From a virus: 58,478 bases of DNA. Positions 1 through 58,478 of the stretch are shown here, one piece after another. The notes under the pieces were generated by a model, which ran no database searches, was not told where the DNA came from, and saw only the letters and a program-made list of their open reading frames with translations. Within the stretch, counting starts at the first letter, position 1. Every line of letters begins with the position of its first letter. Made by a program: the position numbers and the translations under genes. The stretch is from positions 1 to 58,478 of IMG/VR virus record IMGVR_UViG_3300046010_007871; one strand, written 5' to 3'.

Positions 1-126
1 GTCGATGGTGATGGTCGGTTCGTTCGTGCTCATGTGTTCCCTGTCCCTTTGCTGAGCCGCCTCATGTAGAAAACCGCAGCGAGGGCAGCGTCTCGCGTGT
101 GGCTGTTGTCTGCGCCCCTCGGCATG
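1..126. repeat. terminal direct repeat, left copy
   Basis: These 126 bases match 58350-58475 exactly; the next three positions differ at two bases. The repeat contains the start codon (31-33, minus strand) of the gene that lies complete at 57888-58382, so positions 1-33 hold only the truncated 5' end of that gene. The simplest reading is an assembly of a circular or circularly permuted molecule whose overlap was not trimmed. Confidence 0.9.
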
Positions 127-593
127 GTGATGCCCATGCGATGGAGCGCAAGTTTGACCTGTGCATCGTTGGCGGTGGGCGAGCCGCAAAACATGCGACG
201 CACCTGGGCAGCCGTCACGATGGCATCATCCTCTAGCTCGAGGTGCTTGGCGAGCACCATGCCTACCACGCTTGCCTCGGTAAGCGCACGCGTAAGCGCG
301 CTAGACGAAGCCTTGCCTGGGTATGTGCCCATGGGCACCTCGACGACGGCGCCCATCTGACTGATGTTCTGCCAGATGTCGCGGTCCTCGTAGAGCGGCC
401 TCGTGACTGCGTCGCACCAACCAACCGACCACGCGTTGCGCACCTCGACAGCCTGCGCATGCCTGCACGAGAGCCGACCCGAGGCGTCACGATGCACCAC
501 GGCGAGGCCAAGATGCTTGCCAGCGTCAATACCTAGCACAAGCATCTCGCCGCTCTTTTTGCGAGGCTTTAGGATCATCGGTGTTAGGAACAT
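30..593 (-). CDS. RuvC-like Holliday junction resolvase
   Basis: This 187-aa protein has the layout of a RuvC/RNase H-fold nuclease: a first strand LGIDAGKHLGLAVV (about residues 19-32) with the catalytic Asp, a middle acidic residue in VVEVPMG, and a C-terminal DNSHTRDAALAAVF with two more acidic residues and the usual DA..A pattern. Such phage enzymes cut branched DNA during recombination or before packaging. ATG at 593 has an AAGG-type site upstream; ATG at 578 is an alternative start. The stop overlaps the start of the next leftward gene (ATGA) across the circular junction. It sits in the early leftward operon behind the repressor. Confidence 0.75.
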   Translation of the reverse strand: MFLTPMILKPRKKSGEMLVLGIDAGKHLGLAVVHRDASGRLSCRHAQAVEVRNAWSVGWCDAVTRPLYEDRDIWQNISQMGAVVEVPMGTYPGKASSSALTRALTEASVVGMVLAKHLELEDDAIVTAAQVRRMFCGSPTANDAQVKLALHRMGITMPRGADNSHTRDAALAAVFYMRRLSKGTGNT

Positions 594-1186
594 CTCGCGG
601 CCTTCTTTGCTTCGATCACCGCACGGTGTCTCTCGCGTCTGATGCGATCGGCTTCGCGCTTTTGCTCTCGCGTGCGATGGTCCTTGTACGGTGGCTTGAC
701 GATGACGTCCTCGTCGGCATCGCCGACCATGTTGATCGCGCTCGACAGCAGCGACTGGGCATGGAGCACGCGAGCATGCGGCGGCACGGCCTCAAGGTAC
801 TCGCACTGCTCTGGGCATTCGCACCACAGCGCATCCGGCATCACAGTCGCAACGTCGCACACGCACTGGGTCTCATGGCGGCAGTCGTGACGGCGGATCT
901 CATCGCCGCGCAAGTTCCACCCAACGAGCATCTTCAGCGCCACCTTGGCTCGCCTGTGCTCCTCGAGCACCCTGCGCCGGTACTCGGTGGCACCATCTTG
1001 CGGGATGCGCCGATGCAAGACCTCGAGCCGCACGAGCATGATCAAGATGCGCGACAGCTCGCGAGGCGAGACGTGCGGCATCTTTGCGTGCAGCGAGACG
1101 GCGTTGTACCAGGCGCCATTTGCCATGGCGTCTAGCACCTCCGACCGCAACACGAGGTCGGCGATCGACGGCGGCGCGCGCTTCAT
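584..1186 (-). CDS. hypothetical protein with winged-helix-like N-terminus and Cys-rich centre
   Basis: The 200-aa product starts with a helix-rich stretch resembling a winged helix (residues about 10-75, with SPRELSRILIMLVRLEVL). A cysteine cluster follows (C-x5-C-x-C, then C-x-C-x3-C, about residues 103-130) that could bind zinc, and the end is very basic and helical. No family is recognised. The ATG at 1186 overlaps the repressor stop (ATGA), so the two genes are translationally coupled. A role in early regulation or replication is inferred only from position. Confidence 0.6.
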   Translation of the reverse strand: MKRAPPSIADLVLRSEVLDAMANGAWYNAVSLHAKMPHVSPRELSRILIMLVRLEVLHRRIPQDGATEYRRRVLEEHRRAKVALKMLVGWNLRGDEIRRHDCRHETQCVCDVATVMPDALWCECPEQCEYLEAVPPHARVLHAQSLLSSAINMVGDADEDVIVKPPYKDHRTREQKREADRIRRERHRAVIEAKKAARCS

Positions 1187-1419
1187 GTCGCGGTGATATC
1201 GACCGGCGCAGGTCCGTCGAGCAGACGTGCGAGCTCCACGAGCGGCAGGTCAAACGCCTTGCTCAGCGCCGCTCGCGTGCCATACGATGTGAGCTGGTTG
1301 CGTCCGCTTTCGATGCTGCGAATGAGCGAGAACTTGAGCCCCGCGCGGAGAGCCAGGGCCTCCTGCGTCATGCTGCGATCTTGCCGCAGTTGCCTGATAA
1401 TCTCTCCGACTTGGGCCAT
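1183..1419 (-). CDS. XRE-family transcriptional regulator (Cro/CI-like)
   Basis: This 78-aa protein is a compact helix-turn-helix domain of the Cro/C1 type: VGEIIRQLRQDRSMTQEALA (helices 1-2), then LRAGLKFSLIRSIESGRN (recognition helix and the conserved IESG.N turn). Nothing beyond the DNA-binding domain is present, so it resembles Cro more than a cleavable CI. It is the first gene of the leftward arm and faces recT across an 86-base divergent region holding an inverted repeat that is its likely operator. Its own ATG lies seven bases after a -10-like TAGGGG, so the mRNA is probably leaderless. Confidence 0.8.
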   Translation of the reverse strand: MAQVGEIIRQLRQDRSMTQEALALRAGLKFSLIRSIESGRNQLTSYGTRAALSKAFDLPLVELARLLDGPAPVDITAT

Positions 1420-1426
1420 GAGCTAG

Positions 1427-1455
1427 CCCCTAGCGCGGCGACAGCAACGTGTCAA
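1427..1455 (-). promoter_or_regulatory. leftward promoter of repressor gene
   Basis: On the minus strand a consensus TTGACA (1455-1450) is followed by 17 bases and TAGGGG (1432-1427), then seven bases to the repressor ATG at 1419. The -35 box lies in the left arm of the inverted repeat. The -10 box is weak, as expected of a regulated promoter. Transcription would begin at or one base before the start codon. Confidence 0.45.
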
Positions 1456-1477
1456 GCATCGCGAGAGACTTGACACG
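1448..1477. promoter_or_regulatory. candidate operator: 9-bp inverted repeat between divergent promoters
   Basis: CGTGTCAAG (1448-1456) and CTTGACACG (1469-1477) form a perfect 9-bp inverted repeat with a 12-base spacer. Each arm contains the -35 box of one divergent promoter, so one bound repressor dimer or tetramer could shut both. Extra CGCTAG/CTAGCG hexamers sit at both -10 boxes (1430-1435, 1477-1482, 1490-1495) and could be further half-sites. Confidence 0.5.
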
Positions 1478-1498
1478 CTAGAGACGGTGCGCTAGATG
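1470..1498 (+). promoter_or_regulatory. rightward promoter of the recT operon
   Basis: TTGACA (1470-1475), a 17-base spacer and TAGATG (1493-1498) form a near-consensus sigma-70-type promoter. The recT ATG is at 1506, seven bases after the -10 box, so the transcript should start at about the start codon and lack a Shine-Dalgarno sequence. Confidence 0.6.
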
Positions 1499-1505
1499 TT
1501 CGCGC

Positions 1506-2375
1506 ATGTCCAATCTCGTCACAACCAACAGCCGTTTTGACACCGCACAAATCGACCTGATCAAGCGCACCATCGCGAAGGGCAGCACCGACGACGAGCT
1601 GACCCTGTTCGTCGAGCAATGTAAGCGCACTGGGTTAGACCCATTCGCGCGCCAAATCTACGCCGTCAAGCGGTGGGATAGCCGCGAGCGCCGCGAGGTC
1701 ATGTCCATTCAGGTCGGCATCGACGGGTTCCGACTCGTGGCCGACCGCACGGGCAAGTATCAGGGGCAACTCGGGCCGTTCTGGTGCGGCAAGGATGGCC
1801 AGTGGCGCGACGTGTGGCTCAGCGACGAGCCGCCCGCTGCGGCCAAGGTCGGCGTGCTGCGCTCGGACTTCCGCGAGCCGCTGTGGGCCGTGGCTAGGTT
1901 TAGCTCCTACGTGCAGACGAGCAAAGAGGGAGCGCCCACGCGCTTTTGGGCGCAGATGCCCGACCTGATGATCGCCAAGGTCGCCGAGGCCCTGGCATTG
2001 CGCAAGGCGTTCCCGCACGAGCTCTCTGGCCTCTACACCGCCGAGGAGATGGCGCAGGCCGAGAACGTGGCCCCCGCGCCAGTGCCTGTCGCTGCGCCTC
2101 GCCAGGTGGCCGCGCAGCGCCCGCAGCAGGCTCGCCCCGCGCCGGTGCCAGCGCCCGTGGTGCCAGACGCAGAGGTGGAGGCCGACGACGCCGACACGTT
2201 CAGCCCGGTGCTCGGGTTGTTGCACGACCTCACGCTTGTATCGAACGCCGAGGAGCTCGCGCTCGTGCGCGAGCAGCTCGTGGCGATCAAGCCGTCGTGC
2301 ACTCGCGAGCAGATCGCCAGCCTCGGGCAGGCATACAAGACCGCAGAGAAGCGCATCGCCGAGGTCCAGGCGTGA
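1506..2375 (+). CDS. recT: RecT/Bet-family single-strand annealing recombinase
   Basis: This 289-aa protein matches phage recombination protein Bet/RecT: an N-terminal helical region, [20 protein letters not shown] (about residues 36-55), a core with [19 protein letters not shown], and the downstream [22 protein letters not shown] segment typical of the family. The last third is a Pro/Ala-rich linker and a helical tail. Such proteins anneal complementary single strands during phage recombination, working with an exonuclease; the PD-(D/E)XK protein at 3333-4478 is the likely partner. It heads the rightward operon. The start has no ribosome binding site because the mRNA is probably leaderless. 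Confidence 0.92.
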
Positions 2376-2614
2376 GCGCATACGTGGAGCAAGCCATCGT
2401 AGTGGCAGACCACGAGGCCGAGGTGCGCCTCGTGATTGAGCCTGGATACATTGACGATCGCGACCGTGAATGCCTGCGATTCATGGTCACGATCAAAAAC
2501 TCCACGGGCGAGCTTCGCTTGCCTGTGCCAGATGCCAAGACACTCGCAAAGCGCCTGCTTGAGCAGGCTCTTGGCCATGCGGTTAAGCTGACCATCAGGC
2601 GGGGAGCGCGATGA
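2372..2614 (+). CDS. hypothetical protein, 80 aa
   Basis: A small acidic protein starting at a GTG (2372) that overlaps the recT stop (GTGA), which argues for translational coupling. It begins [20 protein letters not shown] and ends in a basic tail. No family recognised. The fold looks mixed, with strands such as EVRLVIEPG and [10 protein letters not shown] followed by a helix ([14 protein letters not shown]). A recombination accessory role is only a guess from position. Confidence 0.6.
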
Positions 2615-2718
2615 ATATTCTAGAAGCAAACAGGCTGCGCCGACCCCGAGGGAGGATGGCGGCGGGTGGACGTACGCCACGTGGTCGTGGGGTGGAAGGG
2701 TGGAAGGCGAAGCCGTGA
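2611..2718 (+). CDS. small Arg/Gly-rich ORF, 35 aa
   Basis: The ATG at 2611 overlaps the preceding stop (ATGA) and the stop at 2716-2718 overlaps the next GTG start (GTGA), so this very short frame fits exactly into the overlap chain of the operon. The product is basic and Arg/Gly-rich (for example RLRRPRGRMAAGGRTPRGRG). It may be a real microprotein or simply a translational relay that carries ribosomes from one gene to the next. Confidence 0.35.
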   Translation: MNILEANRLRRPRGRMAAGGRTPRGRGVEGWKAKP

Positions 2719-3308
2719 AGCCTAACAAGCCGGTAGCGAGAAGAAAAGACTACCAGTTTGACGAGGGGTCGCACGGCGAGGCTGTCGAACTAATCCGTGC
2801 TTACCACTACGCGAAAGGGGCCGCGAACACCTCGACGGCGAGAACAATCATGCGGCGCGAGCAGCGAGCCGTAGGCGCCGCTCTTTGGATGCCACCGACA
2901 GCAGGAGCGGCTAAGGCCCTCGCCAAGAGGCACCTTGGAAGCGAAAACCTGCACAAGAAAGTGCTCGCTCTCTCTCGCCTCGTTGTAGTTCCAGGCGAAC
3001 CGCAAAATGCCGCTGGTATTCTGCTGGGGAGAACGACGAAAGACGTTGCGCGCGACGAGAGATGGGCGCTCCTCGTCACCTACGCGGACGAGGCGCAAGG
3101 ACACGAAGGAACGATCTACCGAGCCACAGGCTGGACATTTGACGGGTTCACCGAGCCGCAAATCGCTTGGCATTTGGACGGAAAACAGGTTTCCCGCCTC
3201 TCTACCAAATCAAGAACCTATGAAGAAATGAGAGCGATCGGAGCAACACAGTCGAAGTCAAGAAAGAGAAGGTTTTACAAGATTGTAGGGACGGTGCGCG
3301 ATGAATGA
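2715..3308 (+). CDS. Mom-like DNA modification protein (GNAT fold)
   Basis: The 197-aa protein resembles the phage Mu Mom family, which converts adenines to N6-carbamoylmethyladenine and so protects phage DNA from restriction. The diagnostic block is ALSRLVVV (85-92), AAGILLGRTTK (99-109) and then LLVTYADEAQGHEGTIYRAT (119-138), matching the family pattern of L.RL.v, s..YAD...GH.G.IY.A. A basic C-terminus follows, suitable for DNA contact. GTG at 2715 overlaps the previous stop (GTGA). No com-like partner or GATC-rich promoter is seen upstream, so control differs from Mu. The family call is confident; the chemistry here is inferred. Confidence 0.75.
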   Translation: MKPNKPVARRKDYQFDEGSHGEAVELIRAYHYAKGAANTSTARTIMRREQRAVGAALWMPPTAGAAKALAKRHLGSENLHKKVLALSRLVVVPGEPQNAAGILLGRTTKDVARDERWALLVTYADEAQGHEGTIYRATGWTFDGFTEPQIAWHLDGKQVSRLSTKSRTYEEMRAIGATQSKSRKRRFYKIVGTVRDE

Positions 3309-3332
3309 TTGCATCGCAGAGGCGGTCGGAAA

Positions 3333-4478
3333 GTGAAGCTCCCCACAGCATCAAGCTTTGACCTCGCGTCGAAGTGCGCGCACCCGTGGACCAGCGGCAT
3401 CCCGTGGTCGCGCCCCGATGACCCATCGGTGTTCGCCTTTGGCAACGCCGTGCACGAAGCCGCCGAGCTCGCCGTTGGCTGCGGTGAGGTCGACCTCGTC
3501 AGGCTCGCGAGCAAGTACGAGCTGGGCCGAGACGACGTGCGACGCCTGGGCGCTACGGCGCGCAGCGCGTTCGACCGCGTCAACGCATACGCCGCCGAGG
3601 GCTGGCTCATGTTTGCCGAAGTCGCGGTGGCGTACCACGTCGGCAAGCGCACTGTGCGCCTGATCGACAAGTACACCCACCGGCAGGCCAACCAGGCCAA
3701 GCCTGGCGAGCTCATCGGAATCATCGACCTCGTGTGCGTGCGCCATGGACAGGTGCACGTGGCCGACTGGAAAACCGGCACGTGGCAGCGCGACGCTACG
3801 CCGGGGCTGCAGGTGCAGTTCGCCGCGATGGCAGTGGCCAAGCTCGTGGGCGCCGATAGCGCCTCGGGCTCGCTGCTCTACGTGGACGAGCGCGGCGTGC
3901 GCGAGGTGTCGGCCTCGTGGGAGTGCTGGGACCTCGACAGCACCGCCGACGTGCTGCGGCGCATCCATGAGACCACCAGCGGCGCGCCGACGCCGCCAGT
4001 CGCAGGAGACTGGTGCAAGCGCTGCAACATCCTGGGCAAGTGCTCGGCCACCGCCCTGGCCGTGCGCGACGTCGAGAGCGTGGCCACGAGCATCGCCACA
4101 GCCGAGGATGCCGCGCGCATCCACGAGATGATGCCCGCACTCGAAAAAACGCTAAAGCTCGCCCGCGAGCGCATCCGCGAGATGGCATCACGAGCGCCGA
4201 TCCCGCTCAGCAGCGGCAAGCGTCTCGTGGTGCAAGAGCGCACCCGCACGACGGTATCGGACCTCACGCCAGAGGCCGTGGCCTACCTCAATGCTCAGCA
4301 GCTACAGGCCGCGCTGGAGTTCTCGACGAGCGCCGCGGCCATCAAGCGCGTAGGTGGCGCAAAGGTCGAGCGACAAGTGATGGCGCACCTGCGCGAGATG
4401 GGATGCGTCAAGGAGAGCGTCTATACGACGCTCGCAGAGGTAGCAGATAAGGGAGGAAACAACGATGACACCGCGTGA
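3333..4478 (+). CDS. PD-(D/E)XK nuclease (RecB/Cas4-like exonuclease)
   Basis: This 381-aa protein shows RecB-family motifs in order: GNAVHE (37-42), FAEVAV with the acidic residue at 96, GIIDLV with Asp132, and VADWKTG with Asp145 and Lys147. After the core, CKRCNILGKC together with an early SKCAHP provides cysteines that could hold an Fe-S cluster as in Cas4/AddB-like nucleases. It probably makes the single-stranded ends that RecT anneals. GTG at 3333 is preferred (GGA upstream and GTGA overlap with an 11-codon frame, 3301-3336, that itself overlaps the mom-like stop); TTG 3309 is the longer alternative. Confidence 0.82.
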   Translation: MKLPTASSFDLASKCAHPWTSGIPWSRPDDPSVFAFGNAVHEAAELAVGCGEVDLVRLASKYELGRDDVRRLGATARSAFDRVNAYAAEGWLMFAEVAVAYHVGKRTVRLIDKYTHRQANQAKPGELIGIIDLVCVRHGQVHVADWKTGTWQRDATPGLQVQFAAMAVAKLVGADSASGSLLYVDERGVREVSASWECWDLDSTADVLRRIHETTSGAPTPPVAGDWCKRCNILGKCSATALAVRDVESVATSIATAEDAARIHEMMPALEKTLKLARERIREMASRAPIPLSSGKRLVVQERTRTTVSDLTPEAVAYLNAQQLQAALEFSTSAAAIKRVGGAKVERQVMAHLREMGCVKESVYTTLAEVADKGGNNDDTA

Positions 4479-4650
4479 CTTCTATGTGCTCGCCCGCGAC
4501 GGCGAACGCTCCGAGCTGCTAGACCTGTTTGACGCGCTGGCAGAGAGCCGCAAGGTGCGCGGCGCTTGCGTCGTGCGTGCGAGCGACGGTAAGCGAATGA
4601 GCGAGACCGTGAGGGGCCACGTCATGCCACAGCGCCCCGAGGAGCGATGA
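4465..4650 (+). CDS. hypothetical protein, 61 aa
   Basis: A small mostly helical protein starting with MTPRDFYVLARDGERSELLD. It overlaps the end of the nuclease gene by 14 bases and its stop overlaps the dUTPase start (ATGA), so it is part of the same coupled operon. No family recognised. Confidence 0.55.
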   Translation: MTPRDFYVLARDGERSELLDLFDALAESRKVRGACVVRASDGKRMSETVRGHVMPQRPEER

Positions 4651-5132
4651 CCGTGCCCTACTTGTCCGATCTCGACGTGTGCGTGCAGTTGACCAGGCCC
4701 ACGGGCACGCTGCCAGAGCGAGCCACCGATGGCGCCAGCGGCTACGACCTGCGCATGGCCGGATGGCGCTGGCCATGGTCGCAGGAGGTGCAGCACGGGC
4801 ACCTAATCCTCGACGCAGGCGAGCGAGCGCTAGTGCTCACCGGCCTCGCCATGTCGCTCTCGGAGGGCTGGGAGGCGCAGATCCGTGGGCGTAGCGGGCT
4901 CGCGCTAAAGCACGGGCTACAGGTCGCCTTCGGCACGATCGACAGCGACTATCGAGGCGAGGTAGGCGTGATCGTCTACAACGTCGGCGACCGCATCACG
5001 CTTCGGCCTGGCGACCGCATCGCGCAGATGGTGTTCGCTCGCGTGCCTCGCGTGCGGCTGCTCGAGGTGGCAGAGCTCACGAGCACCACCAACCGCGGCG
5101 TCGGTGGCTTCGGCTCCACGGGGCAGTCGTGA
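4647..5132 (+). CDS. dut: dUTP diphosphatase (trimeric dUTPase)
   Basis: The 161-aa protein contains the five trimeric dUTPase motifs: ATDGASGYDLR (motif I), IRGRSGLALKHG (II), FGTIDSDYRGEVGVIVYN (III, with the catalytic Asp), RPGDRIAQMVF (IV) and the C-terminal NRGVGGFGSTG (V). The length is normal. It hydrolyses dUTP to dUMP and pyrophosphate, keeping uracil out of phage DNA and supplying dUMP to the ThyX-like enzyme encoded at 7146-7961. Both ends overlap the neighbours (ATGA and GTGA). Confidence 0.95.
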   Translation: MTVPYLSDLDVCVQLTRPTGTLPERATDGASGYDLRMAGWRWPWSQEVQHGHLILDAGERALVLTGLAMSLSEGWEAQIRGRSGLALKHGLQVAFGTIDSDYRGEVGVIVYNVGDRITLRPGDRIAQMVFARVPRVRLLEVAELTSTTNRGVGGFGSTGQS

Positions 5133-5374
5133 CAACCTACGCTCGCATGATGCGAGATCTACTCGGAACCGAAAAGCGCCCAACTCGACGACAAGGATCC
5201 ATGACGCCCACCCACGACGAGGAGATGGCCCACGAGCGCGCCTACTGGCACGAGCGCATCGTCGAGGCCCTGCAGCGCGTGCGTCAACTCGACGCCGACC
5301 TGACAGCCGCGCGCGACGACAACAAGCGGCTCGTGGCCGAGCTGCGCGAGCTGCGCGAAAGGCTGCCCAGATGA
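5129..5374 (+). CDS. hypothetical coiled-coil protein, 81 aa
   Basis: It starts at a GTG overlapping the dUTPase stop (GTGA) and ends overlapping the methyltransferase ATG (ATGA). The C-terminal half (about residues 40-80) is a heptad-like helix with LQRVRQLDADLTAARDDNKR and further LRELRERLP, so a coiled coil is likely. No enzymatic motif is present. It may be an accessory to the methyltransferase, but this rests on position alone. Confidence 0.55.
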   Translation: MTTYARMMRDLLGTEKRPTRRQGSMTPTHDEEMAHERAYWHERIVEALQRVRQLDADLTAARDDNKRLVAELRELRERLPR

Positions 5375-7146
5375 TCCAGCTGCACCACGGAGACTGTCTA
5401 GACGTGCTCCGCACCATGCCAGACGCCAGCGTCGACGCCATCGTGACCGACCCTCCGTACGGCCTGCGCTTCATGGGGAAGAAGTGGGATTACGACGTGC
5501 CCACGACAGAGGTGTGGGCCGAGTGCCTGCGGGTGCTCAAGCCTGGCGGGCACCTGCTCGCGTTCGCAGGCACCAGGACGCAGCACCGGATGGCGGTGCG
5601 GATTGAGGATGCAGGGTTCGAGATTAGAGATCTGATCATGTATTGCTACGGGTCAGGATTTCCAAAAAGTACAGACATATCGCGGCGCATTGATTTAGAA
5701 GAGCAAAAAAGATGGCTTGACGTTTCCAAGGCGCTTGACAACTTGGAAACTGCGGCCATAATGGAAGCATGGAAAGACCACTCAAAAGCTGCGAGCACTG
5801 CGGGGCTCTCATTCGCAAAGAGCCCAACCGCAACTGGAATCAGTACGCCAAAAAGCGGTTTTGCTCCCGAGCCTGTTCTGCTGCAAGCCGATCAAGAAAG
5901 CAGCGATGCACTTGCGCTGGTTGCGGAGTTGAGTTTCAAAGAAGCCCATCTCACGTCCAAAGCGGAGATCAATTCTGCTCCCATGCCTGCCGCCGCAAAC
6001 GAATCACAAGACCCTGTGAAGTGTGCGGAACACTCACTGAAAAGATCCAATGCAATATCTACGAACGCTGGTATTGCTCAATGCGCTGTCAAGGAATGGC
6101 CAAGCGCAAGCATGGGGGGCAATCTCAAGGCCGTCGAAGCCCTGAGGATCTGGCTTGGAAGCAAGCCGTCATCAATGCAGGCAGTTACAAATGCGCTATG
6201 TGCGGTACTGACCGCCGACTTGAAGCACATCACGTTAAGCCAATCAAAGACTTTCCAGAGCTTCGACACGACACGTCAAACGGCTTGTGCGTCTGCCATC
6301 AGTGTCACTATTACGGAATCCATGGCGGAAAGCCTAATCTCATTCACGGTCGATACGCTAAGAAAACAAGCGATTGACCGGGCGGCAGGAGCGGAGCGGG
6401 AAGTCACCGCCCCCGCCACCGACGCCGCTCGCCGATGGCAAGGCTGGGGCACCGCGCTCAAGCCCGCCCTGGAGCCGATCACCGTGGCCCGCAAGCCCCT
6501 GGAGGGCACCGTGGCCGCCAACGTGCTGCAGTGGGGAACTGGTGGGATCAACGTGGACGGGTGCAGAGTGGGCACCGACCTCATCACCCAGCACGGGCGA
6601 GGAGACAGCGCGAATATTGCTATGTCTGGGCGAAACTACGCTGAAGAAGCTGGGCGCAAGTGGACCGGTCGCTGGCCCGCCAACCTGATCCATGACGGCA
6701 GCGAGGAGGTGGTGGGGTTGTTTCCGCAGGGACGCAGTAGTGGTATATATTCTCCGACTGACCACTCTCAAGGCAAACGTGCAAAATGGGTAATAAACTT
6801 CGGCGGAATGGGGGTCCCCTCTGTTATGTATTCCGACAGCGGCAGCGCCGCCCGCTTCTTCTACACCGCAAAGGCCGATGCGACAGACCGAAACGATGGG
6901 CTCTCACCAGGCGAACGCAATAAGCACCCAACGGTCAAGCCGGTTGACCTGATGTGCTACTTGTGCCGACTCGTGACGCCGCCAGGTGGCATCGTGCTCG
7001 ACCCATTCATGGGCAGTGGCAGCACCGGCAAGGCATGCGTGACTGAGGGGTTCAGCTTCATCGGAATCGAGCGAGACGCCGACAGTTTCGCCACCGCGCA
7101 AGCGCGCGTGGTATCGCCGATGCCACTGTTCAAGGATGTGCTGTGA
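5371..7146 (+). CDS. DNA N6-A/N4-C methyltransferase (beta class) with 228-codon in-frame insert
   Basis: The 591-aa frame is a phage-type site-specific DNA methyltransferase. Near the N-terminus is DAIVTDPPYGL (catalytic DPPY at 27-30); near the C-terminus NKHPTVKPVDLM and IVLDPFMGSGSTG (SAM-binding FxGxG). This motif order is beta class. Residues 109-336 are an insert of exactly 684 bases (5694-6377) bounded by ATTGA on both sides. Removing it restores a continuous SRRID-RAAGAEREV junction. The insert stays open in this frame although it encodes an HNH endonuclease in another. Without it the enzyme would be 363 aa, a usual size. ATG 5371 overlaps the previous stop. Whether the insert-bearing enzyme is active cannot be seen. 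Confidence 0.85.
   Translation: MIQLHHGDCLDVLRTMPDASVDAIVTDPPYGLRFMGKKWDYDVPTTEVWAECLRVLKPGGHLLAFAGTRTQHRMAVRIEDAGFEIRDLIMYCYGSGFPKSTDISRRIDLEEQKRWLDVSKALDNLETAAIMEAWKDHSKAASTAGLSFAKSPTATGISTPKSGFAPEPVLLQADQESSDALALVAELSFKEAHLTSKAEINSAPMPAAANESQDPVKCAEHSLKRSNAISTNAGIAQCAVKEWPSASMGGNLKAVEALRIWLGSKPSSMQAVTNALCAVLTADLKHITLSQSKTFQSFDTTRQTACASAISVTITESMAESLISFTVDTLRKQAIDRAAGAEREVTAPATDAARRWQGWGTALKPALEPITVARKPLEGTVAANVLQWGTGGINVDGCRVGTDLITQHGRGDSANIAMSGRNYAEEAGRKWTGRWPANLIHDGSEEVVGLFPQGRSSGIYSPTDHSQGKRAKWVINFGGMGVPSVMYSDSGSAARFFYTAKADATDRNDGLSPGERNKHPTVKPVDLMCYLCRLVTPPGGIVLDPFMGSGSTGKACVTEGFSFIGIERDADSFATAQARVVSPMPLFKDVL
5694..6377 (+). mobile_element. HNH-endonuclease insertion inside the methyltransferase gene
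   Basis: A 684-base segment (228 codons, frame-preserving) with visibly lower GC than its flanks interrupts the methyltransferase. ATTGA occurs at both borders (5689-5693 and 6373-6377), like a small target duplication or insertion-site homology. The segment has only about 75 bases ahead of the HNH start and none after its stop, too little for a group I or II intron core. A perfect 9-bp inverted repeat, GTTTCCAAG (5722-5730) and CTTGGAAAC (5742-5750), lies just ahead of the HNH start. Confidence 0.75.
5769..6377 (+). CDS. HNH homing-type endonuclease with three zinc-finger repeats, nested in alternative frame
   Basis: This 202-aa protein carries three CxxC..CxxxC zinc ribbons (about residues 8-36, 47-74 and 83-107) followed by an HNH nuclease core: CAMCGTDRRLEAHHVKPI (142-159), then NGLCVCHQCHYYGIH (171-185). 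The HH..C..C arrangement is typical of phage HNH endonucleases that spread by cutting DNA. It is read in a different frame from the surrounding methyltransferase over its whole length. Its TGA stop is formed by the ATTGA at the right border. No strong ribosome binding site is seen; in-frame stops just upstream fix ATG 5769 as the start. Confidence 0.85.
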   Translation: MERPLKSCEHCGALIRKEPNRNWNQYAKKRFCSRACSAASRSRKQRCTCAGCGVEFQRSPSHVQSGDQFCSHACRRKRITRPCEVCGTLTEKIQCNIYERWYCSMRCQGMAKRKHGGQSQGRRSPEDLAWKQAVINAGSYKCAMCGTDRRLEAHHVKPIKDFPELRHDTSNGLCVCHQCHYYGIHGGKPNLIHGRYAKKTSD

Positions 7147-7961
7147 TGACCTACGCCGCACGCATTCTTGCCGACAGTCTCGCGCCGAGTGGCGTGCGGC
7201 TCACCACGTTTGAGGTCACGTTCCCGCGCTTCATCCTGGCCGAGTGGAACACGCACCGCATGCTCTCGCGCAACGCTGCGAGCTCGCGCGCCGTGCCAGT
7301 GCGCAAGCTGCTCGAGCAGGTCGAGACCGAGCCCTTCGTGCCCGAGTACTGGGGAGCCAACAGGCCAGGCATGCAGGCCACCGAGGAGCTACCCGAGCGC
7401 GACGCAGCAGACGCTCGCGCCACGTGGCTACAGGCTCGCGACGCAGCGTGCGACCACGCCCGAGTCTTGATGAGCCTCGGCGCGCACAAGCAGCTCGCAA
7501 ACAGGCTGCTCGAGCCGTTCTTGTGGTGCACTGTCATCGTCAGCGCCACCACGTGGGACAACCTATTCACCCTGCGATGCCACGCCGACGCACAGCCAGA
7601 GTTCCGGCGCATCGCATGCATGATGCGCGACGAGCTTGGCACATCCACGCCACGAGCACTCGCCATCGGCGACTGGCACTTGCCGCTCGCGCCAGACGTC
7701 GACGAGCTGCAGGCCGAGGGCTACACCATCGACGAGCGCGCGCGCATCAGCGCCGCCAGGTGCGCTCGCGTGAGCTATCTTACCCACGATGGCAAGCGCG
7801 TGCCTGCCACCGACCTAGAGCTCGCGCGCAGGCTCCTCGAGGCTGGCCACATGAGCCCGTTCGAGCACGTTGCGCAGCCCAGCAGCCAAGAGCACACGCG
7901 CAGCGGCAACTTCCACGGCTGGTATCAATACCGAAAGCGCCTCGAAAGCCGCGCTTTGTAA
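7146..7961 (+). CDS. ThyX-like flavin-dependent thymidylate synthase
   Basis: The 271-aa protein is related to FAD-dependent thymidylate synthase. The signature region reads THRMLSRNAASSRAVPV (36-52), close to RHR-x-x-S-x-N-x-x-S-x-R but with Thr in place of the first Arg, and a downstream HMSPFEHVAQP (about 236-246) also matches the family. ThyX makes dTMP from dUMP using methylene-tetrahydrofolate and FAD; with the phage dUTPase this forms a short dTTP-supply route. ATG 7146 overlaps the methyltransferase stop; GTG 7143 is an alternative. The missing Arg leaves open a changed activity. Confidence 0.75.
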   Translation: MTYAARILADSLAPSGVRLTTFEVTFPRFILAEWNTHRMLSRNAASSRAVPVRKLLEQVETEPFVPEYWGANRPGMQATEELPERDAADARATWLQARDAACDHARVLMSLGAHKQLANRLLEPFLWCTVIVSATTWDNLFTLRCHADAQPEFRRIACMMRDELGTSTPRALAIGDWHLPLAPDVDELQAEGYTIDERARISAARCARVSYLTHDGKRVPATDLELARRLLEAGHMSPFEHVAQPSSQEHTRSGNFHGWYQYRKRLESRAL

Positions 7962-7989
7962 CAATCGACATCGGGCGTGTAAAAAAGAC

Positions 7990-8044
7990 TTGCGCGCTGC
8001 GCTGGCTGCGCTATTGTCTCCGTACCGACACCCCACAGCGGGAC
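7990..8044 (+). promoter_or_regulatory. promoter-leader module 1
   Basis: TTGCGC (7990-7995), 16 bases, then TATTGT (8012-8017), followed by the leader GACACCCCACAGCGGGAC (8027-8044) and an AAGGAGAG ribosome binding site before GTG 8064. The -10 surroundings (GCTGCGCTATTGTCTC) are shared with module 4 at 10821. The 18-base leader is identical in module 2. Confidence 0.6.
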
Positions 8045-8063
8045 GGCAACAAGGAGAGAACCA

Positions 8064-8282
8064 GTGACCACGCGACAGAACTACATCGATTTCTGCCAGG
8101 AACATGGAACCGATCCGGTCGAGTACGAAAACCAAGTGCTTTCGATCGGCAGCGAATACTTGCCCGGGTGTGCGCGCCGTGTCCGCGACAGCGGAAAAGC
8201 GAGCGCTGCCTACTGGCGCTGGTTGACAGAGCAGCTGGCTTTGGAAATCATGGAAAACGAGTGCCGACCCAGCTTTGATTGA
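8064..8282 (+). CDS. hypothetical protein, 72 aa
   Basis: A small protein beginning MTTRQNYIDFCQEHGTDPVE, with a clear AAGGAG ribosome binding site ahead of its GTG start. It is the only gene between promoter modules 1 and 2. Its TGA stop is embedded in the TTGACA box of module 2. No family recognised; predicted mainly helical. Confidence 0.6.
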   Translation: MTTRQNYIDFCQEHGTDPVEYENQVLSIGSEYLPGCARRVRDSGKASAAYWRWLTEQLALEIMENECRPSFD

Positions 8283-8334
8283 CACGACACATCACACGAG
8301 ATACATCACGACCACGGACACCCCACAGCGGGAC
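8279..8334 (+). promoter_or_regulatory. promoter-leader module 2
   Basis: TTGACA (8279-8284), 16 bases, ATACAT (8301-8306), then GACACCCCACAGCGGGAC (8317-8334). The stretch from the -35 box to the leader is nearly the same as module 3 at 8924, pointing to duplication of the whole module. Confidence 0.55.
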
Positions 8335-8355
8335 CGACAGGAGACCAAGGAGACC

Positions 8356-8547
8356 ATGACCATGATCATCAGCATTCGAGCAAATCAACTGCGAGTAGGC
8401 GACAAGCTCGTCGCCATCGAGTACGTGTATAACGAGAAGATCACCAAGCTCACCACGCTGCCCAACGGCAGCGTCGAGATCATCATGGGCCGCGGGCGTC
8501 GCGTGCGCACCGTCGCCCCCACCACCGAGTGCGAGGTGTCGCGATGA
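8356..8547 (+). CDS. hypothetical protein, 63 aa
   Basis: A small basic protein starting MTMIISIRANQLRVGDKLVA, with GRGRRVRTV near the end. The strand-rich pattern and VGDKL motif resemble small beta-barrel proteins, but no family is assigned. AAGGAG lies just before ATG 8356; ATG 8362 is better spaced and may be the true start. The stop overlaps the next start (ATGA). Confidence 0.5.
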   Translation: MTMIISIRANQLRVGDKLVAIEYVYNEKITKLTTLPNGSVEIIMGRGRRVRTVAPTTECEVSR

Positions 8548-8927
8548 GCGCCGCCGCACTGCAGCCGAGCCCCGAGCTGTGGGCCGAGATGCGCCGCAGC
8601 AAGCAGCTGTTCTTCAGCGTCGGCTACCCCTATCACAGCACCTACCTTGCGCAGCCCGAGCGCGCGGGTTTCATGCTGTGGCGCAACGAGTGGGGCCAGC
8701 CGATGCTCGACATCGTCGGCCCGTGCAAGGGCAAGAGGCAGTGGCAAAAGACGGTCACCGAGGGCTGGCGGCAGGCCCTTGAGGTCATCCCCGCCGACCT
8801 CTTTGCATGGGGCCCGCTCTTGCGCGACTTCGGAGACTACGGCACCACCATGGCCTTGCACAAGCTCGGGCGCATCAGCGCGTGCGATACGCGCGTGGCC
8901 ATCGCGGAGATGACGACGCGGGCTTGA
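8544..8927 (+). CDS. hypothetical protein, 127 aa
   Basis: Starts at ATG 8544, overlapping the previous stop, so co-translated with the 63-aa protein. The sequence is rich in Trp and Tyr in the middle (FSVGYPYHSTYLAQPERAGF). No known motif. The stop lies inside the TTGACA box of promoter module 3, mirroring the arrangement at 8279. Confidence 0.55.
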   Translation: MSAAALQPSPELWAEMRRSKQLFFSVGYPYHSTYLAQPERAGFMLWRNEWGQPMLDIVGPCKGKRQWQKTVTEGWRQALEVIPADLFAWGPLLRDFGDYGTTMALHKLGRISACDTRVAIAEMTTRA

Positions 8928-8980
8928 CACGACCTTTCACGCGAGATACATCACGACCATGCCGACACCCCACGAGGGAC
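8924..8980 (+). promoter_or_regulatory. promoter-leader module 3
   Basis: TTGACA (8924-8929), 16 bases, ATACAT (8946-8951), then a 17-base variant of the leader, GACACCCCACGAGGGAC (8964-8980). It is nearly identical to module 2 from the -35 box to the leader and likewise contains the upstream gene's stop codon. Confidence 0.55.
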
Positions 8981-8998
8981 GGCCACAACGGAGACACC

Positions 8999-9625
8999 AT
9001 GATCATCAACTGGTACCAAGCAGGACTTAGCAAAAAAGCATGGGATGGCAGCCATAACGACGTGGCCTTCGCGGGCCATGTCGACGCGAACCCGCAGCTT
9101 GTGTTCTGGCCCACGTGGCCAGAGCGAATCCGAGCACTGGGCGCGGTGCGCATCATCGACTGCGAGCGCATGCACGCGATCGCTCGAAACTGGACGGCAG
9201 TGGCGCAGCCCTCAGTCCGACCGATGTCGGACGACCAGTGCAGCCGCTACCACTTCGAGGGATGGGCGCTGTCTCGCCTCATCGCGTCCGAGCTCTGCGC
9301 CATCGAGGCCATCGAGAGGCGCGATGGCGAAGAGGCCGCGATGATCATCGAGGCGGCGCAAGCCTCGTCGTCGATGACCATTGAGCCCAACTCGTGGGCG
9401 CATCAGTCGGCGCACACGGCGATGGCATGGCAGTACGATGGCCCGCACGAGTGCGTCAAGCTCATGCTGGCTCGACGCGGATTCCGCGTGTGCTCGGCGT
9501 ACGAGCACTCGGTCGAATACCCCGACAGGCGAGGCCAGACGTGGCTCGAGCCACGCCAGCCGCCACGAACGGACTGGCTCGCGGAGGCCAAGGCCTTCTG
9601 GCTGACGAAGCGAGGTGCGCTGTGA
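8999..9625 (+). CDS. hypothetical protein, 208 aa (paralogue of next gene)
   Basis: Begins at ATG 8999 behind a GGAGA site (MIINWYQAGLSKKAWDG). No family recognised. A helical middle (ASELCAIEAIERRDGEEAAM) and a C-terminal PPRTDWLAEAKAFW are matched by the next gene product (ASELAAVERLEQQG and GPRVDWLEESRAYW), so the two look like old tandem duplicates. The GTGA overlap at its end couples them. Soluble, with no signal peptide or membrane segment. Confidence 0.55.
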   Translation: MIINWYQAGLSKKAWDGSHNDVAFAGHVDANPQLVFWPTWPERIRALGAVRIIDCERMHAIARNWTAVAQPSVRPMSDDQCSRYHFEGWALSRLIASELCAIEAIERRDGEEAAMIIEAAQASSSMTIEPNSWAHQSAHTAMAWQYDGPHECVKLMLARRGFRVCSAYEHSVEYPDRRGQTWLEPRQPPRTDWLAEAKAFWLTKRGAL

Positions 9626-10209
9626 GCGCCGTGTCCGTACGCTGGCGCAAGAGCGGCACGGTGGCCGCTTTCACGTCGCCCGGCGACCCATGGTGGTCGC
9701 TCGAGCGAGACTGGCACGTGCGCGCGCACCTGGCTGGGTGCGTCGCCATCCTCGACTATCAGGTCATGGCCGCGGCTGGTGACCTGCCAGGCGCGACCTA
9801 CAGCGGCGACACCATCACGTTTACCGGCGAGGCCCTAGCAGCGTTGCGCGCCTCGGAGCTGGCCGCCGTGGAGCGCCTTGAGCAGCAGGGCATGGCCGAC
9901 GCGGAGCGGCTGTTTGCCGTGGCAAAGGCAAACGACTGGCGGCTGCCCGCGGAGGCGCCAATCACGAGCGCAAAGTACGACGGCGAAACGATCGTCCGCA
10001 CGCGGCTCTACGTGCTCAGCCGCGACGCGGCGTGGCACCAGATGCACGACGCACTCGGCCTGTGTGTCGAGCGGTTGGGGTACCAGATCGGATGGCGCGA
10101 CAGCTTCATGCCGTGCGCGACCGCACAGCTCGTGCCCCTCGAGGGGCCGCGCGTTGACTGGCTCGAGGAGAGCCGAGCCTACTGGCAATTGCAAGGAGTG
10201 GAGCCATGA
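9622..10209 (+). CDS. hypothetical protein, 195 aa (paralogue of previous gene)
   Basis: GTG 9622 overlaps the previous stop (GTGA). The product has the same layout as its neighbour: an N-terminal strand-rich part (SVRWRKSGTVAAFTSPGDPW), a central helix beginning ASELAAVERLEQQG, and a C-terminal DWLEESRAYW. Function unknown. The repeated layout suggests duplication and divergence of one accessory gene rather than two unrelated genes. Confidence 0.55.
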   Translation: MSAVSVRWRKSGTVAAFTSPGDPWWSLERDWHVRAHLAGCVAILDYQVMAAAGDLPGATYSGDTITFTGEALAALRASELAAVERLEQQGMADAERLFAVAKANDWRLPAEAPITSAKYDGETIVRTRLYVLSRDAAWHQMHDALGLCVERLGYQIGWRDSFMPCATAQLVPLEGPRVDWLEESRAYWQLQGVEP

Positions 10210-10490
10210 CCATCTCACGCAAAGCACTGGCTTCCATCCGCGCAGCGCTGCACCAGATCGGCGCCGCCATCCGAGACGAGGTACAGCAGGAGCGCTCCAC
10301 GCTCATCGGCGCCGAGTACGTGCGTGGCGGCTGCGATGGCATCTGGACCGTCAAGCTCGACACGGGCAACACAGTGCAGCTGCGGTGCGGCGACCGCTAT
10401 GCGTTCGTGGCGCGCTCCGAGCTCGACGGCCCGCTGTGGACCCGCCTCGACCGCGTCTACGGCACCACGCCCACGCAGGGCGACGCGTGA
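10206..10490 (+). CDS. hypothetical protein, 94 aa
   Basis: ATG 10206 overlaps the previous stop (ATGA). An N-terminal helix (ISRKALASIRAALHQIGAAI) precedes a strand-rich half (IWTVKLDTGNTVQLRCGDRY). No family recognised. It belongs to the 8999-10759 coupled group. Confidence 0.5.
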   Translation: MTISRKALASIRAALHQIGAAIRDEVQQERSTLIGAEYVRGGCDGIWTVKLDTGNTVQLRCGDRYAFVARSELDGPLWTRLDRVYGTTPTQGDA

Positions 10491-10759
10491 CCACCGACTT
10501 CGACGTGCGGCTGCTCGAGCTGGTCGAGCAGCTGCGCGAGGGAGAAACCACCATGCGACGAGAGTACAACCACAGCCCGCTCGGCCTGCTACCGAGCACG
10601 GGCAAGTCAACGATCAACATCCGCTACAGCCTGCCAGTGGAGCTCGTGGACTGGGTGCGCTCGGAGTCGCAGGCGCTAGGCATCAGCGCGAGCGAGTTTG
10701 TCGAGGCGCAGCTCGACACCGCGCGCGACAACTGGGACGACATCCACAGCGACGACTAG
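10487..10759 (+). CDS. ribbon-helix-helix-like DNA-binding protein, 90 aa
   Basis: GTG 10487 overlaps the previous stop (GTGA). The C-terminal half reads INIRYSLPVELVDWVRSESQ followed by ALGISASEFVEAQL, the strand-helix-helix pattern of CopG/Arc-type regulators (basic strand, then LP.EL..W., then ..S.SEFV). It may repress the promoter modules nearby, but that is inference. It is the last gene before the terminator at 10781. Confidence 0.5.
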   Translation: MTTDFDVRLLELVEQLREGETTMRREYNHSPLGLLPSTGKSTINIRYSLPVELVDWVRSESQALGISASEFVEAQLDTARDNWDDIHSDD

Positions 10760-10780
10760 TCAAGCGCAAAACGACGTCGC

Positions 10781-10817
10781 AAAAAAACGCACCTGCTTGC
10801 CATGGGTGCGTTTTTTT
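10781..10817 (+). terminator. intrinsic terminator
   Basis: AAAAAAACGCACC (10781-10793) pairs with GGTGCGTTTTTTT (10805-10817) around an 11-base loop, ending in an eight-T run. It closes the 8999-10759 transcription unit immediately upstream of promoter module 4. Confidence 0.85.
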
Positions 10818-10820
10818 TAC

Positions 10821-10882
10821 TTGCGCATCTGCCAGGCTGCGCTATTGTCTCTCTCGTCAGCAGCGGACACCCCGAGCGGGAC
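10821..10882 (+). promoter_or_regulatory. promoter-leader module 4
   Basis: TTGCGC (10821-10826), 16 bases, TATTGT (10843-10848), then GACACCCCGAGCGGGAC (10866-10882) and a GGAGA ribosome binding site before ATG 10905. The -10 region matches module 1. It lies directly after an intrinsic terminator, which supports independent transcription of the following gene. Confidence 0.6.
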
Positions 10883-10904
10883 CGCGACAACCAGGAGACC
10901 GACG

Positions 10905-11321
10905 ATGGACAAGCTAAGCATTCGCAACCACGTGTATTCCACCGGCAGCTCGTACGCTCCGATCAAGAGCGTGACGCCGTGGCAACAGCGCCTTGCGCCC
11001 AGCGCCGGCAGCGCGTACCAGCCCGAGCCGCCGCGCGATGCGGTGCTCGAGATGATCGTAGTGATGGACAACCCCGCGACCGGATATGGGGTTGAGTACG
11101 AGGTTCTGATCTGCGCAGACCTGATTCCTGCGCAAAACGGCGGCATGTGGGACCCCAGCTGGCCCGCCCACTTCGGCGAGGCCGAGGCATGGTACCACCG
11201 CGAGAACCGAGGTTGGAAGCGCCTCGAGCTCGACAGGCAGGGCGTGGCTCAGGTGGAGCGCGAGCTTGAGCGCGAGATGAGCTACATCGAGGTATACGGC
11301 CCGCGGGCCATGACTCGCTAG
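10905..11321 (+). CDS. hypothetical protein, 138 aa
   Basis: Starts at ATG 10905 with GGAGA upstream and has its own promoter-leader module and terminator, so it is a single-gene unit, moron-like in arrangement. The product begins MDKLSIRNHVYSTGSSYAPI and has a strand-rich core with conserved-looking Trp residues (MWDPSWPAHFGEAEAWY), then an acidic helix. No family recognised. Confidence 0.55.
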   Translation: MDKLSIRNHVYSTGSSYAPIKSVTPWQQRLAPSAGSAYQPEPPRDAVLEMIVVMDNPATGYGVEYEVLICADLIPAQNGGMWDPSWPAHFGEAEAWYHRENRGWKRLELDRQGVAQVERELEREMSYIEVYGPRAMTR

Positions 11322-11323
11322 GC

Positions 11324-11372
11324 CACAAAAGCACGAAGCGCCCAGGTCATGCCTGGGCGTTGTCGTTTTGTG
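11324..11372. terminator. bidirectional terminator between convergent arms
   Basis: CGCCCAGG (11339-11346) and CCTGGGCG (11352-11359) form a perfect 8-bp stem with a 5-base loop. Outside it CACAAAA (11324-11330) and TTTTGTG (11366-11372) extend the inverted repeat, so a T-rich tail follows the stem in either direction. It lies exactly between the last rightward gene and the last leftward gene. Confidence 0.8.
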
Positions 11373-11401
11373 CAACGTGTAAGCTTAGCTTACCGGTTGG
11401 G

Positions 11402-11680
11402 TCAACTCCATTTTTCGCGGTCGCTCCAGTAGGCCGCGCTCAGCTTGCCCTTGGCGATGTTCTTGGCGTGCCGAGCCTTGAACGACTTGCGCCGCGCCTT
11501 GGCTGCCTCGCTCTCGCCCTCTCGAGGTGGCGAGCCCTTGGTGCCCTGCTCGCCGAACCTGATTAGCTTGATCACGTCGCCCTCTTTCGCGAGCACGGCG
11601 TGGCTCTTGGTCGGGTGATTGGGCGTGCGCTTGGGCTTGTTGTAGCCAGCGAAACGTTCTCCTCGGTACTCAAGAGCCAT
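11402..11680 (-). CDS. conserved phage protein, DUF6321-like
   Basis: The 92-aa basic protein has the layout of a small, widely distributed phage protein: MALEYRGERFAGYNKPKRTP, then KSHAVLAKEGDVIKLIRFGE, QGTKGSPPREGESEA and a Lys/Arg-rich FKARHAKNIAKG. I associate this with DUF6321 from memory. Its function is unknown; a nucleic-acid or virion role is possible from its charge. It is the last gene of the leftward late operon, just before the convergent terminator. Confidence 0.65.
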   Translation of the reverse strand: MALEYRGERFAGYNKPKRTPNHPTKSHAVLAKEGDVIKLIRFGEQGTKGSPPREGESEAAKARRKSFKARHAKNIAKGKLSAAYWSDREKWS

Positions 11681-11689
11681 GATGCCTCC

Positions 11690-12232
11690 TCACTTTGCCT
11701 TGACGAGCACGACGGTCATCGAGTAGTCCACGTGCGCCGCGTTGTGCTTGGTCGTGCCGCCGCGCTGCACGATCGAGCCAGGGTCACGCGAGCGCAGGTA
11801 GAAGCCGAAGATGGCCGTGCGGCCCACGGGCGCCTGCACCCAGTGCTTTCCGATGGTCCACGGCATCTGTCCCTCCTCGAGCTGCGCGAGCTTGAGCGCC
11901 ACGCACACGTCGTGGCGCCGTGCCCACTCAGGGCTCGACATGCGGTGGTCTGGCGGCTGCGCGCACATGCTGACGATGCGCACCTGCGGGTCGCGCGCGA
12001 TGGCCTCGCACTCTGCCGCCGTGGGCAACCTAGCGCCGAGCTCTACTGCCACCTCACGCGCACGGCGCTCGGATGCACGCGCCCACACGATGCCCTGCTC
12101 GGCCTCAGGCCCGGTGGTGCGTAGCGGCTCGCGCGTCACGAGCAGCCCAGGCAGCGCCGCCAGCTCGACCCACTCAGGCGCGCCAAAGTGCTCCAGCGCA
12201 GTCTCGTAGCGCCCGACGTTAGGCAGCGTCAC
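11690..12232 (-). CDS. hypothetical virion-region protein, 180 aa
   Basis: The start overlaps the stop of the preceding 67-aa gene. The middle reads GIVWARASERRAREVAVELG, then ARLPTAAECEAIARD, reminiscent of the (E)A..ARELGARLPTAAE segment of FGE-sulfatase/C-type-lectin-like domains in phage proteins, and the end has FYLRSRD and HVDYSMTVVLV strands. The relationship is weak, so function is left open. It may be a minor receptor-binding or lysis-associated protein by position. Confidence 0.5.
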   Translation of the reverse strand: MTLPNVGRYETALEHFGAPEWVELAALPGLLVTREPLRTTGPEAEQGIVWARASERRAREVAVELGARLPTAAECEAIARDPQVRIVSMCAQPPDHRMSSPEWARRHDVCVALKLAQLEEGQMPWTIGKHWVQAPVGRTAIFGFYLRSRDPGSIVQRGGTTKHNAAHVDYSMTVVLVKAK

Positions 12233-12432
12233 GACAGCCTCATCGCGCCGTCAGCCGTCACGGCGATGGGCATCAGCACGCCAGCGCTCGTGCGGCCATA
12301 CACGAGCACGCCAGGGCCCTTGGCGAGCGTCACGCTAGGCGTGCCTGCGTCGGCAATGGATAGCTCGCCCGTAGCCGTCACGCGAAGCGCGACCTGGGGA
12401 CCAGTCGAGGTGCGACCGAAGGAGGGGAGCAT
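12229..12432 (-). CDS. small tail-associated protein sharing the YGR motif, 67 aa
   Basis: A beta-rich 67-aa protein whose C-terminal part (LVYGRTSAGVLMPIAVTADG) resembles the N-terminal 20 residues of the neighbouring 305-aa LamG-type protein (LLYGRDANGNQVPLLVDGNG). An N-terminal PSFGRTSTGPQVALRV looks like a second copy of the same unit. The motif may be a particle-anchoring element. The stop overlaps the next start (ATGA). Confidence 0.5.
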   Translation of the reverse strand: MLPSFGRTSTGPQVALRVTATGELSIADAGTPSVTLAKGPGVLVYGRTSAGVLMPIAVTADGAMRLS

Positions 12433-12435
12433 AGA

Positions 12436-13353
12436 TCAAGCCGCCTTCAATAGAAGCGTGTTGTCGCGAATCTGCGATGCTGTTTTGGCACTATTGGTTA
12501 AGCTAACCCAACCTACGATTCCGGCTCCTCCCAACAAAAGAGCCAGTTGTGTGAATGGGTTTGTGAATGCTGCAAAAGAGCCGAGCGAAATGCTGCTTGT
12601 GCCACCTGCCGCTGATGAAACGACAAATCCGTCTACGTACAGAGTTAAAGTTACTGCCGACGAATTTGTCCTGTCTAGCACGATCGCCAAGTGAACAGGT
12701 CTTGATGTAATCAATCCAGCCGGTATTCCAATCGTGCCAACCGTACTGCCTGCTCGCTGAACTTCCAAACTAAACCCAATGTTAGAACCTCCGGTCGAAG
12801 TGCTAGTGATGTTGATAGCATTCGCGCCGATTCCAAAGTCATTCAAGATTAGTGGAAAAGTTCTTCCTACTACTACGATCCAAGAAAAGTCAAGTTGCAA
12901 GTACGCCTCAATCGTAATCGAGCTATTTTGCCATGCGGCGCTGAACGTATTTGCAGCGGTTAGCACTCCTTCGCTTGAGCTGTTGATTGCATATCCGCGA
13001 AGCCCGGTGCGTCCAGATGGCCACAATCCTTGGCTGGAAGGCGTAGTGCCTGGTGATGTGCTTCCTGCCGTTGCCTGTGCTGCACCTGCGGTGCCTTGAT
13101 TTGCATATGGTCCAGCGCCGGATGGGATCCACGTGTAATCACCAACCGATGGCAAGCTGCCACCATTCCTTAATGTTCCAGAAGATAACGTGAGACCTGT
13201 GCCGACGTTGACCGCCGTGCCATCGCCTGCGGTGAGCTGCGAGCTGGTGCCAGGCCACGAAGTGCTACCGCCGCTCGTCTGCACGATGCCGTTGCCGTCC
13301 ACGAGTAGCGGAACCTGGTTTCCGTTTGCATCTCGGCCATAGAGTAGTGTCAT
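12436..13353 (-). CDS. LamG/concanavalin-A-like receptor-binding protein candidate
   Basis: The 305-aa protein starts with a short YGR anchor (LLYGRDANGNQVPLLVDGNG) and a Gly/Ser/Thr-rich stretch. From about residue 120 it looks like a LamG/jelly-roll lectin: SITIEAYLQLDFSW (like the usual ftieawv), later RPVHLAIVLDRT, LTLYVDGFVVSS and the final IRDNTLLLKA. Such domains on phage tails bind glycans. The DNA between about 12440 and 13150 is clearly lower in GC than its neighbours, suggesting the domain came from elsewhere. It is probably a tail tip or fibre component deciding host range. Confidence 0.6.
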   Translation of the reverse strand: MTLLYGRDANGNQVPLLVDGNGIVQTSGGSTSWPGTSSQLTAGDGTAVNVGTGLTLSSGTLRNGGSLPSVGDYTWIPSGAGPYANQGTAGAAQATAGSTSPGTTPSSQGLWPSGRTGLRGYAINSSSEGVLTAANTFSAAWQNSSITIEAYLQLDFSWIVVVGRTFPLILNDFGIGANAINITSTSTGGSNIGFSLEVQRAGSTVGTIGIPAGLITSRPVHLAIVLDRTNSSAVTLTLYVDGFVVSSAAGGTSSISLGSFAAFTNPFTQLALLLGGAGIVGWVSLTNSAKTASQIRDNTLLLKAA

Positions 13354-13365
13354 CGTCGTGGCTCC

Positions 13366-13542
13366 TCAGTCGTTGTAGGTCTCGCGCTTCGACAGGTCGT
13401 CATCGTCGCCCACGAAGCGCATGCGCGGGCGCTCGTGGGACTCAGGTTGTGCGAGCATGGTGCGCACCCAGTCGAGCAGCGGCTCTACGCCACGCGCAAG
13501 CGCAGCGGCACGTAGCTCGGACTGCGCAGCCCGCGAGAGCAT
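13366..13542 (-). CDS. hypothetical protein, 58 aa
   Basis: A short frame that exactly fills the gap between the endolysin and the LamG gene. Its ATG (13542) shares one base with the preceding stop (TGATG). The product is an N-terminal helix (MLSRAAQSELRAAALARGVE) then a basic and acidic tail. No family recognised. The tight junction supports translation. Confidence 0.5.
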   Translation of the reverse strand: MLSRAAQSELRAAALARGVEPLLDWVRTMLAQPESHERPRMRFVGDDDDLSKRETYND

Positions 13543-14282
13543 CACTTGCCGCCGCTCAGCGCATCGTTGCGCGCGTCGTGCATGGCCTTGGTCGCATCGG
13601 GTGCGACCATTTTGCGTAGCTCGAGCTGCTGGCTCTGCAGCGCGGCCACGATGGCCTCCACCGCGACACCAAGGGCCTTCGCAAACGCTTCGATCAACGA
13701 TGCATCCATCTCTTGCTCCTCTTCAATCTCGACCCAGCCAGCAGCCTCGCTCGTGCGAAGGATGCTCAGCACGCGCGCTCGCACATCGCCAGCGGTGATG
13801 CGCCCGTCGCGGTTGCCGTCGAGCCCACTGTTTTGCGCGTAGACTCGACCGCGCGTGAACTTGGCGTTGGGCACGAGCTCGGTGGAGTCCTTCTCGCCGA
13901 TTAGGAACGAGTCAGGCTTGCCTACGCCAGCGGGCCAAAAGACTTGCAGATACGCATCGCCAGGCATGCGCCACTTGGGCATGCGCGCGAGGTACGCCTT
14001 GACGTAGTCGAGCTGCTGCACGGCGCTCATGGCTGCGAGTTGGTCGGTGGTGGTACCAAGCATCTTAGCCGTGCTGGGCATAAACTGGATCAACCCCGTG
14101 GCGCCGCCGCTCGGATTGCGCACGCTGGGCGACCACGTCCACGACGACTCGAACCCCATCAGCGACGCGAGCTCGCCCGGTGGGATGCCGACGTCGATTG
14201 CGACCTGGTAAAGCTTGCGCCGAAACTCTGGCGTCGTGCGCTGGATAAGATTTTTTACCTTAGGAAGCTTTCGAGCAGTCAC
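13542..14282 (-). CDS. lytic transglycosylase endolysin with EF-hand-like loop
   Basis: The 246-aa protein has an SLT-type transglycosylase domain: ASLMGFESSWTWSPS with the catalytic Glu (about 43-57), SGGATGLIQFMPSTA (63-77) and a downstream helix bundle. These enzymes cleave peptidoglycan to give anhydro-muropeptides, so this is a likely endolysin. A DGNRDGRITAGD segment near residue 165 fits a 12-residue EF-hand loop and may bind Ca2+. A C-terminal helical tail follows. No signal peptide. GTG 14282 overlaps the previous stop (GTGA). Confidence 0.75.
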   Translation of the reverse strand: MTARKLPKVKNLIQRTTPEFRRKLYQVAIDVGIPPGELASLMGFESSWTWSPSVRNPSGGATGLIQFMPSTAKMLGTTTDQLAAMSAVQQLDYVKAYLARMPKWRMPGDAYLQVFWPAGVGKPDSFLIGEKDSTELVPNAKFTRGRVYAQNSGLDGNRDGRITAGDVRARVLSILRTSEAAGWVEIEEEQEMDASLIEAFAKALGVAVEAIVAALQSQQLELRKMVAPDATKAMHDARNDALSGGK

Positions 14283-14524
14283 TGCACCACCTCCTCGCGT
14301 CGAATCACCGTTCCGCATGCGATGCACAGCGTGACGCCGTCGCTAATCTCGAGCGTCTGCGCATGGTACACCTTGCGCGCGTCCCATGTCTCGCGGAACG
14401 CATCACCAACGATACAGATGGCGTCGTCGCTCGAGGTGGCACCACGAGGCGCGTGCAACACGTGGAGCCTGTACGGCAAGCCAACGTGGTCGTAGTAGGA
14501 CACGTTCGCGCCGACGTTGATCAC
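14279..14524 (-). CDS. hypothetical protein, 81 aa
   Basis: GTG 14524 overlaps the previous stop (GTGA). The product starts with MINVGANVSYYDHVGLPYRL and ends with LCIACGTVIRREEV, a CxxC that alone is too little for a zinc site. Strand-rich overall. No family recognised. It lies between two cell-wall enzyme genes in the lysis region, so a virion or lysis accessory role is possible. Confidence 0.5.
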   Translation of the reverse strand: MINVGANVSYYDHVGLPYRLHVLHAPRGATSSDDAICIVGDAFRETWDARKVYHAQTLEISDGVTLCIACGTVIRREEVVQ

Positions 14525-15090
14525 GGTTTCTTCGGGCTCCACGCTTCGACGGTGTGCCATCTGTCCCAGCGTGCGGCGGCGCCGCGGAGCCCTGTAGCGC
14601 ATGTCCCTCGCATGTACGCGCTGAGCCTGTCGCGCGCCTCTAGTTTGCGGCACATCGAAAGAGAGCCCACGGCCAGCGCCAACGCCTTGCGCGCTGCGAG
14701 CTTGCGGTCGGCCTGCAGCATGGCACCCGTCACGCGCGAGCCATCGGCCTTGGTGTACGACTTGAGCTGCCACACCGAGAACGACGTGCCACCATCACAG
14801 CGCGACCACCACCCGCCACCTGGCTTGCCTCGGTAGCAGGGCCCCACGTCCACATCCTGTGAGAGCGCGCTTTCCTCGAGCGCCAGCGCCAGCAGCAGCG
14901 CGGCCTCGCTCTTGTCGCTGAGCCCCGTGCCGCTCGCGTCGAGTGCCGCTGCTTCGATGGCCTCCGCGATGGCCTGATAGCGCGCACGCGCCTCGGCCTC
15001 TGTCTCGCTCCAGCCGGGAAACTTCTTCGCACTCGCCGGCGGCGCGAACGCCATCATCGCAGCCACGAGCCACGTCACCAGCGCGCTCAC
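14521..15090 (-). CDS. exported lysozyme-like protein
   Basis: The 189-aa protein begins with a probable signal peptide or signal anchor (MSALVTWLVAAMMAFAPPAS, then AKK). The body reads LLALALEESALSQDVDVG and GGTSFSVWQL, which fits a lysozyme/transglycosylase-like fold in which the Glu of LEES is catalytic and the G.S.s.wQ motif helps form the substrate groove. With the SLT protein encoded next door it would give the phage two wall-degrading enzymes, one of them exported. GTG 15090 overlaps the previous stop. Confidence 0.6.
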   Translation of the reverse strand: MSALVTWLVAAMMAFAPPASAKKFPGWSETEAEARARYQAIAEAIEAAALDASGTGLSDKSEAALLLALALEESALSQDVDVGPCYRGKPGGGWWSRCDGGTSFSVWQLKSYTKADGSRVTGAMLQADRKLAARKALALAVGSLSMCRKLEARDRLSAYMRGTCATGLRGAAARWDRWHTVEAWSPKKP

Positions 15091-15530
15091 TTGCGCCCCT
15101 GCATGGCCCTGACGCTCTCGGCCAAGCTCTCGCCCGCCTTGGCTGCCTGCACGCCGATACCGAGCAGCGTGGCCGCGTCGGGAGCCTTGCCCTTCTCCGC
15201 AGCCTGCGCCGCGATGATGGCAGCGATGGCCGCGATGTGCGCCGCTCTCGCGCTGTCGTACGCCGTGGCGAGCGGGAGGCACAGTTGGTCGAGCTTGGTC
15301 ACCGCTGCAACCCGCTTGGCATCGTCCATCGTCGCCGCATGGTCAGCGATGGCACGATAGGGCCGCGTGCACCGCTCCTCGACGATGGGCGCCGTGGCGT
15401 CGAGCATGTCACCGAGGCCGTTGCTGCTCGCGATGGCGACGTTGAGCGCGCTTACGCAGCCAGAGCACCACGTCGAGATGATGAGCAGCACCAAGGCCGC
15501 GATGGTGAATGTGCGTTCGGGGTGTCTCAT
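15087..15530 (-). CDS. membrane-anchored or lipoprotein-like protein in lysis cassette
   Basis: The 147-aa protein starts with MRHPERTFTIAALVLLIIST followed by WCSGC, a hydrophobic leader ending in a possible lipobox-like CSGC. The rest is Ala-rich and helical. It could be an outer-membrane spanin-type lipoprotein or an inner-membrane lysis accessory. The lipobox is not canonical, so lipidation is uncertain. Coupled at both ends to neighbours by ATGA or GTGA overlaps. Confidence 0.5.
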   Translation of the reverse strand: MRHPERTFTIAALVLLIISTWCSGCVSALNVAIASSNGLGDMLDATAPIVEERCTRPYRAIADHAATMDDAKRVAAVTKLDQLCLPLATAYDSARAAHIAAIAAIIAAQAAEKGKAPDAATLLGIGVQAAKAGESLAESVRAMQGRK

Positions 15531-15745
15531 GGCGTCTGTCCCTTCTTCGTCTTGCGCATGCGCTCGAGCGCCGCTGGCGCATCGGTGGTCAGTAGAGCTC
15601 GCAGCGCACCGACCATCTTTGCCTCGCGCTTGTAGCCGCGCTTCTCAAGCATGCCTTCGAGCTGGTGGAGCAACACCGAGAGCAGCGACAAGCCAGCGAC
15701 GATCGCCACCACGAGCAGCACGTCGGGCAGCTCGGAAAGACTCAC
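15527..15745 (-). CDS. small membrane protein, holin candidate
   Basis: A 72-aa protein with one N-terminal transmembrane helix (LPDVLLVVAIVAGLSLLSVL, about residues 6-25) and a basic cytoplasmic tail ending KKGQTP. Single-span holins of this size occur next to endolysin genes, but pinholin or spanin-like roles fit too. ATG 15745 overlaps the preceding stop (ATGA). Confidence 0.5.
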   Translation of the reverse strand: MSLSELPDVLLVVAIVAGLSLLSVLLHQLEGMLEKRGYKREAKMVGALRALLTTDAPAALERMRKTKKGQTP

Positions 15746-16122
15746 CGCCGCGGCCCTTTCATGGCGGCAACGATGCCCACTACCATGGTGGCGATGACCA
15801 CGCCGACCTCGCGCGCCATGGGCGATAGGTCGGTCATGCTGCCGAGCAGCGACTGAGCCAAGAGAAACGTGCCGCTCGAGCTCGTCACAATCCAGGTGCG
15901 ATCGACGGTTGGCAGCTTGCTCTTGATCTCGGCGATGTCTGCTTCAATCCGCGCGAATCTGTCTTTGTTGCCGCGGCTCTCTTCAATCAACCGACGCAGC
16001 GCCGCAGCCGAGGCGATGGGGTCGCTCGAGATGACGTCGGCGTCATCGTCAGCCGGTGGCGATGGCGGGACCGAGAGAATGGGCATGGATGCGCTAGCGC
16101 CGTTCATATTCGAGGCTCCCAT
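15742..16122 (-). CDS. coiled-coil plus TM protein, holin/hemolysin XhlA-like
   Basis: The 126-aa protein has a Pro-rich N-terminus, a short coiled coil (FARIEADIAEIKSKL), then two hydrophobic segments: TWIVTSSSGTFLLAQSLLG and VGVVIATMVVGIVAAMKG. This coiled-coil-then-TM layout recalls XhlA-type holin partners and other phage lysis membrane proteins. ATG 16122 follows the tail fibre stop after two bases. Confidence 0.5.
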   Translation of the reverse strand: MGASNMNGASASMPILSVPPSPPADDDADVISSDPIASAAALRRLIEESRGNKDRFARIEADIAEIKSKLPTVDRTWIVTSSSGTFLLAQSLLGSMTDLSPMAREVGVVIATMVVGIVAAMKGPRR

Positions 16123-16124
16123 GG

Positions 16125-17933
16125 TCAGATGGCTCCGATATTGCCGACGATGTGGGCATCCCACTCGTATGTTTGTCCTGTGACTCCAAGCACCTCGAGG
16201 GTGATGTCGTTTCCGCTCACTGACCAACGCCAGTTAGTGGACGCATCGTCCTCATGGCTAAAACCTGTTTGGGTGCTGGAAACGACAGGTGCCGCGCTAC
16301 CAGTGCGCTTGCACGCTGCGTAGGTGTACACCTGGGTTGCGTTGCCCTCCACGTCGGTGCGCTTGCCCACGAGGTAAGCCGTCAGCATTGCGACCGAAGA
16401 AACAGGCATCGAGATGGTTGCGCATGTCGTGTACGTGTTGTTCGTGGTCTGCACTCGCCCATGCTGGTGATGGTAGTGCTTGGTCGTTAGACCACCCGAC
16501 ACGCCGATCGGCGACATGTCAGCGGTGACGCCGTTGGGCGAGCGCGCTGCGAGCGCATGGCCTCCTGCGTAGAGCAGCTGCCCGCTGACCGGATTGGCCG
16601 TGGGGGCCGTCGCATAATCGGCGATGTACAGCACGCGGTCACCGGTGCCAGCAGGGAGTTCCGTCGCTGTCACAGCGGCACCGAGGCCGAGCACGACCGC
16701 TCTGCGCCCCGTGGCGACCTCCGCGACCTCGACCATGGGCTCTGCGCTGGTCTCGTCGAGCGAGAGTCGCACGCCGCCCTTGAGGCCCGTGCCGTGCGGC
16801 GAGCCCCCAGCGAGCGCAAGCGTGCCGCCGTTGCCGTTGCCTCCCAGCGAAGTCTGCGCGGCAATGGTCAGCGTTGTGCCGTTGCCGGTGGTCTTGTCCT
16901 CCTGGTTGATAAGCGGAGTTGCTAACGTTTCGTCAATAGCGATCGTGCCGCCGCTGGTCGGGCCTGGGATGTAAATATATGGACCGCCGCTAAGCCCAAG
17001 GCTGACGAAGTTGGTGCTATCAAGCACCAGATTGTTTCCAGACGTCAGCGTAATATCGCTTGGTGCTGTGACGGTGACACTGTTGCCATCGACGAACGTC
17101 GGATAGCTTGACGTGCCTAGCTCGACCACGTCGGCGTTGACTGCGCCGAACGCGAGCACCGTTGCATCTGCCGCGTCGGCAAAGTCTCGCGCCTGCACCG
17201 TGAACGCCTGCGGCAAACGCACCTCGCCAGCTGTGGCGATGGGGTTTCCGCCTTGCGTAACTGCCAGATACGACAGAGCCGTCGCGCTGTTGAGCTGCGT
17301 GCCCGAGACGTCTGCAGTTGCGCTCAGCACACCCGAGCCGTTGGTGATTACCACGCGGTCAGCCGTGAGCGAGCTTGGAAGGATGGCGTCGACCTTGGCC
17401 TTGTCTGCCGCCGACATGCTGCCAGCAGCCACCGAGCTTGCCGCAGTGATGGCAATGTTTGGCGATGCGCCGCCGCTCGACGTGATGGGCGCGCTAGCCG
17501 TCACGGTCGAGACGCCGCCAGAGGCCACGTTGCGCACGGCGCTGTTGACGATGCCAGTCCAGCCGAACGCAGCCGAGCTCTCCGCGTTCTCGCCCACGCA
17601 CGCGACCTCGAGGCTGGTGCCAGTGGCAGGAACCCACCACTTGCGCGTGGTGCTGTAGCTCGTGTCGAGCTGACCTAGCTGGTTAATGCCGCCGTTGATC
17701 GTGCACCGAAGGATCGCAGCCGTGCCAGCTGCGCCCGCTGTGATGGTGGCCACGCTGCCCAGCGTGCCGCTCGTGGCGATGGTGTATGTGCCGCTCGTCT
17801 CGTCCGTGCCGACGATGCTCCACGACACCGACGACACGCCCGTCAGCGATGTGAGCGTTGCGACAACAGAACCTGCCGCGGTGGCCTGGTACTTGTTGAC
17901 GCTGCCCGTAAATGTAAACGCAGGAGAAGGCAT
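16125..17933 (-). CDS. tail fibre/spike-like protein, 602 aa
   Basis: A long Ser/Thr/Gly-rich beta-structured protein. The N-terminus (FTFTGSVNKYQATAAGSVVA) looks like Ig-like repeats, the middle contains fibre-type segments (SAADKAKVDAILPSSL; ITLTSGNNLVLDSTN), and the C-terminus has HYHHQHGRVQTTNNTYTTCA followed by strands. It lies directly after two smaller fibre-like genes and before the lysis genes, the normal place for receptor-binding fibres of Mu-like myophages. No chaperone-type C-terminal peptidase motif is seen. Confidence 0.65.
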   Translation of the reverse strand: MPSPAFTFTGSVNKYQATAAGSVVATLTSLTGVSSVSWSIVGTDETSGTYTIATSGTLGSVATITAGAAGTAAILRCTINGGINQLGQLDTSYSTTRKWWVPATGTSLEVACVGENAESSAAFGWTGIVNSAVRNVASGGVSTVTASAPITSSGGASPNIAITAASSVAAGSMSAADKAKVDAILPSSLTADRVVITNGSGVLSATADVSGTQLNSATALSYLAVTQGGNPIATAGEVRLPQAFTVQARDFADAADATVLAFGAVNADVVELGTSSYPTFVDGNSVTVTAPSDITLTSGNNLVLDSTNFVSLGLSGGPYIYIPGPTSGGTIAIDETLATPLINQEDKTTGNGTTLTIAAQTSLGGNGNGGTLALAGGSPHGTGLKGGVRLSLDETSAEPMVEVAEVATGRRAVVLGLGAAVTATELPAGTGDRVLYIADYATAPTANPVSGQLLYAGGHALAARSPNGVTADMSPIGVSGGLTTKHYHHQHGRVQTTNNTYTTCATISMPVSSVAMLTAYLVGKRTDVEGNATQVYTYAACKRTGSAAPVVSSTQTGFSHEDDASTNWRWSVSGNDITLEVLGVTGQTYEWDAHIVGNIGAI

Positions 17934-17942
17934 GGTGTTACC

Positions 17943-18569
17943 TCAGGCCCAAGAGTCCTCGATCGCCGCGAGCACCTGCAAGGTGGTCGGGCTCCACGTG
18001 ATGGGCAGCCACTGCGACCCAGTCCACATGAGGTGCAGATATGCCCACTTTTCCGCGCGAAAGTTGATCGGTGTTCCACCGAAAATGATTGTGGACACAT
18101 GATTGCTAGGAGCGGTGTTGGCCATGTTTACGCTTGCTCGCACAATGCGAAGCACGTGCCCAGTCTTTGGCACAGGTGACGTGCCTAGGATGGTGTAAAT
18201 GCGATTGCCGGTCAGCGTCACCGGAATCATGAGCACGTCACGCGTCGCGCCCTGCACGGTCTGGTCGGCATCGTTGAGCGTAAGCAAGCGAAGGCCGATG
18301 CCAGCGTTGTTGCCGCTGAGTACAACCTGGCCAGTGACCGTCTCGGTGCCGCTGACGTTGAGCGCGCCTGCTACCGCAAGCGTGTTCGATGCGCCGATGG
18401 TGACGCCAGCGCTACCCGCAAGTGTCAACGCGCCGCTCGGGCTGTAGGTGCCGCCTGCGTTGCCATCGATCGCGCGCGACTGGTTCAAATCGATCTGGTT
18501 GATCTGCGCGGCTGTGATGGTGTCGACGTTGTCCGTCCACCCGGTTGGCTTTGCTCGTGAAAACGTCAT
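17943..18569 (-). CDS. tail fibre-like protein (tandem paralogue 2), 208 aa
   Basis: Same length and layout as the product of 18579-19205. Both start MTF.RA.P.GWTD.VD.IT, followed by .Q.NQ.D.N.SRA.DG.AGG.Y, a repeated SNTL.VAG unit, NRIYT.L.TSPVP.TGH and a final AIEDSW. The N-terminal pattern is common in phage tail fibre proteins. One gene was probably duplicated, giving two interchangeable fibres or a hetero-oligomer. Confidence 0.6.
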   Translation of the reverse strand: MTFSRAKPTGWTDNVDTITAAQINQIDLNQSRAIDGNAGGTYSPSGALTLAGSAGVTIGASNTLAVAGALNVSGTETVTGQVVLSGNNAGIGLRLLTLNDADQTVQGATRDVLMIPVTLTGNRIYTILGTSPVPKTGHVLRIVRASVNMANTAPSNHVSTIIFGGTPINFRAEKWAYLHLMWTGSQWLPITWSPTTLQVLAAIEDSWA

Positions 18570-18578
18570 CGCATCACC

Positions 18579-19205
18579 TCACGACCACGAATCTTCAATC
18601 GCCAGCGCCAGGTCAATCGTGGTGGGCGACCACTCGACGGGATACCACGCCGAGCCGTCCCACATGATGGACCAAAACGCGAACTTATCCTCGAGCAGAT
18701 CGGTGTTGACTGCTCCACCAAAGTCGATGGTAGCGCGATGGCTGCTGGGCTTTGCGCTAGACAGATCACGCAACGTGCGCACAATCTTGAGCATGTGCCC
18801 CGTGACTGGCACGGGCGAGGTTGCGAGCACCGTATAGATGCGATTGCCCGTCAACGCTGCCGGAATGCGAAACACATCCACCCGACCACCCTGAAACGCA
18901 AGGTCGGAGTCAGACGCATCAAACACGCGCTGCGACAGCTGACCGTTGCCTGACAGCACGAGTCCGCCTGTCTGCGTCTGCGTGCCAGACATCGCGAGCG
19001 TCCCTGCCACTGTCAGCGTGTTGGACGTGGTCACGTTGACGCCAGCCGAGCCGCCGAGCGTGATTCCTACGTTGGGCAGGTACGACCCACCAGCGGAGCC
19101 GTCGAGCGCACGCGAGATGTTGACGTCGACCTGGTTGAGCTGCGGCGCAGTGATGGCGTCCACACCATCGGTCCAGCCTGCAGGTAGTGCGCGCGTGAAC
19201 GTCAT
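18579..19205 (-). CDS. tail fibre-like protein (tandem paralogue 1), 208 aa
   Basis: ATG 19205 overlaps the preceding baseplate gene stop (ATGA). The protein begins MTFTRALPAGWTDGVDAITA and contains SNTLTVAGTLAMSG and NRIYTVLATSPVPVTGHM, all closely paralleled in the next gene. The C-terminal WDGSAWYPVEWSPTT may be the exposed tip. Fibre function is inferred from sequence style and gene order. Confidence 0.6.
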   Translation of the reverse strand: MTFTRALPAGWTDGVDAITAPQLNQVDVNISRALDGSAGGSYLPNVGITLGGSAGVNVTTSNTLTVAGTLAMSGTQTQTGGLVLSGNGQLSQRVFDASDSDLAFQGGRVDVFRIPAALTGNRIYTVLATSPVPVTGHMLKIVRTLRDLSSAKPSSHRATIDFGGAVNTDLLEDKFAFWSIMWDGSAWYPVEWSPTTIDLALAIEDSWS

Positions 19206-19855
19206 ACGAACGTACTCCCAACGATTCCGACGCCAGCGATAAACGACGACCCGACGCCGATGCGATAGGACATCCAAGCCGGAATCATGCCGTCAATGAG
19301 CTCGGCGGCTCGAGCCTTTTGCTGCAGGAACTCGGTGTCAGTGAGTGCGCCCTGTTGCACTTGCACGCCGACGATGGCGCGGTTGCTGGTCCACTCGAAT
19401 CCAGGTGGACCTGGATTGACGCCTGGCCAGTACACGACCTCGCCAGCCACTGGCACAAACACCAGCTGCACGAAGCTCGCGCCTAGCAGCTCCTCAAGCG
19501 CCGCGCTCATGTCGCCTACGGTCACGCCGATGAGACCACGCAGCCGCGAAGCCACGCGAGCCCTGCGCACCTGCACGCCATCGCTCGAGCTAGGACGGGT
19601 GCGACACGCCGTCTCCCACGACGTCAGCGTCTCGAGCATGCGCGCTGGGATGAGCGAGCACCGCGCGCGCCCAGCTGCCACCCACGCCACAGTCACGCCA
19701 AGCGCCTGCGCCAGCGCCTCGGGGTAGACCTCGGAGTCGGCGGTCACGTCGAGGTACGGCGTGAGCGCGTCAAGCAACGCCTCGTGCTCGAGCTCGACAG
19801 TGTGTTTCTGCCCGCCCCAGCGGCGAGGAAACGGAGAGCGGCCCCACCTAGCCAT
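19202..19855 (-). CDS. baseplate/tail protein, Mu gp48 (DUF2313)-like
   Basis: The 217-aa protein occupies the slot after baseplate J-like and gp25-like genes where Mu gp48 lies. It shows EHEALLDALTPYLDVTADSE (a family-like N-terminal helix with the Y.D.a.....), and later LLGASFVQLVFVPVAGE and the C-terminal ELIDGMIPAWMSYRIGVG. Mu gp48-like proteins connect the baseplate wedge with fibres. An assignment by order as much as by sequence. Confidence 0.55.
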   Translation of the reverse strand: MARWGRSPFPRRWGGQKHTVELEHEALLDALTPYLDVTADSEVYPEALAQALGVTVAWVAAGRARCSLIPARMLETLTSWETACRTRPSSSDGVQVRRARVASRLRGLIGVTVGDMSAALEELLGASFVQLVFVPVAGEVVYWPGVNPGPPGFEWTSNRAIVGVQVQQGALTDTEFLQQKARAAELIDGMIPAWMSYRIGVGSSFIAGVGIVGSTFV

Positions 19856-19858
19856 GGG

Positions 19859-20341
19859 TCACCAGGCCACCACGCCGACCTTGGTGCCAGCGGTGTAGTC
19901 TACCAGGGTGCCTGCCATGTCGAACGTGTAGACCGTCGCCACGGCGCCGGAAACGGTGCATTGCACCACGCCTGGCACCGTGCCGCTCTCGACGGTGCCG
20001 ATGGCCTTGAACAACGAGAACGTCTCAGTGATGTTGAGCCCGTCGAGGTAGCTCGTCGAAAACGTCGCCGTGTAGGTGCCAGTGCCGGTGCGCGTCACCA
20101 CCGGCTTGGTGCTCGCGCCGAGACCGTACTGCTGGCGACAGTTGACGTTGGCCGCCGAGACCGTGCCCGAGGCCACGCATAGGAAGTCGAACACCGCCTT
20201 GGGGCTCGTGCGCGTGCCCTGCGCGGTGTCCTCCGCGTGCCGGTTGTAATCGTCGGCTGGCTGCTCGTTTACAGGGTTTTCGACGGGCAACGCGTCCTGG
20301 TATGGCGCGCCGTACGTGGTGAGGTCTCGCGGTAGCGTCAT
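19859..20341 (-). CDS. hypothetical tail protein, 160 aa
   Basis: A beta-rich protein starting MTLPRDLTTYGAPYQDALPV. It has repeated Thr/Val-rich strands (VTRTGTGTYTATFSTSY), similar in style to short tail fibre or collar-type proteins. It sits between the baseplate J-like and gp48-like genes, three bases from the next gene. No family recognised. Confidence 0.5.
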   Translation of the reverse strand: MTLPRDLTTYGAPYQDALPVENPVNEQPADDYNRHAEDTAQGTRTSPKAVFDFLCVASGTVSAANVNCRQQYGLGASTKPVVTRTGTGTYTATFSTSYLDGLNITETFSLFKAIGTVESGTVPGVVQCTVSGAVATVYTFDMAGTLVDYTAGTKVGVVAW

Positions 20342-20345
20342 GGCG

Positions 20346-21875
20346 TCACGTCGTGGGCCGCAGCGCGGCGTGGGCTAGGGTGATGATCTCTGGTGGCTGG
20401 CTCGTCGTCGCTGGCACCACGGGGCTCGTGCGCGGCGTGCTGGTGCCTTCATCTACTCGAGCGAGCCACGATACGTCCTCGATCTCGTCGAAGTTGCCAT
20501 CGAGGTCGCTGAGCACCTGCGAGCTCAAGTTGGCAGGGTTAGCCACGTCGATTGCTGGCTGTCTGCGACCACGAGGCAAGATGTCCGTGCTCGTTGTTTT
20601 TTCGCCAGGTCCCAACGCTCGGATGCTCTGCGCGATGCGTAGCCCGTAGTCTAGGATGCGCGTTGCATCGGGCGACACGTAGCTGTTGAGCGGCGAGACG
20701 GTGAACCCGCCGTTGACCTGGATCTGCCAGGCCGATGCGCTGCCTGCCACGTTGGTCACGACGTACTGACGGAAACCACCGAACGCCCCCGTGATGCCGT
20801 TGATCGTCACCACCTTGGCCGCGTCCCAGATCGCGATGTGCTGGCCCACCACTGGTGCAATCACGGTGCGCACGTAGGCCGTCGAGCCGATGAGACCGAT
20901 GACCTTGCCATCGTCACCACCCATGATGAACGTGCCTCGAGGCCACGGCGAAGCGTCAAGCCAGCCTCCACCGCTGCCACCTGCCGTGATGGCGTACGGA
21001 AGGCTGATGCCGATGAGAACGTCGACGCGGCGTGGCGTGACGGTCGTCACGTTGACCGACTCGTGCCCAGGTAGCTGCGAGGTGATGTAGCTCGCAACGC
21101 TCGAGACGTATTGAGCGTCGACGGTGCGGTTTGCCGCCGTGCTGGCCAGCGCCACGTCGATGCTTGCTGGCCCTCGCACGGCAGCGTAGACGTACGCCTT
21201 TTCGACGGCTGCCGTGGTGGTCTCGGCCCAGGCCTTGACCTGCGCGACGTTGCCGCCTCCCTGCGGAAACGACAGCCGATCAAAAAGTCTCTGGCGTAGC
21301 ACCTCCTCGGAGTCCGCATCGCTGCCGCCAGTCAGCCCACCGCTCACCGTGCACGTGGGGAGCAAGAACCCGATCGACGCGCTGTCCCACGTGCACGCCA
21401 CACCCGCACCAAGGTTGCTCGAGGCGCCACCCTCTTGCGCGATGACAGGCACGAGAGCGCCGTTGGCCACCGATACGCTGGTGCCAGTGGTCTGGTACTT
21501 GATGCCGCTCGGGCTAGTGAGCACGTAGCCCGCGGGGATGGTCACAGTGCCCGACGAGACCTGGATCGCCACGTTGCCCGCTGCGGGGCTCGCCTCGCGC
21601 CTGGTGACGCCGTAGACGCTCGCCAGGTCCTCGAGATACTGACCCGTGGCCTCGGTCGGCGAGAGCTGCGCGATGGTCGCCTGCAAGTTGGCGAACGCGA
21701 TGCTCACGCGCTTGGAGATGGCGTCGTGCCGGATGTAGTGGTCGCTACCCGGCAGCACGTTAGCCGAGATGCCACGCCGCGCAAAGCCGAGCACGACGGT
21801 GCGCAGCAGCGCCGCGCGCAGCTCGGACGGTGTCGGGTAGTTGGCTTGGTCGACCGCAGGAAGCGTCATGGTCAC
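20346..21875 (-). CDS. baseplate J-like protein (Mu gp47 family)
   Basis: The 509-aa protein has the baseplate-J layout: an N-terminal helical part (SDHYIRHDAISKRVSIAFAN), then a characteristic TEATGQYLEDLASVYGVTRR, a strand domain with GTVTIPAGYVLTSPSGI, EGGASSNLGAG, and the GGSDADSEEVLRQRLFDRL motif typical of the family. It forms the wedge ring of the contractile baseplate. GTG 21875 gives a GTGA overlap with the gp25-like stop; ATG 21869 is an alternative start. Confidence 0.85.
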   Translation of the reverse strand: MTMTLPAVDQANYPTPSELRAALLRTVVLGFARRGISANVLPGSDHYIRHDAISKRVSIAFANLQATIAQLSPTEATGQYLEDLASVYGVTRREASPAAGNVAIQVSSGTVTIPAGYVLTSPSGIKYQTTGTSVSVANGALVPVIAQEGGASSNLGAGVACTWDSASIGFLLPTCTVSGGLTGGSDADSEEVLRQRLFDRLSFPQGGGNVAQVKAWAETTTAAVEKAYVYAAVRGPASIDVALASTAANRTVDAQYVSSVASYITSQLPGHESVNVTTVTPRRVDVLIGISLPYAITAGGSGGGWLDASPWPRGTFIMGGDDGKVIGLIGSTAYVRTVIAPVVGQHIAIWDAAKVVTINGITGAFGGFRQYVVTNVAGSASAWQIQVNGGFTVSPLNSYVSPDATRILDYGLRIAQSIRALGPGEKTTSTDILPRGRRQPAIDVANPANLSSQVLSDLDGNFDEIEDVSWLARVDEGTSTPRTSPVVPATTSQPPEIITLAHAALRPTT

Positions 21876-22300
21876 TCACTCAGGGCCGCAAGGGCCGTCT
21901 GTTTCGTGCGGGTCTTGAGGTTGGTGAATGCGATGCGCGCGGCGAGCTGGCCTGCGCGCTCCGATACGACGTCGATGGTGTCGAGCGTGATGGATCGCTC
22001 GACGTTGATCATGTCGCTCAGCGCTGCGATGACGGCCTCTCGGATGCTCGAGATAGCCCGCGGCGTAATCTTCGGCGGCACTCGCACGGCACCGCTCACG
22101 AGCAGCACCACGCGCTGGCCTGTGTCGTCCATGCCCTCGAATCCGCCCTGCGCGTTGCCCACGTAGCGCTGCGTCACGAAGTCAATCCGCCTCGAGCTCG
22201 TCAGCGTCGTCGGTGGCTTCGCGTTGGCTGCCTCTGGCACGGCGTACCCTGCCGTAACCACGCCGAACGGACCCACGCCCATGGCCGAGTAGATGCTCAT
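21872..22300 (-). CDS. gp25/GPW-like baseplate wedge protein
   Basis: This 142-aa protein shows features of the gpW/gp25 lysozyme-like wedge family: QRYVGNAQGGFEGMDDTGQR near the N-terminus, then PPKITPRAISSIREAVIAAL and a central ERSITLDTIDVVSERAGQLA, ending in a strand (ARIAFTNLKT). It lies between the gp45-like spike and the J-like protein, the order found in Mu and P2. Coupled to both by overlaps. Confidence 0.7.
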   Translation of the reverse strand: MSIYSAMGVGPFGVVTAGYAVPEAANAKPPTTLTSSRRIDFVTQRYVGNAQGGFEGMDDTGQRVVLLVSGAVRVPPKITPRAISSIREAVIAALSDMINVERSITLDTIDVVSERAGQLAARIAFTNLKTRTKQTALAALSE

Positions 22301-22986
22301 GGCAGCGCGTACACCCTCGTCGAGGGCACCGTGCCAGGCCCCGACTGGATAGCGACAGGCAGCAGAGCGCCAGATGGCGCGCCCGCAGTCACCTCGAACA
22401 CAGGCACCCCGCCAAACGTCACGGTGACGTTGCCGCTAGGTGCGATGGTTAGCTCGGTGGCGCCCACGGCTGCAGTGATACCAGAGCTCGCGCTCACTGT
22501 CGCGGTCGAGCTGCCTGCTGTCACCGTCGTCGAGTCGCCGCTGATGCTCACGCTTGTTGCCTGCGCGTTCTCGAGCAGGATGGTATCGTTTGGCCCGTCG
22601 AGCACCACCTGCACGGGGGTGCCCGCGTTCTCGGTGTAGAGTTCGACCACCTCGCTCTGCTTGACGATGCGGATACGCGGCGCGCCATCGGTCACGATGG
22701 CTCGGTCACCTGGAGCTAGCGCACCAGCTCGCGTTGCGATGCGATTGTCGCGGCACGCAAACACGCGCTTCATGTTGCCGTCGACCAGGTACAGCGCGCG
22801 GCATGCCGAGCCCTGCGACGCCGCGTTGGGTACAGCGATGTACCCATCGGGACCCCACATCGCTGCATCTGCGCCCCAGCCGTCGCCATCGATGCTGTCG
22901 CCGATCGTGACATAGACCTCGCCAGATGAAACCTGCGAGCCGAGCACATCCGAGATGTCGGTGAGGTAATCTGCGTTGCGCGGCAT
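22297..22986 (-). CDS. baseplate spike/assembly protein (gpV/Mu gp45-like)
   Basis: The 229-aa protein starts MPRNADYLTDISDVLGSQVS. An OB-like part follows, with ALAPGDRAIVTDGAPRIRIV, and then a Thr/Ser/Gly-rich repetitive C-terminus (VSISGDSTTVTAGSSTATVS) as in beta-helical spike needles. This matches tail spike proteins that puncture the membrane. Position between hub and gp25-like protein agrees. ATG 22986 is one base after the previous stop. Confidence 0.65.
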   Translation of the reverse strand: MPRNADYLTDISDVLGSQVSSGEVYVTIGDSIDGDGWGADAAMWGPDGYIAVPNAASQGSACRALYLVDGNMKRVFACRDNRIATRAGALAPGDRAIVTDGAPRIRIVKQSEVVELYTENAGTPVQVVLDGPNDTILLENAQATSVSISGDSTTVTAGSSTATVSASSGITAAVGATELTIAPSGNVTVTFGGVPVFEVTAGAPSGALLPVAIQSGPGTVPSTRVYALP

Positions 22987-22987
22987 G

Positions 22988-23473
22988 TTATGCCCCCACC
23001 TGGAGCGCCGACCAGATGTCGATCCACTGGATGGCGAAGTCGGAAGGTCGCTGAATGTAGAAGTGCAGGTATTTGCACACCGTGTCGAGCTTGGCCTGGC
23101 TGTCGATCGGGTCTTGACCGAACGGCCCCACGATGCTGCCAAACTCGGCGATGCCCGCGGCGCTCACCGAAATCTCCCACCCCCCGATGCTGGCGGGATC
23201 TTCGATGAGCGTGAACAGTGGCGACGAGCTCTCGCGACGCTGCGAGAGATACGCTCGGTATGCAGGCGGTCCGGCTACGTTGCCCGAGATGTAAAACACC
23301 AACGGAAACGAGAACGGCACCGTCGGCGCGCGCGTCGGCAGGTTGGTGAATCCTGCGTCGAAGCCGTTGGCTCGCACGAGACTCGACGGATACACCTCGT
23401 ATCCATCGTTTCCGATGACCTTGCTCTGCGAGAACGCGTAGCGGAAATCGCTATAGCTGTTCAGGATCGCCAT
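22988..23473 (-). CDS. hypothetical baseplate-region protein, 161 aa
   Basis: The protein begins MAILNSYSDFRYAFSQSKVI and is rich in aromatic residues and strands (FPLVFYISGNVAGPP; CKYLHFYIQRPSDFAIQWID). No family recognised. It lies between the hub protein and the spike protein, so a baseplate role is likely. Confidence 0.5.
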   Translation of the reverse strand: MAILNSYSDFRYAFSQSKVIGNDGYEVYPSSLVRANGFDAGFTNLPTRAPTVPFSFPLVFYISGNVAGPPAYRAYLSQRRESSSPLFTLIEDPASIGGWEISVSAAGIAEFGSIVGPFGQDPIDSQAKLDTVCKYLHFYIQRPSDFAIQWIDIWSALQVGA

Positions 23474-23480
23474 GGTTGCC

Positions 23481-24668
23481 TCACTGTGGGATCTCGCCGA
23501 GCACCAGCGCTCCGAGCGGGATGAGCTTCAAGCGTGTACGCTGGCCAGAGTTGCGATCTTGCGAGAGCTCTCGCTCGAGCACGTACATGGGCTCGTTAAT
23601 ACCAAATGCCTCGCACACGACGTTCGCCACCGTGTCCACCTGCCACACTGCGCCCGTCGCCGACACAATACCAGGCACCTCGCACGTAAACTGGTATGCG
23701 CTCACCGCTGGCAAGCTAAGCGCAAGCGTGGCGATGTTTTGGCTGCGCTGGATGTCGCGCGCTGTCTTGTCCTTGATGATGCGTGGCTTGCTTAGCTGAA
23801 AGGTCGACGAGTACGCGCTGCGAGCTGGGAGCGCGCTTGCTGGCACTGTGACGTCAGGCTCTGCCACCGTTTGCACTGCCTGCTTCTCGGCGCGGGTTCC
23901 ACGCACGCGCACCTCGGAGAACTGTCCGTCATTCGTGGAGGTGTCGCTGCACGAAAGCATGACGTCGGCGTCGACCGGATATCGCCCGTTGAAGCTCTGC
24001 GCCACGGTGTAGAGCGGCGCCTGTGTGTAGTCAGGCGCGCAAACGAGTAGCTTGCCATCGTAGCTCTGACGCAGCACCACGCCGAGTCGATTGACGATGC
24101 GCGCGCAGAACGCATAGGCCGTCTCGCCCTCTTGCGCCTGACAATCTTGGTGCTTGAGCGCTGGCACCGGCACGCCTGTGCCTCGGCCTGATACCGGCTT
24201 GCCACTCGCCGCAAACACGCTCGCCGTGTTGTCGCCGATGACAGTGCCGAAGCCGAACGGAGCCATCACCTGGAGAATCAGATCGGCGACAGGCACATCG
24301 GTTGTTGCGCTAAAGGTCAGGCGCGGGTTGACGCTGGCCTCGTACGCGGCATGGAGCAGCGTCTTGGCAGTGCACGAGAACACCACGCCGTTTTGCCGCG
24401 ACAGGTTGCGGCTCACGCTCGAGATGACGTAGGCACCCTGAACAGCGCCGTTCACGTAGATCAGCACGAGCTTGCCCTTGACCAGAAGCTGATTGACGCT
24501 GGGCAGCATGTCGCGCGTCGGGATCGTCTCGAATGACAGATCGCCCACCGGGTCAGTGAACGTTTCGCGCAGCGAGAACGATATCCACGAATCGATGACG
24601 ATCTGCTGGTCATCAAACGCGCGCATCTCGACGACGACGCGCTGTCCGCTGTAGGTTTGCGTGGCCAT
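23481..24668 (-). CDS. baseplate hub protein (Mu gp44/gpP-like)
   Basis: The 395-aa protein fits the gpD/gp27-type hub: an N-terminal barrel (WISFSLRETFTDPVGDLSFE) with LVKGKLVLIYVNGAVQ and GAYVISSVSRNLSR, a middle QEGETAYAFCARIVNRLGV typical of the family, and a C-terminal barrel with RLKLIPLGALVLGE. This trimeric hub connects tail tube and spike. The start shares one base with the preceding gene's stop. Confidence 0.8.
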   Translation of the reverse strand: MATQTYSGQRVVVEMRAFDDQQIVIDSWISFSLRETFTDPVGDLSFETIPTRDMLPSVNQLLVKGKLVLIYVNGAVQGAYVISSVSRNLSRQNGVVFSCTAKTLLHAAYEASVNPRLTFSATTDVPVADLILQVMAPFGFGTVIGDNTASVFAASGKPVSGRGTGVPVPALKHQDCQAQEGETAYAFCARIVNRLGVVLRQSYDGKLLVCAPDYTQAPLYTVAQSFNGRYPVDADVMLSCSDTSTNDGQFSEVRVRGTRAEKQAVQTVAEPDVTVPASALPARSAYSSTFQLSKPRIIKDKTARDIQRSQNIATLALSLPAVSAYQFTCEVPGIVSATGAVWQVDTVANVVCEAFGINEPMYVLERELSQDRNSGQRTRLKLIPLGALVLGEIPQ

Positions 24669-25552
24669 CAGCCGCCGTAGAACGCGAGCGACGTGCCCGC
24701 CTTGATGATGGGCCCAGTCACCAGGCCCGAGTTCAGGCCAAGCGCATCCTCGAACGTGTTGCCGTAGAGCTTCGCAAACGCGTCAAGCGAGATGTCGTTG
24801 GGCAAGGTGATCTGCTGGACATTGCGGTAGTTCTGCGAGGCGCCAGTGGCAGCCTGCGCGCGCAAGCCCATCGTCAGGCACTCGGACAGCCACTCGACCG
24901 GCACGTCGCGCAACAAGTCCTTGACTGCCACTTGCAGCGAGACGGTGTCGGCGTAGCCAGCGATTCGCTCGGCCTCGCGCGTATAGTCCAGGCTCTGCGT
25001 TGGCAACGTGCTCAAGTTGTTCACCGCGAGCTCGAACGACTCGAACCCAAGGCCCTCTGGCACGCTATAGCCCGTAAGCTGCATCGCCTGGTCGAGTGCC
25101 TTGCCGTACACCTTCGGCGAGAGCTCGGAGCCTGGCAGGCGCACCGTCAGCTCGGTCGGGTCGAAGAAGCTCTCGACCCACGTCACTTGCAGCGTGATGC
25201 CTCCACGGTCCTTCGACGGGTCGACAGTGGCCGACCACGTCATGACGCGGGCGAACATGTTGCCCAGCACCGGATGCGATAGGCCGTCGATCTTGCCGTT
25301 CTCGAGCGAGTCTAGCCACTTCTCCAGCCTTGCTGGAAGCAGGTCAGATGCGATGGTGTTATTGAACACCAGCGTCGCGCGGATGCTGTACGGCGTGCGG
25401 CCAGTGTTGTCGTGTGCGGCGCCGTCAACGTACGGATACTTGCGCTCGGCTTGGTCATGCCCTCCGTCGAATGACGTTTCAAGGCACGGCGCTGTAAGCG
25501 CGCCCCACGTGATCTCTTGGAGATTGCCGATCCAATCGTATGCGCCGGACAT
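24668..25552 (-). CDS. DNA circularisation N-terminal domain/Mu gpN-like tail protein with LysM-like C-terminus
   Basis: The 294-aa protein resembles Mu gp43-type proteins: an N-terminal domain with YPYVDGAAHDNTGRTPYSIR and VTWVESFFDP, as in DNA_circ_N-domain proteins that in fact belong to tail/baseplate assembly, and a C-terminal VQQITLPNDISLDAFAKLYG resembling a LysM motif. It lies between the tape measure and the hub. Function: baseplate hub attachment to the tube. Confidence 0.7.
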   Translation of the reverse strand: MSGAYDWIGNLQEITWGALTAPCLETSFDGGHDQAERKYPYVDGAAHDNTGRTPYSIRATLVFNNTIASDLLPARLEKWLDSLENGKIDGLSHPVLGNMFARVMTWSATVDPSKDRGGITLQVTWVESFFDPTELTVRLPGSELSPKVYGKALDQAMQLTGYSVPEGLGFESFELAVNNLSTLPTQSLDYTREAERIAGYADTVSLQVAVKDLLRDVPVEWLSECLTMGLRAQAATGASQNYRNVQQITLPNDISLDAFAKLYGNTFEDALGLNSGLVTGPIIKAGTSLAFYGG

Positions 25553-25554
25553 GA

Positions 25555-27834
25555 TTAGCCGCCTCCCAAGGCAATGGCGCTACCAGTGATATTTGCCTTG
25601 CCAGCTGCGCCGACTGTCTGAAGCGCAGTCGCTGCCGCGTTTGCGGCTTGCATGAGCTTGTCGAGGGATGCTGCGTCAAGTTCTTCAGTTGGCGCAAAAC
25701 CAAGCGCCTTTTGCTGTGCACCGCTGGCCATCAAACTACGTTCCGAGATGAGTCGATCCACTAGCGCGGAAGCTTGGTCCGTCTCTTGGCCACCCGTCAT
25801 TTTTTGACCAAGCGCTCGACCAATCATTGTTGCTGGATTGATCGACTCACTCAGTGTGGGCGTCATGCTGCCAGTGGTTGCGATTCGCTCAAACGTGGTT
25901 CGTGCGCGCGATTCGAGCATCGAACGTTGCATGTCGCCCATGTCGGCGCCGCCCATCGCTGCGGTATATTTGGCGATGAAGTCCTTTTGAGACAGGAACT
26001 CCTTGCCGCCGCCTTTGCCAGTTGCAGCAGATGCGCCAGCTAGAGTGCCGGTCGACATCTTGCCTTGTATTTGTGCAATTTTGCCAGTGGCTTCCATGTG
26101 TGCAATCATGGCAGCAGCTTTTTCCTCTGGTGTCTTTGCCGCAGCCAGTTTGCGACCAGCCTTCTCTTGCTCCTTCTTTGCAACCTCCATCTGCTTGTCT
26201 AGCGATGGTCGTTTCTTCTCAAATCCAAGCATTTCGGCAAAGTCCGAAAACGCTTGCATGTTTTCCGAGATGACGTCAGCCGCAAACTCGAACGCATCAA
26301 TCATTGCGTCGAGAGCACCGCTCTCTTCAAGCTTCGTAAATGCATCAGCCAATGCTGGGAGTACTCGATCCGTAACTTTTCCAGTCGCTTTTTCCCAAGC
26401 TGCTGTGATCTTTGCGCTTGTGGATTGCTGCGCCGCAGTTGCCGCTTCTTCGATGGTGTTGCGCGCGTTTGTAACGTTGGCCGCTTCTTCCAGCTGTTTC
26501 CTAACGGCTTCACCAGCCTTGTTTAGGTCTTTGCTGCGTTTCATCTCCTCATTGAATACATCCGAAAGGATATTGATGATCGGGTCCGCCTGAGCTCCGA
26601 ACATCTTTCCGAGTTGCGTCTTGTTGCCCTCGGTTTTCTTGAAGGACTCCACCAACACGTCGTTGGTGTTGCGCAGTTGCCTACCCTTAGAGCCTGCAAC
26701 AAACACATCCACGCCAGACTTTTGGAACACGTCGGCGTGTGAGGTCATAGCGCGGAACAGGTTTTCGACGGCGGAGGTGGCTTGCTCTGCGGAACCACCG
26801 CCACGTCTCGCAATCTGCGCAAGCGCACCGACCTGAGCCACACCCCTGACGGTTTTGTCTACGTTGGCGCCTGCAGCGGCTGCGCTAATGCGGCCCATAA
26901 GCGACGCCATGTCCTTTAGCTCAAACTGGCCTTGTGCGCCTTGAATGGCGAGCACTGACAGCGCATCAGCCATATCCTCCGCGCCTTTGATGTCCATGTT
27001 GTTTGACAGTGCCGCCGCTGCTTCGGCCACATCTTGAATCTCTGCACCTGCGGCGCTGGCGACAGTGGCCAGACTCTTGAGTGTACTCACGTCGAGCACT
27101 TGCCCCGTAGCGCCTTGGAAGGCCAACGTGGCCTCGGCCAAACCCTTTGCGGTCTGCCCTGGCATCTCGCCCGCGGCCTCGTACATGTTCTGCCGGATGG
27201 TGCGTGCGTCTAGCATCTTGCCGCCAGACAGGCGCGAGTTGATGGCGATTCGACGAGCCATCTCGTCGACCTCCATGCCTTGGGCCGTCATGCTGCCGAT
27301 CGTGGCTACGCCAGCCATCAGACCGGCACCAGCTGCGCCTACCGCAGCCATGCCGAGGTCGCCCATCAGAGCTCGACGCGACTCGGCTCTTGCCTCACGA
27401 GCGCGATCCATTTTGGCCTGTGCCTTGGCTACCTCTCGCGCTCTTGCCTTGGCCGTAGCTTCTGCGGCTTTGACCTCGGCCTTCGCGGAGCGCTCACGCT
27501 CGCGTTCGGATGCCTTGCGAGCCTTGTCCTCGGCGCGTGCCTTGTCTCGTGACGCGCGGGCTTGCTCTCTCTCAATCTCTCGCAGCACGGCCTTCTCGCG
27601 CCCTACACGAGGGTCCGTTGCGGCTGGGCCAGCTCCAGCCCCACCTGCGCCTGCGCCACCGCCACGAGGCGCGCCAGGGCCACCAGCGCCTGCTGCACCC
27701 ATAGAGGCTCGCATGCGCTTAGCGGCACGCTCGGCGCGCACGGCTGCGTCCTCTGCGGCCTTGCTAATGCCCTTGTAGGCCGCGACCACCGAGTCGGCGC
27801 CCGACGCGATGAACTGATAGCGGATGACAGCCAT
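25555..27834 (-). CDS. tail tape measure protein
   Basis: At 759 aa this is the longest protein encoded in the window. An N-terminal helical region with long charged Ala/Arg/Lys/Glu heptads (AVLREIEREQARASRDKARA) leads to Ala/Gly-rich hydrophobic stretches (MAAVGAAGAGLMAGVATIGS) and the tape measure pattern VASAAGAEIQDVAEAAAALS, common to phage tape measure proteins. It sets tail length and is ejected with DNA. The C-terminal half, about 25560-26650, is lower in GC. The position between the tail chaperone-like genes and the baseplate is as expected. Confidence 0.88.
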   Translation of the reverse strand: MAVIRYQFIASGADSVVAAYKGISKAAEDAAVRAERAAKRMRASMGAAGAGGPGAPRGGGAGAGGAGAGPAATDPRVGREKAVLREIEREQARASRDKARAEDKARKASERERERSAKAEVKAAEATAKARAREVAKAQAKMDRAREARAESRRALMGDLGMAAVGAAGAGLMAGVATIGSMTAQGMEVDEMARRIAINSRLSGGKMLDARTIRQNMYEAAGEMPGQTAKGLAEATLAFQGATGQVLDVSTLKSLATVASAAGAEIQDVAEAAAALSNNMDIKGAEDMADALSVLAIQGAQGQFELKDMASLMGRISAAAAGANVDKTVRGVAQVGALAQIARRGGGSAEQATSAVENLFRAMTSHADVFQKSGVDVFVAGSKGRQLRNTNDVLVESFKKTEGNKTQLGKMFGAQADPIINILSDVFNEEMKRSKDLNKAGEAVRKQLEEAANVTNARNTIEEAATAAQQSTSAKITAAWEKATGKVTDRVLPALADAFTKLEESGALDAMIDAFEFAADVISENMQAFSDFAEMLGFEKKRPSLDKQMEVAKKEQEKAGRKLAAAKTPEEKAAAMIAHMEATGKIAQIQGKMSTGTLAGASAATGKGGGKEFLSQKDFIAKYTAAMGGADMGDMQRSMLESRARTTFERIATTGSMTPTLSESINPATMIGRALGQKMTGGQETDQASALVDRLISERSLMASGAQQKALGFAPTEELDAASLDKLMQAANAAATALQTVGAAGKANITGSAIALGGG

Positions 27835-27835
27835 G

Positions 27836-28195
27836 TCACTTCACCAGCTTATCGAGCGCCCGTTGCACGGCAGGCACAGCTCGAGCCGATAGGTCGTCGA
27901 TATTCATGAGGCCACGGTCGTTCACGTAGCTCGCGTAGGCCATGCTGCCTTTCGGGTTTGGTGCAAACGGACCTGCAACGAACTCCACCGCAGGGTCGGA
28001 CACGTCGAGCGCCTTGACGAGCGTACTGGCCTCGAGATAGCCGGTTCGGTTTTGATAGCCATGGGACCGCCTTGCCTGCTCCGCAAACGGAGCCACGGCC
28101 TCGAACATCGCGCGCTCGACGCTGGCGTGCGAGAGCGCCTTGATCGCGTCGCGCGCCTCGCTGACCACGTCCGACATGTCGACCTTGACGATCAC
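27836..28195 (-). CDS. HK97 gp10-like minor tail/tail completion protein
   Basis: A 119-aa protein with ALSHASVERAMFEAVAPFAE, then RTGYLEASTLV and PKGSMAYASYVNDRG. This resembles the gp10/tail completion family (helix, r.TG.L..S, then .Y...v..G). It is one base from the tape measure gene. Function inferred from family resemblance and position. Confidence 0.5.
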   Translation of the reverse strand: MIVKVDMSDVVSEARDAIKALSHASVERAMFEAVAPFAEQARRSHGYQNRTGYLEASTLVKALDVSDPAVEFVAGPFAPNPKGSMAYASYVNDRGLMNIDDLSARAVPAVQRALDKLVK

Positions 28196-28204
28196 GCTGC
28201 CACC

Positions 28205-28948
28205 CTACTCCGTTCCGCTAGCCTTGTCGCGCTCGGCTGCGGCCTGCTCGGCTGCGGCCTGCTCGGCTGCGACTTGCGCATCGTCATGAATAGCGGATGC
28301 CTGCCTAGCTGCGACCAGGCGCGTGGCGAGCACCACGACCAGATGCGACAGCGCCTCTCTCTGAAACCTTGCCAGCGCCACCTGGGATGACTCAAGGTCG
28401 CTCTGCGAGATGACCGTGACGAGCACGTCGATCTCCTCAGGCGTGAGCACGCGTACACCACCGGCCTCGCTCGAGCGCACTTCGTTCACGAGCGACAACA
28501 GGCTGGCGATCTGGTCCGCTGTCAGCTTTTCGATGATCCACCGCACGCTCGGAAACGCCGGGTGCATGCCCTCGACGCCTGGGTCGTTGCCTCGCACCGC
28601 CGCGTGCAGGATGGCCGCGGCCTTGGCATCCTGAACGATGTCGTCGTCGCTTTTCAGTTGCTCTCCACCCTCGCCAGTTGCGAGCCGAGCCACGTACTCA
28701 TGCGCGCGTTTGATGGCTATGTCTTGCTCGCCCTTCGTTGGCACCCTCACCCACACCTTGGCTCCAGGCGTGCCCAAGAGCTCGGACACGTCGTACTCGA
28801 CTTTGCGCCGGTTGCCTGCGCGCTCGCGCAACGCCTTCGCGAGCTGGCTCTCGTACTCGCCAGGCGCCACGTCGGGCGAGCTCGCAACGCCTCCGCGTCC
28901 GTTCATCTGCCCGAGTCGCTGTGAGATGTTCCCCTGCTGAAACGTCAT
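28205..28948 (-). CDS. tail assembly protein candidate, 247 aa
   Basis: A mostly helical protein starting MTFQQGNISQRLGQMNGRGG. It lies between the tail tube/chaperone-like gene and the tape measure, where tail assembly chaperones occur. The C-terminus is a short Ala/Glu/Gln repeat (VAAEQAAAEQAAAERDKASG) encoded by three copies of a GCTGCGGCCTGCTCG-like unit. No family is certain, and no slippery frameshift site linking it to the upstream gene is evident. Confidence 0.5.
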   Translation of the reverse strand: MTFQQGNISQRLGQMNGRGGVASSPDVAPGEYESQLAKALRERAGNRRKVEYDVSELLGTPGAKVWVRVPTKGEQDIAIKRAHEYVARLATGEGGEQLKSDDDIVQDAKAAAILHAAVRGNDPGVEGMHPAFPSVRWIIEKLTADQIASLLSLVNEVRSSEAGGVRVLTPEEIDVLVTVISQSDLESSQVALARFQREALSHLVVVLATRLVAARQASAIHDDAQVAAEQAAAEQAAAERDKASGTE

Positions 28949-28951
28949 GCG

Positions 28952-29515
28952 TTACCCCTTCGTGCTCCATGCTGCGTCGAAGGCCATCCATTGGCCGTCC
29001 GTAAGTTGTCCCAGTGGCATGCCGAAGAACCGATCGGGCTGCGGCATAAAATGCGCCGTCATGGCGAGATGCGAGGCGCTTTCGATGATGCCTCGGCGCA
29101 GAGCGTGATTGCTTGGATGCTGCGCGCCTTCTCGCAGTACGACCTCCCACGCGCGGAGGTCCGAGCGCCCGTAGATCGGCGACATAACCCCAAGCGCCTC
29201 CAGCGTCGCGTTGCTGATGCCTAGCGCGTCCTCGTGAGGCGCAAGGCCGAACTGCTCCACGCTAGCAAACGCTGGCGAACCATCTGCGTTGTGCAGGCAT
29301 CGCACGACTAGCTCGTCGAGCACGACATCTTGCTTGCTCGTCATATCCTCGCCGATTGGCAAAAGCTCCTCCAGCTCGTGCCCTGTCATGGCCTCGACGT
29401 AGAGATCTGGCAGCTCAAGCGCCGCAAACGAAACACGCCACCGAGGGCGCCTCGCAACCGAGCACAGCGTTCGAAACAGCTGAGCCGGGGAGACATCCTT
29501 CGGTGGCGTGCGCAT
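28952..29515 (-). CDS. tail assembly chaperone candidate, 187 aa
   Basis: The helical 187-aa protein follows the tail tube gene. It contains DLYVEAMTGHELEELLPIGE and later GRSDLRAWEVVLREGAQHPS, and the C-terminus ends QLTDGQWMAFDAAWSTKG. In sequence style and position it fits a tail chaperone acting on the tape measure protein. Separated by three bases from the next gene. Confidence 0.5.
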   Translation of the reverse strand: MRTPPKDVSPAQLFRTLCSVARRPRWRVSFAALELPDLYVEAMTGHELEELLPIGEDMTSKQDVVLDELVVRCLHNADGSPAFASVEQFGLAPHEDALGISNATLEALGVMSPIYGRSDLRAWEVVLREGAQHPSNHALRRGIIESASHLAMTAHFMPQPDRFFGMPLGQLTDGQWMAFDAAWSTKG

Positions 29516-29541
29516 GATGCCTGCCTACCAGGTCGCGAGCG

Positions 29542-29910
29542 TCAGGAGAAGGGCGCTGCCTGCACCGTCATGCTCACGTCGAGGCGGCTCGGGTCAGCGG
29601 GCGAGCTCGAAAGCGCGGGGCCGTTGATCATGCCCTGCGCGATCATGGTCTCGCCGCTGTCGGTGCTGACCTTGACCGACACGATCGAGTTTGCGAGGAA
29701 GTAGCCCACGTAATCCACGCGGTCGCCGCTCGAGGGGATGAAGCCCTTGATGCTCACGGTCGCGTTCTTCGGCGGGATGTAGAAGCCCGCAAGGTCTTGC
29801 ACGAGTGTGCTGATGGGCATCGGGTCGCCGTTGTACTTGACGTCGACGCTCTCGGCCTCTCCGTCAAGTTTTCCCTCGATGCTCACGTAGTAGCGCGCGT
29901 AAAATCGCAT
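29542..29910 (-). CDS. tail tube protein
   Basis: The 122-aa protein follows the sheath gene, as tube genes do in Mu-like myophages. It is strand-rich with RFYARYYVSIEGKLDGEAES at the start, then FYIPPKNATVSIKGFIPSSG and a C-terminal LDVSMTVQAAPF. Tube hexamers stack inside the sheath. The call rests on gene order, size and beta-rich sequence. Confidence 0.7.
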   Translation of the reverse strand: MRFYARYYVSIEGKLDGEAESVDVKYNGDPMPISTLVQDLAGFYIPPKNATVSIKGFIPSSGDRVDYVGYFLANSIVSVKVSTDSGETMIAQGMINGPALSSSPADPSRLDVSMTVQAAPFS

Positions 29911-29928
29911 GGTCGTTCTCGGCTCCTA

Positions 29929-31482
29929 TCAGTAGGCGGGAGATGCCTCGCGGAGCGTGAACTCCGAGAAGAGGTTGTGCTGTACGGCGTACAGGTTGAA
30001 GCTCGCGGCGAGACCACCGGGCCGACGCTGCACGAGGATGCTGTCGAGCGAGCTCGCGAGCACCGAGGGCGACGGGTCGAGGATGGGCGAGCCGTAGAGC
30101 CCGAACGGCGCAGGGCCAGAGGCGGCGACGAACACGTTGCGGATGAGCGCTCCGAGCGTCTGCGGCGTGTCCACACCGGGCACAGGCTTCGCGCCAGGCA
30201 ACGGATCGTCGGCTACCTTGCCCTGCTTCTGCTCGCGGTAGCGCGTGCTGATGACGTCCCAGATGGTGAACATCACCGAGGTGATGTGACCTTCGCTCGC
30301 GCGATAGTCCTTGGTGCCTTGGTCGTTGAGCGACCTCGAGGTGATGTGGCGCACGAGGTATGCCTGGCCGAGGGCGCGCGCGCCGATGGGGCAAACGCCG
30401 TCCTTGAGCAGCTGCTCGATCTCGGTGGGCGTCCACCAGTCCGACTTGCTGTACGGCACCGGGCAGTCGAACCTGGTGGTGTCGGTGTTGGTGTAGCCAG
30501 CGAGGTTGGCCGCAGGGTCGGCCATCTGCTGCGAGCGCATCACGCCGCAGAGATGCGCAGCGATCATGCCTGGCGTCCAGTCGCTGTTCTTCGATGCGAA
30601 GAAGAACGCGTAAACGCTGTTGGCGTCGCTGTCCGTTGCGACGGTGGAGCTCTGCGCTTGCGTGCCGACCAGGCCGAACACCACCATCTGGCTCTTGCCG
30701 TTGATCGGCAAGGCTTGATCGCGGATCATGGCGATGTGCTCGCCCACGCCGTTGTCGGTCGCGGTCGGAGCCGACGTCGAGAACTTGGGCGAGATCTGGT
30801 AGGTGTACTCGCCGAGCGCCGCGGTCGTGATGGCAGTCGAAAAGTCATCCTCGTTGGTGCCGTTGGTCAGAGCTCCGACGCTCACGGTCGTGGTCACGAT
30901 GGACGTGGGCGCGACGATGTAAGCGCGCACGCGAGCAAGCACGTAGTCCTGTCTCACGCCAAGGTTGGCCGTGGTCAGAGTCACAACGCCGGTCGAGGCG
31001 CTTGCGGTCAGTGGGAGCGAGCCATCGGCGAACGCGTTGATCGCATCGCGGCAGGCTTCGCCGATCTGCGTGGCAGTCTGCGCGTTCGTGATGGGGAACG
31101 TGATGTCCTGTCCCAGGATGGTCACCACGCCCGTCGTCGCAGCCGTCGAGGTGTTGGTGAACGTGATGTCGATCGTCGCCGCCGTGCCGCTGCCGCTCTC
31201 TGGTGGAGCGATGATGTACACGCGCGCCTCTGGATTGATGGCGACGAACTGCCGATACAGCAGGCGCGCCTCGCTCTTGCGCCCGAAGCGCAGCACGCAA
31301 TCCTCGTCGCTCGCGATGGGAGCGCCGATGGTGTTGGTGGTCTCGCTGCCTGCGCTCGTCTTGTTGCCGAAGATGAGCACGGGCCGGTCGCTCGAGACAC
31401 CGGACGAGATACCAGCGCCGAACACGAACTCGCGCACGATGCCGGGCGTGCGTCGAGTGGGGGAGAGTCCAGTAAGTGCCAT
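29929..31482 (-). CDS. tail sheath protein
   Basis: The 517-aa protein matches Mu gpL-type contractile sheath proteins: TRRTPGIVREFVFGAGIS near the N-terminus, SDRPVLIFGNKTSAGS, an inserted Thr-rich domain (about residues 100-190), PINGKSQMVVFGLVGT, then the C-terminal sheath core with PVPYSKSDWWTPTEIEQLLK, LVRHITSRSLNDQG and DVISTRYREQKQG. ATG 31482 has an AGGAGC site upstream. Its presence makes this a myophage. Confidence 0.9.
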   Translation of the reverse strand: MALTGLSPTRRTPGIVREFVFGAGISSGVSSDRPVLIFGNKTSAGSETTNTIGAPIASDEDCVLRFGRKSEARLLYRQFVAINPEARVYIIAPPESGSGTAATIDITFTNTSTAATTGVVTILGQDITFPITNAQTATQIGEACRDAINAFADGSLPLTASASTGVVTLTTANLGVRQDYVLARVRAYIVAPTSIVTTTVSVGALTNGTNEDDFSTAITTAALGEYTYQISPKFSTSAPTATDNGVGEHIAMIRDQALPINGKSQMVVFGLVGTQAQSSTVATDSDANSVYAFFFASKNSDWTPGMIAAHLCGVMRSQQMADPAANLAGYTNTDTTRFDCPVPYSKSDWWTPTEIEQLLKDGVCPIGARALGQAYLVRHITSRSLNDQGTKDYRASEGHITSVMFTIWDVISTRYREQKQGKVADDPLPGAKPVPGVDTPQTLGALIRNVFVAASGPAPFGLYGSPILDPSPSVLASSLDSILVQRRPGGLAASFNLYAVQHNLFSEFTLREASPAY

Positions 31483-31484
31483 CG

Positions 31485-31841
31485 TCAATCGCTCCTATTG
31501 CGTGAGTCGTTTTTGCGTGTGGAACCAGGCTGCGCCACGGGCGCAAGCTTCGCTTCTGCGAGCGCACGCGTCGGAGCGTCGCACTCGCCGAGCAATCGAA
31601 TCTCCCCGTCAGCTGCTGCGCGTCGGATGCGCAAGTGCTCCGAGCGCTTCACCTCCACGAGCTCGCGCACGACGTCGAACGCCTCAATGGCCTTGCGCGT
31701 GTCTCGCGTGCCTTGCTGGTCAGCTGGGCGCGCTACGAACTTGAGGCCGATGTACCGCGGCGGCTGCCCCTCCGACGCAGCCCCATCGGGATGCGCCACG
31801 AGCGAGCCCTTGATCCCCTCGACATGTACCCAGAGCGGCAT
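31485..31841 (-). CDS. hypothetical protein before sheath, 118 aa
   Basis: ATG 31841 has a good AGGAGGGAG site. The 118-aa product starts MPLWVHVEGIKGSLVAHPDG, has an acidic-basic helical middle (RKAIEAFDVVRELVEVKRSE) and a basic end. No family recognised. The gene lies between connector genes and the sheath and may be a small tail completion or joining protein. Confidence 0.5.
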   Translation of the reverse strand: MPLWVHVEGIKGSLVAHPDGAASEGQPPRYIGLKFVARPADQQGTRDTRKAIEAFDVVRELVEVKRSEHLRIRRAAADGEIRLLGECDAPTRALAEAKLAPVAQPGSTRKNDSRNRSD

Positions 31842-31851
31842 GCGCTCCCTC

Positions 31852-32361
31852 CTACCAGGTTGAGACGCTGCGGAGCAGCCAGTTGTTGCCGTCGAAACAC
31901 GCGCGCACGTTCGCCGCGCTCGAGACGGGCATCGTGTAGAGCGTGCCGCCACCGACGCCACCGTTTACGACGGCAACCGTGTAGGCGTTCGTGTCTGTGC
32001 GAGTGAGCTCAAGCACGTCGCCCGCGGCGGCGTTCGTGGTGCTCAAGGTGATGGTCCGGTTGCCCGAGAGCGGGCCAACAACGCGTCGCCACGCGCCTTG
32101 CCCCACGGTGATGGTGGGCGACGCGTCGGCGATGTCTGCGCCCTTGTCGTCGTTGCGACAGAGCAGCCAGCGCCCTTCGTAACCGCTCGTGCCAGCGATG
32201 ACCGTGCGACCATCCGCCGTGCTCTGGTCGTTCGGCACCCAACGAAAGAGTTGCGAGCCGCTGTCGAGCGTGTGCCCGAACCGATAGAACGGCACGCCAT
32301 AGACGCCCGCCAACAGCGCGCGCGACTGGTAGACATCCGGCTTGGCATCTTGCGTGGTCAT
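31852..32361 (-). CDS. hypothetical structural protein, 169 aa
   Basis: ATG 32361 overlaps the preceding stop (ATGA). The protein is beta-rich, with SGYEGRWLLCRNDDKGAD, LSGNRTITLSTTNAAAGDVL and a final NVRACFDGNNWLLRSV, resembling the C-terminal repeats of phage fibre or decoration proteins. No defined family. Located between neck genes and sheath, it may decorate the neck or collar. Confidence 0.5.
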   Translation of the reverse strand: MTTQDAKPDVYQSRALLAGVYGVPFYRFGHTLDSGSQLFRWVPNDQSTADGRTVIAGTSGYEGRWLLCRNDDKGADIADASPTITVGQGAWRRVVGPLSGNRTITLSTTNAAAGDVLELTRTDTNAYTVAVVNGGVGGGTLYTMPVSSAANVRACFDGNNWLLRSVSTW

Positions 32362-33128
32362 GGCAGATAGCCCTCTTTCACAAGCACCACGTCGCCTGGG
32401 TCTGCGACCTCGGTATTGGTGTAAATCCCAGCGTCGACGAATGCGTTTTCGTCGGCTGGCAGCGAGAACGTGTCGAGCCCGATGAGCTCCCAGATCGTGA
32501 GCTTGCACAGGAGCCCGAGAAACACGCGCTGCACGCGTCCATCTGCGTCCATGCCTCGCCCGCCTGCGCCGCCTGGAATGGCTGCGAGTAGCTGTGGCTC
32601 GCCACCGCCATACTCGACGCTAAAGTCCTCTAGCTTACCCGTGAGCATGCCGCGGATGTTCTCGCCAGCCGGGTAGCCGTTGAAGGTAAACGTCGGGTGC
32701 GCGAAGCGGTCAAACGCACGCACGAGCACGGCGTCAACGTCTTGCATCAGGCCAGCGCGCATCGTCATCGCGCTCGGCATGTGCATCTCGGCGAAGATGT
32801 AATACAGCGACAACGGACGAACGCGATACGAGTAGACCAGCGTGCGGTCCACCATCGTGCTCGGCCCACTCTGCCACACGAATAACGCAGGCTTGCCGAT
32901 CTCCTCGCGTAGCCACACCTGCTCAGGATTCCACGAGTAGACGTTCGCCGCTGGGCATGCGTCCGCGCTCGTGGGCGTCTGCACTGCTAGGCGCGCGTCG
33001 AGCATGGCCTTTAGCCAGTGCCTCGCATACGCTGCGATGAGGTCAATCGCGAGGTCGCGTGTCGGGTCTGCGATGGTGCCCGCTGCGAGCGGGAGCGAGA
33101 CGCCGCCGACGTTGCTATCGACAGCCAT
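32358..33128 (-). CDS. tail terminator/neck protein candidate, 256 aa
   Basis: The 256-aa protein has RDLAIDLIAAYARHWLKAML, ALFVWQSGPSTMVDRTLVYS and YRVRPLSLYYIFAEMHMPS, a pattern of alternating helices and strands seen in tail terminator (neck) proteins of myophages. The later NGYPAGENIRGMLTGKLEDF may be a surface loop. Position, after the head-closure candidate and before the sheath, fits the neck. Coupled to neighbours. Confidence 0.5.
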   Translation of the reverse strand: MAVDSNVGGVSLPLAAGTIADPTRDLAIDLIAAYARHWLKAMLDARLAVQTPTSADACPAANVYSWNPEQVWLREEIGKPALFVWQSGPSTMVDRTLVYSYRVRPLSLYYIFAEMHMPSAMTMRAGLMQDVDAVLVRAFDRFAHPTFTFNGYPAGENIRGMLTGKLEDFSVEYGGGEPQLLAAIPGGAGGRGMDADGRVQRVFLGLLCKLTIWELIGLDTFSLPADENAFVDAGIYTNTEVADPGDVVLVKEGYLP

Positions 33129-33538
33129 CAGAAGGGCCTCGTGCGCTCAAGCGTGCGCAGCATGAGGTGCATGCGAAAGGGTCGGCTCGTGTCAATATCC
33201 ACGAGCTCGTAGCGGCGTGTGCCGTTGTTGCCGATGACCAAGAAAAATAGCTCTTGATTGCTCGACATCGTCGGCCTCACGTCGGCGTACGTGTACCCCA
33301 CGCCGAGCATGTTTGGCGTGATGGGTCCGACGTCGACCTCGTCTCCAGATCTCATCTCGCGAGCCTTGGGGATTGGGCTGAACTGCAAGACGTCGTCGGT
33401 ATACGAGCCAAGGTTGACGCCTGGCCCGGTCCACGTGCGCACCACGCGCTGCACGATGTTCGTTCGCACGCCGAGCTGTTCGGGGATAGCTCGGATGCCG
33501 TCGATCTCTGGGATGAGACCATCGCGCAGGGTCGTCAT
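33128..33538 (-). CDS. head closure/connector protein candidate, 136 aa
   Basis: A beta-rich 136-aa protein with TNIVQRVVRTWTGPGVNLGS, a helix-poor centre and LMLRTLERTRP at the end. Size and position between an adaptor-like gene and a terminator-like gene suggest a head closure ring. No sequence family is certain. Confidence 0.45.
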   Translation of the reverse strand: MTTLRDGLIPEIDGIRAIPEQLGVRTNIVQRVVRTWTGPGVNLGSYTDDVLQFSPIPKAREMRSGDEVDVGPITPNMLGVGYTYADVRPTMSSNQELFFLVIGNNGTRRYELVDIDTSRPFRMHLMLRTLERTRPF

Positions 33539-34149
33539 CAGTAGATGCTCACAGTGGCGGCGCTATCGCTGACGCGGCGCCAGTAGTTCGGCACGCTGAG
33601 CGCGCTGCACAGCTCGTCGCGGATGCGCATCTGCGCTTCGTAGAGCATGCGAATTCGCGAGCCGCCAGTGGGGTAGCTGTTGCCGTAGAACTCGACCTCG
33701 TCGACCTTCTTGATTCCGGCAGACTGGTAGCCGATGGCGATGGCTGCTTGCACCTGGTCGAGCCGTCGCAGGAGCGACCGCACCATGCCCTCGCCACCGT
33801 CCACCGTGACTGGATAGGTCCCGGTGTGCGGGTTTTGCAGCTGCACCGTAATGGTGCTGCCAGCGATGCTTTGCACCGTTGCTGATTCTTGCCGCGTGTC
33901 TACGTCAATCCACACGCGTTGTCCTGCGGCAAAGCCTGTGGCGCTTGCGAGCGTGAGCGCAACTGGCACGGGCGTGGTCACGTCCACCACCGTGGTCGAG
34001 CTCGTCGTGGTCGCGCCCGCTTGCATGTAGGTTGCAATGACCTGATTGAAGATGGCCACCACGGACACGTATGGCTCAGCGCCTGCATTTAGCACGTTGT
34101 ATCCGCACTCGAAACGCAGTCGCATGATCTCGGATTCTAGGAGTGCCAT
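33538..34149 (-). CDS. head-tail adaptor candidate, 203 aa
   Basis: The 203-aa protein has an N-terminal helical part (ESEIMRLRFECGYNVLNAGA; VAIFNQVIATYMQAG), an inserted strand domain typical of bacteriophage connector loops (ASATGFAAGQRVWIDVD), and a helical C-terminus (RIRMLYEAQMRIRDELCSAL). This helix-insert-helix layout and the gene position after the capsid support a head-tail adaptor. Confidence 0.5.
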   Translation of the reverse strand: MALLESEIMRLRFECGYNVLNAGAEPYVSVVAIFNQVIATYMQAGATTTSSTTVVDVTTPVPVALTLASATGFAAGQRVWIDVDTRQESATVQSIAGSTITVQLQNPHTGTYPVTVDGGEGMVRSLLRRLDQVQAAIAIGYQSAGIKKVDEVEFYGNSYPTGGSRIRMLYEAQMRIRDELCSALSVPNYWRRVSDSAATVSIY

Positions 34150-34186
34150 GCGTGCCTCGTGGTGGTCATGATGTCGCCGTTACGCC

Positions 34187-34612
34187 TCAGGCGCCGCGGA
34201 CGTACTTGTACTGGATCGAGTAGGTGTCCGTCGCGCCGCCCGTTGCCACGCCGTTCACCACGACGAGACGAGCGAACGACCAGGCGTACACCGCGGAAGG
34301 CGCAGGAAGCACCTCGGTTACAGCCGCGTCAGCGCCAGCCGTACCGGTGGCAAGCGCCACGTTGGCGGGGTTGTTGGCTGCAGCCGAGACGTCGTACCAG
34401 GTCGAGCCGTCCTCGCTCACCTGCCAGTAGGCCGTCAGGGTGAGCGTGTTCGTCTCGGCGTCGACGATGACGAGCCCAGCGAGCGTGCCGTTGACCACGC
34501 CGCCAGCGGGACCCCAGATGCTGACGCTTGCGCCAGGCTTGACGGTGCCAGCGACGTCCGTGTTGAAGTTGCCCGTCGTCGCGGGCGTGAGCGGAATGCG
34601 TTTGCCGTCCAT
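34187..34612 (-). CDS. beta-sandwich head decoration candidate, 141 aa
   Basis: A beta-rich protein with AYWQVSEDGSTWYDVSAAAN and FARLVVVNGVATGG. The 146-aa protein of 40184-40624 has the related YLQTSYDGGTTWYDYAHF, so the phage encodes two small proteins with the same (E/Y)DG.TWYD strand motif. It sits directly after the major capsid gene, the place for capsid decoration proteins. Confidence 0.5.
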   Translation of the reverse strand: MDGKRIPLTPATTGNFNTDVAGTVKPGASVSIWGPAGGVVNGTLAGLVIVDAETNTLTLTAYWQVSEDGSTWYDVSAAANNPANVALATGTAGADAAVTEVLPAPSAVYAWSFARLVVVNGVATGGATDTYSIQYKYVRGA

Positions 34613-34632
34613 GGTCTAGTCCTCCTGTTGGC

Positions 34633-35715
34633 TCAGGCCGAGCGGACCGAGACCACGAAGCGGTTATCGGCGAGTCCGAAGGCGGCGTACATGAGCCACA
34701 CCACCAGCACCTGCTCGCCGTAGTTGTCGTTCGTGTTGGGCATCACGCGCGGCAGGTCGCCGATCGCCGAGAGCAACACGCCAGGCCCGAATGCGTGGCC
34801 GTACTGCACCGGCACGCTCGAGGTGTTAAGCGTCGTCGAGAGCGTCTGGCTTTTGTAGATGCTCAGGCGTCCGATCGACTTGTAGTAGCTCTTGGCGAGC
34901 AACGGGTTGGCCGGGGGCTCGAACACCGCGAGACGCTGCGCCGAGGGGTCCACCATGAGCTGCTGGATCTGGAGCGGCGTGAGCACGCAGATGTACTTGC
35001 CATCGCCGAAGGTGGGGATCTTGGCGTCCTCGAGCGTGCGCTCCACGCGGGTGAGCTGCTCGAAATCGAGCGGGAACGAGTTGGCGGCGAGCGCATCGTT
35101 GGGCGCGCTCATGCCGGTGGGGTACACGGCGGACGAGGCTTGGTCGAGCAGAGCCACGAGCCACGAGTCGATCGACTTGTCGAAGTCGCGCTTGAGGTAG
35201 TGGCCGACGAGCTCGGACACGTTGTGGATCGCGCGGGTCGCATCGAAGCGATCCACGCCGTAGGGCTGCACGCTCGAGGCGCCGTAGGGGCCAGCGTAAC
35301 GCTGGATGGTCAGCGGCACCTGCTCCATGGAGATGTTGAGCGGCGTGGTCGAGATGGTCGCGCCAGCGGCGATGGTGCGGCTCGTGAGGGTGTACGTCGA
35401 GTCGGTGTAGAACGGGCGGTTGATGCGCACCGTGTGGCCGACGCCAGCGCCGAGCTCGGGCACCACCTTGATGGTCTGCGAGCTGACGACGTCGTCGAGT
35501 ACGAGGCGCATCGACTCGATCGGAGGCACAGCCGCGCCGGTCTGGAGCAGCTGACGACCGGGGAGGCCGAGGCCCGCGGGCTGCGGGAGAGCGGCGCCGA
35601 GCGCGCTCTTCCACATCTGGGCGTACATGTACTGAGGCTCGGGCTGGATGAGGAGCATCGCCGACGTGATGTCGAAGAACTCCTCGGGAAGAGACGCGCG
35701 AGAGATGACGGGCAT
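34633..35715 (-). CDS. major capsid protein
   Basis: The 360-aa protein has HK97-fold signs: an N-terminal arm (PVISRASLPEEFFDITSAML), a strand with VGHTVRINRPFYT (E-loop region), IQRYAGPYGASS, the spine helix region HNVSELVGHYLKRDFDKSID and P-domain motifs such as FGDGKYICVLTPLQIQQLM and YGHAFGPGVLLSAIGDLPR. GAGGAC precedes ATG 35715. The scaffold-like gene lies directly upstream, as usual. Confidence 0.82.
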   Translation of the reverse strand: MPVISRASLPEEFFDITSAMLLIQPEPQYMYAQMWKSALGAALPQPAGLGLPGRQLLQTGAAVPPIESMRLVLDDVVSSQTIKVVPELGAGVGHTVRINRPFYTDSTYTLTSRTIAAGATISTTPLNISMEQVPLTIQRYAGPYGASSVQPYGVDRFDATRAIHNVSELVGHYLKRDFDKSIDSWLVALLDQASSAVYPTGMSAPNDALAANSFPLDFEQLTRVERTLEDAKIPTFGDGKYICVLTPLQIQQLMVDPSAQRLAVFEPPANPLLAKSYYKSIGRLSIYKSQTLSTTLNTSSVPVQYGHAFGPGVLLSAIGDLPRVMPNTNDNYGEQVLVVWLMYAAFGLADNRFVVSVRSA

Positions 35716-35761
35716 GGTTCAGTCCTCCACAGCCCGAGCGACAGTGCCGGGCATGATCTGG

Positions 35762-36433
35762 CTACTTCTGCGGATAGATCTCGGTGCGGTACGCCGCGAG
35801 ATAGTGCGCGGCGAACACCGGGTTTTGCGCTCGGAGTCGATCGTACTCCGCGCGATGGTCCACGAGCTGTGCCGCCGTCGTTGACGCTGGCTGGCTCGTG
35901 GCGGCGCTGGTAGACGCAGGGGCGACTCGCGGTGCCGCTGCGGGCGTTGGCGCTGCTGTGGGCGCCGTAGGGGCCGCTGCAGCCGCTGCCGCTGCCGCTG
36001 CTTGCCACGTGGGCCGCAGGGCAGTGATGGCGCGCAGCTGCGAGGCCTTGTCGTCACCGGCGAGCGACGTTACCGCCGCGCGCTGGGCATCGGTGAGCGT
36101 CGAGAGCTCGACATCGGCGCGTTGCGAAAGCACGCCCTCGAGCTGCTCTGCACGCTTGGCTGCGGCCTCGAGAGCGACGGTGCGCTCGGTGAGCCGCTGC
36201 AGTTCGGTCTTGCGCTCGTCCTCCAGCTTGCGTGCCGCCTCGAGCTGGGCCTTGGCCTTGTCGAGGTTTTCCACGCCGAGCATGCGCGCGATGTCGTTCA
36301 TCGCTGCGGCCTTGGCGCGCTCGAGGCGCGCGTTGAGCCACGACGGGTCTGGCTGCTCGGCTGCGACGGGCGCATCGGGCACGACCTTGACGTCGGCGGG
36401 GTTGACGAGTTCTTCCGTGTCGGGCGTTTCCAT
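35762..36433 (-). CDS. capsid scaffolding protein
   Basis: A 223-aa acidic protein with a long coiled coil (KAKAQLEAARKLEDERKTEL, then LQRLTERTVALEAAAKRAEQ), followed by an Ala/Pro-rich linker that includes a run of nine alanines, and a short basic helix at the end (YLAAYRTEIYPQK). Acidic coiled coil with a basic C-terminus just ahead of the major capsid gene is classic scaffold organisation. No protease domain is present. Confidence 0.72.
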   Translation of the reverse strand: METPDTEELVNPADVKVVPDAPVAAEQPDPSWLNARLERAKAAAMNDIARMLGVENLDKAKAQLEAARKLEDERKTELQRLTERTVALEAAAKRAEQLEGVLSQRADVELSTLTDAQRAAVTSLAGDDKASQLRAITALRPTWQAAAAAAAAAAPTAPTAAPTPAAAPRVAPASTSAATSQPASTTAAQLVDHRAEYDRLRAQNPVFAAHYLAAYRTEIYPQK

Positions 36434-36503
36434 TCGCTATCTCCTGCCGTGATTGCCGCTCACGTGGGCGTTGGTTGTGGAGATGCGACCGAGCCTCCTA
36501 GAA

Positions 36504-36935
36504 TCAGGAGAGCGAGATCGCGACGATGAGCTGGAAGGGCCGATCCTCGACGCCAGAGGCCGCGTTGACCTCGGTGCCGCTGCTGTTGGCCACGTTGAAC
36601 GTGAGGTTTCCGCTCGAGATGACGAAGCTGCCAGCGAAGAACTCGGTCGACCCTTGGAGGCCCGACTGCACCATCATCGCCGCGTTGACGTTGGTGGCCG
36701 CGGGCAGGCCGAGGGTCACGGTCTTGCCGTCGCGGCGAGCCGCCTGGATGAGCTGAGCGAGCGTGCTCGTCGTGCTCACGCCGTTGTTGCTGCCGCCGCC
36801 TCCGAGCTGGCCGTTGTCGCTGGCGGCGGTGTACGCGCCGAGCGTAAACGAGACCAGAGCAGCGCCCTGCGAGCCGCCGGAAACGGGCTCTTGGATGACT
36901 TTGATACCGCGAATCGCACCGTAGATCGTTGCCAT
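36504..36935 (-). CDS. hypothetical virion protein, 143 aa
   Basis: A beta-rich protein starting MATIYGAIRGIKVIQEPVSG, with repeated Gly/Ser/Asn stretches (ASDNGQLGGGGSNNGVSTTS) and FFAGSFVISSGNLTFNVANS. It resembles head fibre or decoration proteins in style. The gene is upstream of the scaffold. No family recognised. Confidence 0.5.
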   Translation of the reverse strand: MATIYGAIRGIKVIQEPVSGGSQGAALVSFTLGAYTAASDNGQLGGGGSNNGVSTTSTLAQLIQAARRDGKTVTLGLPAATNVNAAMMVQSGLQGSTEFFAGSFVISSGNLTFNVANSSGTEVNAASGVEDRPFQLIVAISLS

Positions 36936-36971
36936 GTGTCGTGGCTCCTAGTGAGAGAGTGAACGAGACGA

Positions 36972-37160
36972 CTAGAGACGCCGACGACGGCGCTCGGGGA
37001 CGGGGGCAGGCGCGGGAGCTTCCTCGACGGGCTCAGGCGCGATCGCGACAGGTGCAGGCTTTGGCTCTGCCATCGGCTCCCACGATGCCTCGCCGCACTT
37101 GGGGCACGTCGCCGCGTTGCCGCTTTCGATGTGTTTGCAGATCTTGCAACGCCTCATCAC
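36972..37160 (-). CDS. small zinc-ribbon protein, 62 aa
   Basis: It has a clear zinc ribbon: CKICKHIESGNAATCPKCGE (Cys at residues 5, 8, 19 and 22), followed by a Pro/Ala/Glu-rich tail and a final Arg run. ATG 37160 overlaps the previous stop (ATGA). Two neighbouring late genes (this and 37157-37510) both encode zinc ribbons. The role is unknown; it may bind DNA or another protein during head assembly. Confidence 0.6.
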   Translation of the reverse strand: MMRRCKICKHIESGNAATCPKCGEASWEPMAEPKPAPVAIAPEPVEEAPAPAPVPERRRRRL

Positions 37161-37510
37161 TTCCGCTCCTGTGCCGCGCGCACCATTCGGCGCAGCATTG
37201 TGCGCTCGCGCTTGAGTTGCGCGAATCGCTGTAGCTCGGTCTCGACCTGCGCCAAGCGAGTGCGCGCCTGTTCGGCCAGATCCATGGCTGAGCTACTAGC
37301 CGATGGATGCGCTACGACCTTCGCAGGCTGACTAGGCGCTTGCGCCGCTGGCTTTGCCTGTGCCTGCTCACCAGGCATCGTGTCGATAGAGCGCTGCGTC
37401 TTGTACGCTTTGCCGCACTTGGTGCAGCAGTCTAGGATCTTGATGGCGCCGCCCTCTTGCACCATCGCCGCCCCTGCGATGGTGTCGAGGTCGCAGTATT
37501 CACAGTGCAT
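37157..37510 (-). CDS. zinc-finger plus coiled-coil protein, 117 aa
   Basis: The N-terminus has two cysteine pairs (CEYC at 3-6 and CCTKC around 28-32). A Pro/Ala/Gln linker and a C-terminal coiled coil (RLAQVETELQRFAQLKRERT) follow. ATG 37510 is preferred because it starts directly at the zinc motif. Function unknown; it lies between the MuF-like gene and the small zinc-ribbon gene. Confidence 0.55.
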   Translation of the reverse strand: MHCEYCDLDTIAGAAMVQEGGAIKILDCCTKCGKAYKTQRSIDTMPGEQAQAKPAAQAPSQPAKVVAHPSASSSAMDLAEQARTRLAQVETELQRFAQLKRERTMLRRMVRAAQERK

Positions 37511-37521
37511 GTCGTCCCTCG

Positions 37522-38337
37522 CTAGCGAGTGCCTGCGCCGTACGTAAGGATAACCATGCATCTGCAATACGGGTGGACAGGCGGCTCAAGGTCAAAGTCT
37601 TGATCGGCTGGAATGCGCTGGCCGTCAAGGGCTCGGCACACGGGACACGTTCGCATGTCGAGCTTAGCCACCCACTCACGCATGGCCTCTGGCGCGACCA
37701 CCGAGGCCACAGCTTGTGCGCGTCGCATCTCCGCGTTTGCCTGGTCCCACGTCTCCACCGTGACGATTCGAGTGACGCCGCCTTGAGTAGCGTCGCGAGC
37801 TCGTTCGAGCGCGCCTGCCATGTCTGGCTTTGCCACTGCACCAGGTGGTGGCACTGGTCGGAACGGTGCAATCGGTCGAAACGGTGTGCCAGGTGCTGGC
37901 ATCGGTCGAGATGGTGTAACGACCATCCGAGACGGCTCGACGCGGGTCAACGCCACGCGGCGGAAGCGGTCAGTCACCGATGCAACCGCGCGACGTAGCA
38001 GCGTCTCGGGCCTCGCCGTGGGCACCATGCGCACGCGAGTCAGGATGCCTCCCACAACGGCGCTGGCGAGGCCGATGCCGGTGAGGTTGCGCTGCGCTGC
38101 ATCGATGCCAGCTCTGCTCGAGCTGCGCCGACGAAGTAACAGATAGGCAAGCAAGGCAACCGCTGCGACTTTGGCTGCGCGGTCAATCTTGGCCTTTGCG
38201 GTCTCGGGCGTGTCGCGCCGAGTCACCTCGTACTGTTTGACGATCGCTGCGAGCTCTTGCTCGGCGCCCCGCAGCGTTTCTTCCTCAGCTGCGAGAATCG
38301 GTTGCGCTATTCGCGCTGCCTCGCGATCGGAGATCAT
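37522..38337 (-). CDS. MuF-like minor head protein
   Basis: The 271-aa protein ends in the phage Mu F C-terminal domain signature: KLDMRTCPVCRALDGQRIPA followed by PPVHPYCRCMVIL. The N-terminal two-thirds is helical with a hydrophobic KVAAVALLAYLLLRRR. A Pro-rich linker of repeated PFRP/APG units lies around residues 150-170. MuF-type proteins act in head morphogenesis and travel with DNA in some phages. ATG 38337 overlaps the portal stop (ATGA). Confidence 0.8.
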   Translation of the reverse strand: MISDREAARIAQPILAAEEETLRGAEQELAAIVKQYEVTRRDTPETAKAKIDRAAKVAAVALLAYLLLRRRSSSRAGIDAAQRNLTGIGLASAVVGGILTRVRMVPTARPETLLRRAVASVTDRFRRVALTRVEPSRMVVTPSRPMPAPGTPFRPIAPFRPVPPPGAVAKPDMAGALERARDATQGGVTRIVTVETWDQANAEMRRAQAVASVVAPEAMREWVAKLDMRTCPVCRALDGQRIPADQDFDLEPPVHPYCRCMVILTYGAGTR

Positions 38338-40184
38338 CGCGCACGACGGCGCTTGCTGCCCAGCGTCTCGGGCCGTTGCGTGCTCGGAATGGGCTCGTCG
38401 TCATCCTCGCCAGGCTTGCTCGACGGCGGTGCACCTGGCTCGCTTGGTGGCGCACCAGGCACGCTCGACGGAGGCCCACTCGGCGGCTCGCTATCTGATG
38501 CCTCGTCATCGGCGCCTGCCTCGAGTGCCTTGGCGTTCTGCTTGGCCACCGCAGCCGCCTCGTGCATGGCTTGCTCGGTGAGCTCGTGCTCCATCTCCTC
38601 AGACAACTTCTCGCTGTCGTCGTGCGGATAGATGTTCTGCAGCTTCTCGAGCGCAAGGCGCAGCGGAATAACCTGCGCGTTGTATGCGTCGACGGTCATG
38701 CGCACGACCTCGGCCTCGTCCTGCGAGGTGAGCCCGAAGTAGTGACCCCAACGTGCGCGGAGCCGCGGCGGCATCCACATTGGCACGCCTGCCACGTCGA
38801 CCGTGAAGGTGTCGAGGATGGGCATCACGCGCCGCACGCCGTGCACGTAGACCGAGCCTGGCGTGCGCTTCTCCTGCGTGTGCACGACGCGGTTGAGCAG
38901 GTTGATGACCGGGCACATCCAACCGTGCCAAAAGTCTTGCCGAAGGCCGTCCACGAAGCTCGTGGTGCGATGGTAGAGAAACGCAAGCGCCTTGCCGCTG
39001 ATGGCGCCCTTGACGGTCTCGGGGCTCGCCTTGGTGTAGCCGAGCACCTCGCCGATCTTGTCGCAGATGTCGGCGACGTGGTCGCTGATGCTGTTGAGCG
39101 CATCACCTGGGAGCGAAAGCAGGCCGACCTTGGCCTCTGGGTTCTCGTAGCTCCACACGGTGCCAGCGCCCTTCTTGCGCGCTGGCCTGCCACCGGTGGT
39201 CGAGCCGAACACGTAGCCGCTGCCATCCTTTGCGGGGACGATCGCAGCGCGGCCCATGCCACCAGCTGGTGGCGCTTGCGGGTCCACGCCCGTCTCGTAT
39301 GCCTGCGGGTCGCCGCTGTAGATGGCCGCGCGCCCACGCTGCGAGAGCGAGTAGTTGAGCGCGTCGAGCTCGTCGAGCTGCGTGCCGTGAATGGGGTAGC
39401 CATCCAGGTCGCTCGCGTGCTCGTAGCTCGAGCGCAGCTTGTACCAAACCACGGGGCAGAACCCGAGGTTGTGCGTCACGCTCTTGGCTGCGTCCTCCTG
39501 CCAGTCAATCTGGCCGAGGCCCATCTGCATCATGTCGACCGGCTTGTAGACCACGTCGCGCGTCTCATCGATGCGACGCCGGTAGAGCTTGGCGTAGACC
39601 ATCCATTGGCCCTGGTCGCTCTTTTCGTACGAAAAGAACGGGTATTGCACCTCGAGGGCTTTGATGGTCGAGCCGCTGTCGTCGAACTCTGGCTGACACC
39701 ATTTTGCGCGCAGCGTGTGGATCGCAGGGCAGCCGTTGACGAGCGCCACCACGGAGACCGCCGTGCCGCATGCTTCGGCGTTGGCTAGCGCATCGACGCA
39801 CGCCTCGGGGAAGCACGCGTGCCGCATGAGCAGCCGCAACCATGCCTCGTAGAGCTGCGCCATCTCATCGGGCATACCCTCGCCGAGTAGCCGCTCGTCG
39901 TCGTCTGCGGCGGCGCTCATGCCAGGGAATCGACCTTCGCCGAGCGCGAAGTCGCAGTGCTGCCGAATCGCGGCCTCCACGATGGAGTGCACGATGTTCG
40001 GCGCGCGCTCCATGAGCGGCACGTCTTGCTTCGGGTTGAAGAAGTCGGGGAGGCCTTCGTATTGCTCGCCAACGACGTAGCGCTCGAGCCTGTCGAGTTT
40101 GCGGTACCGCGGCGATAGCCACTGTTGCGCAAGTCGCTCGGCCTGCGTGAAGCCTGCGATATTGGTGGCGTAGAGGCCGTGCAT
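38334..40184 (-). CDS. portal protein
   Basis: The 616-aa protein begins with RKLDRLERYVVGEQYEGLPD and FALGEGRFPGMS, has a strand-rich wing (ISDHVADICDKIGEVLGYTK, then GAISGKALAFLYH) and helical crown, and ends in an acidic Pro/Ser-rich tail. PIDYW-like stem motifs are replaced by family variants, but the size, location between terminase and MuF genes and the conserved SGKAL segment support a portal. It forms the dodecameric DNA gate. Confidence 0.82.
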   Translation of the reverse strand: MHGLYATNIAGFTQAERLAQQWLSPRYRKLDRLERYVVGEQYEGLPDFFNPKQDVPLMERAPNIVHSIVEAAIRQHCDFALGEGRFPGMSAAADDDERLLGEGMPDEMAQLYEAWLRLLMRHACFPEACVDALANAEACGTAVSVVALVNGCPAIHTLRAKWCQPEFDDSGSTIKALEVQYPFFSYEKSDQGQWMVYAKLYRRRIDETRDVVYKPVDMMQMGLGQIDWQEDAAKSVTHNLGFCPVVWYKLRSSYEHASDLDGYPIHGTQLDELDALNYSLSQRGRAAIYSGDPQAYETGVDPQAPPAGGMGRAAIVPAKDGSGYVFGSTTGGRPARKKGAGTVWSYENPEAKVGLLSLPGDALNSISDHVADICDKIGEVLGYTKASPETVKGAISGKALAFLYHRTTSFVDGLRQDFWHGWMCPVINLLNRVVHTQEKRTPGSVYVHGVRRVMPILDTFTVDVAGVPMWMPPRLRARWGHYFGLTSQDEAEVVRMTVDAYNAQVIPLRLALEKLQNIYPHDDSEKLSEEMEHELTEQAMHEAAAVAKQNAKALEAGADDEASDSEPPSGPPSSVPGAPPSEPGAPPSSKPGEDDDEPIPSTQRPETLGSKRRRAR

Positions 40185-40624
40185 CAGCGCGTGATCGCCT
40201 GACCAATGATCGTGACGGACTGCGAAGCACCGGCGCTTGTGCCGGTTCCACCGTCGAACAGCAGCCGCATCATGTCACCCCACGCGCCGCCTAGGATGGT
40301 GTCGACCGCGAGCGCGGCGCTGAGGCCAGAGCCGATCGTGGTAGCAGCGGTCACAGCCGTGGTGCGGTTGACCTGATACGCGCTAAGCGATGCAGCAGCA
40401 CCCGCGCTCAGCTGCGGAAAGTGCGCGTAGTCATACCAGGTCGTGCCGCCGTCGTATGACGTCTGTAGGTACACGTCGAGCGTGCCACCGGTGCCGCCTT
40501 GCAGGTTGCCGATGATGGTCAACGCATCGAAGCCGGAAAGACCGCCGACGATGCCAGTGCTGGGCGCGTTCGGGCTTGCTGCGCTTGGGCTTGTGGCCGT
40601 GATGGTGACAATCTTCGGGCGCAT
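40184..40624 (-). CDS. beta-sandwich structural protein, 146 aa
   Basis: A Ser/Thr/Gly-rich protein starting MRPKIVTITATSPSAASPNA. It contains TLDVYLQTSYDGGTTWYDYA, the same DG-TWYD strand motif seen in the 141-aa protein next to the capsid. The unusual location between terminase and portal suggests a head-associated protein. The start is three bases downstream of the terminase stop. Confidence 0.5.
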   Translation of the reverse strand: MRPKIVTITATSPSAASPNAPSTGIVGGLSGFDALTIIGNLQGGTGGTLDVYLQTSYDGGTTWYDYAHFPQLSAGAAASLSAYQVNRTTAVTAATTIGSGLSAALAVDTILGGAWGDMMRLLFDGGTGTSAGASQSVTIIGQAITR

Positions 40625-40627
40625 GGT

Positions 40628-41980
40628 TCATCCCCAGTCAAACGAGCCATCCGATAAGCCGGTGGCGCGGTAGGCCTTGGTGTGTAGTGCGTCGAACGCT
40701 GCAACAAACGCGTCGACCTGGTCATCGTGTCTGTCTTTGATGCCTGTGAAGCTACAGACCTCGTCGACAAAGTCTCGCAGCCACGGCGCCTCGCGCGGCA
40801 CGTGCACGCGTTGGCTTGACCACGCCGCCGCGGTCGAGGTCGCTCGTGAAAGCTTGTCCATCTTGGCCGGGTCGGGCCGAAACGGAATGCCCTCGCGGCG
40901 CAAGAAGTCCACGGTGCCCTTCTCGGTGCCGCCGATGTAGCCGTACAGCTTGGCACCTGGGAAGCGCTCGGTGAGCTCGCGAAGCGTTGCGGCAAACTCG
41001 GTTGCCTTGGCCTGCATGCGCCGCACGTCGAGCACGTACCATGCGTCGAGCTGCGCGTTGTGCGCCATGACTACCGCGACGCTGTAATCGGCGTAGCTGC
41101 TTTCGCTGTACGCGAGGTCGATGCCGATGCTCACTCGATAGGTCTCGGGCAGCTTGTCGTAGAACGACACTCCAGAGAAAAGCTGCCCACCTCGAGGTCG
41201 CGGGCTGCCCATGTAGAGCGCCCACCAATCGTGCTCGCCGACGTCGCGGCGCACGCGCTCGAGGAACTTGGGCGGTCGCTTGTACCAGAGGCTCTTGCCC
41301 TCGTCGTCGAGCGCCGGGAGGTTGATGACCTCCCATGATTGCCCCTCTTGTCGAGCAAGCTCGCCGATGAGGTCGTCGGGATGCCACCTCGTGTGGCATA
41401 CGATGATGCTGGCGCCTGGGTGCACGCGCGTGAGAGCGGCGCTTGTCCACCAGTCGCGAATCTTGCCGCGTACGAGCGCGCTGTCGGCCTCCTCGCGGTT
41501 CTTGTACGGGTCGTCGACAACCAGCACGCCCGAGATGCCGTGGCCTGTCAGCGGGCCACCTACGCCGGTAGCGAGCAGTCCACCACCTGCGTCGGTGCGC
41601 CACTCGGCCATGGCTGAGGAGTCGCCGCGGAGCTTGACCCCCGCGGCGCGCGCGTAGTCACGGCAGAGCCTCGAGCGGCTGTGCGCGTAGTCGGCGCCAT
41701 ACGAGGTGAACGCGTTGGTCTTATCGGGCTTTGCTGCGATGAGCTGCGCAAGCCCGTGCAGGATGCAGAACGTCTTGCCGTGCTGCGGAGGCACCGACAC
41801 CAGCAGCCGCACCTCTTCGCCGTTGCGGATGCGATCGAAAGCGCGACACAGGGCGCCGAGGTGCCGAGGCTCCTCGAGCAGCGGCGACACGCGAGGCACG
41901 AACTCCGCGAGCGGCAGGCGCCACAGCGGCCTATTCGCCGCGCGCTGCACTGCCCAAGCTTGGAGTAGGGGCGTCGTCAT
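40628..41980 (-). CDS. terL: terminase large subunit
   Basis: The 450-aa protein has the packaging ATPase Walker A VSVPPQHGKT (61-70), then NAFTSYGADYAHSRSRLCRD, a Walker B-like GVLVVDDPYKN with the DD pair, IIVCHTRWHPDDLIG (coupling motif), and a C-terminal nuclease domain with VSIGIDLAYSE and later KDRHDDQVDAF supplying acidic residues. These are the two activities that drive and cut packaged DNA. ATG 41980 is chosen because the family-like sequence begins there. A candidate promoter lies about 110 bases upstream. Confidence 0.92.
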   Translation of the reverse strand: MTTPLLQAWAVQRAANRPLWRLPLAEFVPRVSPLLEEPRHLGALCRAFDRIRNGEEVRLLVSVPPQHGKTFCILHGLAQLIAAKPDKTNAFTSYGADYAHSRSRLCRDYARAAGVKLRGDSSAMAEWRTDAGGGLLATGVGGPLTGHGISGVLVVDDPYKNREEADSALVRGKIRDWWTSAALTRVHPGASIIVCHTRWHPDDLIGELARQEGQSWEVINLPALDDEGKSLWYKRPPKFLERVRRDVGEHDWWALYMGSPRPRGGQLFSGVSFYDKLPETYRVSIGIDLAYSESSYADYSVAVVMAHNAQLDAWYVLDVRRMQAKATEFAATLRELTERFPGAKLYGYIGGTEKGTVDFLRREGIPFRPDPAKMDKLSRATSTAAAWSSQRVHVPREAPWLRDFVDEVCSFTGIKDRHDDQVDAFVAAFDALHTKAYRATGLSDGSFDWG

Positions 41981-42112
41981 GGCGCCGAGAGTAGGAGGGC
42001 GCGCACGCGGAGGGGATACACGGCGCGCCCAGCTGACGAGGGACCGACGCCAGCACCACGCCAAACGAGGGAGACACGTCTAGCTGTGGCGAGCAAGAGC
42101 ATACGCTGTAGC
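41981..42112 (-). promoter_or_regulatory. late-operon upstream region with candidate promoter
   Basis: No gene is seen in these 132 bases. On the minus strand TTGCTC (42126-42121), 17 bases and TATGCT (42103-42098) could form a promoter that would start late transcription at about 42091. The -35 box overlaps the end of the Cys-rich gene. A packaging site could also be here, but no repeat or motif marks one. Confidence 0.35.
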
Positions 42113-42460
42113 CTAATCATGAGCAACCGCGTCGAGTGTAGGGCTCGACTCCACGCTATCTACCACGCTCGCGAACATCTGCGCCAGTCGAGTGTTGCGA
42201 GCGTAGGCATTTCGCTCGATCCCATGTGCTCGCCCCATGCACACGCACCGGCAGATGTTGCACGCGGCTGCCTTGCAGCGCTTGCCGCATGCGTGAGGCG
42301 AAGCCACTGGCGACACATACACCACGCGCAGCCACCGCAAACACCTCGAGCACGTGCGCCCAAAGCCAGGAAGCGGCAGCTGCAAGCCGTCGCATGGCGT
42401 GGCGTCGTCGAGCTCGGTCACCACGAGCTGGCACGCGTCGCAGTGGCCAACGAGCTTCAA
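42113..42460 (-). CDS. Cys-rich putative zinc-binding protein, 115 aa
   Basis: ATG 42460 overlaps the previous stop (ATGA), so the gene belongs to the IbrAB-like group. Cysteines occur as HCDAC, TCSRC and CNICRC with several single Cys and His between, enough for two zinc sites. The C-terminal 40 residues are helical. No family recognised. It is the last gene before the terminase. Confidence 0.5.
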   Translation of the reverse strand: MKLVGHCDACQLVVTELDDATPCDGLQLPLPGFGRTCSRCLRWLRVVYVSPVASPHACGKRCKAAACNICRCVCMGRAHGIERNAYARNTRLAQMFASVVDSVESSPTLDAVAHD

Positions 42461-43044
42461 TCCTGCACCATCTCCCAGGCTGACGAGTATGCGCTATTCG
42501 CGAACAGCGCTGCCACGCCAGCCACCTGCTTATATCGGTGCACGGCGTCGAGCTCCATGCCGAGTCGTTGCGCCACTTCTTGCTCGGTCAATCCTTGCTC
42601 GATGAGCGAGCGCACCACGTCTGCGTCGAGGTCAATCGCGTGCACCCCTCGAGCCTTGTTGAACTGGACGGTCGCTGCCATCCGCTTCGTCATATCGTGC
42701 GAGAGCACCACGACAGGCAAGTAGTCGAAGTCCAAGAACTCGTCGCTACCGATGCGCGATCGGTGGAAGCCATCAATGATGACAAACACCCCGTCAGCAT
42801 CATCCCAGATGGTGACGATCGGAAAGCAGAATCCGTTGTCCAGCACGCTTTGCTGTAGTAGCTCCATCTTGTCGGAGCTGACCGCGTTGGGGTTGTATGT
42901 GTTCGCTACGACCAGTTCTCTTTTTACGAGCAGCGTGTTGGCGCATGGCACAAGCACCTGGCCTCGGGTGCGGCTCTGAATGTACACCGGCTGCATCTGT
43001 GCTCGCTCGGCTAGAAAGTCTTGCATTGTATCTATGCGCTTCAT
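42457..43044 (-). CDS. ParB/Srx-like protein (IbrB-like)
   Basis: The 195-aa protein has a ParB-type N-terminal domain: VVANTYNPNAVSSDKMELLQ (55-75 region), QSVLDNGFCFPIVTIWDD and VFVIIDGFHRSRIG, the usual N...s..l..sI...G...Pi.v....IidG.HR pattern. A C-terminal helix-turn-helix (LTEQEVAQRLGMELDAVHRY) follows. It starts at the stop of the IbrA-like gene (TGATG), and this PP-loop/ParB pairing mirrors the IbrA/IbrB pair. ParB-fold proteins bind CTP or act as nucleases or kinases; the activity here is unknown. Confidence 0.7.
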   Translation of the reverse strand: MKRIDTMQDFLAERAQMQPVYIQSRTRGQVLVPCANTLLVKRELVVANTYNPNAVSSDKMELLQQSVLDNGFCFPIVTIWDDADGVFVIIDGFHRSRIGSDEFLDFDYLPVVVLSHDMTKRMAATVQFNKARGVHAIDLDADVVRSLIEQGLTEQEVAQRLGMELDAVHRYKQVAGVAALFANSAYSSAWEMVQD

Positions 43045-44204
43045 CACATCACCCCTTCGTAGTACGCCAGCAAGCTCTCCCGGTGCACTTGCCACGGGTC
43101 TGGCTTGTTATCGATCGGCAGGTTGTTTTCGTAGTCATTGAGCACCAGTTGTCGGCACTGCTGGCGCGCAACGTATTCGTTTTGTAGTTGAGCCTCAAAG
43201 CGCGCCTCAAAGATTGGTCGCCGCGCTTGGTCAAGATGTGTGGCTAGCAACAAATTGCGATAAGCTGTCCACGTCTTGTGAGCCTTCGGCAGCTTGGTGC
43301 ACTTGAGCATCTTGGCTGCCTTGCCTGTCTCTTGGGCAAGGGCGATGCCCTTGATGCGCTTCAGCAATCGCTCGTAGGTCTTTGGCTCAAACTCGGGGAG
43401 GTCGGCAATCGACTTGAAAGCGCGCTCGTGAATCAACGACGAGATGCGCATCTGCGTCGGATAGACGCCCTTCTTGTGCATGTGGTCATAGACTTTATGA
43501 TATTGCAACTTCTCGTCGTGGATGTATCTCCACACGTCCGAGACGTCCCAGTCGAATACTGGGTAAAGCGTCCAGTTTCTGCCTCGCTTGCTGCCCCAAT
43601 AGACTTGTTGCCCACCGATGGTAACTGGATGGTCTACAACGGCGCGCCATCGGTTAAGCGACTCGCCCTTGGCACGCAAGCCCACGAGCCACGCCGTGTG
43701 ATCGTAGCATCGCTCGAAGTTCTGAATGACGCCGTAAAAGTCGAGCCTCTTGCAACCTGAGCGAAATCGCTCTTGGGCTTCTGGCCATGGCTTGTGCTTG
43801 ATGGTGCCAGGCGCGTTGCGCTTCTTGCGCATCCATCGCGCGCTCTCGCCTGGCGCCCACGCTTGCAGCTCGGCCTCGCTTACGCTGGTAGCGTTGGTCA
43901 GCGTGAACGGCACCTGCAGCCACAGCGGCGTGGTGTTTTCTGGGTAGAGCTGCATCATGTACTCCACCTGTTCGATGGTGGACTGATACATCGCCTCCTC
44001 GTCAAGGAAAAACAAACCGATGCGTCGATTGCGTCTGTTTGCTTCCACGAGTGCAAGATGAGCCAGCACGGTGCTGTCTTTGCCACCGCTGATGGAGCAG
44101 ATAATCTGCTTGATGTGTCCCAGCTCTACCTGGTCAAACAGCCAGGAGATGCGTCGCCTTGCGGCTGCTAGTACGGTCTCACCGGTCAAGATTTTGCGCG
44201 GCAT
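43044..44204 (-). CDS. PP-loop ATP-pyrophosphatase, PAPS-reductase family with DUF3440-type C-terminus (IbrA-like)
   Basis: The 386-aa protein has the PP-loop IICSISGGKDSTVLAHLALV (SGGKDS at 39-44), then RIGLFFLDEEAMYQSTIEQV as in PAPS-reductase-like enzymes, and WTLYPVFDWDVSDVWRYIHD, a segment typical of IbrA/DUF3440 proteins. PP-loop enzymes adenylate a substrate, often before sulfur transfer; DndC in phosphorothioate DNA modification is a relative. Directly paired with a ParB-like gene. Biosynthetic sulfate reduction is unlikely in a phage; nucleic-acid modification is a reasonable inference. Confidence 0.75.
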   Translation of the reverse strand: MPRKILTGETVLAAARRRISWLFDQVELGHIKQIICSISGGKDSTVLAHLALVEANRRNRRIGLFFLDEEAMYQSTIEQVEYMMQLYPENTTPLWLQVPFTLTNATSVSEAELQAWAPGESARWMRKKRNAPGTIKHKPWPEAQERFRSGCKRLDFYGVIQNFERCYDHTAWLVGLRAKGESLNRWRAVVDHPVTIGGQQVYWGSKRGRNWTLYPVFDWDVSDVWRYIHDEKLQYHKVYDHMHKKGVYPTQMRISSLIHERAFKSIADLPEFEPKTYERLLKRIKGIALAQETGKAAKMLKCTKLPKAHKTWTAYRNLLLATHLDQARRPIFEARFEAQLQNEYVARQQCRQLVLNDYENNLPIDNKPDPWQVHRESLLAYYEGVM

Positions 44205-45084
44205 CGTTCACCCTCTGCGCCCATGCGCTCCAGCGGTCCCAGTACCAGGTGTCCGCTTTTGTGTCGGCTACCATCACTGGCAGCCGCTCTTGCTCTGTGA
44301 CCGTCAAGAAGTCGGTCATCTCGAGGTGATTGTGAGGCAACTCTAGCGCGATTCGTTCGCCTTGGCTAGTCACTTCTCGGTAGCTAGTCACGTCTGGCAA
44401 ACGCAGGCGCTGGTTCCTGGCGACGTACCGCAGCAAGGGGTTGGCTTGCGCCGCCTTGTCCTTGCCGGTCACCAGGGCAAGTGACCTCGGGATAATGTGC
44501 GGGTCCTTGTCTGGATCGTTGCGCACCTGCTCAAAGAGCTTGACTCTTTCCGCGGCGTAGAGCTCATGCGTGCGTCGACTCATCTGCACGTCGATTCGCT
44601 CAAGATGTAGTGGTCGCCTGATCACTTGCAGATCGACCTCCTCGAGCATCGATCTGTCGTAGCCTCGGTCGAACCACCTCGAGTTGGTCTCCCAGTCTAG
44701 GAGCGTCATGACGTCGTCGGGTTGCTCGATCAACGGGTATCGCTGGAAGATAGCCCGATGCTGCAGGTTGTGAAGGAACGTGCGCACGCAGTTGTTTTCG
44801 AGACACTTTCGTTCTCGGCCTCGCAGGCACTCGTTGAACACCAGCAGCGTGCGGTCTGCTGGCATCTGCAGGATGCGATAGTAAAACCGATACGCAATGA
44901 CGTCGGGCCAGTGCAGGAACGTGCCAGGCTCGTTTAGGTCGTCCGGCTGCACGACTCGACGCCGAGCGAACGACGGCGCCAGCTGCTCTGGAGATATGAC
45001 ACAAACGCGGTCAAGGCCATGCGCGGCACAGTAGTCGCGAACAGCCTTAGTCTTGCCCGCATCGTCAAGACCGATACGAATCAT
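44179..45084 (-). CDS. putative P-loop (Walker A) protein, 301 aa
   Basis: The protein starts MIRIGLDDAGKTKAVRDYCA, a perfect Walker A (GxxxxGKT, residues 5-12). A possible Walker B, RTLLVFNECLRGRE, occurs near residue 85, and cysteines follow. The rest shows DWETNSRWFDRGYDRSMLEE and a helical C-terminus with ADTKADTWYWDRWSAWAQRV. No family recognised. ATG 45084 overlaps the stop of a 71-aa gene whose product shares the same N-terminal 30 residues in degenerate form. Just upstream of the IbrA-like gene, which it overlaps by 26 bases. Confidence 0.6.
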   Translation of the reverse strand: MIRIGLDDAGKTKAVRDYCAAHGLDRVCVISPEQLAPSFARRRVVQPDDLNEPGTFLHWPDVIAYRFYYRILQMPADRTLLVFNECLRGRERKCLENNCVRTFLHNLQHRAIFQRYPLIEQPDDVMTLLDWETNSRWFDRGYDRSMLEEVDLQVIRRPLHLERIDVQMSRRTHELYAAERVKLFEQVRNDPDKDPHIIPRSLALVTGKDKAAQANPLLRYVARNQRLRLPDVTSYREVTSQGERIALELPHNHLEMTDFLTVTEQERLPVMVADTKADTWYWDRWSAWAQRVNDAAQNLDR

Positions 45085-45296
45085 CTGTGAGCCTTTCTCA
45101 GCCACGTCAGCGTGACCTCGAGGGTCGCCGGATCGGTCATGTGCTCGGCTGCCCATGACGGCGCGAAGCGCGAAGGCGAGAGGACGTAGACCTTCTTGAT
45201 CTCGTGCTCCTCGCGGTAGCGCGTGACAATCTCGCCCTTTGCGGTGTCGTCGAGCCCCAGGTGAATCACGGCATTGGCTCTCGGCGCATGAACCAT
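45081..45296 (-). CDS. short degenerate paralogue of the Walker-A protein, 71 aa
   Basis: The segment VIHLGLDDTAKGEIVTRYRE followed by KKVYVLSPSRFAPSW parallels IRIGLDDAGKTKAV and DRVCVISPEQLAPSF of the next gene product. The Walker A is lost (AKG instead of GKT), so nucleotide binding is unlikely. It could be a regulatory subunit competing with or pairing with the full-length protein, or a decaying duplicate. The frame is intact and coupled (ATGA), which favours a functional protein. Confidence 0.55.
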   Translation of the reverse strand: MVHAPRANAVIHLGLDDTAKGEIVTRYREEHEIKKVYVLSPSRFAPSWAAEHMTDPATLEVTLTWLRKAHR

Positions 45297-45625
45297 CCAC
45301 CGTTGCCGCGGCGCCAGTTCACGAATCCTGTCCGCTCGTGAAGCCTGCGCGATGCCGGGTTTGAGTCCGAGACGAAGGCGCAGAAACGCACGCTAGGCCG
45401 CGCCCGGTAGTAGGCCGTCACGAGCCCGCGCCCGCGGTACTCTGGCAAGACGAAGATTGGTCCGAGGCGATGCCCCCAGCGGTGCTCATGCGGCGTCACA
45501 AACCCGACCACGCGCCCGTCGCAGACGAGCGGGTCTCTCGCGTCGGCCCGTCGCACGAAGCCACGGACCTCGTAGGTCCTGTTGGCCTGTCGCAGCATCT
45601 CTATCGGCACTTCGAGCGCAGCCAT
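45266..45625 (-). CDS. GNAT-family acetyltransferase, 119 aa
   Basis: The protein shows the GNAT core: LGPIFVLPEYRGRGLVTAYY (54-73) with the R-G-x-G acetyl-CoA loop, then VSDSNPASRRLHERTGFVNW (the N..s..lye..GF motif). ATG 45625 follows an AAAGGA site. It overlaps both the upstream methyltransferase (25 bases) and the downstream 71-aa gene. The substrate is unknown; company with a methyltransferase and PP-loop gene hints at base or protein modification. Confidence 0.7.
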   Translation of the reverse strand: MAALEVPIEMLRQANRTYEVRGFVRRADARDPLVCDGRVVGFVTPHEHRWGHRLGPIFVLPEYRGRGLVTAYYRARPSVRFCAFVSDSNPASRRLHERTGFVNWRRGNGGWFMRREPMP

Positions 45626-46242
45626 GTTGCCGTCCTTTCGAGGCGCGTCGCGTTCATCTCGGTGCCGCGAAACGACGCACCGAGCTTGTGTGCCCACCTG
45701 GCCGTCATGCCGAGCCCCGTGCATGGGTCGAGGACGAGGTGGTTTGGCTGCACGCAACAGGAGAGAACATGCTTGGTTACCGGCTCGCCGTGAGGCACTT
45801 CGGGCCAGTCTCGGTCAATCTCTTGCGTCAGCATGTGCAGGCGAGGCATGGCCTCTGCCCGACCGAACAGGTTGAGCGTGACCGGCAAGGGCTTGCTCTT
45901 CGGGCCGTACGTCATCATCCATTGGCGCACGTGCTCAAAGCCATGCGCTGCCATGGTCTCCGAGAGCTGGTCAGCCCACCGGCATCCCATCTCGATGAAC
46001 ACAGGCGCCTCTGGTTTGGTGTGCGCCATGGCAACGCCTGCGAAGGCGTCGAGGAACTTTTCCCATGACGTGCGCGGAGCAGAGCCTCGCTCGCGCATCG
46101 TGTGCCAGTATTGCTGATTCCCAGGCCCCCACGGTGGGTCGCTGTAGAGCACGTCCGCGAGCTCTGCGCCCATGAGCTGCGAGACCGCAGCGGTCGTAAT
46201 GTCGCCCACCATGAGGGCGTGCGTGCCGATTTGAATCTTCAT
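45601..46242 (-). CDS. DNA methyltransferase, DPPW type (beta-class order), 213 aa
   Basis: The protein has the catalytic motif DVLYSDPPWGPGNQQYW (DPPW at 35-38) and a C-terminal SAM site, HLVLDPCTGLGMTARWAHKL, then FRGTEMNATRLERT, in beta-class order. It is short and lacks an obvious target-recognition domain, which suggests either low specificity or a partner subunit. ATG 46242 overlaps the preceding small gene (ATGA). N6-adenine or N4-cytosine in DNA is the likely target; RNA cannot be excluded. Confidence 0.72.
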   Translation of the reverse strand: MKIQIGTHALMVGDITTAAVSQLMGAELADVLYSDPPWGPGNQQYWHTMRERGSAPRTSWEKFLDAFAGVAMAHTKPEAPVFIEMGCRWADQLSETMAAHGFEHVRQWMMTYGPKSKPLPVTLNLFGRAEAMPRLHMLTQEIDRDWPEVPHGEPVTKHVLSCCVQPNHLVLDPCTGLGMTARWAHKLGASFRGTEMNATRLERTATWLRSKCR

Positions 46243-46475
46243 CGGTCCTTTGCGATCTGGTATGCGAGCTCGCGCACCTGCGTCGCACTGAGGTTGCGCC
46301 AGAAGGTACCGGCGCTCGACATATGTGGATTCTTGTTGCAGAAGATTCTAGCCTGGCGAGCCAGGGCGGCGCGACGCGACGAGCTGAGGTTGCGGAAGGC
46401 GACGACCGATTGGTTGCTCCAGTCGGCGTGGAGGTGCGCGGCTAGGATGTTGTCCATGTCTTGAAGCTGTTTCAT
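46239..46475 (-). CDS. small basic helical protein, tandem paralogue B, 78 aa
   Basis: It shares with the upstream 61-aa protein the core VVAFRNLSSSRRAAL.RQAR, I.CN.NPHM.SAG, and LSATQVRELAYQIAK. It has an extra N-terminal stretch (MKQLQDMDNILAAHLHADWS). DNA of the two genes is almost identical over a 45-base stretch (about 46362-46406 and 46600-46644), so the duplication is recent. Function unknown. Confidence 0.6.
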   Translation of the reverse strand: MKQLQDMDNILAAHLHADWSNQSVVAFRNLSSSRRAALARQARIFCNKNPHMSSAGTFWRNLSATQVRELAYQIAKDR

Positions 46476-46478
46476 CGG

Positions 46479-46664
46479 TCAGCCCTTTGCGATCTGGTAT
46501 GCCAGCTCGCGCACCTGGGTGGCGCTCAGGCCTTGCCACCACTTACCCGCGCTCGCCATGTGCGGGTTTTGGTTGCAGTAGATGCGAGCCTGTCGCGACA
46601 GGGCGGCGCGGCGCGACGAGCTGAGGTTGCGGAAGGCGACGACCGAGGGGTTGTTGTTGTCCAT
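46479..46664 (-). CDS. small basic helical protein, tandem paralogue A, 61 aa
   Basis: First gene after the CRISPR-like operon, transcribed from its own promoter with the ATG exactly where transcription should start. The product (MDNNNPSVVAFRNLSSSRRA, then LSRQARIYCNQNPHM) is small, basic and helical. No known family. Position beside the type IV-B module makes it a candidate accessory or regulator, without direct evidence. Confidence 0.6.
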   Translation of the reverse strand: MDNNNPSVVAFRNLSSSRRAALSRQARIYCNQNPHMASAGKWWQGLSATQVRELAYQIAKG

Positions 46665-46670
46665 GCCCAG

Positions 46671-46699
46671 ACAATAGCGCTAGACCTCTCGCGTGTCAA
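46671..46699 (-). promoter_or_regulatory. leaderless promoter for the accessory block
   Basis: On the minus strand TTGACA (46699-46694), 17 bases, TATTGT (46676-46671), then six bases to the ATG at 46664. The predicted start of transcription is the A of the ATG. GCGCTATTGT is shared with promoter modules 1 and 4. It lies 18 bases after the cysH stop. Confidence 0.6.
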
Positions 46700-46716
46700 G
46701 CGTCGCGGTCACTTTT

Positions 46717-47520
46717 TTAGCTGACGGTGTCGAGGGCTGGCATGAAGTCGCGCCACAGGCGGTGCAGGCTGGGGTAGTAGTGCCGCAGCCATGCGGCATG
46801 GGTACGGCTACGCCCGCACACCCACCAGCTCTTGCGCACGGTCCACGGCGCATCTCGGTGTATGTACCCGATGCAGCGGTAGAGGGGCAGCAGGGGCACC
46901 TCGCGCGAATGCACGTATGCCAACACGTCGAGGCCCGACCACCACGCTAGCGGGTGGGCATGCACCCTGCCACACTTGAGGCGCGCGACTGGGCCAGCGG
47001 TAGAGAGGCGCATCATGCGGGCGTCGTTCTCTTGCGCTCGCAGCCCCATCATGACGCACCCGTAGGCTGCGCTGGCTCGGTCAACGAGGTCGTAGAACAC
47101 CACACGCGACAGGCCAGCGGAGCGCGAGTGCAGGTCCTGGTCGACCTCGCGCATGTGCTCGCGCAGGTAGTCGAGCGCCGAGACATCTGGGCGTAGCACC
47201 TCGAGCTGTGCGCCCCAGCTGACGGCGAGCTCGCGCACGAACGCCTCTTCGCCTGGGTAGTCTAGGTCGTCCTTCTGCGAGATAAGCGGCACGTGTGTGA
47301 GGCCCAGCTCGTGCACGACGAGATGCGCGAGGCAGGTGGAGTCCTTGCCAGCCGACCACATGACACACGCGCGCGGCTCCAGCTCTAGCGCCTCGAGCAC
47401 GTAGCGCTTGGCTTGCGTTACGCGGCGCTGGAAGCCTGGCGAGCGCGCATGCACGTCGCACACGCGCCGCCAGTAGTCCCACGCCTCATGGTCCTCGCGA
47501 CGTAGGACGGGCTCTATCAC
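46717..47520 (-). CDS. cysH: CysH-like PP-loop protein of the type IV-B CRISPR module
   Basis: The 267-aa protein belongs to the PAPS-reductase/PP-loop family: CVMWSAGKDSTCLAHLVVHE (SAGKDST at 56-62), then THVPLISQKDDLDYPGEEAF and a C-terminal Trp/His-rich region with cysteines. CysH-like genes are the known companion of type IV-B CRISPR-Cas loci, where their role is unresolved. GTG 47520 overlaps the csf3 stop (GTGA), making it the fifth gene of the operon. It is only distantly similar to the second PP-loop protein encoded at 43044-44204. Confidence 0.8.
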   Translation of the reverse strand: MIEPVLRREDHEAWDYWRRVCDVHARSPGFQRRVTQAKRYVLEALELEPRACVMWSAGKDSTCLAHLVVHELGLTHVPLISQKDDLDYPGEEAFVRELAVSWGAQLEVLRPDVSALDYLREHMREVDQDLHSRSAGLSRVVFYDLVDRASAAYGCVMMGLRAQENDARMMRLSTAGPVARLKCGRVHAHPLAWWSGLDVLAYVHSREVPLLPLYRCIGYIHRDAPWTVRKSWWVCGRSRTHAAWLRHYYPSLHRLWRDFMPALDTVS

Positions 47521-48191
47521 TGTCGGATGGCCTCTGCAGGCACGGCGATCGGCACTTCTAGCCACCTGGTCCAGTAGGGGTAGGTGAGCGTGCCTTGGCT
47601 GAGCTGCGCCTGGTCCGAGAGGCCAGGATAGTCGGCTGGCAGGTTGCGCATCGGCATGCCATCTCGCAGCACTGGGAAGCCAGGCCACAGCTCGTCGTCG
47701 CGCATCTCACGCACGGCCCACGCGATGACTCGCCCGCATCCGGTCGAGCGCTTCTTGCCCACGTACGAGATGAGCTGCAGCAACCGCCACACCTCGTCTC
47801 GGTCGCCGACGCACCACCAGGTCATGCGGTCACCTGCAGCGTGAAACGTGCGCAGAGGCAGCCGATACGAGCGAGCCGCGCCTGCATCGATGCGATACGA
47901 CCGAAACCGTTGCTCTCCCAGTGCTTGCGCCTCTTGCTGCGGGAAGCGTCGGTTGATCCACCGCTGCTCTGACTCCTCCACCTCGCAGTGTCCGACGCTG
48001 GCGAGGTGAAAGCGTCGCGAGTCATGCCATGCGACTGGGATGTCGACATGCCTTAGCTCGGTCTCTAACGGGGCGTTGTAGATGCCCTGCTCCATGGCGA
48101 CGGCTGCGGCGAGCAGCCCATCGAGTGCGAGCGGTCCGTTTGGCAGCGCTACGGCGCCTCGGAGCGTTGCGACGACCTCGAGCGCCCTCAC
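47517..48191 (-). CDS. csf3: Csf3/Cas5-like subunit, type IV-B CRISPR-Cas
   Basis: The 224-aa protein fits Csf3 (Cas5-group RAMP): VVATLRGAVALPNGPLALDG (6-25) with the LDG-LLA-A motif at the first strand and helix, HDSRRFHLASVGHCE (56-70), and the RAMP glycine loop SYVGKKRSTGCGRVIAW (142-158). Cas5 subunits cap the 5' end of the guide RNA and contact Cas7. GTG 48191 overlaps the csf2 stop (GTGA). Length is typical. Without Cas6 in the window, how guides would be made is unclear. Confidence 0.8.
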   Translation of the reverse strand: MRALEVVATLRGAVALPNGPLALDGLLAAAVAMEQGIYNAPLETELRHVDIPVAWHDSRRFHLASVGHCEVEESEQRWINRRFPQQEAQALGEQRFRSYRIDAGAARSYRLPLRTFHAAGDRMTWWCVGDRDEVWRLLQLISYVGKKRSTGCGRVIAWAVREMRDDELWPGFPVLRDGMPMRNLPADYPGLSDQAQLSQGTLTYPYWTRWLEVPIAVPAEAIRQ

Positions 48192-49201
48192 GCTTCCACC
48201 TGTCCGAGGAAGCTTCGGATTTCGGTCTTGCGCTCTGCGACGTGCGCGCGGAAGAGCTCGCCCACGCGCGGCGCTAGCTCAGTTGGTGCGATGGGCAACA
48301 GCGTATCGGCGGGTCTCGCCAGCTCGATGTCCCACGCCTTGACCGGGCGCACCTCACCATGCCCTGTGCCTCGCTTGCCACCGACGCGAGCGCGAGACAG
48401 GAAGCCCACCGCGGCCAGCCGGAACGTGTCGAGCGCGAGCGCGCTGTAGACCGTGGCCTGGCACCCCCAGTAGAGGAGTGACCCTTGCGCAATGCGCTCG
48501 TATCGGCGCGGCATCATGGCGCTCTTGCTCCTGCCTCGTGCGACGGCGTCGTCGCTCTCGCTAGCCGCTTCGCTGTCTGCGAGCTTGCCGAGCAGCTTGA
48601 CCTGGTCCTCGCCAGTCGTGAGCTCACGCAGCGATGGCCGTAGCATCGGGTCCATGCGCACGCGCTGCACCTCCTCGACGTGCTCGCGCGCGGTGGCGAT
48701 ATGCGCGCCGGTCTCGCGCACGTACGCCATGACGTGCTCGGGCACGAAGCGCGCCGTCTCGTCGCAGATGACCGTGGCATCGTCCACCTCGAGCATGCCT
48801 GGGATCATGCGGTTCTGTGCGCATCCTCCGAACAGCTCAAGCGCTGGCACGAGCTCGCACAGCTTGCGGTACTCGTCGAGGCGCACGACGGCACCATCCG
48901 AGCCGCGGCCCTTGATCATGCCGCCCGCAAATAGCAGGCGCAGCGCGGCCTCGTTCAGCGTGTTGCGCTCGAGCAGCCCCGCGGCGTCGAGAAACATGTA
49001 CGCCGCAGCCTCGCGCATGCCGTGGCGCATCGTGTCGGCGGTCACGATGGGCACGAGCGAGAATCGGCCATCGGCGCGGCGCACCTTGCGGCGCATGATG
49101 ACGGCCTCGTTTCCGATGGACTCGGCGTGGTGCGCGATGGGCTGTGCAGCCTCGAGCACGAAGTCGTAGCGGTGGCGTTGCATGCTGGTCTTGTCAGACA
49201 T
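48188..49201 (-). CDS. csf2: Csf2/Cas7-like backbone subunit, type IV-B CRISPR-Cas
   Basis: The 337-aa protein follows the Csf2 pattern: FVLEAAQPIAHHAESIGNEA (14-33), a basic strand IMRRKVRRADG, then VPIVTADTMRHGMREAAAY (50-68; the vP...g..lRg..R motif), LLFAGGMIKGRGSDG (89-103), LELFGGCAQNRMIPGMLEVD (121-140) and a C-terminal glycine loop ARVGGKRGTGHGEVR. Cas7 proteins polymerise along guide RNA. ATG 49201 overlaps the cas11-like stop. Together with Csf1 and Csf3 this gives a complete type IV effector set. Confidence 0.82.
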   Translation of the reverse strand: MSDKTSMQRHRYDFVLEAAQPIAHHAESIGNEAVIMRRKVRRADGRFSLVPIVTADTMRHGMREAAAYMFLDAAGLLERNTLNEAALRLLFAGGMIKGRGSDGAVVRLDEYRKLCELVPALELFGGCAQNRMIPGMLEVDDATVICDETARFVPEHVMAYVRETGAHIATAREHVEEVQRVRMDPMLRPSLRELTTGEDQVKLLGKLADSEAASESDDAVARGRSKSAMMPRRYERIAQGSLLYWGCQATVYSALALDTFRLAAVGFLSRARVGGKRGTGHGEVRPVKAWDIELARPADTLLPIAPTELAPRVGELFRAHVAERKTEIRSFLGQVEA

Positions 49202-49592
49202 CGTCAATCTCCCCTTCGTGTGCCCTGCGTTCCTCTGCGCGCGTCTCGGTGATGAGTCGCGCCATGGCCATGAGTAGCCCCGTTTCTCGCTCGACGAGGT
49301 CGAGCACTTCGCGGTCGCCGTGGTCGCGTGCGACCTTCGACAGATCCCACAGCGTTTGCGCGCCCAGCTTGTCGAGCGTCGTGGGCAGCTGCAGCCCGCG
49401 CAGTACCGCCGTGGTCCACTCGTCGACCGTGCCGCAGCGTCGAGCTGCACTCAAGATGCGCCCCTGTAGCTGCTCCCAGTGCTTGAGCACTACCGCGGCG
49501 CCATAGGTGCGCAAGTAACGGCGGCGCGCTGCGAGGATAAACTCAACCAGCGCGGTGCGCGCCTTGTCTGCGTGTTGTTCGCCTAGACTCAC
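49194..49592 (-). CDS. Cas11-like small helical subunit
   Basis: This 132-aa all-helical protein (DKARTALVEFILAARRRYLR; GAAVVLKHWEQLQGRILSAA; LVERETGLLMAMARLITETR) lies between csf1 and csf2, where type IV-B loci carry cas11. Small-subunit sequences diverge too far for a direct motif call, so this rests on size, helicity and position. GTG 49592 with AAGGGG eight bases upstream is preferred; it overlaps the end of csf1 by 50 bases. ATG 49613 is the longer alternative. Confidence 0.65.
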   Translation of the reverse strand: MSLGEQHADKARTALVEFILAARRRYLRTYGAAVVLKHWEQLQGRILSAARRCGTVDEWTTAVLRGLQLPTTLDKLGAQTLWDLSKVARDHGDREVLDLVERETGLLMAMARLITETRAEERRAHEGEIDDV

Positions 49593-50466
49593 TGCGTTTC
49601 CCCTTCTCTTCAATCATGCGCGCGGCGACGGTCTCCTCGTCGCGTTGCGCGAGCCACAGACAGAGCGCAAACCACGCGAGCGACCTCGCGTATCTCCAGT
49701 CGCGCTCGAAGTGTTCGATGCGCTCACGGCATCGCTGGTATGCGTGCGAGGTGTACGCGCCGCGCTGAATCTCCTCTTTGGTGGCGCCCGCGGTCAGGAG
49801 CTCGGTCGTGTCGCCGACCAGGCCCCAGAGCCGAGACGACGCCGGTGGGATGAACACCTCGGACTCCTCGAAGCGCACGCGCCCGCTGCCTCGGCGCATG
49901 TTGATGGGCGTGTATGGCAGCACGTGCCTTTGGCCTGTGTCGGAGATGGCGGCAAACCATGTGCAGGGCTCAAGCGGGCTCGACGTTGCCATGCGGCGCA
50001 AGAAGGCCAGGATCTTGGGCTTCTCTCCCTTGGTTGCGTTGTCGAGCGTGTGCCCGTCGTACAGGTGCGTGAAGTTGCTCCACCTGCCTGCGCTTTCCTT
50101 GCGGCACGTGCCGTCGCACTTGGCGCATGGCTGCCCAGGCTCGCGGTGCCCTCGGTTGCCTTTGCGAGCCTGCGCTTGCGATGGCTCGACGCCGGTGCCG
50201 TTGCATCGATCGCACGGCTTTGGCTCTCGGCCCACGACTGGCGAAAACCGAGCGCGCACGTACACGCATGCCTCGCATACGTGGTCCGAGTGCGGCGAGC
50301 AAAACGACGTCTGGTCAGTCAGCGATGAGCCGATAAACTCCCACACGAGTTTGCCGCGCGTGCTCTCACCACCGCACACCGCGCACGGCTCTGCCTCGTG
50401 TGCGGCGCAGCCCTCGACGGCAGGTCGACCAACGTAGGCATGCGCGAGCTGCGAGGCCGAGATCAT
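49543..50466 (-). CDS. csf1: Csf1-like large-subunit-type protein, type IV-B CRISPR-Cas
   Basis: The 307-aa protein has the Csf1 zinc finger PCAVCGGESTRGKLVWEF with Cys28, Cys31, then HVCEACVYVRA with Cys64, Cys67. A second cysteine cluster (CDRCNGTG at 85-92 and CAKCDGTC at 114-121) resembles a DnaJ-type zinc finger and seems to be an addition. The C-terminal half has TWFAAISDTGQRHVLPYTPI and a final helical region with Trp residues. ATG 50466 overlaps the previous stop (ATGA), coupling the CRISPR-like operon to the replication genes. Confidence 0.75.
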   Translation of the reverse strand: MISASQLAHAYVGRPAVEGCAAHEAEPCAVCGGESTRGKLVWEFIGSSLTDQTSFCSPHSDHVCEACVYVRARFSPVVGREPKPCDRCNGTGVEPSQAQARKGNRGHREPGQPCAKCDGTCRKESAGRWSNFTHLYDGHTLDNATKGEKPKILAFLRRMATSSPLEPCTWFAAISDTGQRHVLPYTPINMRRGSGRVRFEESEVFIPPASSRLWGLVGDTTELLTAGATKEEIQRGAYTSHAYQRCRERIEHFERDWRYARSLAWFALCLWLAQRDEETVAARMIEEKGKRSESRRTTRRQGAHRAG

Positions 50467-50744
50467 CGCTTGACCATCCGCGCCGACTGATAGGGCAACA
50501 TCTGCCGCATGCGCCACTCGCGCAGCGCGCTGGTGTGGGCGCGCACTTCGTTGTTAGCGATGTCGAGGAACACCGGCAGCGGGTCGCGCTTGCGGAGCGC
50601 CAGCTGCCTCGCGTTCTGCGGGGTGATGTCGCCGAGCTGCGCCGCGATGTGCTTCCACGACGAGACCCAGCCGTGCTCGAGCGTGCCCTCTAGCTGCGCC
50701 ACGCGGGCCTCTAGGTCCTCGAGACGCGAGAGCGCATCTTTCAT
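50463..50744 (-). CDS. small HTH/coiled-coil protein, 93 aa
   Basis: An N-terminal coiled coil (DALSRLEDLEARVAQLEGTL) is followed by a helix-turn-helix-like stretch (WKHIAAQLGDITPQNARQLA) and a basic tail. It may bind DNA. ATG 50744 overlaps the previous stop (ATGA) and its stop overlaps csf1, so it is directly upstream of the CRISPR-like operon and might regulate it; this is inference. Confidence 0.55.
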   Translation of the reverse strand: MKDALSRLEDLEARVAQLEGTLEHGWVSSWKHIAAQLGDITPQNARQLALRKRDPLPVFLDIANNEVRAHTSALREWRMRQMLPYQSARMVKR

Positions 50745-50971
50745 GGCTTGGCGGCTCGGTAGCGCCGGATGTGCACCACCTTGTAGGTGATGGTCTTGGG
50801 CGATTCTTGGCGCAACGCACGAGCTCGAAAACGTGCGGCGCCGCGCGAACCAAACTGCGTGGTCGGCAAGATGGCGGTCTTGTCGCCGATGGGGCCGCGT
50901 CGCTCGCCGTCGACGTAGTAGATCACCTGCCAGTACTCGGCGATGAGCTTGCGTTCAGAAGGGAAGTTCAT
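50741..50971 (-). CDS. hypothetical protein, 76 aa
   Basis: A small basic protein beginning MNFPSERKLIAEYWQVIYYV with strands and a basic end (TYKVVHIRRYRAAKP). ATG 50971 lies 17 bases inside the ssb gene end; GAAGGGA precedes it? only a short GAGGG is seen. No family recognised. Coupled downstream by ATGA. Confidence 0.5.
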   Translation of the reverse strand: MNFPSERKLIAEYWQVIYYVDGERRGPIGDKTAILPTTQFGSRGAARFRARALRQESPKTITYKVVHIRRYRAAKP

Positions 50972-51407
50972 CGACGCCTCCCTCGGGCGAGTAGTCCGCG
51001 ACCTGCGGCTGTGCTCGTCGAGCTCCACCGCCGTGGCTGCCGTTGCCGCGTGCGCCCTGCTCGCTCTCTGGCCCTCGGCCTGCGAGGTAGACCTGGCTGG
51101 CGTGCACCTCGGTCTTGTAGCGCTTCTCGCCGGTTTTCTTGTCGTCGTAGCTCGTGGTGCGCAACGAGCCCTCGACGATGACGGTGGAGCCCTTGCGCAG
51201 GATGCGTGCGAGCCCCTCGGCCCGCTTGCCCCACACCACGACGCGCACCCATTCGGTGCGTTGCTGGCGCTCCTTGTTTGCGTCGAGGTAGCTTTCGTTG
51301 ATTGCGAGCGAGAGCGTCATCACGCTCGCGCCGCCTTGCGTGCTGCGCAGCTCGGGGTCTTGTCCGAGGTTGCCCATCACGATGACCCTGTTCATTCCCT
51401 CAGCCAT
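50955..51407 (-). CDS. ssb: single-stranded DNA-binding protein
   Basis: The 150-aa protein is a bacterial-type SSB: MNRVIVMGNLGQDPELRSTQ, TEWVRVVVWGKRAEGLARIL, RKGSTVIVEGSLRTTSYDD and GEKRYKTEVHASQVYLAG form the OB fold. A Gly/Ala-rich linker follows, and the acidic-hydrophobic tip DELPF acts as the usual C-terminal interaction motif. It coats ssDNA in phage replication and recombination with DnaB and RecT. ATG 51407 has an AAGGGA site; an upstream ATG at 51431 is less likely. Confidence 0.93.
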   Translation of the reverse strand: MAEGMNRVIVMGNLGQDPELRSTQGGASVMTLSLAINESYLDANKERQQRTEWVRVVVWGKRAEGLARILRKGSTVIVEGSLRTTSYDDKKTGEKRYKTEVHASQVYLAGRGPESEQGARGNGSHGGGARRAQPQVADYSPEGGVDELPF

Positions 51408-51906
51408 GTCGTGTCCCTTTCCATGCTTCACTTGCGGCCATGAAGGCCTCGATTGTTTGCGTGATGATGCTGGCGAGCGCCGGGTGCTGCGAGCTGCAGG
51501 ACAGGGCGAGCCAAGCTTTGACGCTCAGCTTGGGCGCCTTGGCCTTGCGCTGGTCTGCCTCGTACGCCTCGCGCGTGGCTGGCATGTGCGCGGCCAAGTT
51601 GGCGAGCTGGCCCAGGTGAGCCACGGTCTGCGGTGGTGCGTTGGCGCCTCCGTAGACGTGCCAGAGCGCGCTAGCGTGCTCGGTCGTGAGAGCGTCGAGC
51701 CGCTTGCGGATGGCTCGGTGCCGTGCTGTCGCGCGCATGTGCGCGTCGGTCATGCGCTGGTCGGGCTTGGCAGCGCTGCCACCGAAGGCGCCCTGAGCGG
51801 CTGACACCATCGGCCCCCAGCTGCTGGCGATGCCCATCTCGCTGGCCGACTGTTGCCAGTACCAGGTGAGGTCGTCGTTAGCTATGGGCCGCGGCTTCGG
51901 TCGCAT
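51400..51906 (-). CDS. hypothetical protein, 168 aa
   Basis: A mainly helical protein starting MRPKPRPIANDDLTWYWQQS. It has RHRAIRKRLDALTTEHASAL and LSVKAWLALSCSSQHPALAS, resembling phage proteins of replication regions with no assigned function. The stop overlaps the ssb start by eight bases. No motif allows a functional call. Confidence 0.55.
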   Translation of the reverse strand: MRPKPRPIANDDLTWYWQQSASEMGIASSWGPMVSAAQGAFGGSAAKPDQRMTDAHMRATARHRAIRKRLDALTTEHASALWHVYGGANAPPQTVAHLGQLANLAAHMPATREAYEADQRKAKAPKLSVKAWLALSCSSQHPALASIITQTIEAFMAASEAWKGTRHG

Positions 51907-51908
51907 GG

Positions 51909-52229
51909 CTAGTTGACTCCGCTTTGCTTTCTTGCGCGCAGCGCCGCTAGCTTTTCGCCATACATTCGGAGCACCTTCAGGATGGCATCGGCGGCGACGT
52001 CGCCCGTGTCGCGAGAGGCAGCGAGAAGCAGCATGGCGAGGTCGCCCGCGGTGTCGCCCGTGAGCACGAACGTGCCTTGTAGCTCTCCCGTTGCGCTGTA
52101 GAGTCGGATGGCGACTTGCATCGTGGTGGATGCGTCGCCGACGATGACATCCGCGGTCGACACCGCGAGTTCTATCGCTGCGATGCGACCCTCATCGTCG
52201 AGGATGTGCAGCGACAGGCGAGGCGTCAC
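51909..52229 (-). CDS. hypothetical protein, 106 aa
   Basis: Strand-rich N-terminus (LSLHILDDEGRIAAIELAVS) and helical C-terminus (AADAILKVLRMYGEKLAALR). ATG 52229 overlaps the previous stop (ATGA). No family recognised; part of the run of small early genes between DnaB and SSB. Confidence 0.5.
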   Translation of the reverse strand: MTPRLSLHILDDEGRIAAIELAVSTADVIVGDASTTMQVAIRLYSATGELQGTFVLTGDTAGDLAMLLLAASRDTGDVAADAILKVLRMYGEKLAALRARKQSGVN

Positions 52230-52432
52230 AGCGTCTCGCGCACGTGCTCAGCGCGCAGCCATGAGCCTCGGTCGTCGAGCAGTCGATCTCGATTCTCGTA
52301 GGCACACATCTCGCCGCTAAGGAGCAGCGCAATCGGCCCCTCGGGTGTCGAGCCTGCGATGTCGACGACCTCCCAGGCAAACCCAGGCATCGCGCGGAGC
52401 CAAAACGTATCCCCTACTTGTACATCGCTCAT
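52226..52432 (-). CDS. hypothetical protein, 68 aa
   Basis: The product starts MSDVQVGDTFWLRAMPGFAW, a pattern like small beta-barrel proteins (VGD.f..r), with LLLSGEMCAYENRDRLLDDR later. AAAGGGA precedes ATG 52432. Two neighbouring genes encode similar short barrel-like proteins (QLGDLI; RVGDIVIPADGS), suggesting a small family. Function unknown. Confidence 0.5.
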   Translation of the reverse strand: MSDVQVGDTFWLRAMPGFAWEVVDIAGSTPEGPIALLLSGEMCAYENRDRLLDDRGSWLRAEHVRETL

Positions 52433-52446
52433 GGTTGGTCCCTTTC

Positions 52447-52662
52447 TCAATCTGCTACCACAAGACGCTGCCACTCGGGCAGCTGGTCGTCGTCGATGAT
52501 GGCCACGAGGTTCCCTGCCTCGGCCACGTACTGTCTGCCATGCTCACGCTCGCGAATCTCGGTGATCGAGAACACGAGCGCGGTGTAGTGCCGTGGCGCT
52601 GGCGGCTCCCACGCCCTGCGCCGGATGAGGTCGCCCAGCTGCAGTCTCGCCGCATCAGTCAT
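52447..52662 (-). CDS. hypothetical protein, 71 aa
   Basis: The product begins MTDAARLQLGDLIRRRAWEP and continues with strands (RHYTALVFSITEI; GNLVAIIDDDQLPEW). It overlaps the upstream gene by eight bases. No family recognised, though it resembles its neighbours in having a GD turn near the N-terminus. Confidence 0.5.
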   Translation of the reverse strand: MTDAARLQLGDLIRRRAWEPPAPRHYTALVFSITEIREREHGRQYVAEAGNLVAIIDDDQLPEWQRLVVAD

Positions 52663-52849
52663 GGCTTGCGCTCGGGAACATGTATCGCACGCAAAACCCC
52701 ACGCGGCTCTTGGTCTGAATCCTCCCGGTGCGCACGCATTCGTGCTGCACGTGGATGGCATCGATGCGCACGACCTTGCCGACGTATGCCGAGCCGTCAG
52801 CAGGAATGACGATGTCGCCAACCCTGCACCAGTAGTCATCGTTGCTCAT
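52655..52849 (-). CDS. hypothetical protein, 64 aa
   Basis: A short beta-rich protein (WCRVGDIVIPADGSAYVGKV; RIDAIHVQHECV) beginning at ATG 52849, overlapping the end of the 242-aa gene by 14 bases. No family recognised. Confidence 0.5.
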   Translation of the reverse strand: MSNDDYWCRVGDIVIPADGSAYVGKVVRIDAIHVQHECVRTGRIQTKSRVGFCVRYMFPSASHD

Positions 52850-53564
52850 GGCTTGCGCCCTCTACCACGGTGCCATCCAGTCTTGCGAGCGCAGAGCGCA
52901 CGTCGCGCAGTGCCTCGGTGCGCTCATCGTGCGGCCACTCGTCCAGTGCGGCAAGCGCCTCGAGCAGCACGTGCCGGTGCACCCTGCGGCGGCTCATGTC
53001 GTCGGTCTTGCCCCATGCGTCGGCCACCTCGGGCGGCAGTCCTGGCGGCGCTACCTGCGTGACCTCGACCTTCTGCGCGGCGTTGGCGCCCACGAGCGGG
53101 GCCCATGCACCCGTGACCACGGCGATGGCCTTGGCCTTGGCCGTAGGTGCCTCGTCGCTATCGCGCACCTCCTGCACGCTCTCCTCGAGCGCGGTAGCCA
53201 AGCGGTCTCGCACGTAGCTCGGGTCTTGCGCTCGCACGCGGCGCCACGCCTCTGCGGCCAAGCTCTCCATGGCCTTGTCGCTGAGGCCCCAACGCGCGCC
53301 GAGCTCTAGGCCAGTTCGGCCACGCACCCACGAGTGAGGCATCATGGCCATGATCGCGCGCACGCGGTCCTCTCGCGTCGGCGGACACTCCTCGGTCACG
53401 TCCGTGTTGCCGTTGGGGTTCGTCGGACCGAGAGGCGCGTCGAACATCGCGGCGATGTGCTCGGGCTCGACCTCGGTAGCCGCGCGCGCGCGCGAACCTA
53501 GGGCGGGTGCTGAAGATTTCTTTCCCCCTATTTTCCTCTGTTCTTTCGAGTGTTTAGCAGCCAC
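52836..53564 (-). CDS. HTH protein, possible terminase small subunit or replication accessory, 242 aa
   Basis: The N-terminus is basic (HSKEQRKIGGKKSSA). A helix-turn-helix-like part follows: REDRVRAIMAMMPHSWVRGR and GLELGARWGLSDKAMESLAA, then EEAWRRVRAQ-type helices and VTGAWAPLVGANAAQKVEVT. This arrangement (HTH, helices, then a G..A...VEV strand) recalls small terminase subunits, but the gene is 12 kb from terL. It starts at GTG 53564 with GAAGGGA upstream. Either a displaced terminase small subunit or a replication-region regulator. Confidence 0.4.
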   Translation of the reverse strand: MAAKHSKEQRKIGGKKSSAPALGSRARAATEVEPEHIAAMFDAPLGPTNPNGNTDVTEECPPTREDRVRAIMAMMPHSWVRGRTGLELGARWGLSDKAMESLAAEAWRRVRAQDPSYVRDRLATALEESVQEVRDSDEAPTAKAKAIAVVTGAWAPLVGANAAQKVEVTQVAPPGLPPEVADAWGKTDDMSRRRVHRHVLLEALAALDEWPHDERTEALRDVRSALARLDGTVVEGASHEQR

Positions 53565-53682
53565 TAGCTTATGTCCCTTCTAGCTGGTCAATCACTTACC
53601 ATCTTGACACGATGCCCGAACCGGGGCGAGGCTACGCGCGCGGTCTCTGGTAGCGCTCTGGTGCTTCTCCCCCCCCTGCAGA

Positions 53683-55068
53683 TCATGGATGGTCGGACGG
53701 GTCGAGGTTGTCGAAGCGCGTAGAGTGCCCGGTCCAGCGCAGGGGCACCTTGCCGGTGCTCCCTGCACGGTGCTTGGCGACGATGACCTCGGCCATGTTG
53801 GTCTTGGGCTTGTCGTCGCCGGTCGAGTAGTAGTCCTCGCGATAAATAAAGATCACGTTGTCGGCGTCCTGCTCGATGGCGCCGGATTCGCGGAGGTCGG
53901 AGAGAAGCGGGCGCTTGTCGGCTCGGGACTCGACGGAGCGAGAGAGCTGGGAGAGGGCGAGCACGGCGACGTGGAACTCTTTGGCGATGGCCTTGAGGTC
54001 GCGGGAGATGGAGGAGATCTCCTGCTCGCGCGAGTCGCCGCGGCCTGTGACGAGCTGCAGGTAGTCGACCACGACTAGGCCGAGCTCGCGGCCTGCGGTG
54101 ATGGCGTCGCGCTGCTGGCGTCGGACGCGGCTGCGGATCTCGGCGGTGCTGATGGTGCCGCGGTCGTCGATCCACAGGCGCAGCTTGGACATGTCCGAGG
54201 CGCTTTCGACTAGCGACTGGTAGTCATGGCTGGTGCATCGCCCTACCTGCACGAGCTGGCTGTTGACGCTCGCGTCGGTGCAGTTGATGCGCAGGGCGAT
54301 CTGGTCGGCTGGCATCTCGAGCGAGAACACGAGCGTGTCGAGGCCAGCGCGGGCGCAGGCGAGGGCGTGCTGCATGGCCAGGGAGGTCTTGCCCATGCCG
54401 GGGCGAGCCGCGAGCACGGTGAGGGTGGAGGGGGCGTAGCCGCCGCTGAGCACGGTGTCGAGGTCGGTGTGGCCGGTGGCGACGCGGTTGGTGGCGCGAC
54501 CGTTGTTGCGCGCGGCCTCGATCTCGCTCCAGGCGGCGTGAAGGTGCGCGGCTAGGCTGTCGTCGGTGCGCTCGGTGTTGTTGTCGGCGATCTGCGCGAC
54601 GCGCTGCGCCGCGTTGGACATCCACTCGGGCACGTTCGGCACGTCGCCGTAGCCCTCGGCCACGAGGCGCTGGCACTCGAGCACGAGTAGGCGTCGGCTG
54701 TGGAGGTCGCGCACGATGCGCGCATGGTCCTCGGCGTGGGCCACTGCGGGCGTGGCGTCGAGGATCTGGATGATGTACGCGGCGCCTCCGACCTCGTTCA
54801 GCTGGTCTTTAGCCTGTAGCCGCGACGCGACGGCGATGCTGTCGATCTGCTGCCGCGCTTGGTCAATCTCGAGCAACGACTCGTAGATGCGCTGGTTTGC
54901 CCACGAGAAGAACATCTCGGGCTTGGGCAGGATATGCAGCACCGAGTCGAGCCGCGCCGGGTCGAGGATGATGGCCGAGAGCACCGCCGCCTCGGCGTCG
55001 AGGTCGCTCGGTGGCATGCGCCCAGCGATGCGCAGGATCGTGGCTGGCTTCTGCTCACGAGGCTTCAC
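53683..55068 (-). CDS. dnaB: replicative DNA helicase, DnaB family
   Basis: The 461-aa protein is a full DnaB: N-terminal domain (PPSDLDAEAAVLSAIILDPA; EVGGAAYIIQILDATPAVAH), Walker A VLAARPGMGKTSLAMQ (218-233), FSLEMPADQI (motif H1a), LGLVVVDYLQLVTG (Walker B), VLALSQLSRSVESRADKRPL (H3) and LRESGAIEQDADNVIFIYRE (H4). It unwinds the phage replication fork and recruits host primase and polymerase. It overlaps the initiator gene by 14 bases, so the two are co-expressed. No loader gene of DnaC type is seen; the initiator may load it. Confidence 0.96.
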   Translation of the reverse strand: MKPREQKPATILRIAGRMPPSDLDAEAAVLSAIILDPARLDSVLHILPKPEMFFSWANQRIYESLLEIDQARQQIDSIAVASRLQAKDQLNEVGGAAYIIQILDATPAVAHAEDHARIVRDLHSRRLLVLECQRLVAEGYGDVPNVPEWMSNAAQRVAQIADNNTERTDDSLAAHLHAAWSEIEAARNNGRATNRVATGHTDLDTVLSGGYAPSTLTVLAARPGMGKTSLAMQHALACARAGLDTLVFSLEMPADQIALRINCTDASVNSQLVQVGRCTSHDYQSLVESASDMSKLRLWIDDRGTISTAEIRSRVRRQQRDAITAGRELGLVVVDYLQLVTGRGDSREQEISSISRDLKAIAKEFHVAVLALSQLSRSVESRADKRPLLSDLRESGAIEQDADNVIFIYREDYYSTGDDKPKTNMAEVIVAKHRAGSTGKVPLRWTGHSTRFDNLDPSDHP

Positions 55069-56266
55069 TGGCTACCACCTTGGCCGTTGCTGGGCCGCTA
55101 AGGGGGCGCGGCGAGGCTTTGTCGCCGCTCTGGGATGGTAGGGGCCACGGCATGCCCTCGGCCCATCCTGCGGCCACCATGGCGGGGAGAGGCCAAGGCT
55201 GTAGAGGGGTCCATCCGCAGGCCTTGCGAAACCGGAACATCTCCTCGGTCCGCTGGCGCTCCTCCTCCGTGAGCGTGTCGGGCACGATGCCCACGGTCTT
55301 GGTCGTGATGGGCCGCGGCTCGGCAGCTGCGAGGCCAGGCCTGCCAGTGCGAGCGGGTAGGCTCTGGGCCATGTCGGCCTCGCTGGCGCGCTGGGCAAAG
55401 GCCAGGATCGACTTGTTCGTGGTGGCGGCGTTGTAGCTACTCGCAGCCGCTAGGTCGAGCGCGCGGCGCACGGCGGCGATGACGTGCGCGGGCTTCTTGG
55501 CGTCGGCGTGGAATGCCAACCGCTGCGCTAGCTCCTGGGCGTTGGTGCCAGTGAGGCCCTGGTAGTACCGGTCGGCCTCGAGCAGCCTTCGGAGCTCTGC
55601 CTCCAGGTCGCCCGCCTGCCCGCCCGCCTTCTGCGCTGGTTGCGGCTCTGGCTTGGGTTCTGGCGGAGGAGCCTCGCGCGCCTGCGCACGTGCGTGCGCA
55701 CGCGAAGAGGCGACGGGCTGGCTAGGATCTAATTTCTCTCTCTCTGTCTGTCTCTCTTCTGTTTCTCTCTGTCTCTCTATCTCTCTCTCTTTTGTGGACA
55801 TGCTCGGGACATCTTGGGACATGGCTGGGACATGGCTGGGACGTGCTCGAGTGATTTTGTCCCGAGCACCACTCGTGCCTGGGACATGCTCGGGACATGG
55901 CTGGGACATGGCTGGGACATGGCCTTCGCGCTTGCGCTCTCGCTGATCTTGCTTCCGAGCCGTCTCATTCCACGAACTGCTTTGCTGTTCTGCGTGCTCT
56001 GGAAGCATCAGCAATCCATCTTGCATCATGACCAGCTCGGCTTCGATTAGCTCATCCATGGCTGGTTGGATAACGTCGAGACGAGCTCCGAACACGTTAG
56101 CCAGGCCTCGCAGTCCGAACTTGCCAAGCGCAACGGATGCTTGTCTGCCAGCTGCGCGTTGCAAATGCAGGTACAAGCTTCTTGCATCATAGCTAAGCGC
56201 TTTCCAGGTCATGGATTCATGCAGAAAGACCTTGATGAAGCGTTCTCGATCCCACTGGTTCGCCAT
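55055..56266 (-). CDS. phage replication initiator (O-like/DnaD-like) with iteron-encoded linker
   Basis: The 403-aa protein has an N-terminal winged-helix-type region (NQWDRERFIKVFLHESMTWK; SLYLHLQRAAGRQASVALGK; MDELIEAELVMMQDGLLMLP) like replisome organisers. A repetitive linker (HVPAMSQ, PCPEHVPG units) is encoded by 11-bp DNA repeats, then a charged KEREIERQRETEERQ run. The C-terminal half has a helical domain (ELAQRLAFHADAKKPAHVIA) and Trp/Pro-rich end that could touch DnaB, encoded next. An initiator gene containing iterons and followed by a helicase gene matches lambda O/P and similar systems. Confidence 0.72.
   Translation of the reverse strand: MANQWDRERFIKVFLHESMTWKALSYDARSLYLHLQRAAGRQASVALGKFGLRGLANVFGARLDVIQPAMDELIEAELVMMQDGLLMLPEHAEQQSSSWNETARKQDQRERKREGHVPAMSQPCPEHVPGTSGARDKITRARPSHVPAMSQDVPSMSTKEREIERQRETEERQTEREKLDPSQPVASSRAHARAQAREAPPPEPKPEPQPAQKAGGQAGDLEAELRRLLEADRYYQGLTGTNAQELAQRLAFHADAKKPAHVIAAVRRALDLAAASSYNAATTNKSILAFAQRASEADMAQSLPARTGRPGLAAAEPRPITTKTVGIVPDTLTEEERQRTEEMFRFRKACGWTPLQPWPLPAMVAAGWAEGMPWPLPSQSGDKASPRPLSGPATAKVVASEAS
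55731..55794. repeat. polypyrimidine/polypurine tract beside iterons
   Basis: About 64 bases of nearly pure CT on the plus strand (CTCTCTCTGT and TCTCTCTATC units), encoding the Lys/Glu/Arg-rich stretch of the initiator on the other strand. Lower melting stability and possible triplex formation make it a candidate unwinding element of the origin. Confidence 0.5.
55795..55924. repeat. phased 11-bp iterons, candidate replication origin
   Basis: Nine direct copies of GGGACATGGCT-like 11-mers begin at 55795, 55806, 55816, 55827, 55838, then 55881, 55892, 55903 and 55914; one inverted copy lies at 55859-55869. Spacing is 10-11 bp within each cluster, one helical turn, so an initiator bound to them would sit on one face. 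The repeats lie inside the initiator gene, as in lambda O, next to a CT tract. Confidence 0.65.
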
Positions 56267-56267
56267 G

Positions 56268-56501
56268 TCACACCTCCGAGCCTGGGATCGACGCCAAGAT
56301 GTCGCTCTTTCGCTCTTGCCAACGCGTCGCGACGTACATCGTGTGAGCTGGAGTGCTCATGCCTGCAAGCACGCTCATCAGACCGTGCCTCGAGATGCCA
56401 ACGGCAACCGAGATGGGCCGGATGCCCGTCCGCTCGATGGCGTCGCGTATCTCGTCGGCGATGCTCTCTGGCAGCTTATCTCGCTTGATTGGTGACCTCA
56501 T
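56268..56501 (-). CDS. small HTH-type protein, 77 aa
   Basis: The helical protein has PESIADEIRDAIERTGIRPI, then SVAVGISRHGLMSVLAGMST, a helix-turn-helix of XRE/AlpA type, and a C-terminal helix. It probably regulates early transcription or assists replication, lying just ahead of the initiator gene. The ATG at 56501 falls six bases after a -10 box, so its mRNA is probably leaderless. Confidence 0.6.
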   Translation of the reverse strand: MRSPIKRDKLPESIADEIRDAIERTGIRPISVAVGISRHGLMSVLAGMSTPAHTMYVATRWQERKSDILASIPGSEV

Positions 56502-56507
56502 GAGCCT

Positions 56508-56536
56508 GTCGTAGCACAGCGATCGCCATCTGTCAA
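56508..56536 (-). promoter_or_regulatory. leaderless promoter of the replication operon
   Basis: On the minus strand TTGACA (56536-56531), 17 bases, TACGAC (56513-56508), then six bases to ATG 56501. The start of transcription should be the A of the start codon. It would serve the HTH gene, the initiator and DnaB. Confidence 0.55.
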
Positions 56537-56562
56537 CCTTTTGTGATCTTACCGGTCAGCCA

Positions 56563-56712
56563 TCACGGCAACAAGAACCACCACGCCAAGCCCCACGCGA
56601 ACACGAGCACGCCACCGGCCAACGCCTCGGCCATCTCAGAGGCGCTAAGCGACGTGGGCTGTACGGGCTTGGCAGGCAGAGCGGAGCGGCGAACGTTGCG
56701 GCGGTTGTTCAT
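56563..56712 (-). CDS. small membrane protein, 49 aa
   Basis: A short frame starting MNNRRNVRRSALPAKPVQPT and ending in a hydrophobic, Trp-rich helix (LAGGVLVFAWGLAWWFLLP) that could span the membrane. No ribosome binding site; a TTGGCC-N18-TACTGT promoter ends six bases before the ATG, so it may be leaderless too. Function unknown. Confidence 0.4.
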   Translation of the reverse strand: MNNRRNVRRSALPAKPVQPTSLSASEMAEALAGGVLVFAWGLAWWFLLP

Positions 56713-56749
56713 GCGCCGACAGTACCAAGCCGCCCCGCACAGGGCCAAA

Positions 56750-56950
56750 TTACTCGCGCCGAATGCCGAACGTCGCGTTGAGATGCACGCGGATTTGACT
56801 CGTGGTGTAGTGCCGCACGATGCCGCCGTCGCAGAGCACGACGCACCAGACATCATTCTCCCACATGCCCGACGACTCGACGTACAGCGCGTAGCCCTCG
56901 CGCGTGCCCTCGACCACGACCGGCAACGGGCGGCGAAACTCGTGGATCAC
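56750..56950 (-). CDS. hypothetical protein, 66 aa
   Basis: GTG 56950 overlaps the previous stop (GTGA). The product starts MIHEFRRPLPVVVEGTREGY and is strand-rich (DVWCVVLCDGGIVRHYTTSQ). No family recognised. The coupling is the main support. Confidence 0.5.
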   Translation of the reverse strand: MIHEFRRPLPVVVEGTREGYALYVESSGMWENDVWCVVLCDGGIVRHYTTSQIRVHLNATFGIRRE

Positions 56951-57153
56951 AAGAGCGACCGCATGCGCTCCAGCTTGGCGCGCTCCGCACGTAGCCGCTG
57001 CTGCGCCTCCTCGAGCTCCAGGCGCGCCTCGTGCTCGTCGGCCTCGGCTTCGCGCACGCGCCACTCCTGGTCGCTGCGCTCGGTGCCCACCATGGCAAGC
57101 CAGAGCCATCCCACGGCCACGAGCAGCGCCACGCCGATGACCACCCAGCTCAT
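56947..57153 (-). CDS. membrane-anchored coiled-coil protein, 68 aa
   Basis: One N-terminal transmembrane helix (VVIGVALLVAVGWLWLAMVG) followed by a charged coiled coil (EADEHEARLELEEAQQRLRA). This layout occurs in small phage inner-membrane proteins such as i-spanins or superinfection-exclusion proteins. It is in the early operon, not with the lysis genes, so a membrane-defence or host-takeover role is as likely as lysis. ATG 57153 overlaps the previous stop. Confidence 0.5.
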   Translation of the reverse strand: MSWVVIGVALLVAVGWLWLAMVGTERSDQEWRVREAEADEHEARLELEEAQQRLRAERAKLERMRSLL

Positions 57154-57548
57154 CGCAGAGCCCTCAGCCGCTCGAACGCACGCAGGTCGTCGGGGTAGCG
57201 CTCGTCGATGCGCTCATGCGCGAGAAACGCCGTGCTGTGCCGACCGCTTGCGATGATGCGCACGAACCCCGTAGCCATCGCAGCGCCGAGCTCCACCCAT
57301 GCCCCGCGGCTGGGTAGCTCTGGCACCAAGAACCACAGCACGTCGCACTTGCGAGCCGCCGCGAGGCACCGTGCCGCAATGTCGGCCTGGCGCTTCCACG
57401 GCAGCTCAAGCTCGTGCTGCGGCGACTCGTCCATCTCGCGCACCCAGTCGAGCGCTACGCACATGCCTGGCGTGCTCGCCACGAGCTGGATGGCAGCTCG
57501 AGCGCGGTCACGCTCTGCGCTAGCTGCGGCTGTGTACACGGTGAGCAT
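57150..57548 (-). CDS. nucleoside 2-deoxyribosyltransferase-like protein, 132 aa
   Basis: The protein has a Rossmann-type pattern: N-terminal MLTVYTAAASAERDRARAAI, CDVLWFLVPELPSRGAWVEL and GAAMATGFVRIIASGRHS. The D...f..p....GaWvElG.A.a.g segment is characteristic of nucleoside 2-deoxyribosyltransferase-like proteins, which exchange bases of deoxynucleosides or hydrolyse nucleotides. It could feed a modified-nucleotide pathway or detect nucleotides. Activity is unproven; a general nucleotide-binding role is the safe call. Confidence 0.55.
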   Translation of the reverse strand: MLTVYTAAASAERDRARAAIQLVASTPGMCVALDWVREMDESPQHELELPWKRQADIAARCLAAARKCDVLWFLVPELPSRGAWVELGAAMATGFVRIIASGRHSTAFLAHERIDERYPDDLRAFERLRALR

Positions 57549-57891
57549 AGGACCTCCGCTGCGAGTCAGAGTCGTGTGACTTTTGCTCGGACCTTGTCTC
57601 TACGCCGTTCGTGCGTCCACTCATGCTCGCATGGTAGGCCCGCACGTTGGGGTCAGGCTTGCGCTGCAAGGCGCAGCCCTCGGGGCACTCAGCCGCAAGG
57701 GCGTTGGGGCTGGTCTTGGCCACCACGTCCACGCACGCCGCCTCGTACACGCACGACAGCCGACGCGGATCGCGCATTGATAGCTCCGCAGCGCTGTACA
57801 TCGGCAACATGGGCGAGCGCGCATCGGTCTCGACGACCCTGGGCCCATTCGACCTGTTCTCGTGCGTGACGTGGCGGTTGCGAGGTTTCAT
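57520..57891 (-). CDS. hypothetical basic protein, 123 aa
   Basis: ATG 57891 overlaps the previous stop (ATGA). The N-terminus is basic (MKPRNRHVTHENRSNGPRVV). The middle has several cysteines (LSCVYEAACVDVV; CPEGCALQRKPDPNV) and the end is Ser/Arg-rich. It overlaps the next gene by 29 bases. No family recognised. Confidence 0.45.
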   Translation of the reverse strand: MKPRNRHVTHENRSNGPRVVETDARSPMLPMYSAAELSMRDPRRLSCVYEAACVDVVAKTSPNALAAECPEGCALQRKPDPNVRAYHASMSGRTNGVETRSEQKSHDSDSQRRSYAHRVHSRS

Positions 57892-58382
57892 GCTGCCACG
57901 ACCACGATGTACTTGGCGCCGCCCTTTACGCCTTCGAGCTTGAGCTTGCCCGCCTCGACGAGGTCGCCGAGAGCTCGCGTGGCGTGCGGCGGCGGGCACG
58001 CGAAGAGGTCGATCACCTTGCTGCGCGTGAACGTGGTGGCGAGCTGGCTATCGCGCACGGCGTCCATGATGCGCACCCCGAGCACGTCGGTGATCTTGCC
58101 ACCGCTTGGCTTGGGTGCGCGTGGCGCGCGCGAAGCAGGCTTTGCGACAGCCACAGGCTTCGCCTCATGTTTTACGATGGGCGATGGTGCGGCATCCATG
58201 GTGCGCAGACTCGCAAGCGCAACCTCGATCGCCTCCTCCAGCTTGGCGCATCGCTCGTGGAGCGTCGCGAGCTCGCGTTCGTGCTCGACGATGCGATCGC
58301 GCTGCAGAATGATTGTGTCCTCGCACTTGGTCAGCGCGCGGTCGAGTTCGTCGATGGTGATGGTCGGTTCGTTCGTGCTCAT
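57888..58382 (-). CDS. coiled-coil plus winged-helix-like protein, 164 aa
   Basis: The N-terminal half is a coiled coil (RALTKCEDTIILQRDRIVEH; ELATLHERCAKLEEAIEVAL), a Pro/Ala/Lys linker follows, and the C-terminal part has a winged-helix look (TFTRSKVIDLFACPPPHATR, ALGDLVEAGKLKLEGVKGG). It is probably a DNA-binding dimer. ATG 58382 overlaps the RuvC-like stop across the circular junction (seen also at 30-33). Early leftward operon. Confidence 0.6.
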   Translation of the reverse strand: MSTNEPTITIDELDRALTKCEDTIILQRDRIVEHERELATLHERCAKLEEAIEVALASLRTMDAAPSPIVKHEAKPVAVAKPASRAPRAPKPSGGKITDVLGVRIMDAVRDSQLATTFTRSKVIDLFACPPPHATRALGDLVEAGKLKLEGVKGGAKYIVVVAA

Positions 58383-58475
58383 GTGTTCCCTGTCCCTTTG
58401 CTGAGCCGCCTCATGTAGAAAACCGCAGCGAGGGCAGCGTCTCGCGTGTGGCTGTTGTCTGCGCCCCTCGGCATG
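58350..58475. repeat. terminal direct repeat, right copy
   Basis: Identical to 1-126. After it the last three bases (CTC) differ from positions 127-129 (GTG) at two sites, probably an assembly-end artefact or variant. Past the ATG of the gene at 58382 the repeat runs into the 3' end of the RuvC-like gene. Confidence 0.9.
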
Positions 58476-58478
58476 CTC

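Follow-up and report, generated by a model that had tools for sequence, protein, structure and literature searches.

An IbrA/IbrB-like gene cassette is recurrently joined to type IV-B operons in phages and suggests a combined system

In a bacterial virus (phage), we found that a six-gene IbrA/IbrB-like block is coupled to a complete type IV-B CRISPR-Cas operon by gene content, by translational overlaps and by linkage that recurs in unrelated viruses. Because the two modules have been joined repeatedly, in varied gene orders and in unrelated viruses, the data suggest a combined system that is so far undescribed. We put the chances at about even that the two modules form one phage-borne system, consisting of a type IV-B effector operon and an exchangeable nucleic-acid-modification cassette (MTase-GNAT-X-IbrA-IbrB). 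The window referred to below is the whole stretch that was analysed, positions 1 to 58,478 of IMGVR_UViG_3300046010_007871 (58,478 nucleotides).

A type IV-B operon precedes the six-gene block

The features of the locus are as follows.

49543-50466, minus strand: csf1 (type IV large-subunit/Cas8-like); TIGR03114 6e-7, PDLC01721 4.6e-16
49194-49613, minus strand: cas11-like small subunit ORF; PDLC01697 5e-6, PDLC01695 2.6e-5; start nearer 49591 likely
48188-49201, minus strand: csf2 (type IV Cas7); PDLC01724 1.6e-39, TIGR03115 6.5e-12
47517-48191, minus strand: csf3 (type IV Cas5); PDLC01727 1.8e-36, TIGR03116 1.6e-11
46717-47520, minus strand: cysH-like PP-loop protein, last gene of the type IV-B operon; PF01507 1.3e-9
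46671-46699, minus strand: sigma70-like promoter TTGACA-N17-TATTGT in the cysH/cassette interval; 1 match against 0.02 expected
46479-46664, minus strand: 61-aa ORF, paralogue of the 78-aa ORF (175 nt, 82% identical)
46239-46475, minus strand: 78-aa ORF, paralogue of the 61-aa ORF, overlapping the MTase start
45601-46242, minus strand: MT, small amino-methyltransferase; PF01555 (N6_N4_Mtase) 8e-6, weak
45266-45625, minus strand: GNAT acetyltransferase-like; PF00583 2.5e-6
45081-45269, minus strand: 62-codon ORF, by its sequence the remaining N-terminal part of a second X allele; 95-96% DNA identity to the G003/G005 X start
44179-45084, minus strand: X, predicted miniature SNF2/SF2-fold protein with degenerate P-loop
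43044-44204, minus strand: IbrA-like PP-loop protein (PAPS_reduct and DUF3440); PF01507 2e-13, DUF3440 2e-7
42457-43044, minus strand: IbrB-like ParB/Srx protein with DGFHR and a C-terminal HTH-like part; phrog_2159 1.8e-44, Noc/ParB in PDB
42450-45080, no strand: exchanged segment X-PP-ParB; 44-70% identity to G003/G005, flanks mostly 84-100%
42448-46662, no strand: larger exchanged segment; G004/G006 carry ParB-X259-PP-glucosyltransferase-like-209aa instead

The six leftward genes at 42457-46242 are all open where an earlier note on this DNA had placed them, and each overlaps the next. The IbrA/IbrB-like pair that it proposed is borne out by a PF01507 and DUF3440 gene adjoining a phrog_2159 ParB gene, and its methyltransferase (a weak match) and GNAT identities also hold. 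The note had ended the block at 46242; however, two ORFs (46239-46664), the promoter and, directly upstream, the complete set csf1, cas11, csf2, csf3 and cysH (46717-50466) precede it.

The csf1, csf2 and csf3 core is present, with strong PADLOC matches and with TIGR scores below the NCBI equivalog cut-offs, and a cas11-like small subunit lies between csf1 and csf2. The PP-loop gene inside the operon, cysH, begins with a GTG that overlaps the csf3 stop; its product has no conserved Cys column and aligns with CysH from other phage IV-B loci. Type IV-B CRISPR complexes lack both an array and a nuclease, and their PP-loop partner is CysH. Repeat scans of the window, which a two-repeat mini-array could escape, gave no array-like repeat, and near csf genes we found no convincing array and a few periodic repeats, mostly multiples of 3. 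PF13307 (DinG helicase) was absent from the whole record, using a model that was positive in 10 of 14 controls, and no Rfam RNA family was found in the window.

The operon resembles described type IV-B systems (PMC7937560, PMC8175902) in its five genes, in its location on a mobile element and in that neither an array nor a DinG-type helicase domain was found. Described IV-B systems carry CysH, and some carry a RecD homologue (PMC11656645); in contrast to the window, none from the literature found has the IbrA/IbrB/SNF2-like/MTase cassette, which is also absent from the two plasmid IV-B loci examined. Fuxiviridae (PMC10848311) and Skermania phage SPI1 (KR011061) likewise carry csf genes on a viral genome, next to cysH. 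However, the 17-kb stretch of SPI1 that was examined has no cassette, and for Fuxivirus a mini-array is described, of which we saw none here, while the accessible part of that source (PMC10848311) reports no cassette. We found no description of IV-B combined with the cassette in the literature searched, many subscription papers being outside reach.

The cassette is a conserved unit that is repeatedly linked to csf genes

X, IbrA (PP-loop) and IbrB (ParB) recur together as a conserved unit across some 30 lineages, almost all of which are viral, usually with MT and sometimes with GNAT, whose homologues keep their gene order in L032/L037 and L047. In every complete X-family locus from IMG/VR and the GTDB genomes, X, PP and ParB are contiguous, and MT adjoins them in nearly all; the block is thus no chance arrangement. 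The earlier note had named genes scattered singly among related phages as evidence against its block; because the genes form a conserved unit, this is not the pattern we observe.

We found csf2 in 12 of the 30 X clusters, a count that a curated model confirmed across entire contigs and that was also verified per protein; in these clusters the cassette adjoins the type IV-B operon or lies inside it, with seven or more different gene orders. These include csf1-csf2-csf3-X-PP-ParB-MT-cysH (L073, L054), csf2-X-PP-ParB-MT-cysH-csf3 (L041), csf1-X-PP-ParB-MT-cysH-csf2-csf3 (L042) and csf2-csf1-cysH-MT-GNAT-X-PP-ParB-csf3 (L047). Cassette and operon genes overlap in L054 (csf3 ends at 10004 and the X match starts at 10001), in L063 (cysH ends at 10004 and X starts at 10001) and in L042 (MT ends at 4074 and cysH starts at 4071).

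These arrangements bear on a rival reading in which the modules are merely neighbours: each would be an independent accessory element that happens to use the same phage hot spots for integration, close to the terminase, and the function of the IV-B RNP would be unrelated to that of the IbrAB cassette. Each module does occur without the other: 18 of the 30 X clusters are on contigs without csf2, so the cassette can function without IV-B, and in a reverse scan of phage IV-B loci, 22 of 25 had no cassette and the remaining 3 were the query contigs themselves. The modules are also separable in the window, where the promoter lies between them, and in L059, where they are on opposite strands, and terminase genes are near several loci. 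However, gene-by-gene interleaving and short overlaps in L041, L042, L047, L054, L063, L070 and L073 argue against independence, as does repeated gain or loss of linkage (at least 5 state changes on the csf2 tree; 8 on the X tree, of which 3 are forced by supported branches) against a very low csf2 background in isolated phages (1 of 50,697 records, which cysH also matched). We consider independence somewhat unlikely. A nucleotide search of the block against isolated phages gave no match.

X is predicted to be a miniature SNF2-like protein

The AlphaFold model of X (pLDDT 88) matches PDB structures in Foldseek at an E value of 1e-8, and aligns with VIA at Z 18.5 over 293 of 301 residues with an rmsd of 3.5, showing two RecA-like domains of SNF2 type. 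On this model, X condenses the SNF2 helicase fold into about 300 residues and has a degenerate P-loop. The earlier note had read X as a Walker-A protein, and GxxxxGKT is found in the window copy; across 41 relatives, however, G5 and K11 alone are kept, the S/T after the lysine is not, and NEC replaces DExH in most sequences. With neither GK[ST] nor DExH preserved, we rejected a conserved Walker-A NTPase family. The supposed degenerate Walker-A paralogue at 45081-45269 corresponds to the beginning of X (312 aa) in the close relative G005 and, judging from this match, is a recombination scar that holds the N-terminal piece of a second X allele.

A scan of viral sequences with the single X protein gave no match, and the viral relatives were recovered with an alignment query. 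We found no X in plasmids or isolated phages at the sensitivity used.

Motifs of the partner proteins point to nucleic acids

The SGGKDS motif of the IbrA-like protein is invariant in 45 relatives. No cysteine is; the best Cys column is occupied in 76% of the 45 sequences. The earlier note had drawn an analogy to DndC, and the locus does share a PP-loop enzyme and a ParB-superfamily protein with Dnd (DndC/DndB), with a weakly DndC-like IbrA (PDLC02661 2e-4, TIGR03183 0.0017). However, this match spans one segment and is far under the cut-off, the partners are different, and no DndD/E-like gene was seen in the block. Because IbrA has no conserved cysteine, the analogy fails and we rejected Dnd-type phosphorothioation of phage DNA, which is barely credible.

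In MT, DPPWxxGN precedes DxCxGxG, the beta-class order, and both DPPW (motif IV) and DxCxGxG (motif I) are near invariant across 41 sequences. A PDB sequence search finds resemblance to MboIIA/CcrM. By its motifs, MT is probably an adenine-type DNA methyltransferase, with a weak family match and a putative substrate. The phrog_498 family (DNA methyltransferases) matches ParB and MT alike, at different positions.

Adjacent PP-loop DUF3440 and ParB-like genes are also seen as IbrA/IbrB in E. coli and in phages (Flavobacterium, Streptococcus); in contrast to those pairs, the genes here are fixed with X or X259, usually with an MTase and often with IV-B. Alternatively, the proteins could be regulators of prophage genes; this role has been proposed for the E. 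coli pair, and annotation describes IbrA/IbrB as coactivating the expression of such genes. We judge this very improbable, as it leaves the enzymatic motifs (SGGKDS, DGFHR, DPPW), the near-obligate partners and the IV-B linkage unexplained. BREX type 4 and Dpd (PMC12839542) similarly mark DNA by combining PP-loop or ParB-like ATPase, methyltransferase or helicase-like parts; however, PglZ, BrxC, DpdA and other signature genes were not identified here, in a search that was not systematic.

Cassette alleles are exchanged at one site

The exchanged X-PP-ParB segment has a GC content of 56-59%, compared to 64% for the genome. X259 defines a second cassette class that is linked to IV-B in L095, L111, L113 and G004/G006, and near-identical relatives of the window phage carry the X and X259 classes at one site. 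The X259 model (pLDDT 59) is too poor for fold comparison.

Small-molecule activities are also established for the PP-loop and ParB/Srx folds. IbrA and the ParB/Srx protein might have free nucleotides, or a nucleotide-based signal, as substrate instead of polymers, with X sensing infecting DNA, in an exclusion or anti-defence system at the small-molecule or NTP level. Exclusion specificity would fit rapid allele exchange, and ParB/Srx folds act on small molecules too (PMC12839542), but the DNA-MTase-like motifs, the SNF2-like fold of X and the RNP linkage all point to nucleic acids; we regard this reading as distinctly improbable. A role in nucleic-acid modification or anti-defence, which the earlier note had suggested, stays the best reading, and we infer both the chemistry and the biological role of the cassette.

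A proposed mechanism

In the combined system that we favour, Csf proteins would form an RNP on short RNAs of non-array origin. IbrA would adenylate a nucleic-acid position and install a group other than cysteine-bound sulfur, with IbrB (ParB/Srx fold) as its ATP-using, DNA-contacting partner. X, with its two domains and reduced SNF2-like fold, would hold nucleic-acid duplexes, perhaps without ATP hydrolysis, while MT, which has little room for a target-recognition domain of its own, and GNAT could trim the modification or cap it. During infection, the system would most likely serve to mark phage DNA, or else nucleic acid of the host or of a competitor. Exchanging alleles at the locus would then change the mark, allowing escape from recognition by the host or by rival phages.

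We also suggest, as a broader idea that is unlikely but worth stating, that phage IV-B complexes could be RNA-loaded platforms for RNA-guided chemical modification instead of cleavage or transcription block. The exchangeable enzymes they recruit would be CysH, IbrA/IbrB with X or X259, methyltransferase, GNAT, and glucosyltransferase-like or radical-SAM proteins. The phage linkage of type IV-B to a PP-loop/ParB/methyltransferase cassette or to radical-SAM enzymes makes nucleic-acid modification a testable proposal for its role, and the natural allele swaps in near-identical phages are material for such tests. The old orphan pair IbrA/IbrB is now assigned to a defined multi-gene unit. In some phage IV-B operons, radical-SAM enzymes replace the cassette, and in G004 and the unrelated L013, a glucosyltransferase family (phrog_854) is found in place of MT.

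The block adjoins a type IV-B CRISPR-Cas operon

The earlier note had described six overlapping ORFs, and we found all six on the minus strand, each overlapping the next. The IbrA-like protein belongs to the PP-loop (PAPS_reduct) proteins and includes a DUF3440 part, its IbrB-like partner is ParB-like, and the GNAT assignment has a sound family match; the methyltransferase gives a weak family match, although DPPWxxGN and DxCxGxG are present. Directly adjoining upstream on the same strand, and not noticed in that note, are csf1, a cas11-like ORF, csf2, csf3 and cysH. Two PP-loop proteins are thus encoded in the window: CysH of the IV-B operon and, from a separate gene, the IbrA-like protein. 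A repeat scan found no array-like repeat in the window, and no DinG-type helicase domain was found in the record.

42457-46242, minus strand: methyltransferase (MT), GNAT, X, PP-loop and ParB cassette
44179-45084, minus strand: X, a protein of about 300 residues
46239-46664: two tandem short paralogous ORFs (61 and 78 aa) immediately before the methyltransferase
46717-50466, minus strand: csf1-cas11-csf2-csf3-cysH
5104-7146, plus strand: second, larger DNA methyltransferase (N6_N4_Mtase 2e-27)
55813-55932: short tandem TGGGACATGGC repeats, period 11 bases, within a coding region
1-126 and 58350-58475: 126-base direct repeat

Because the direct repeat lies at both ends of the 58,478-base IMG/VR record, the window probably spans an entire phage genome, whose genes include those for a terminase, a DnaB helicase and an SSB. 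The DnaB-like helicase gene contains, near 54526, a further copy of a 39-nt stretch from the second short paralogue.

X has a predicted SNF2-like fold

The predicted structure of X (pLDDT 88, pTM 0.84) matches SNF2-family ATPases over its full length (Foldseek E 1e-8; VIA-align Z 18.5, 293 residues, rmsd 3.5), and X is about two thirds of their size. X had been called a Walker-A protein; we found that its motif I retains the glycine and the lysine, that GK[ST] is absent and that NEC occupies the expected DExH position. An invariant RNxR could stand for motif VI. Since this SNF2-like fold lacks GK[ST] and DExH, X would be expected to bind nucleic acid and to hydrolyse ATP weakly or not at all.

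The conserved cassette recurs with type IV-B genes

An alignment-based scan found 40 IMG/VR loci and 3 loci among 84,980 GTDB genomes; searches of isolated phages and of plasmids gave no X. X, PP-loop and ParB genes are contiguous in all loci with enough sequence, and the methyltransferase adjoins them in nearly all. The order MT-GNAT-X-PP-ParB, with a GNAT homologous to that of the window, also occurs in loci L032/L037 and L047. There are two tandem PP-ParB pairs in L032/L037. In L032/L037, L011 and L030, where IV-B is lacking, the cassette is located downstream of an apparent full-length SNF2-type helicase, a possible ancestor of X.

When X sequences were clustered at 70% identity, csf2 lay near X in 12 of 30 clusters; two of these 12 come from the phage group of the window itself, which leaves 11 independent linked phage groups. 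Of 38 whole contigs searched with a curated csf2 model, 9 were positive, every one already known as linked, and in individual loci with linkage PADLOC bore out the type IV Cas7 assignment. Gene order varies among the linked loci, and at several junctions a csf gene and a cassette gene share a few bases.

Gene order in viral loci that carry both the X cassette and type IV-B genes
L054, L073: csf1-csf2-csf3-X-PP-ParB-MT-cysH
L041: csf2-X-PP-ParB-MT-cysH-csf3
L042: csf1-X-PP-ParB-MT-cysH-csf2-csf3
L047: csf2-csf1-cysH-MT-GNAT-X-PP-ParB-csf3
L063: csf1-csf2-cysH-X-PP-ParB-GNAT-MT
L070 (and L055, with an added GNAT): csf1-csf2-csf3-MT-X-PP-ParB-cysH
L059: IV-B and cassette convergent

Linkage switched at least 5 times on the csf2 tree and about 8 times on the X tree, where 3 switches are forced by well-supported branches. 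Among 50,697 isolated-phage records, the csf2 and cysH queries each found one phage, Skermania phage SPI1, in single-sequence tblastn searches that miss divergent members, so that the true rate is higher; even allowing for this, the linkage in 12 of 30 clusters is far above the csf2 background. The association is asymmetric: a csf2-led scan, which covered one csf2 branch, gave 25 phage IV-B loci with the X cassette solely in the 3 query contigs. Thus, phage IV-B often works without the X cassette. The csf2 ORFs of L041, L045, L047, L059, L063, L111 and L113 span 410-502 aa, including a long extension at the N terminus, which matches Cas11 models in L063, L111 and L113, suggesting Cas11-Csf2 fusions in these three.

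The cassette is exchanged between near-identical phages

In four relatives of the window phage, csf2 is 97-100% identical to the window copy. Most of the 58-kb relative G004 is 88-94% identical to the window, whereas 42448-46662 is wholly replaced; at this site G004 and a further relative, G006, carry ParB-X259-PP-loop-glucosyltransferase-like-209aa, where X259 defines a second cassette class. Between the window and relatives G003/G005, X-PP-ParB alone differs, with 44-70% identity (one bin 75%) over about 42,450-45,050 and flanks mostly at 84-100%. The GC content of the swapped unit is 56-59%, as compared to 64% for the genome. What had been read as a degenerate Walker-A paralogue is the start of the old X allele, a remnant at the recombination breakpoint.

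Candidate chemistry

All 45 relatives compared share the PP-loop signature SGGKDS. No cysteine is invariant among the same 45, which disfavours the DndC-like sulfur transfer raised earlier; the same cysteine argument has already been made for IV-B CysH proteins (PMC8175902). The methyltransferase resembles MboIIA and CcrM in sequence, and a glucosyltransferase-like protein (phrog_854) stands alongside PP-loop and ParB proteins in both G004 and the unrelated L013. Taken together, the PP-loop signature, the methyltransferase and the glucosyltransferase-like partner suggest that DNA or RNA is modified at a base or in the backbone. In the accessible literature, type IV-B is CysH-associated and of unknown function, and this cassette is not mentioned. 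We infer that the IV-B ribonucleoprotein and the cassette act together; the substrate would be nucleic acid and the purpose protection or competition.

A second cassette class and other type IV-B partners

The X259 family forms X259-PP-ParB cassettes in further viruses. Such cassettes lie within the IV-B loci of L111 and L113 and beside that of L095, whose contig stops after the cassette; IV-B linkage is thus common to both classes, X and X259. In five X-free phage IV-B loci (L089, L092, L098, L104, L105), a radical-SAM protein adjoins the csf genes, and in L098/L104 it is joined by another radical-SAM-like protein, which is B12-binding. The stretches of these five loci, of which L089 is a short contig, revealed no cysH; four of the five show none either beyond a complete flank or anywhere. 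Phage IV-B complexes may work with interchangeable nucleic-acid-directed chemistry, which the radical-SAM neighbours would fit.

An HD-domain protein lies between csf3 and cysH in L097 (9582-10091; Pfam match tested for this locus) and L099 (9740-10258). The cultured Skermania phage SPI1 (KR011061.1, 33743-36242; locus L110) has apparent csf2, csf3 and cysH genes annotated as hypothetical proteins, and it might be used to study phage IV-B experimentally.
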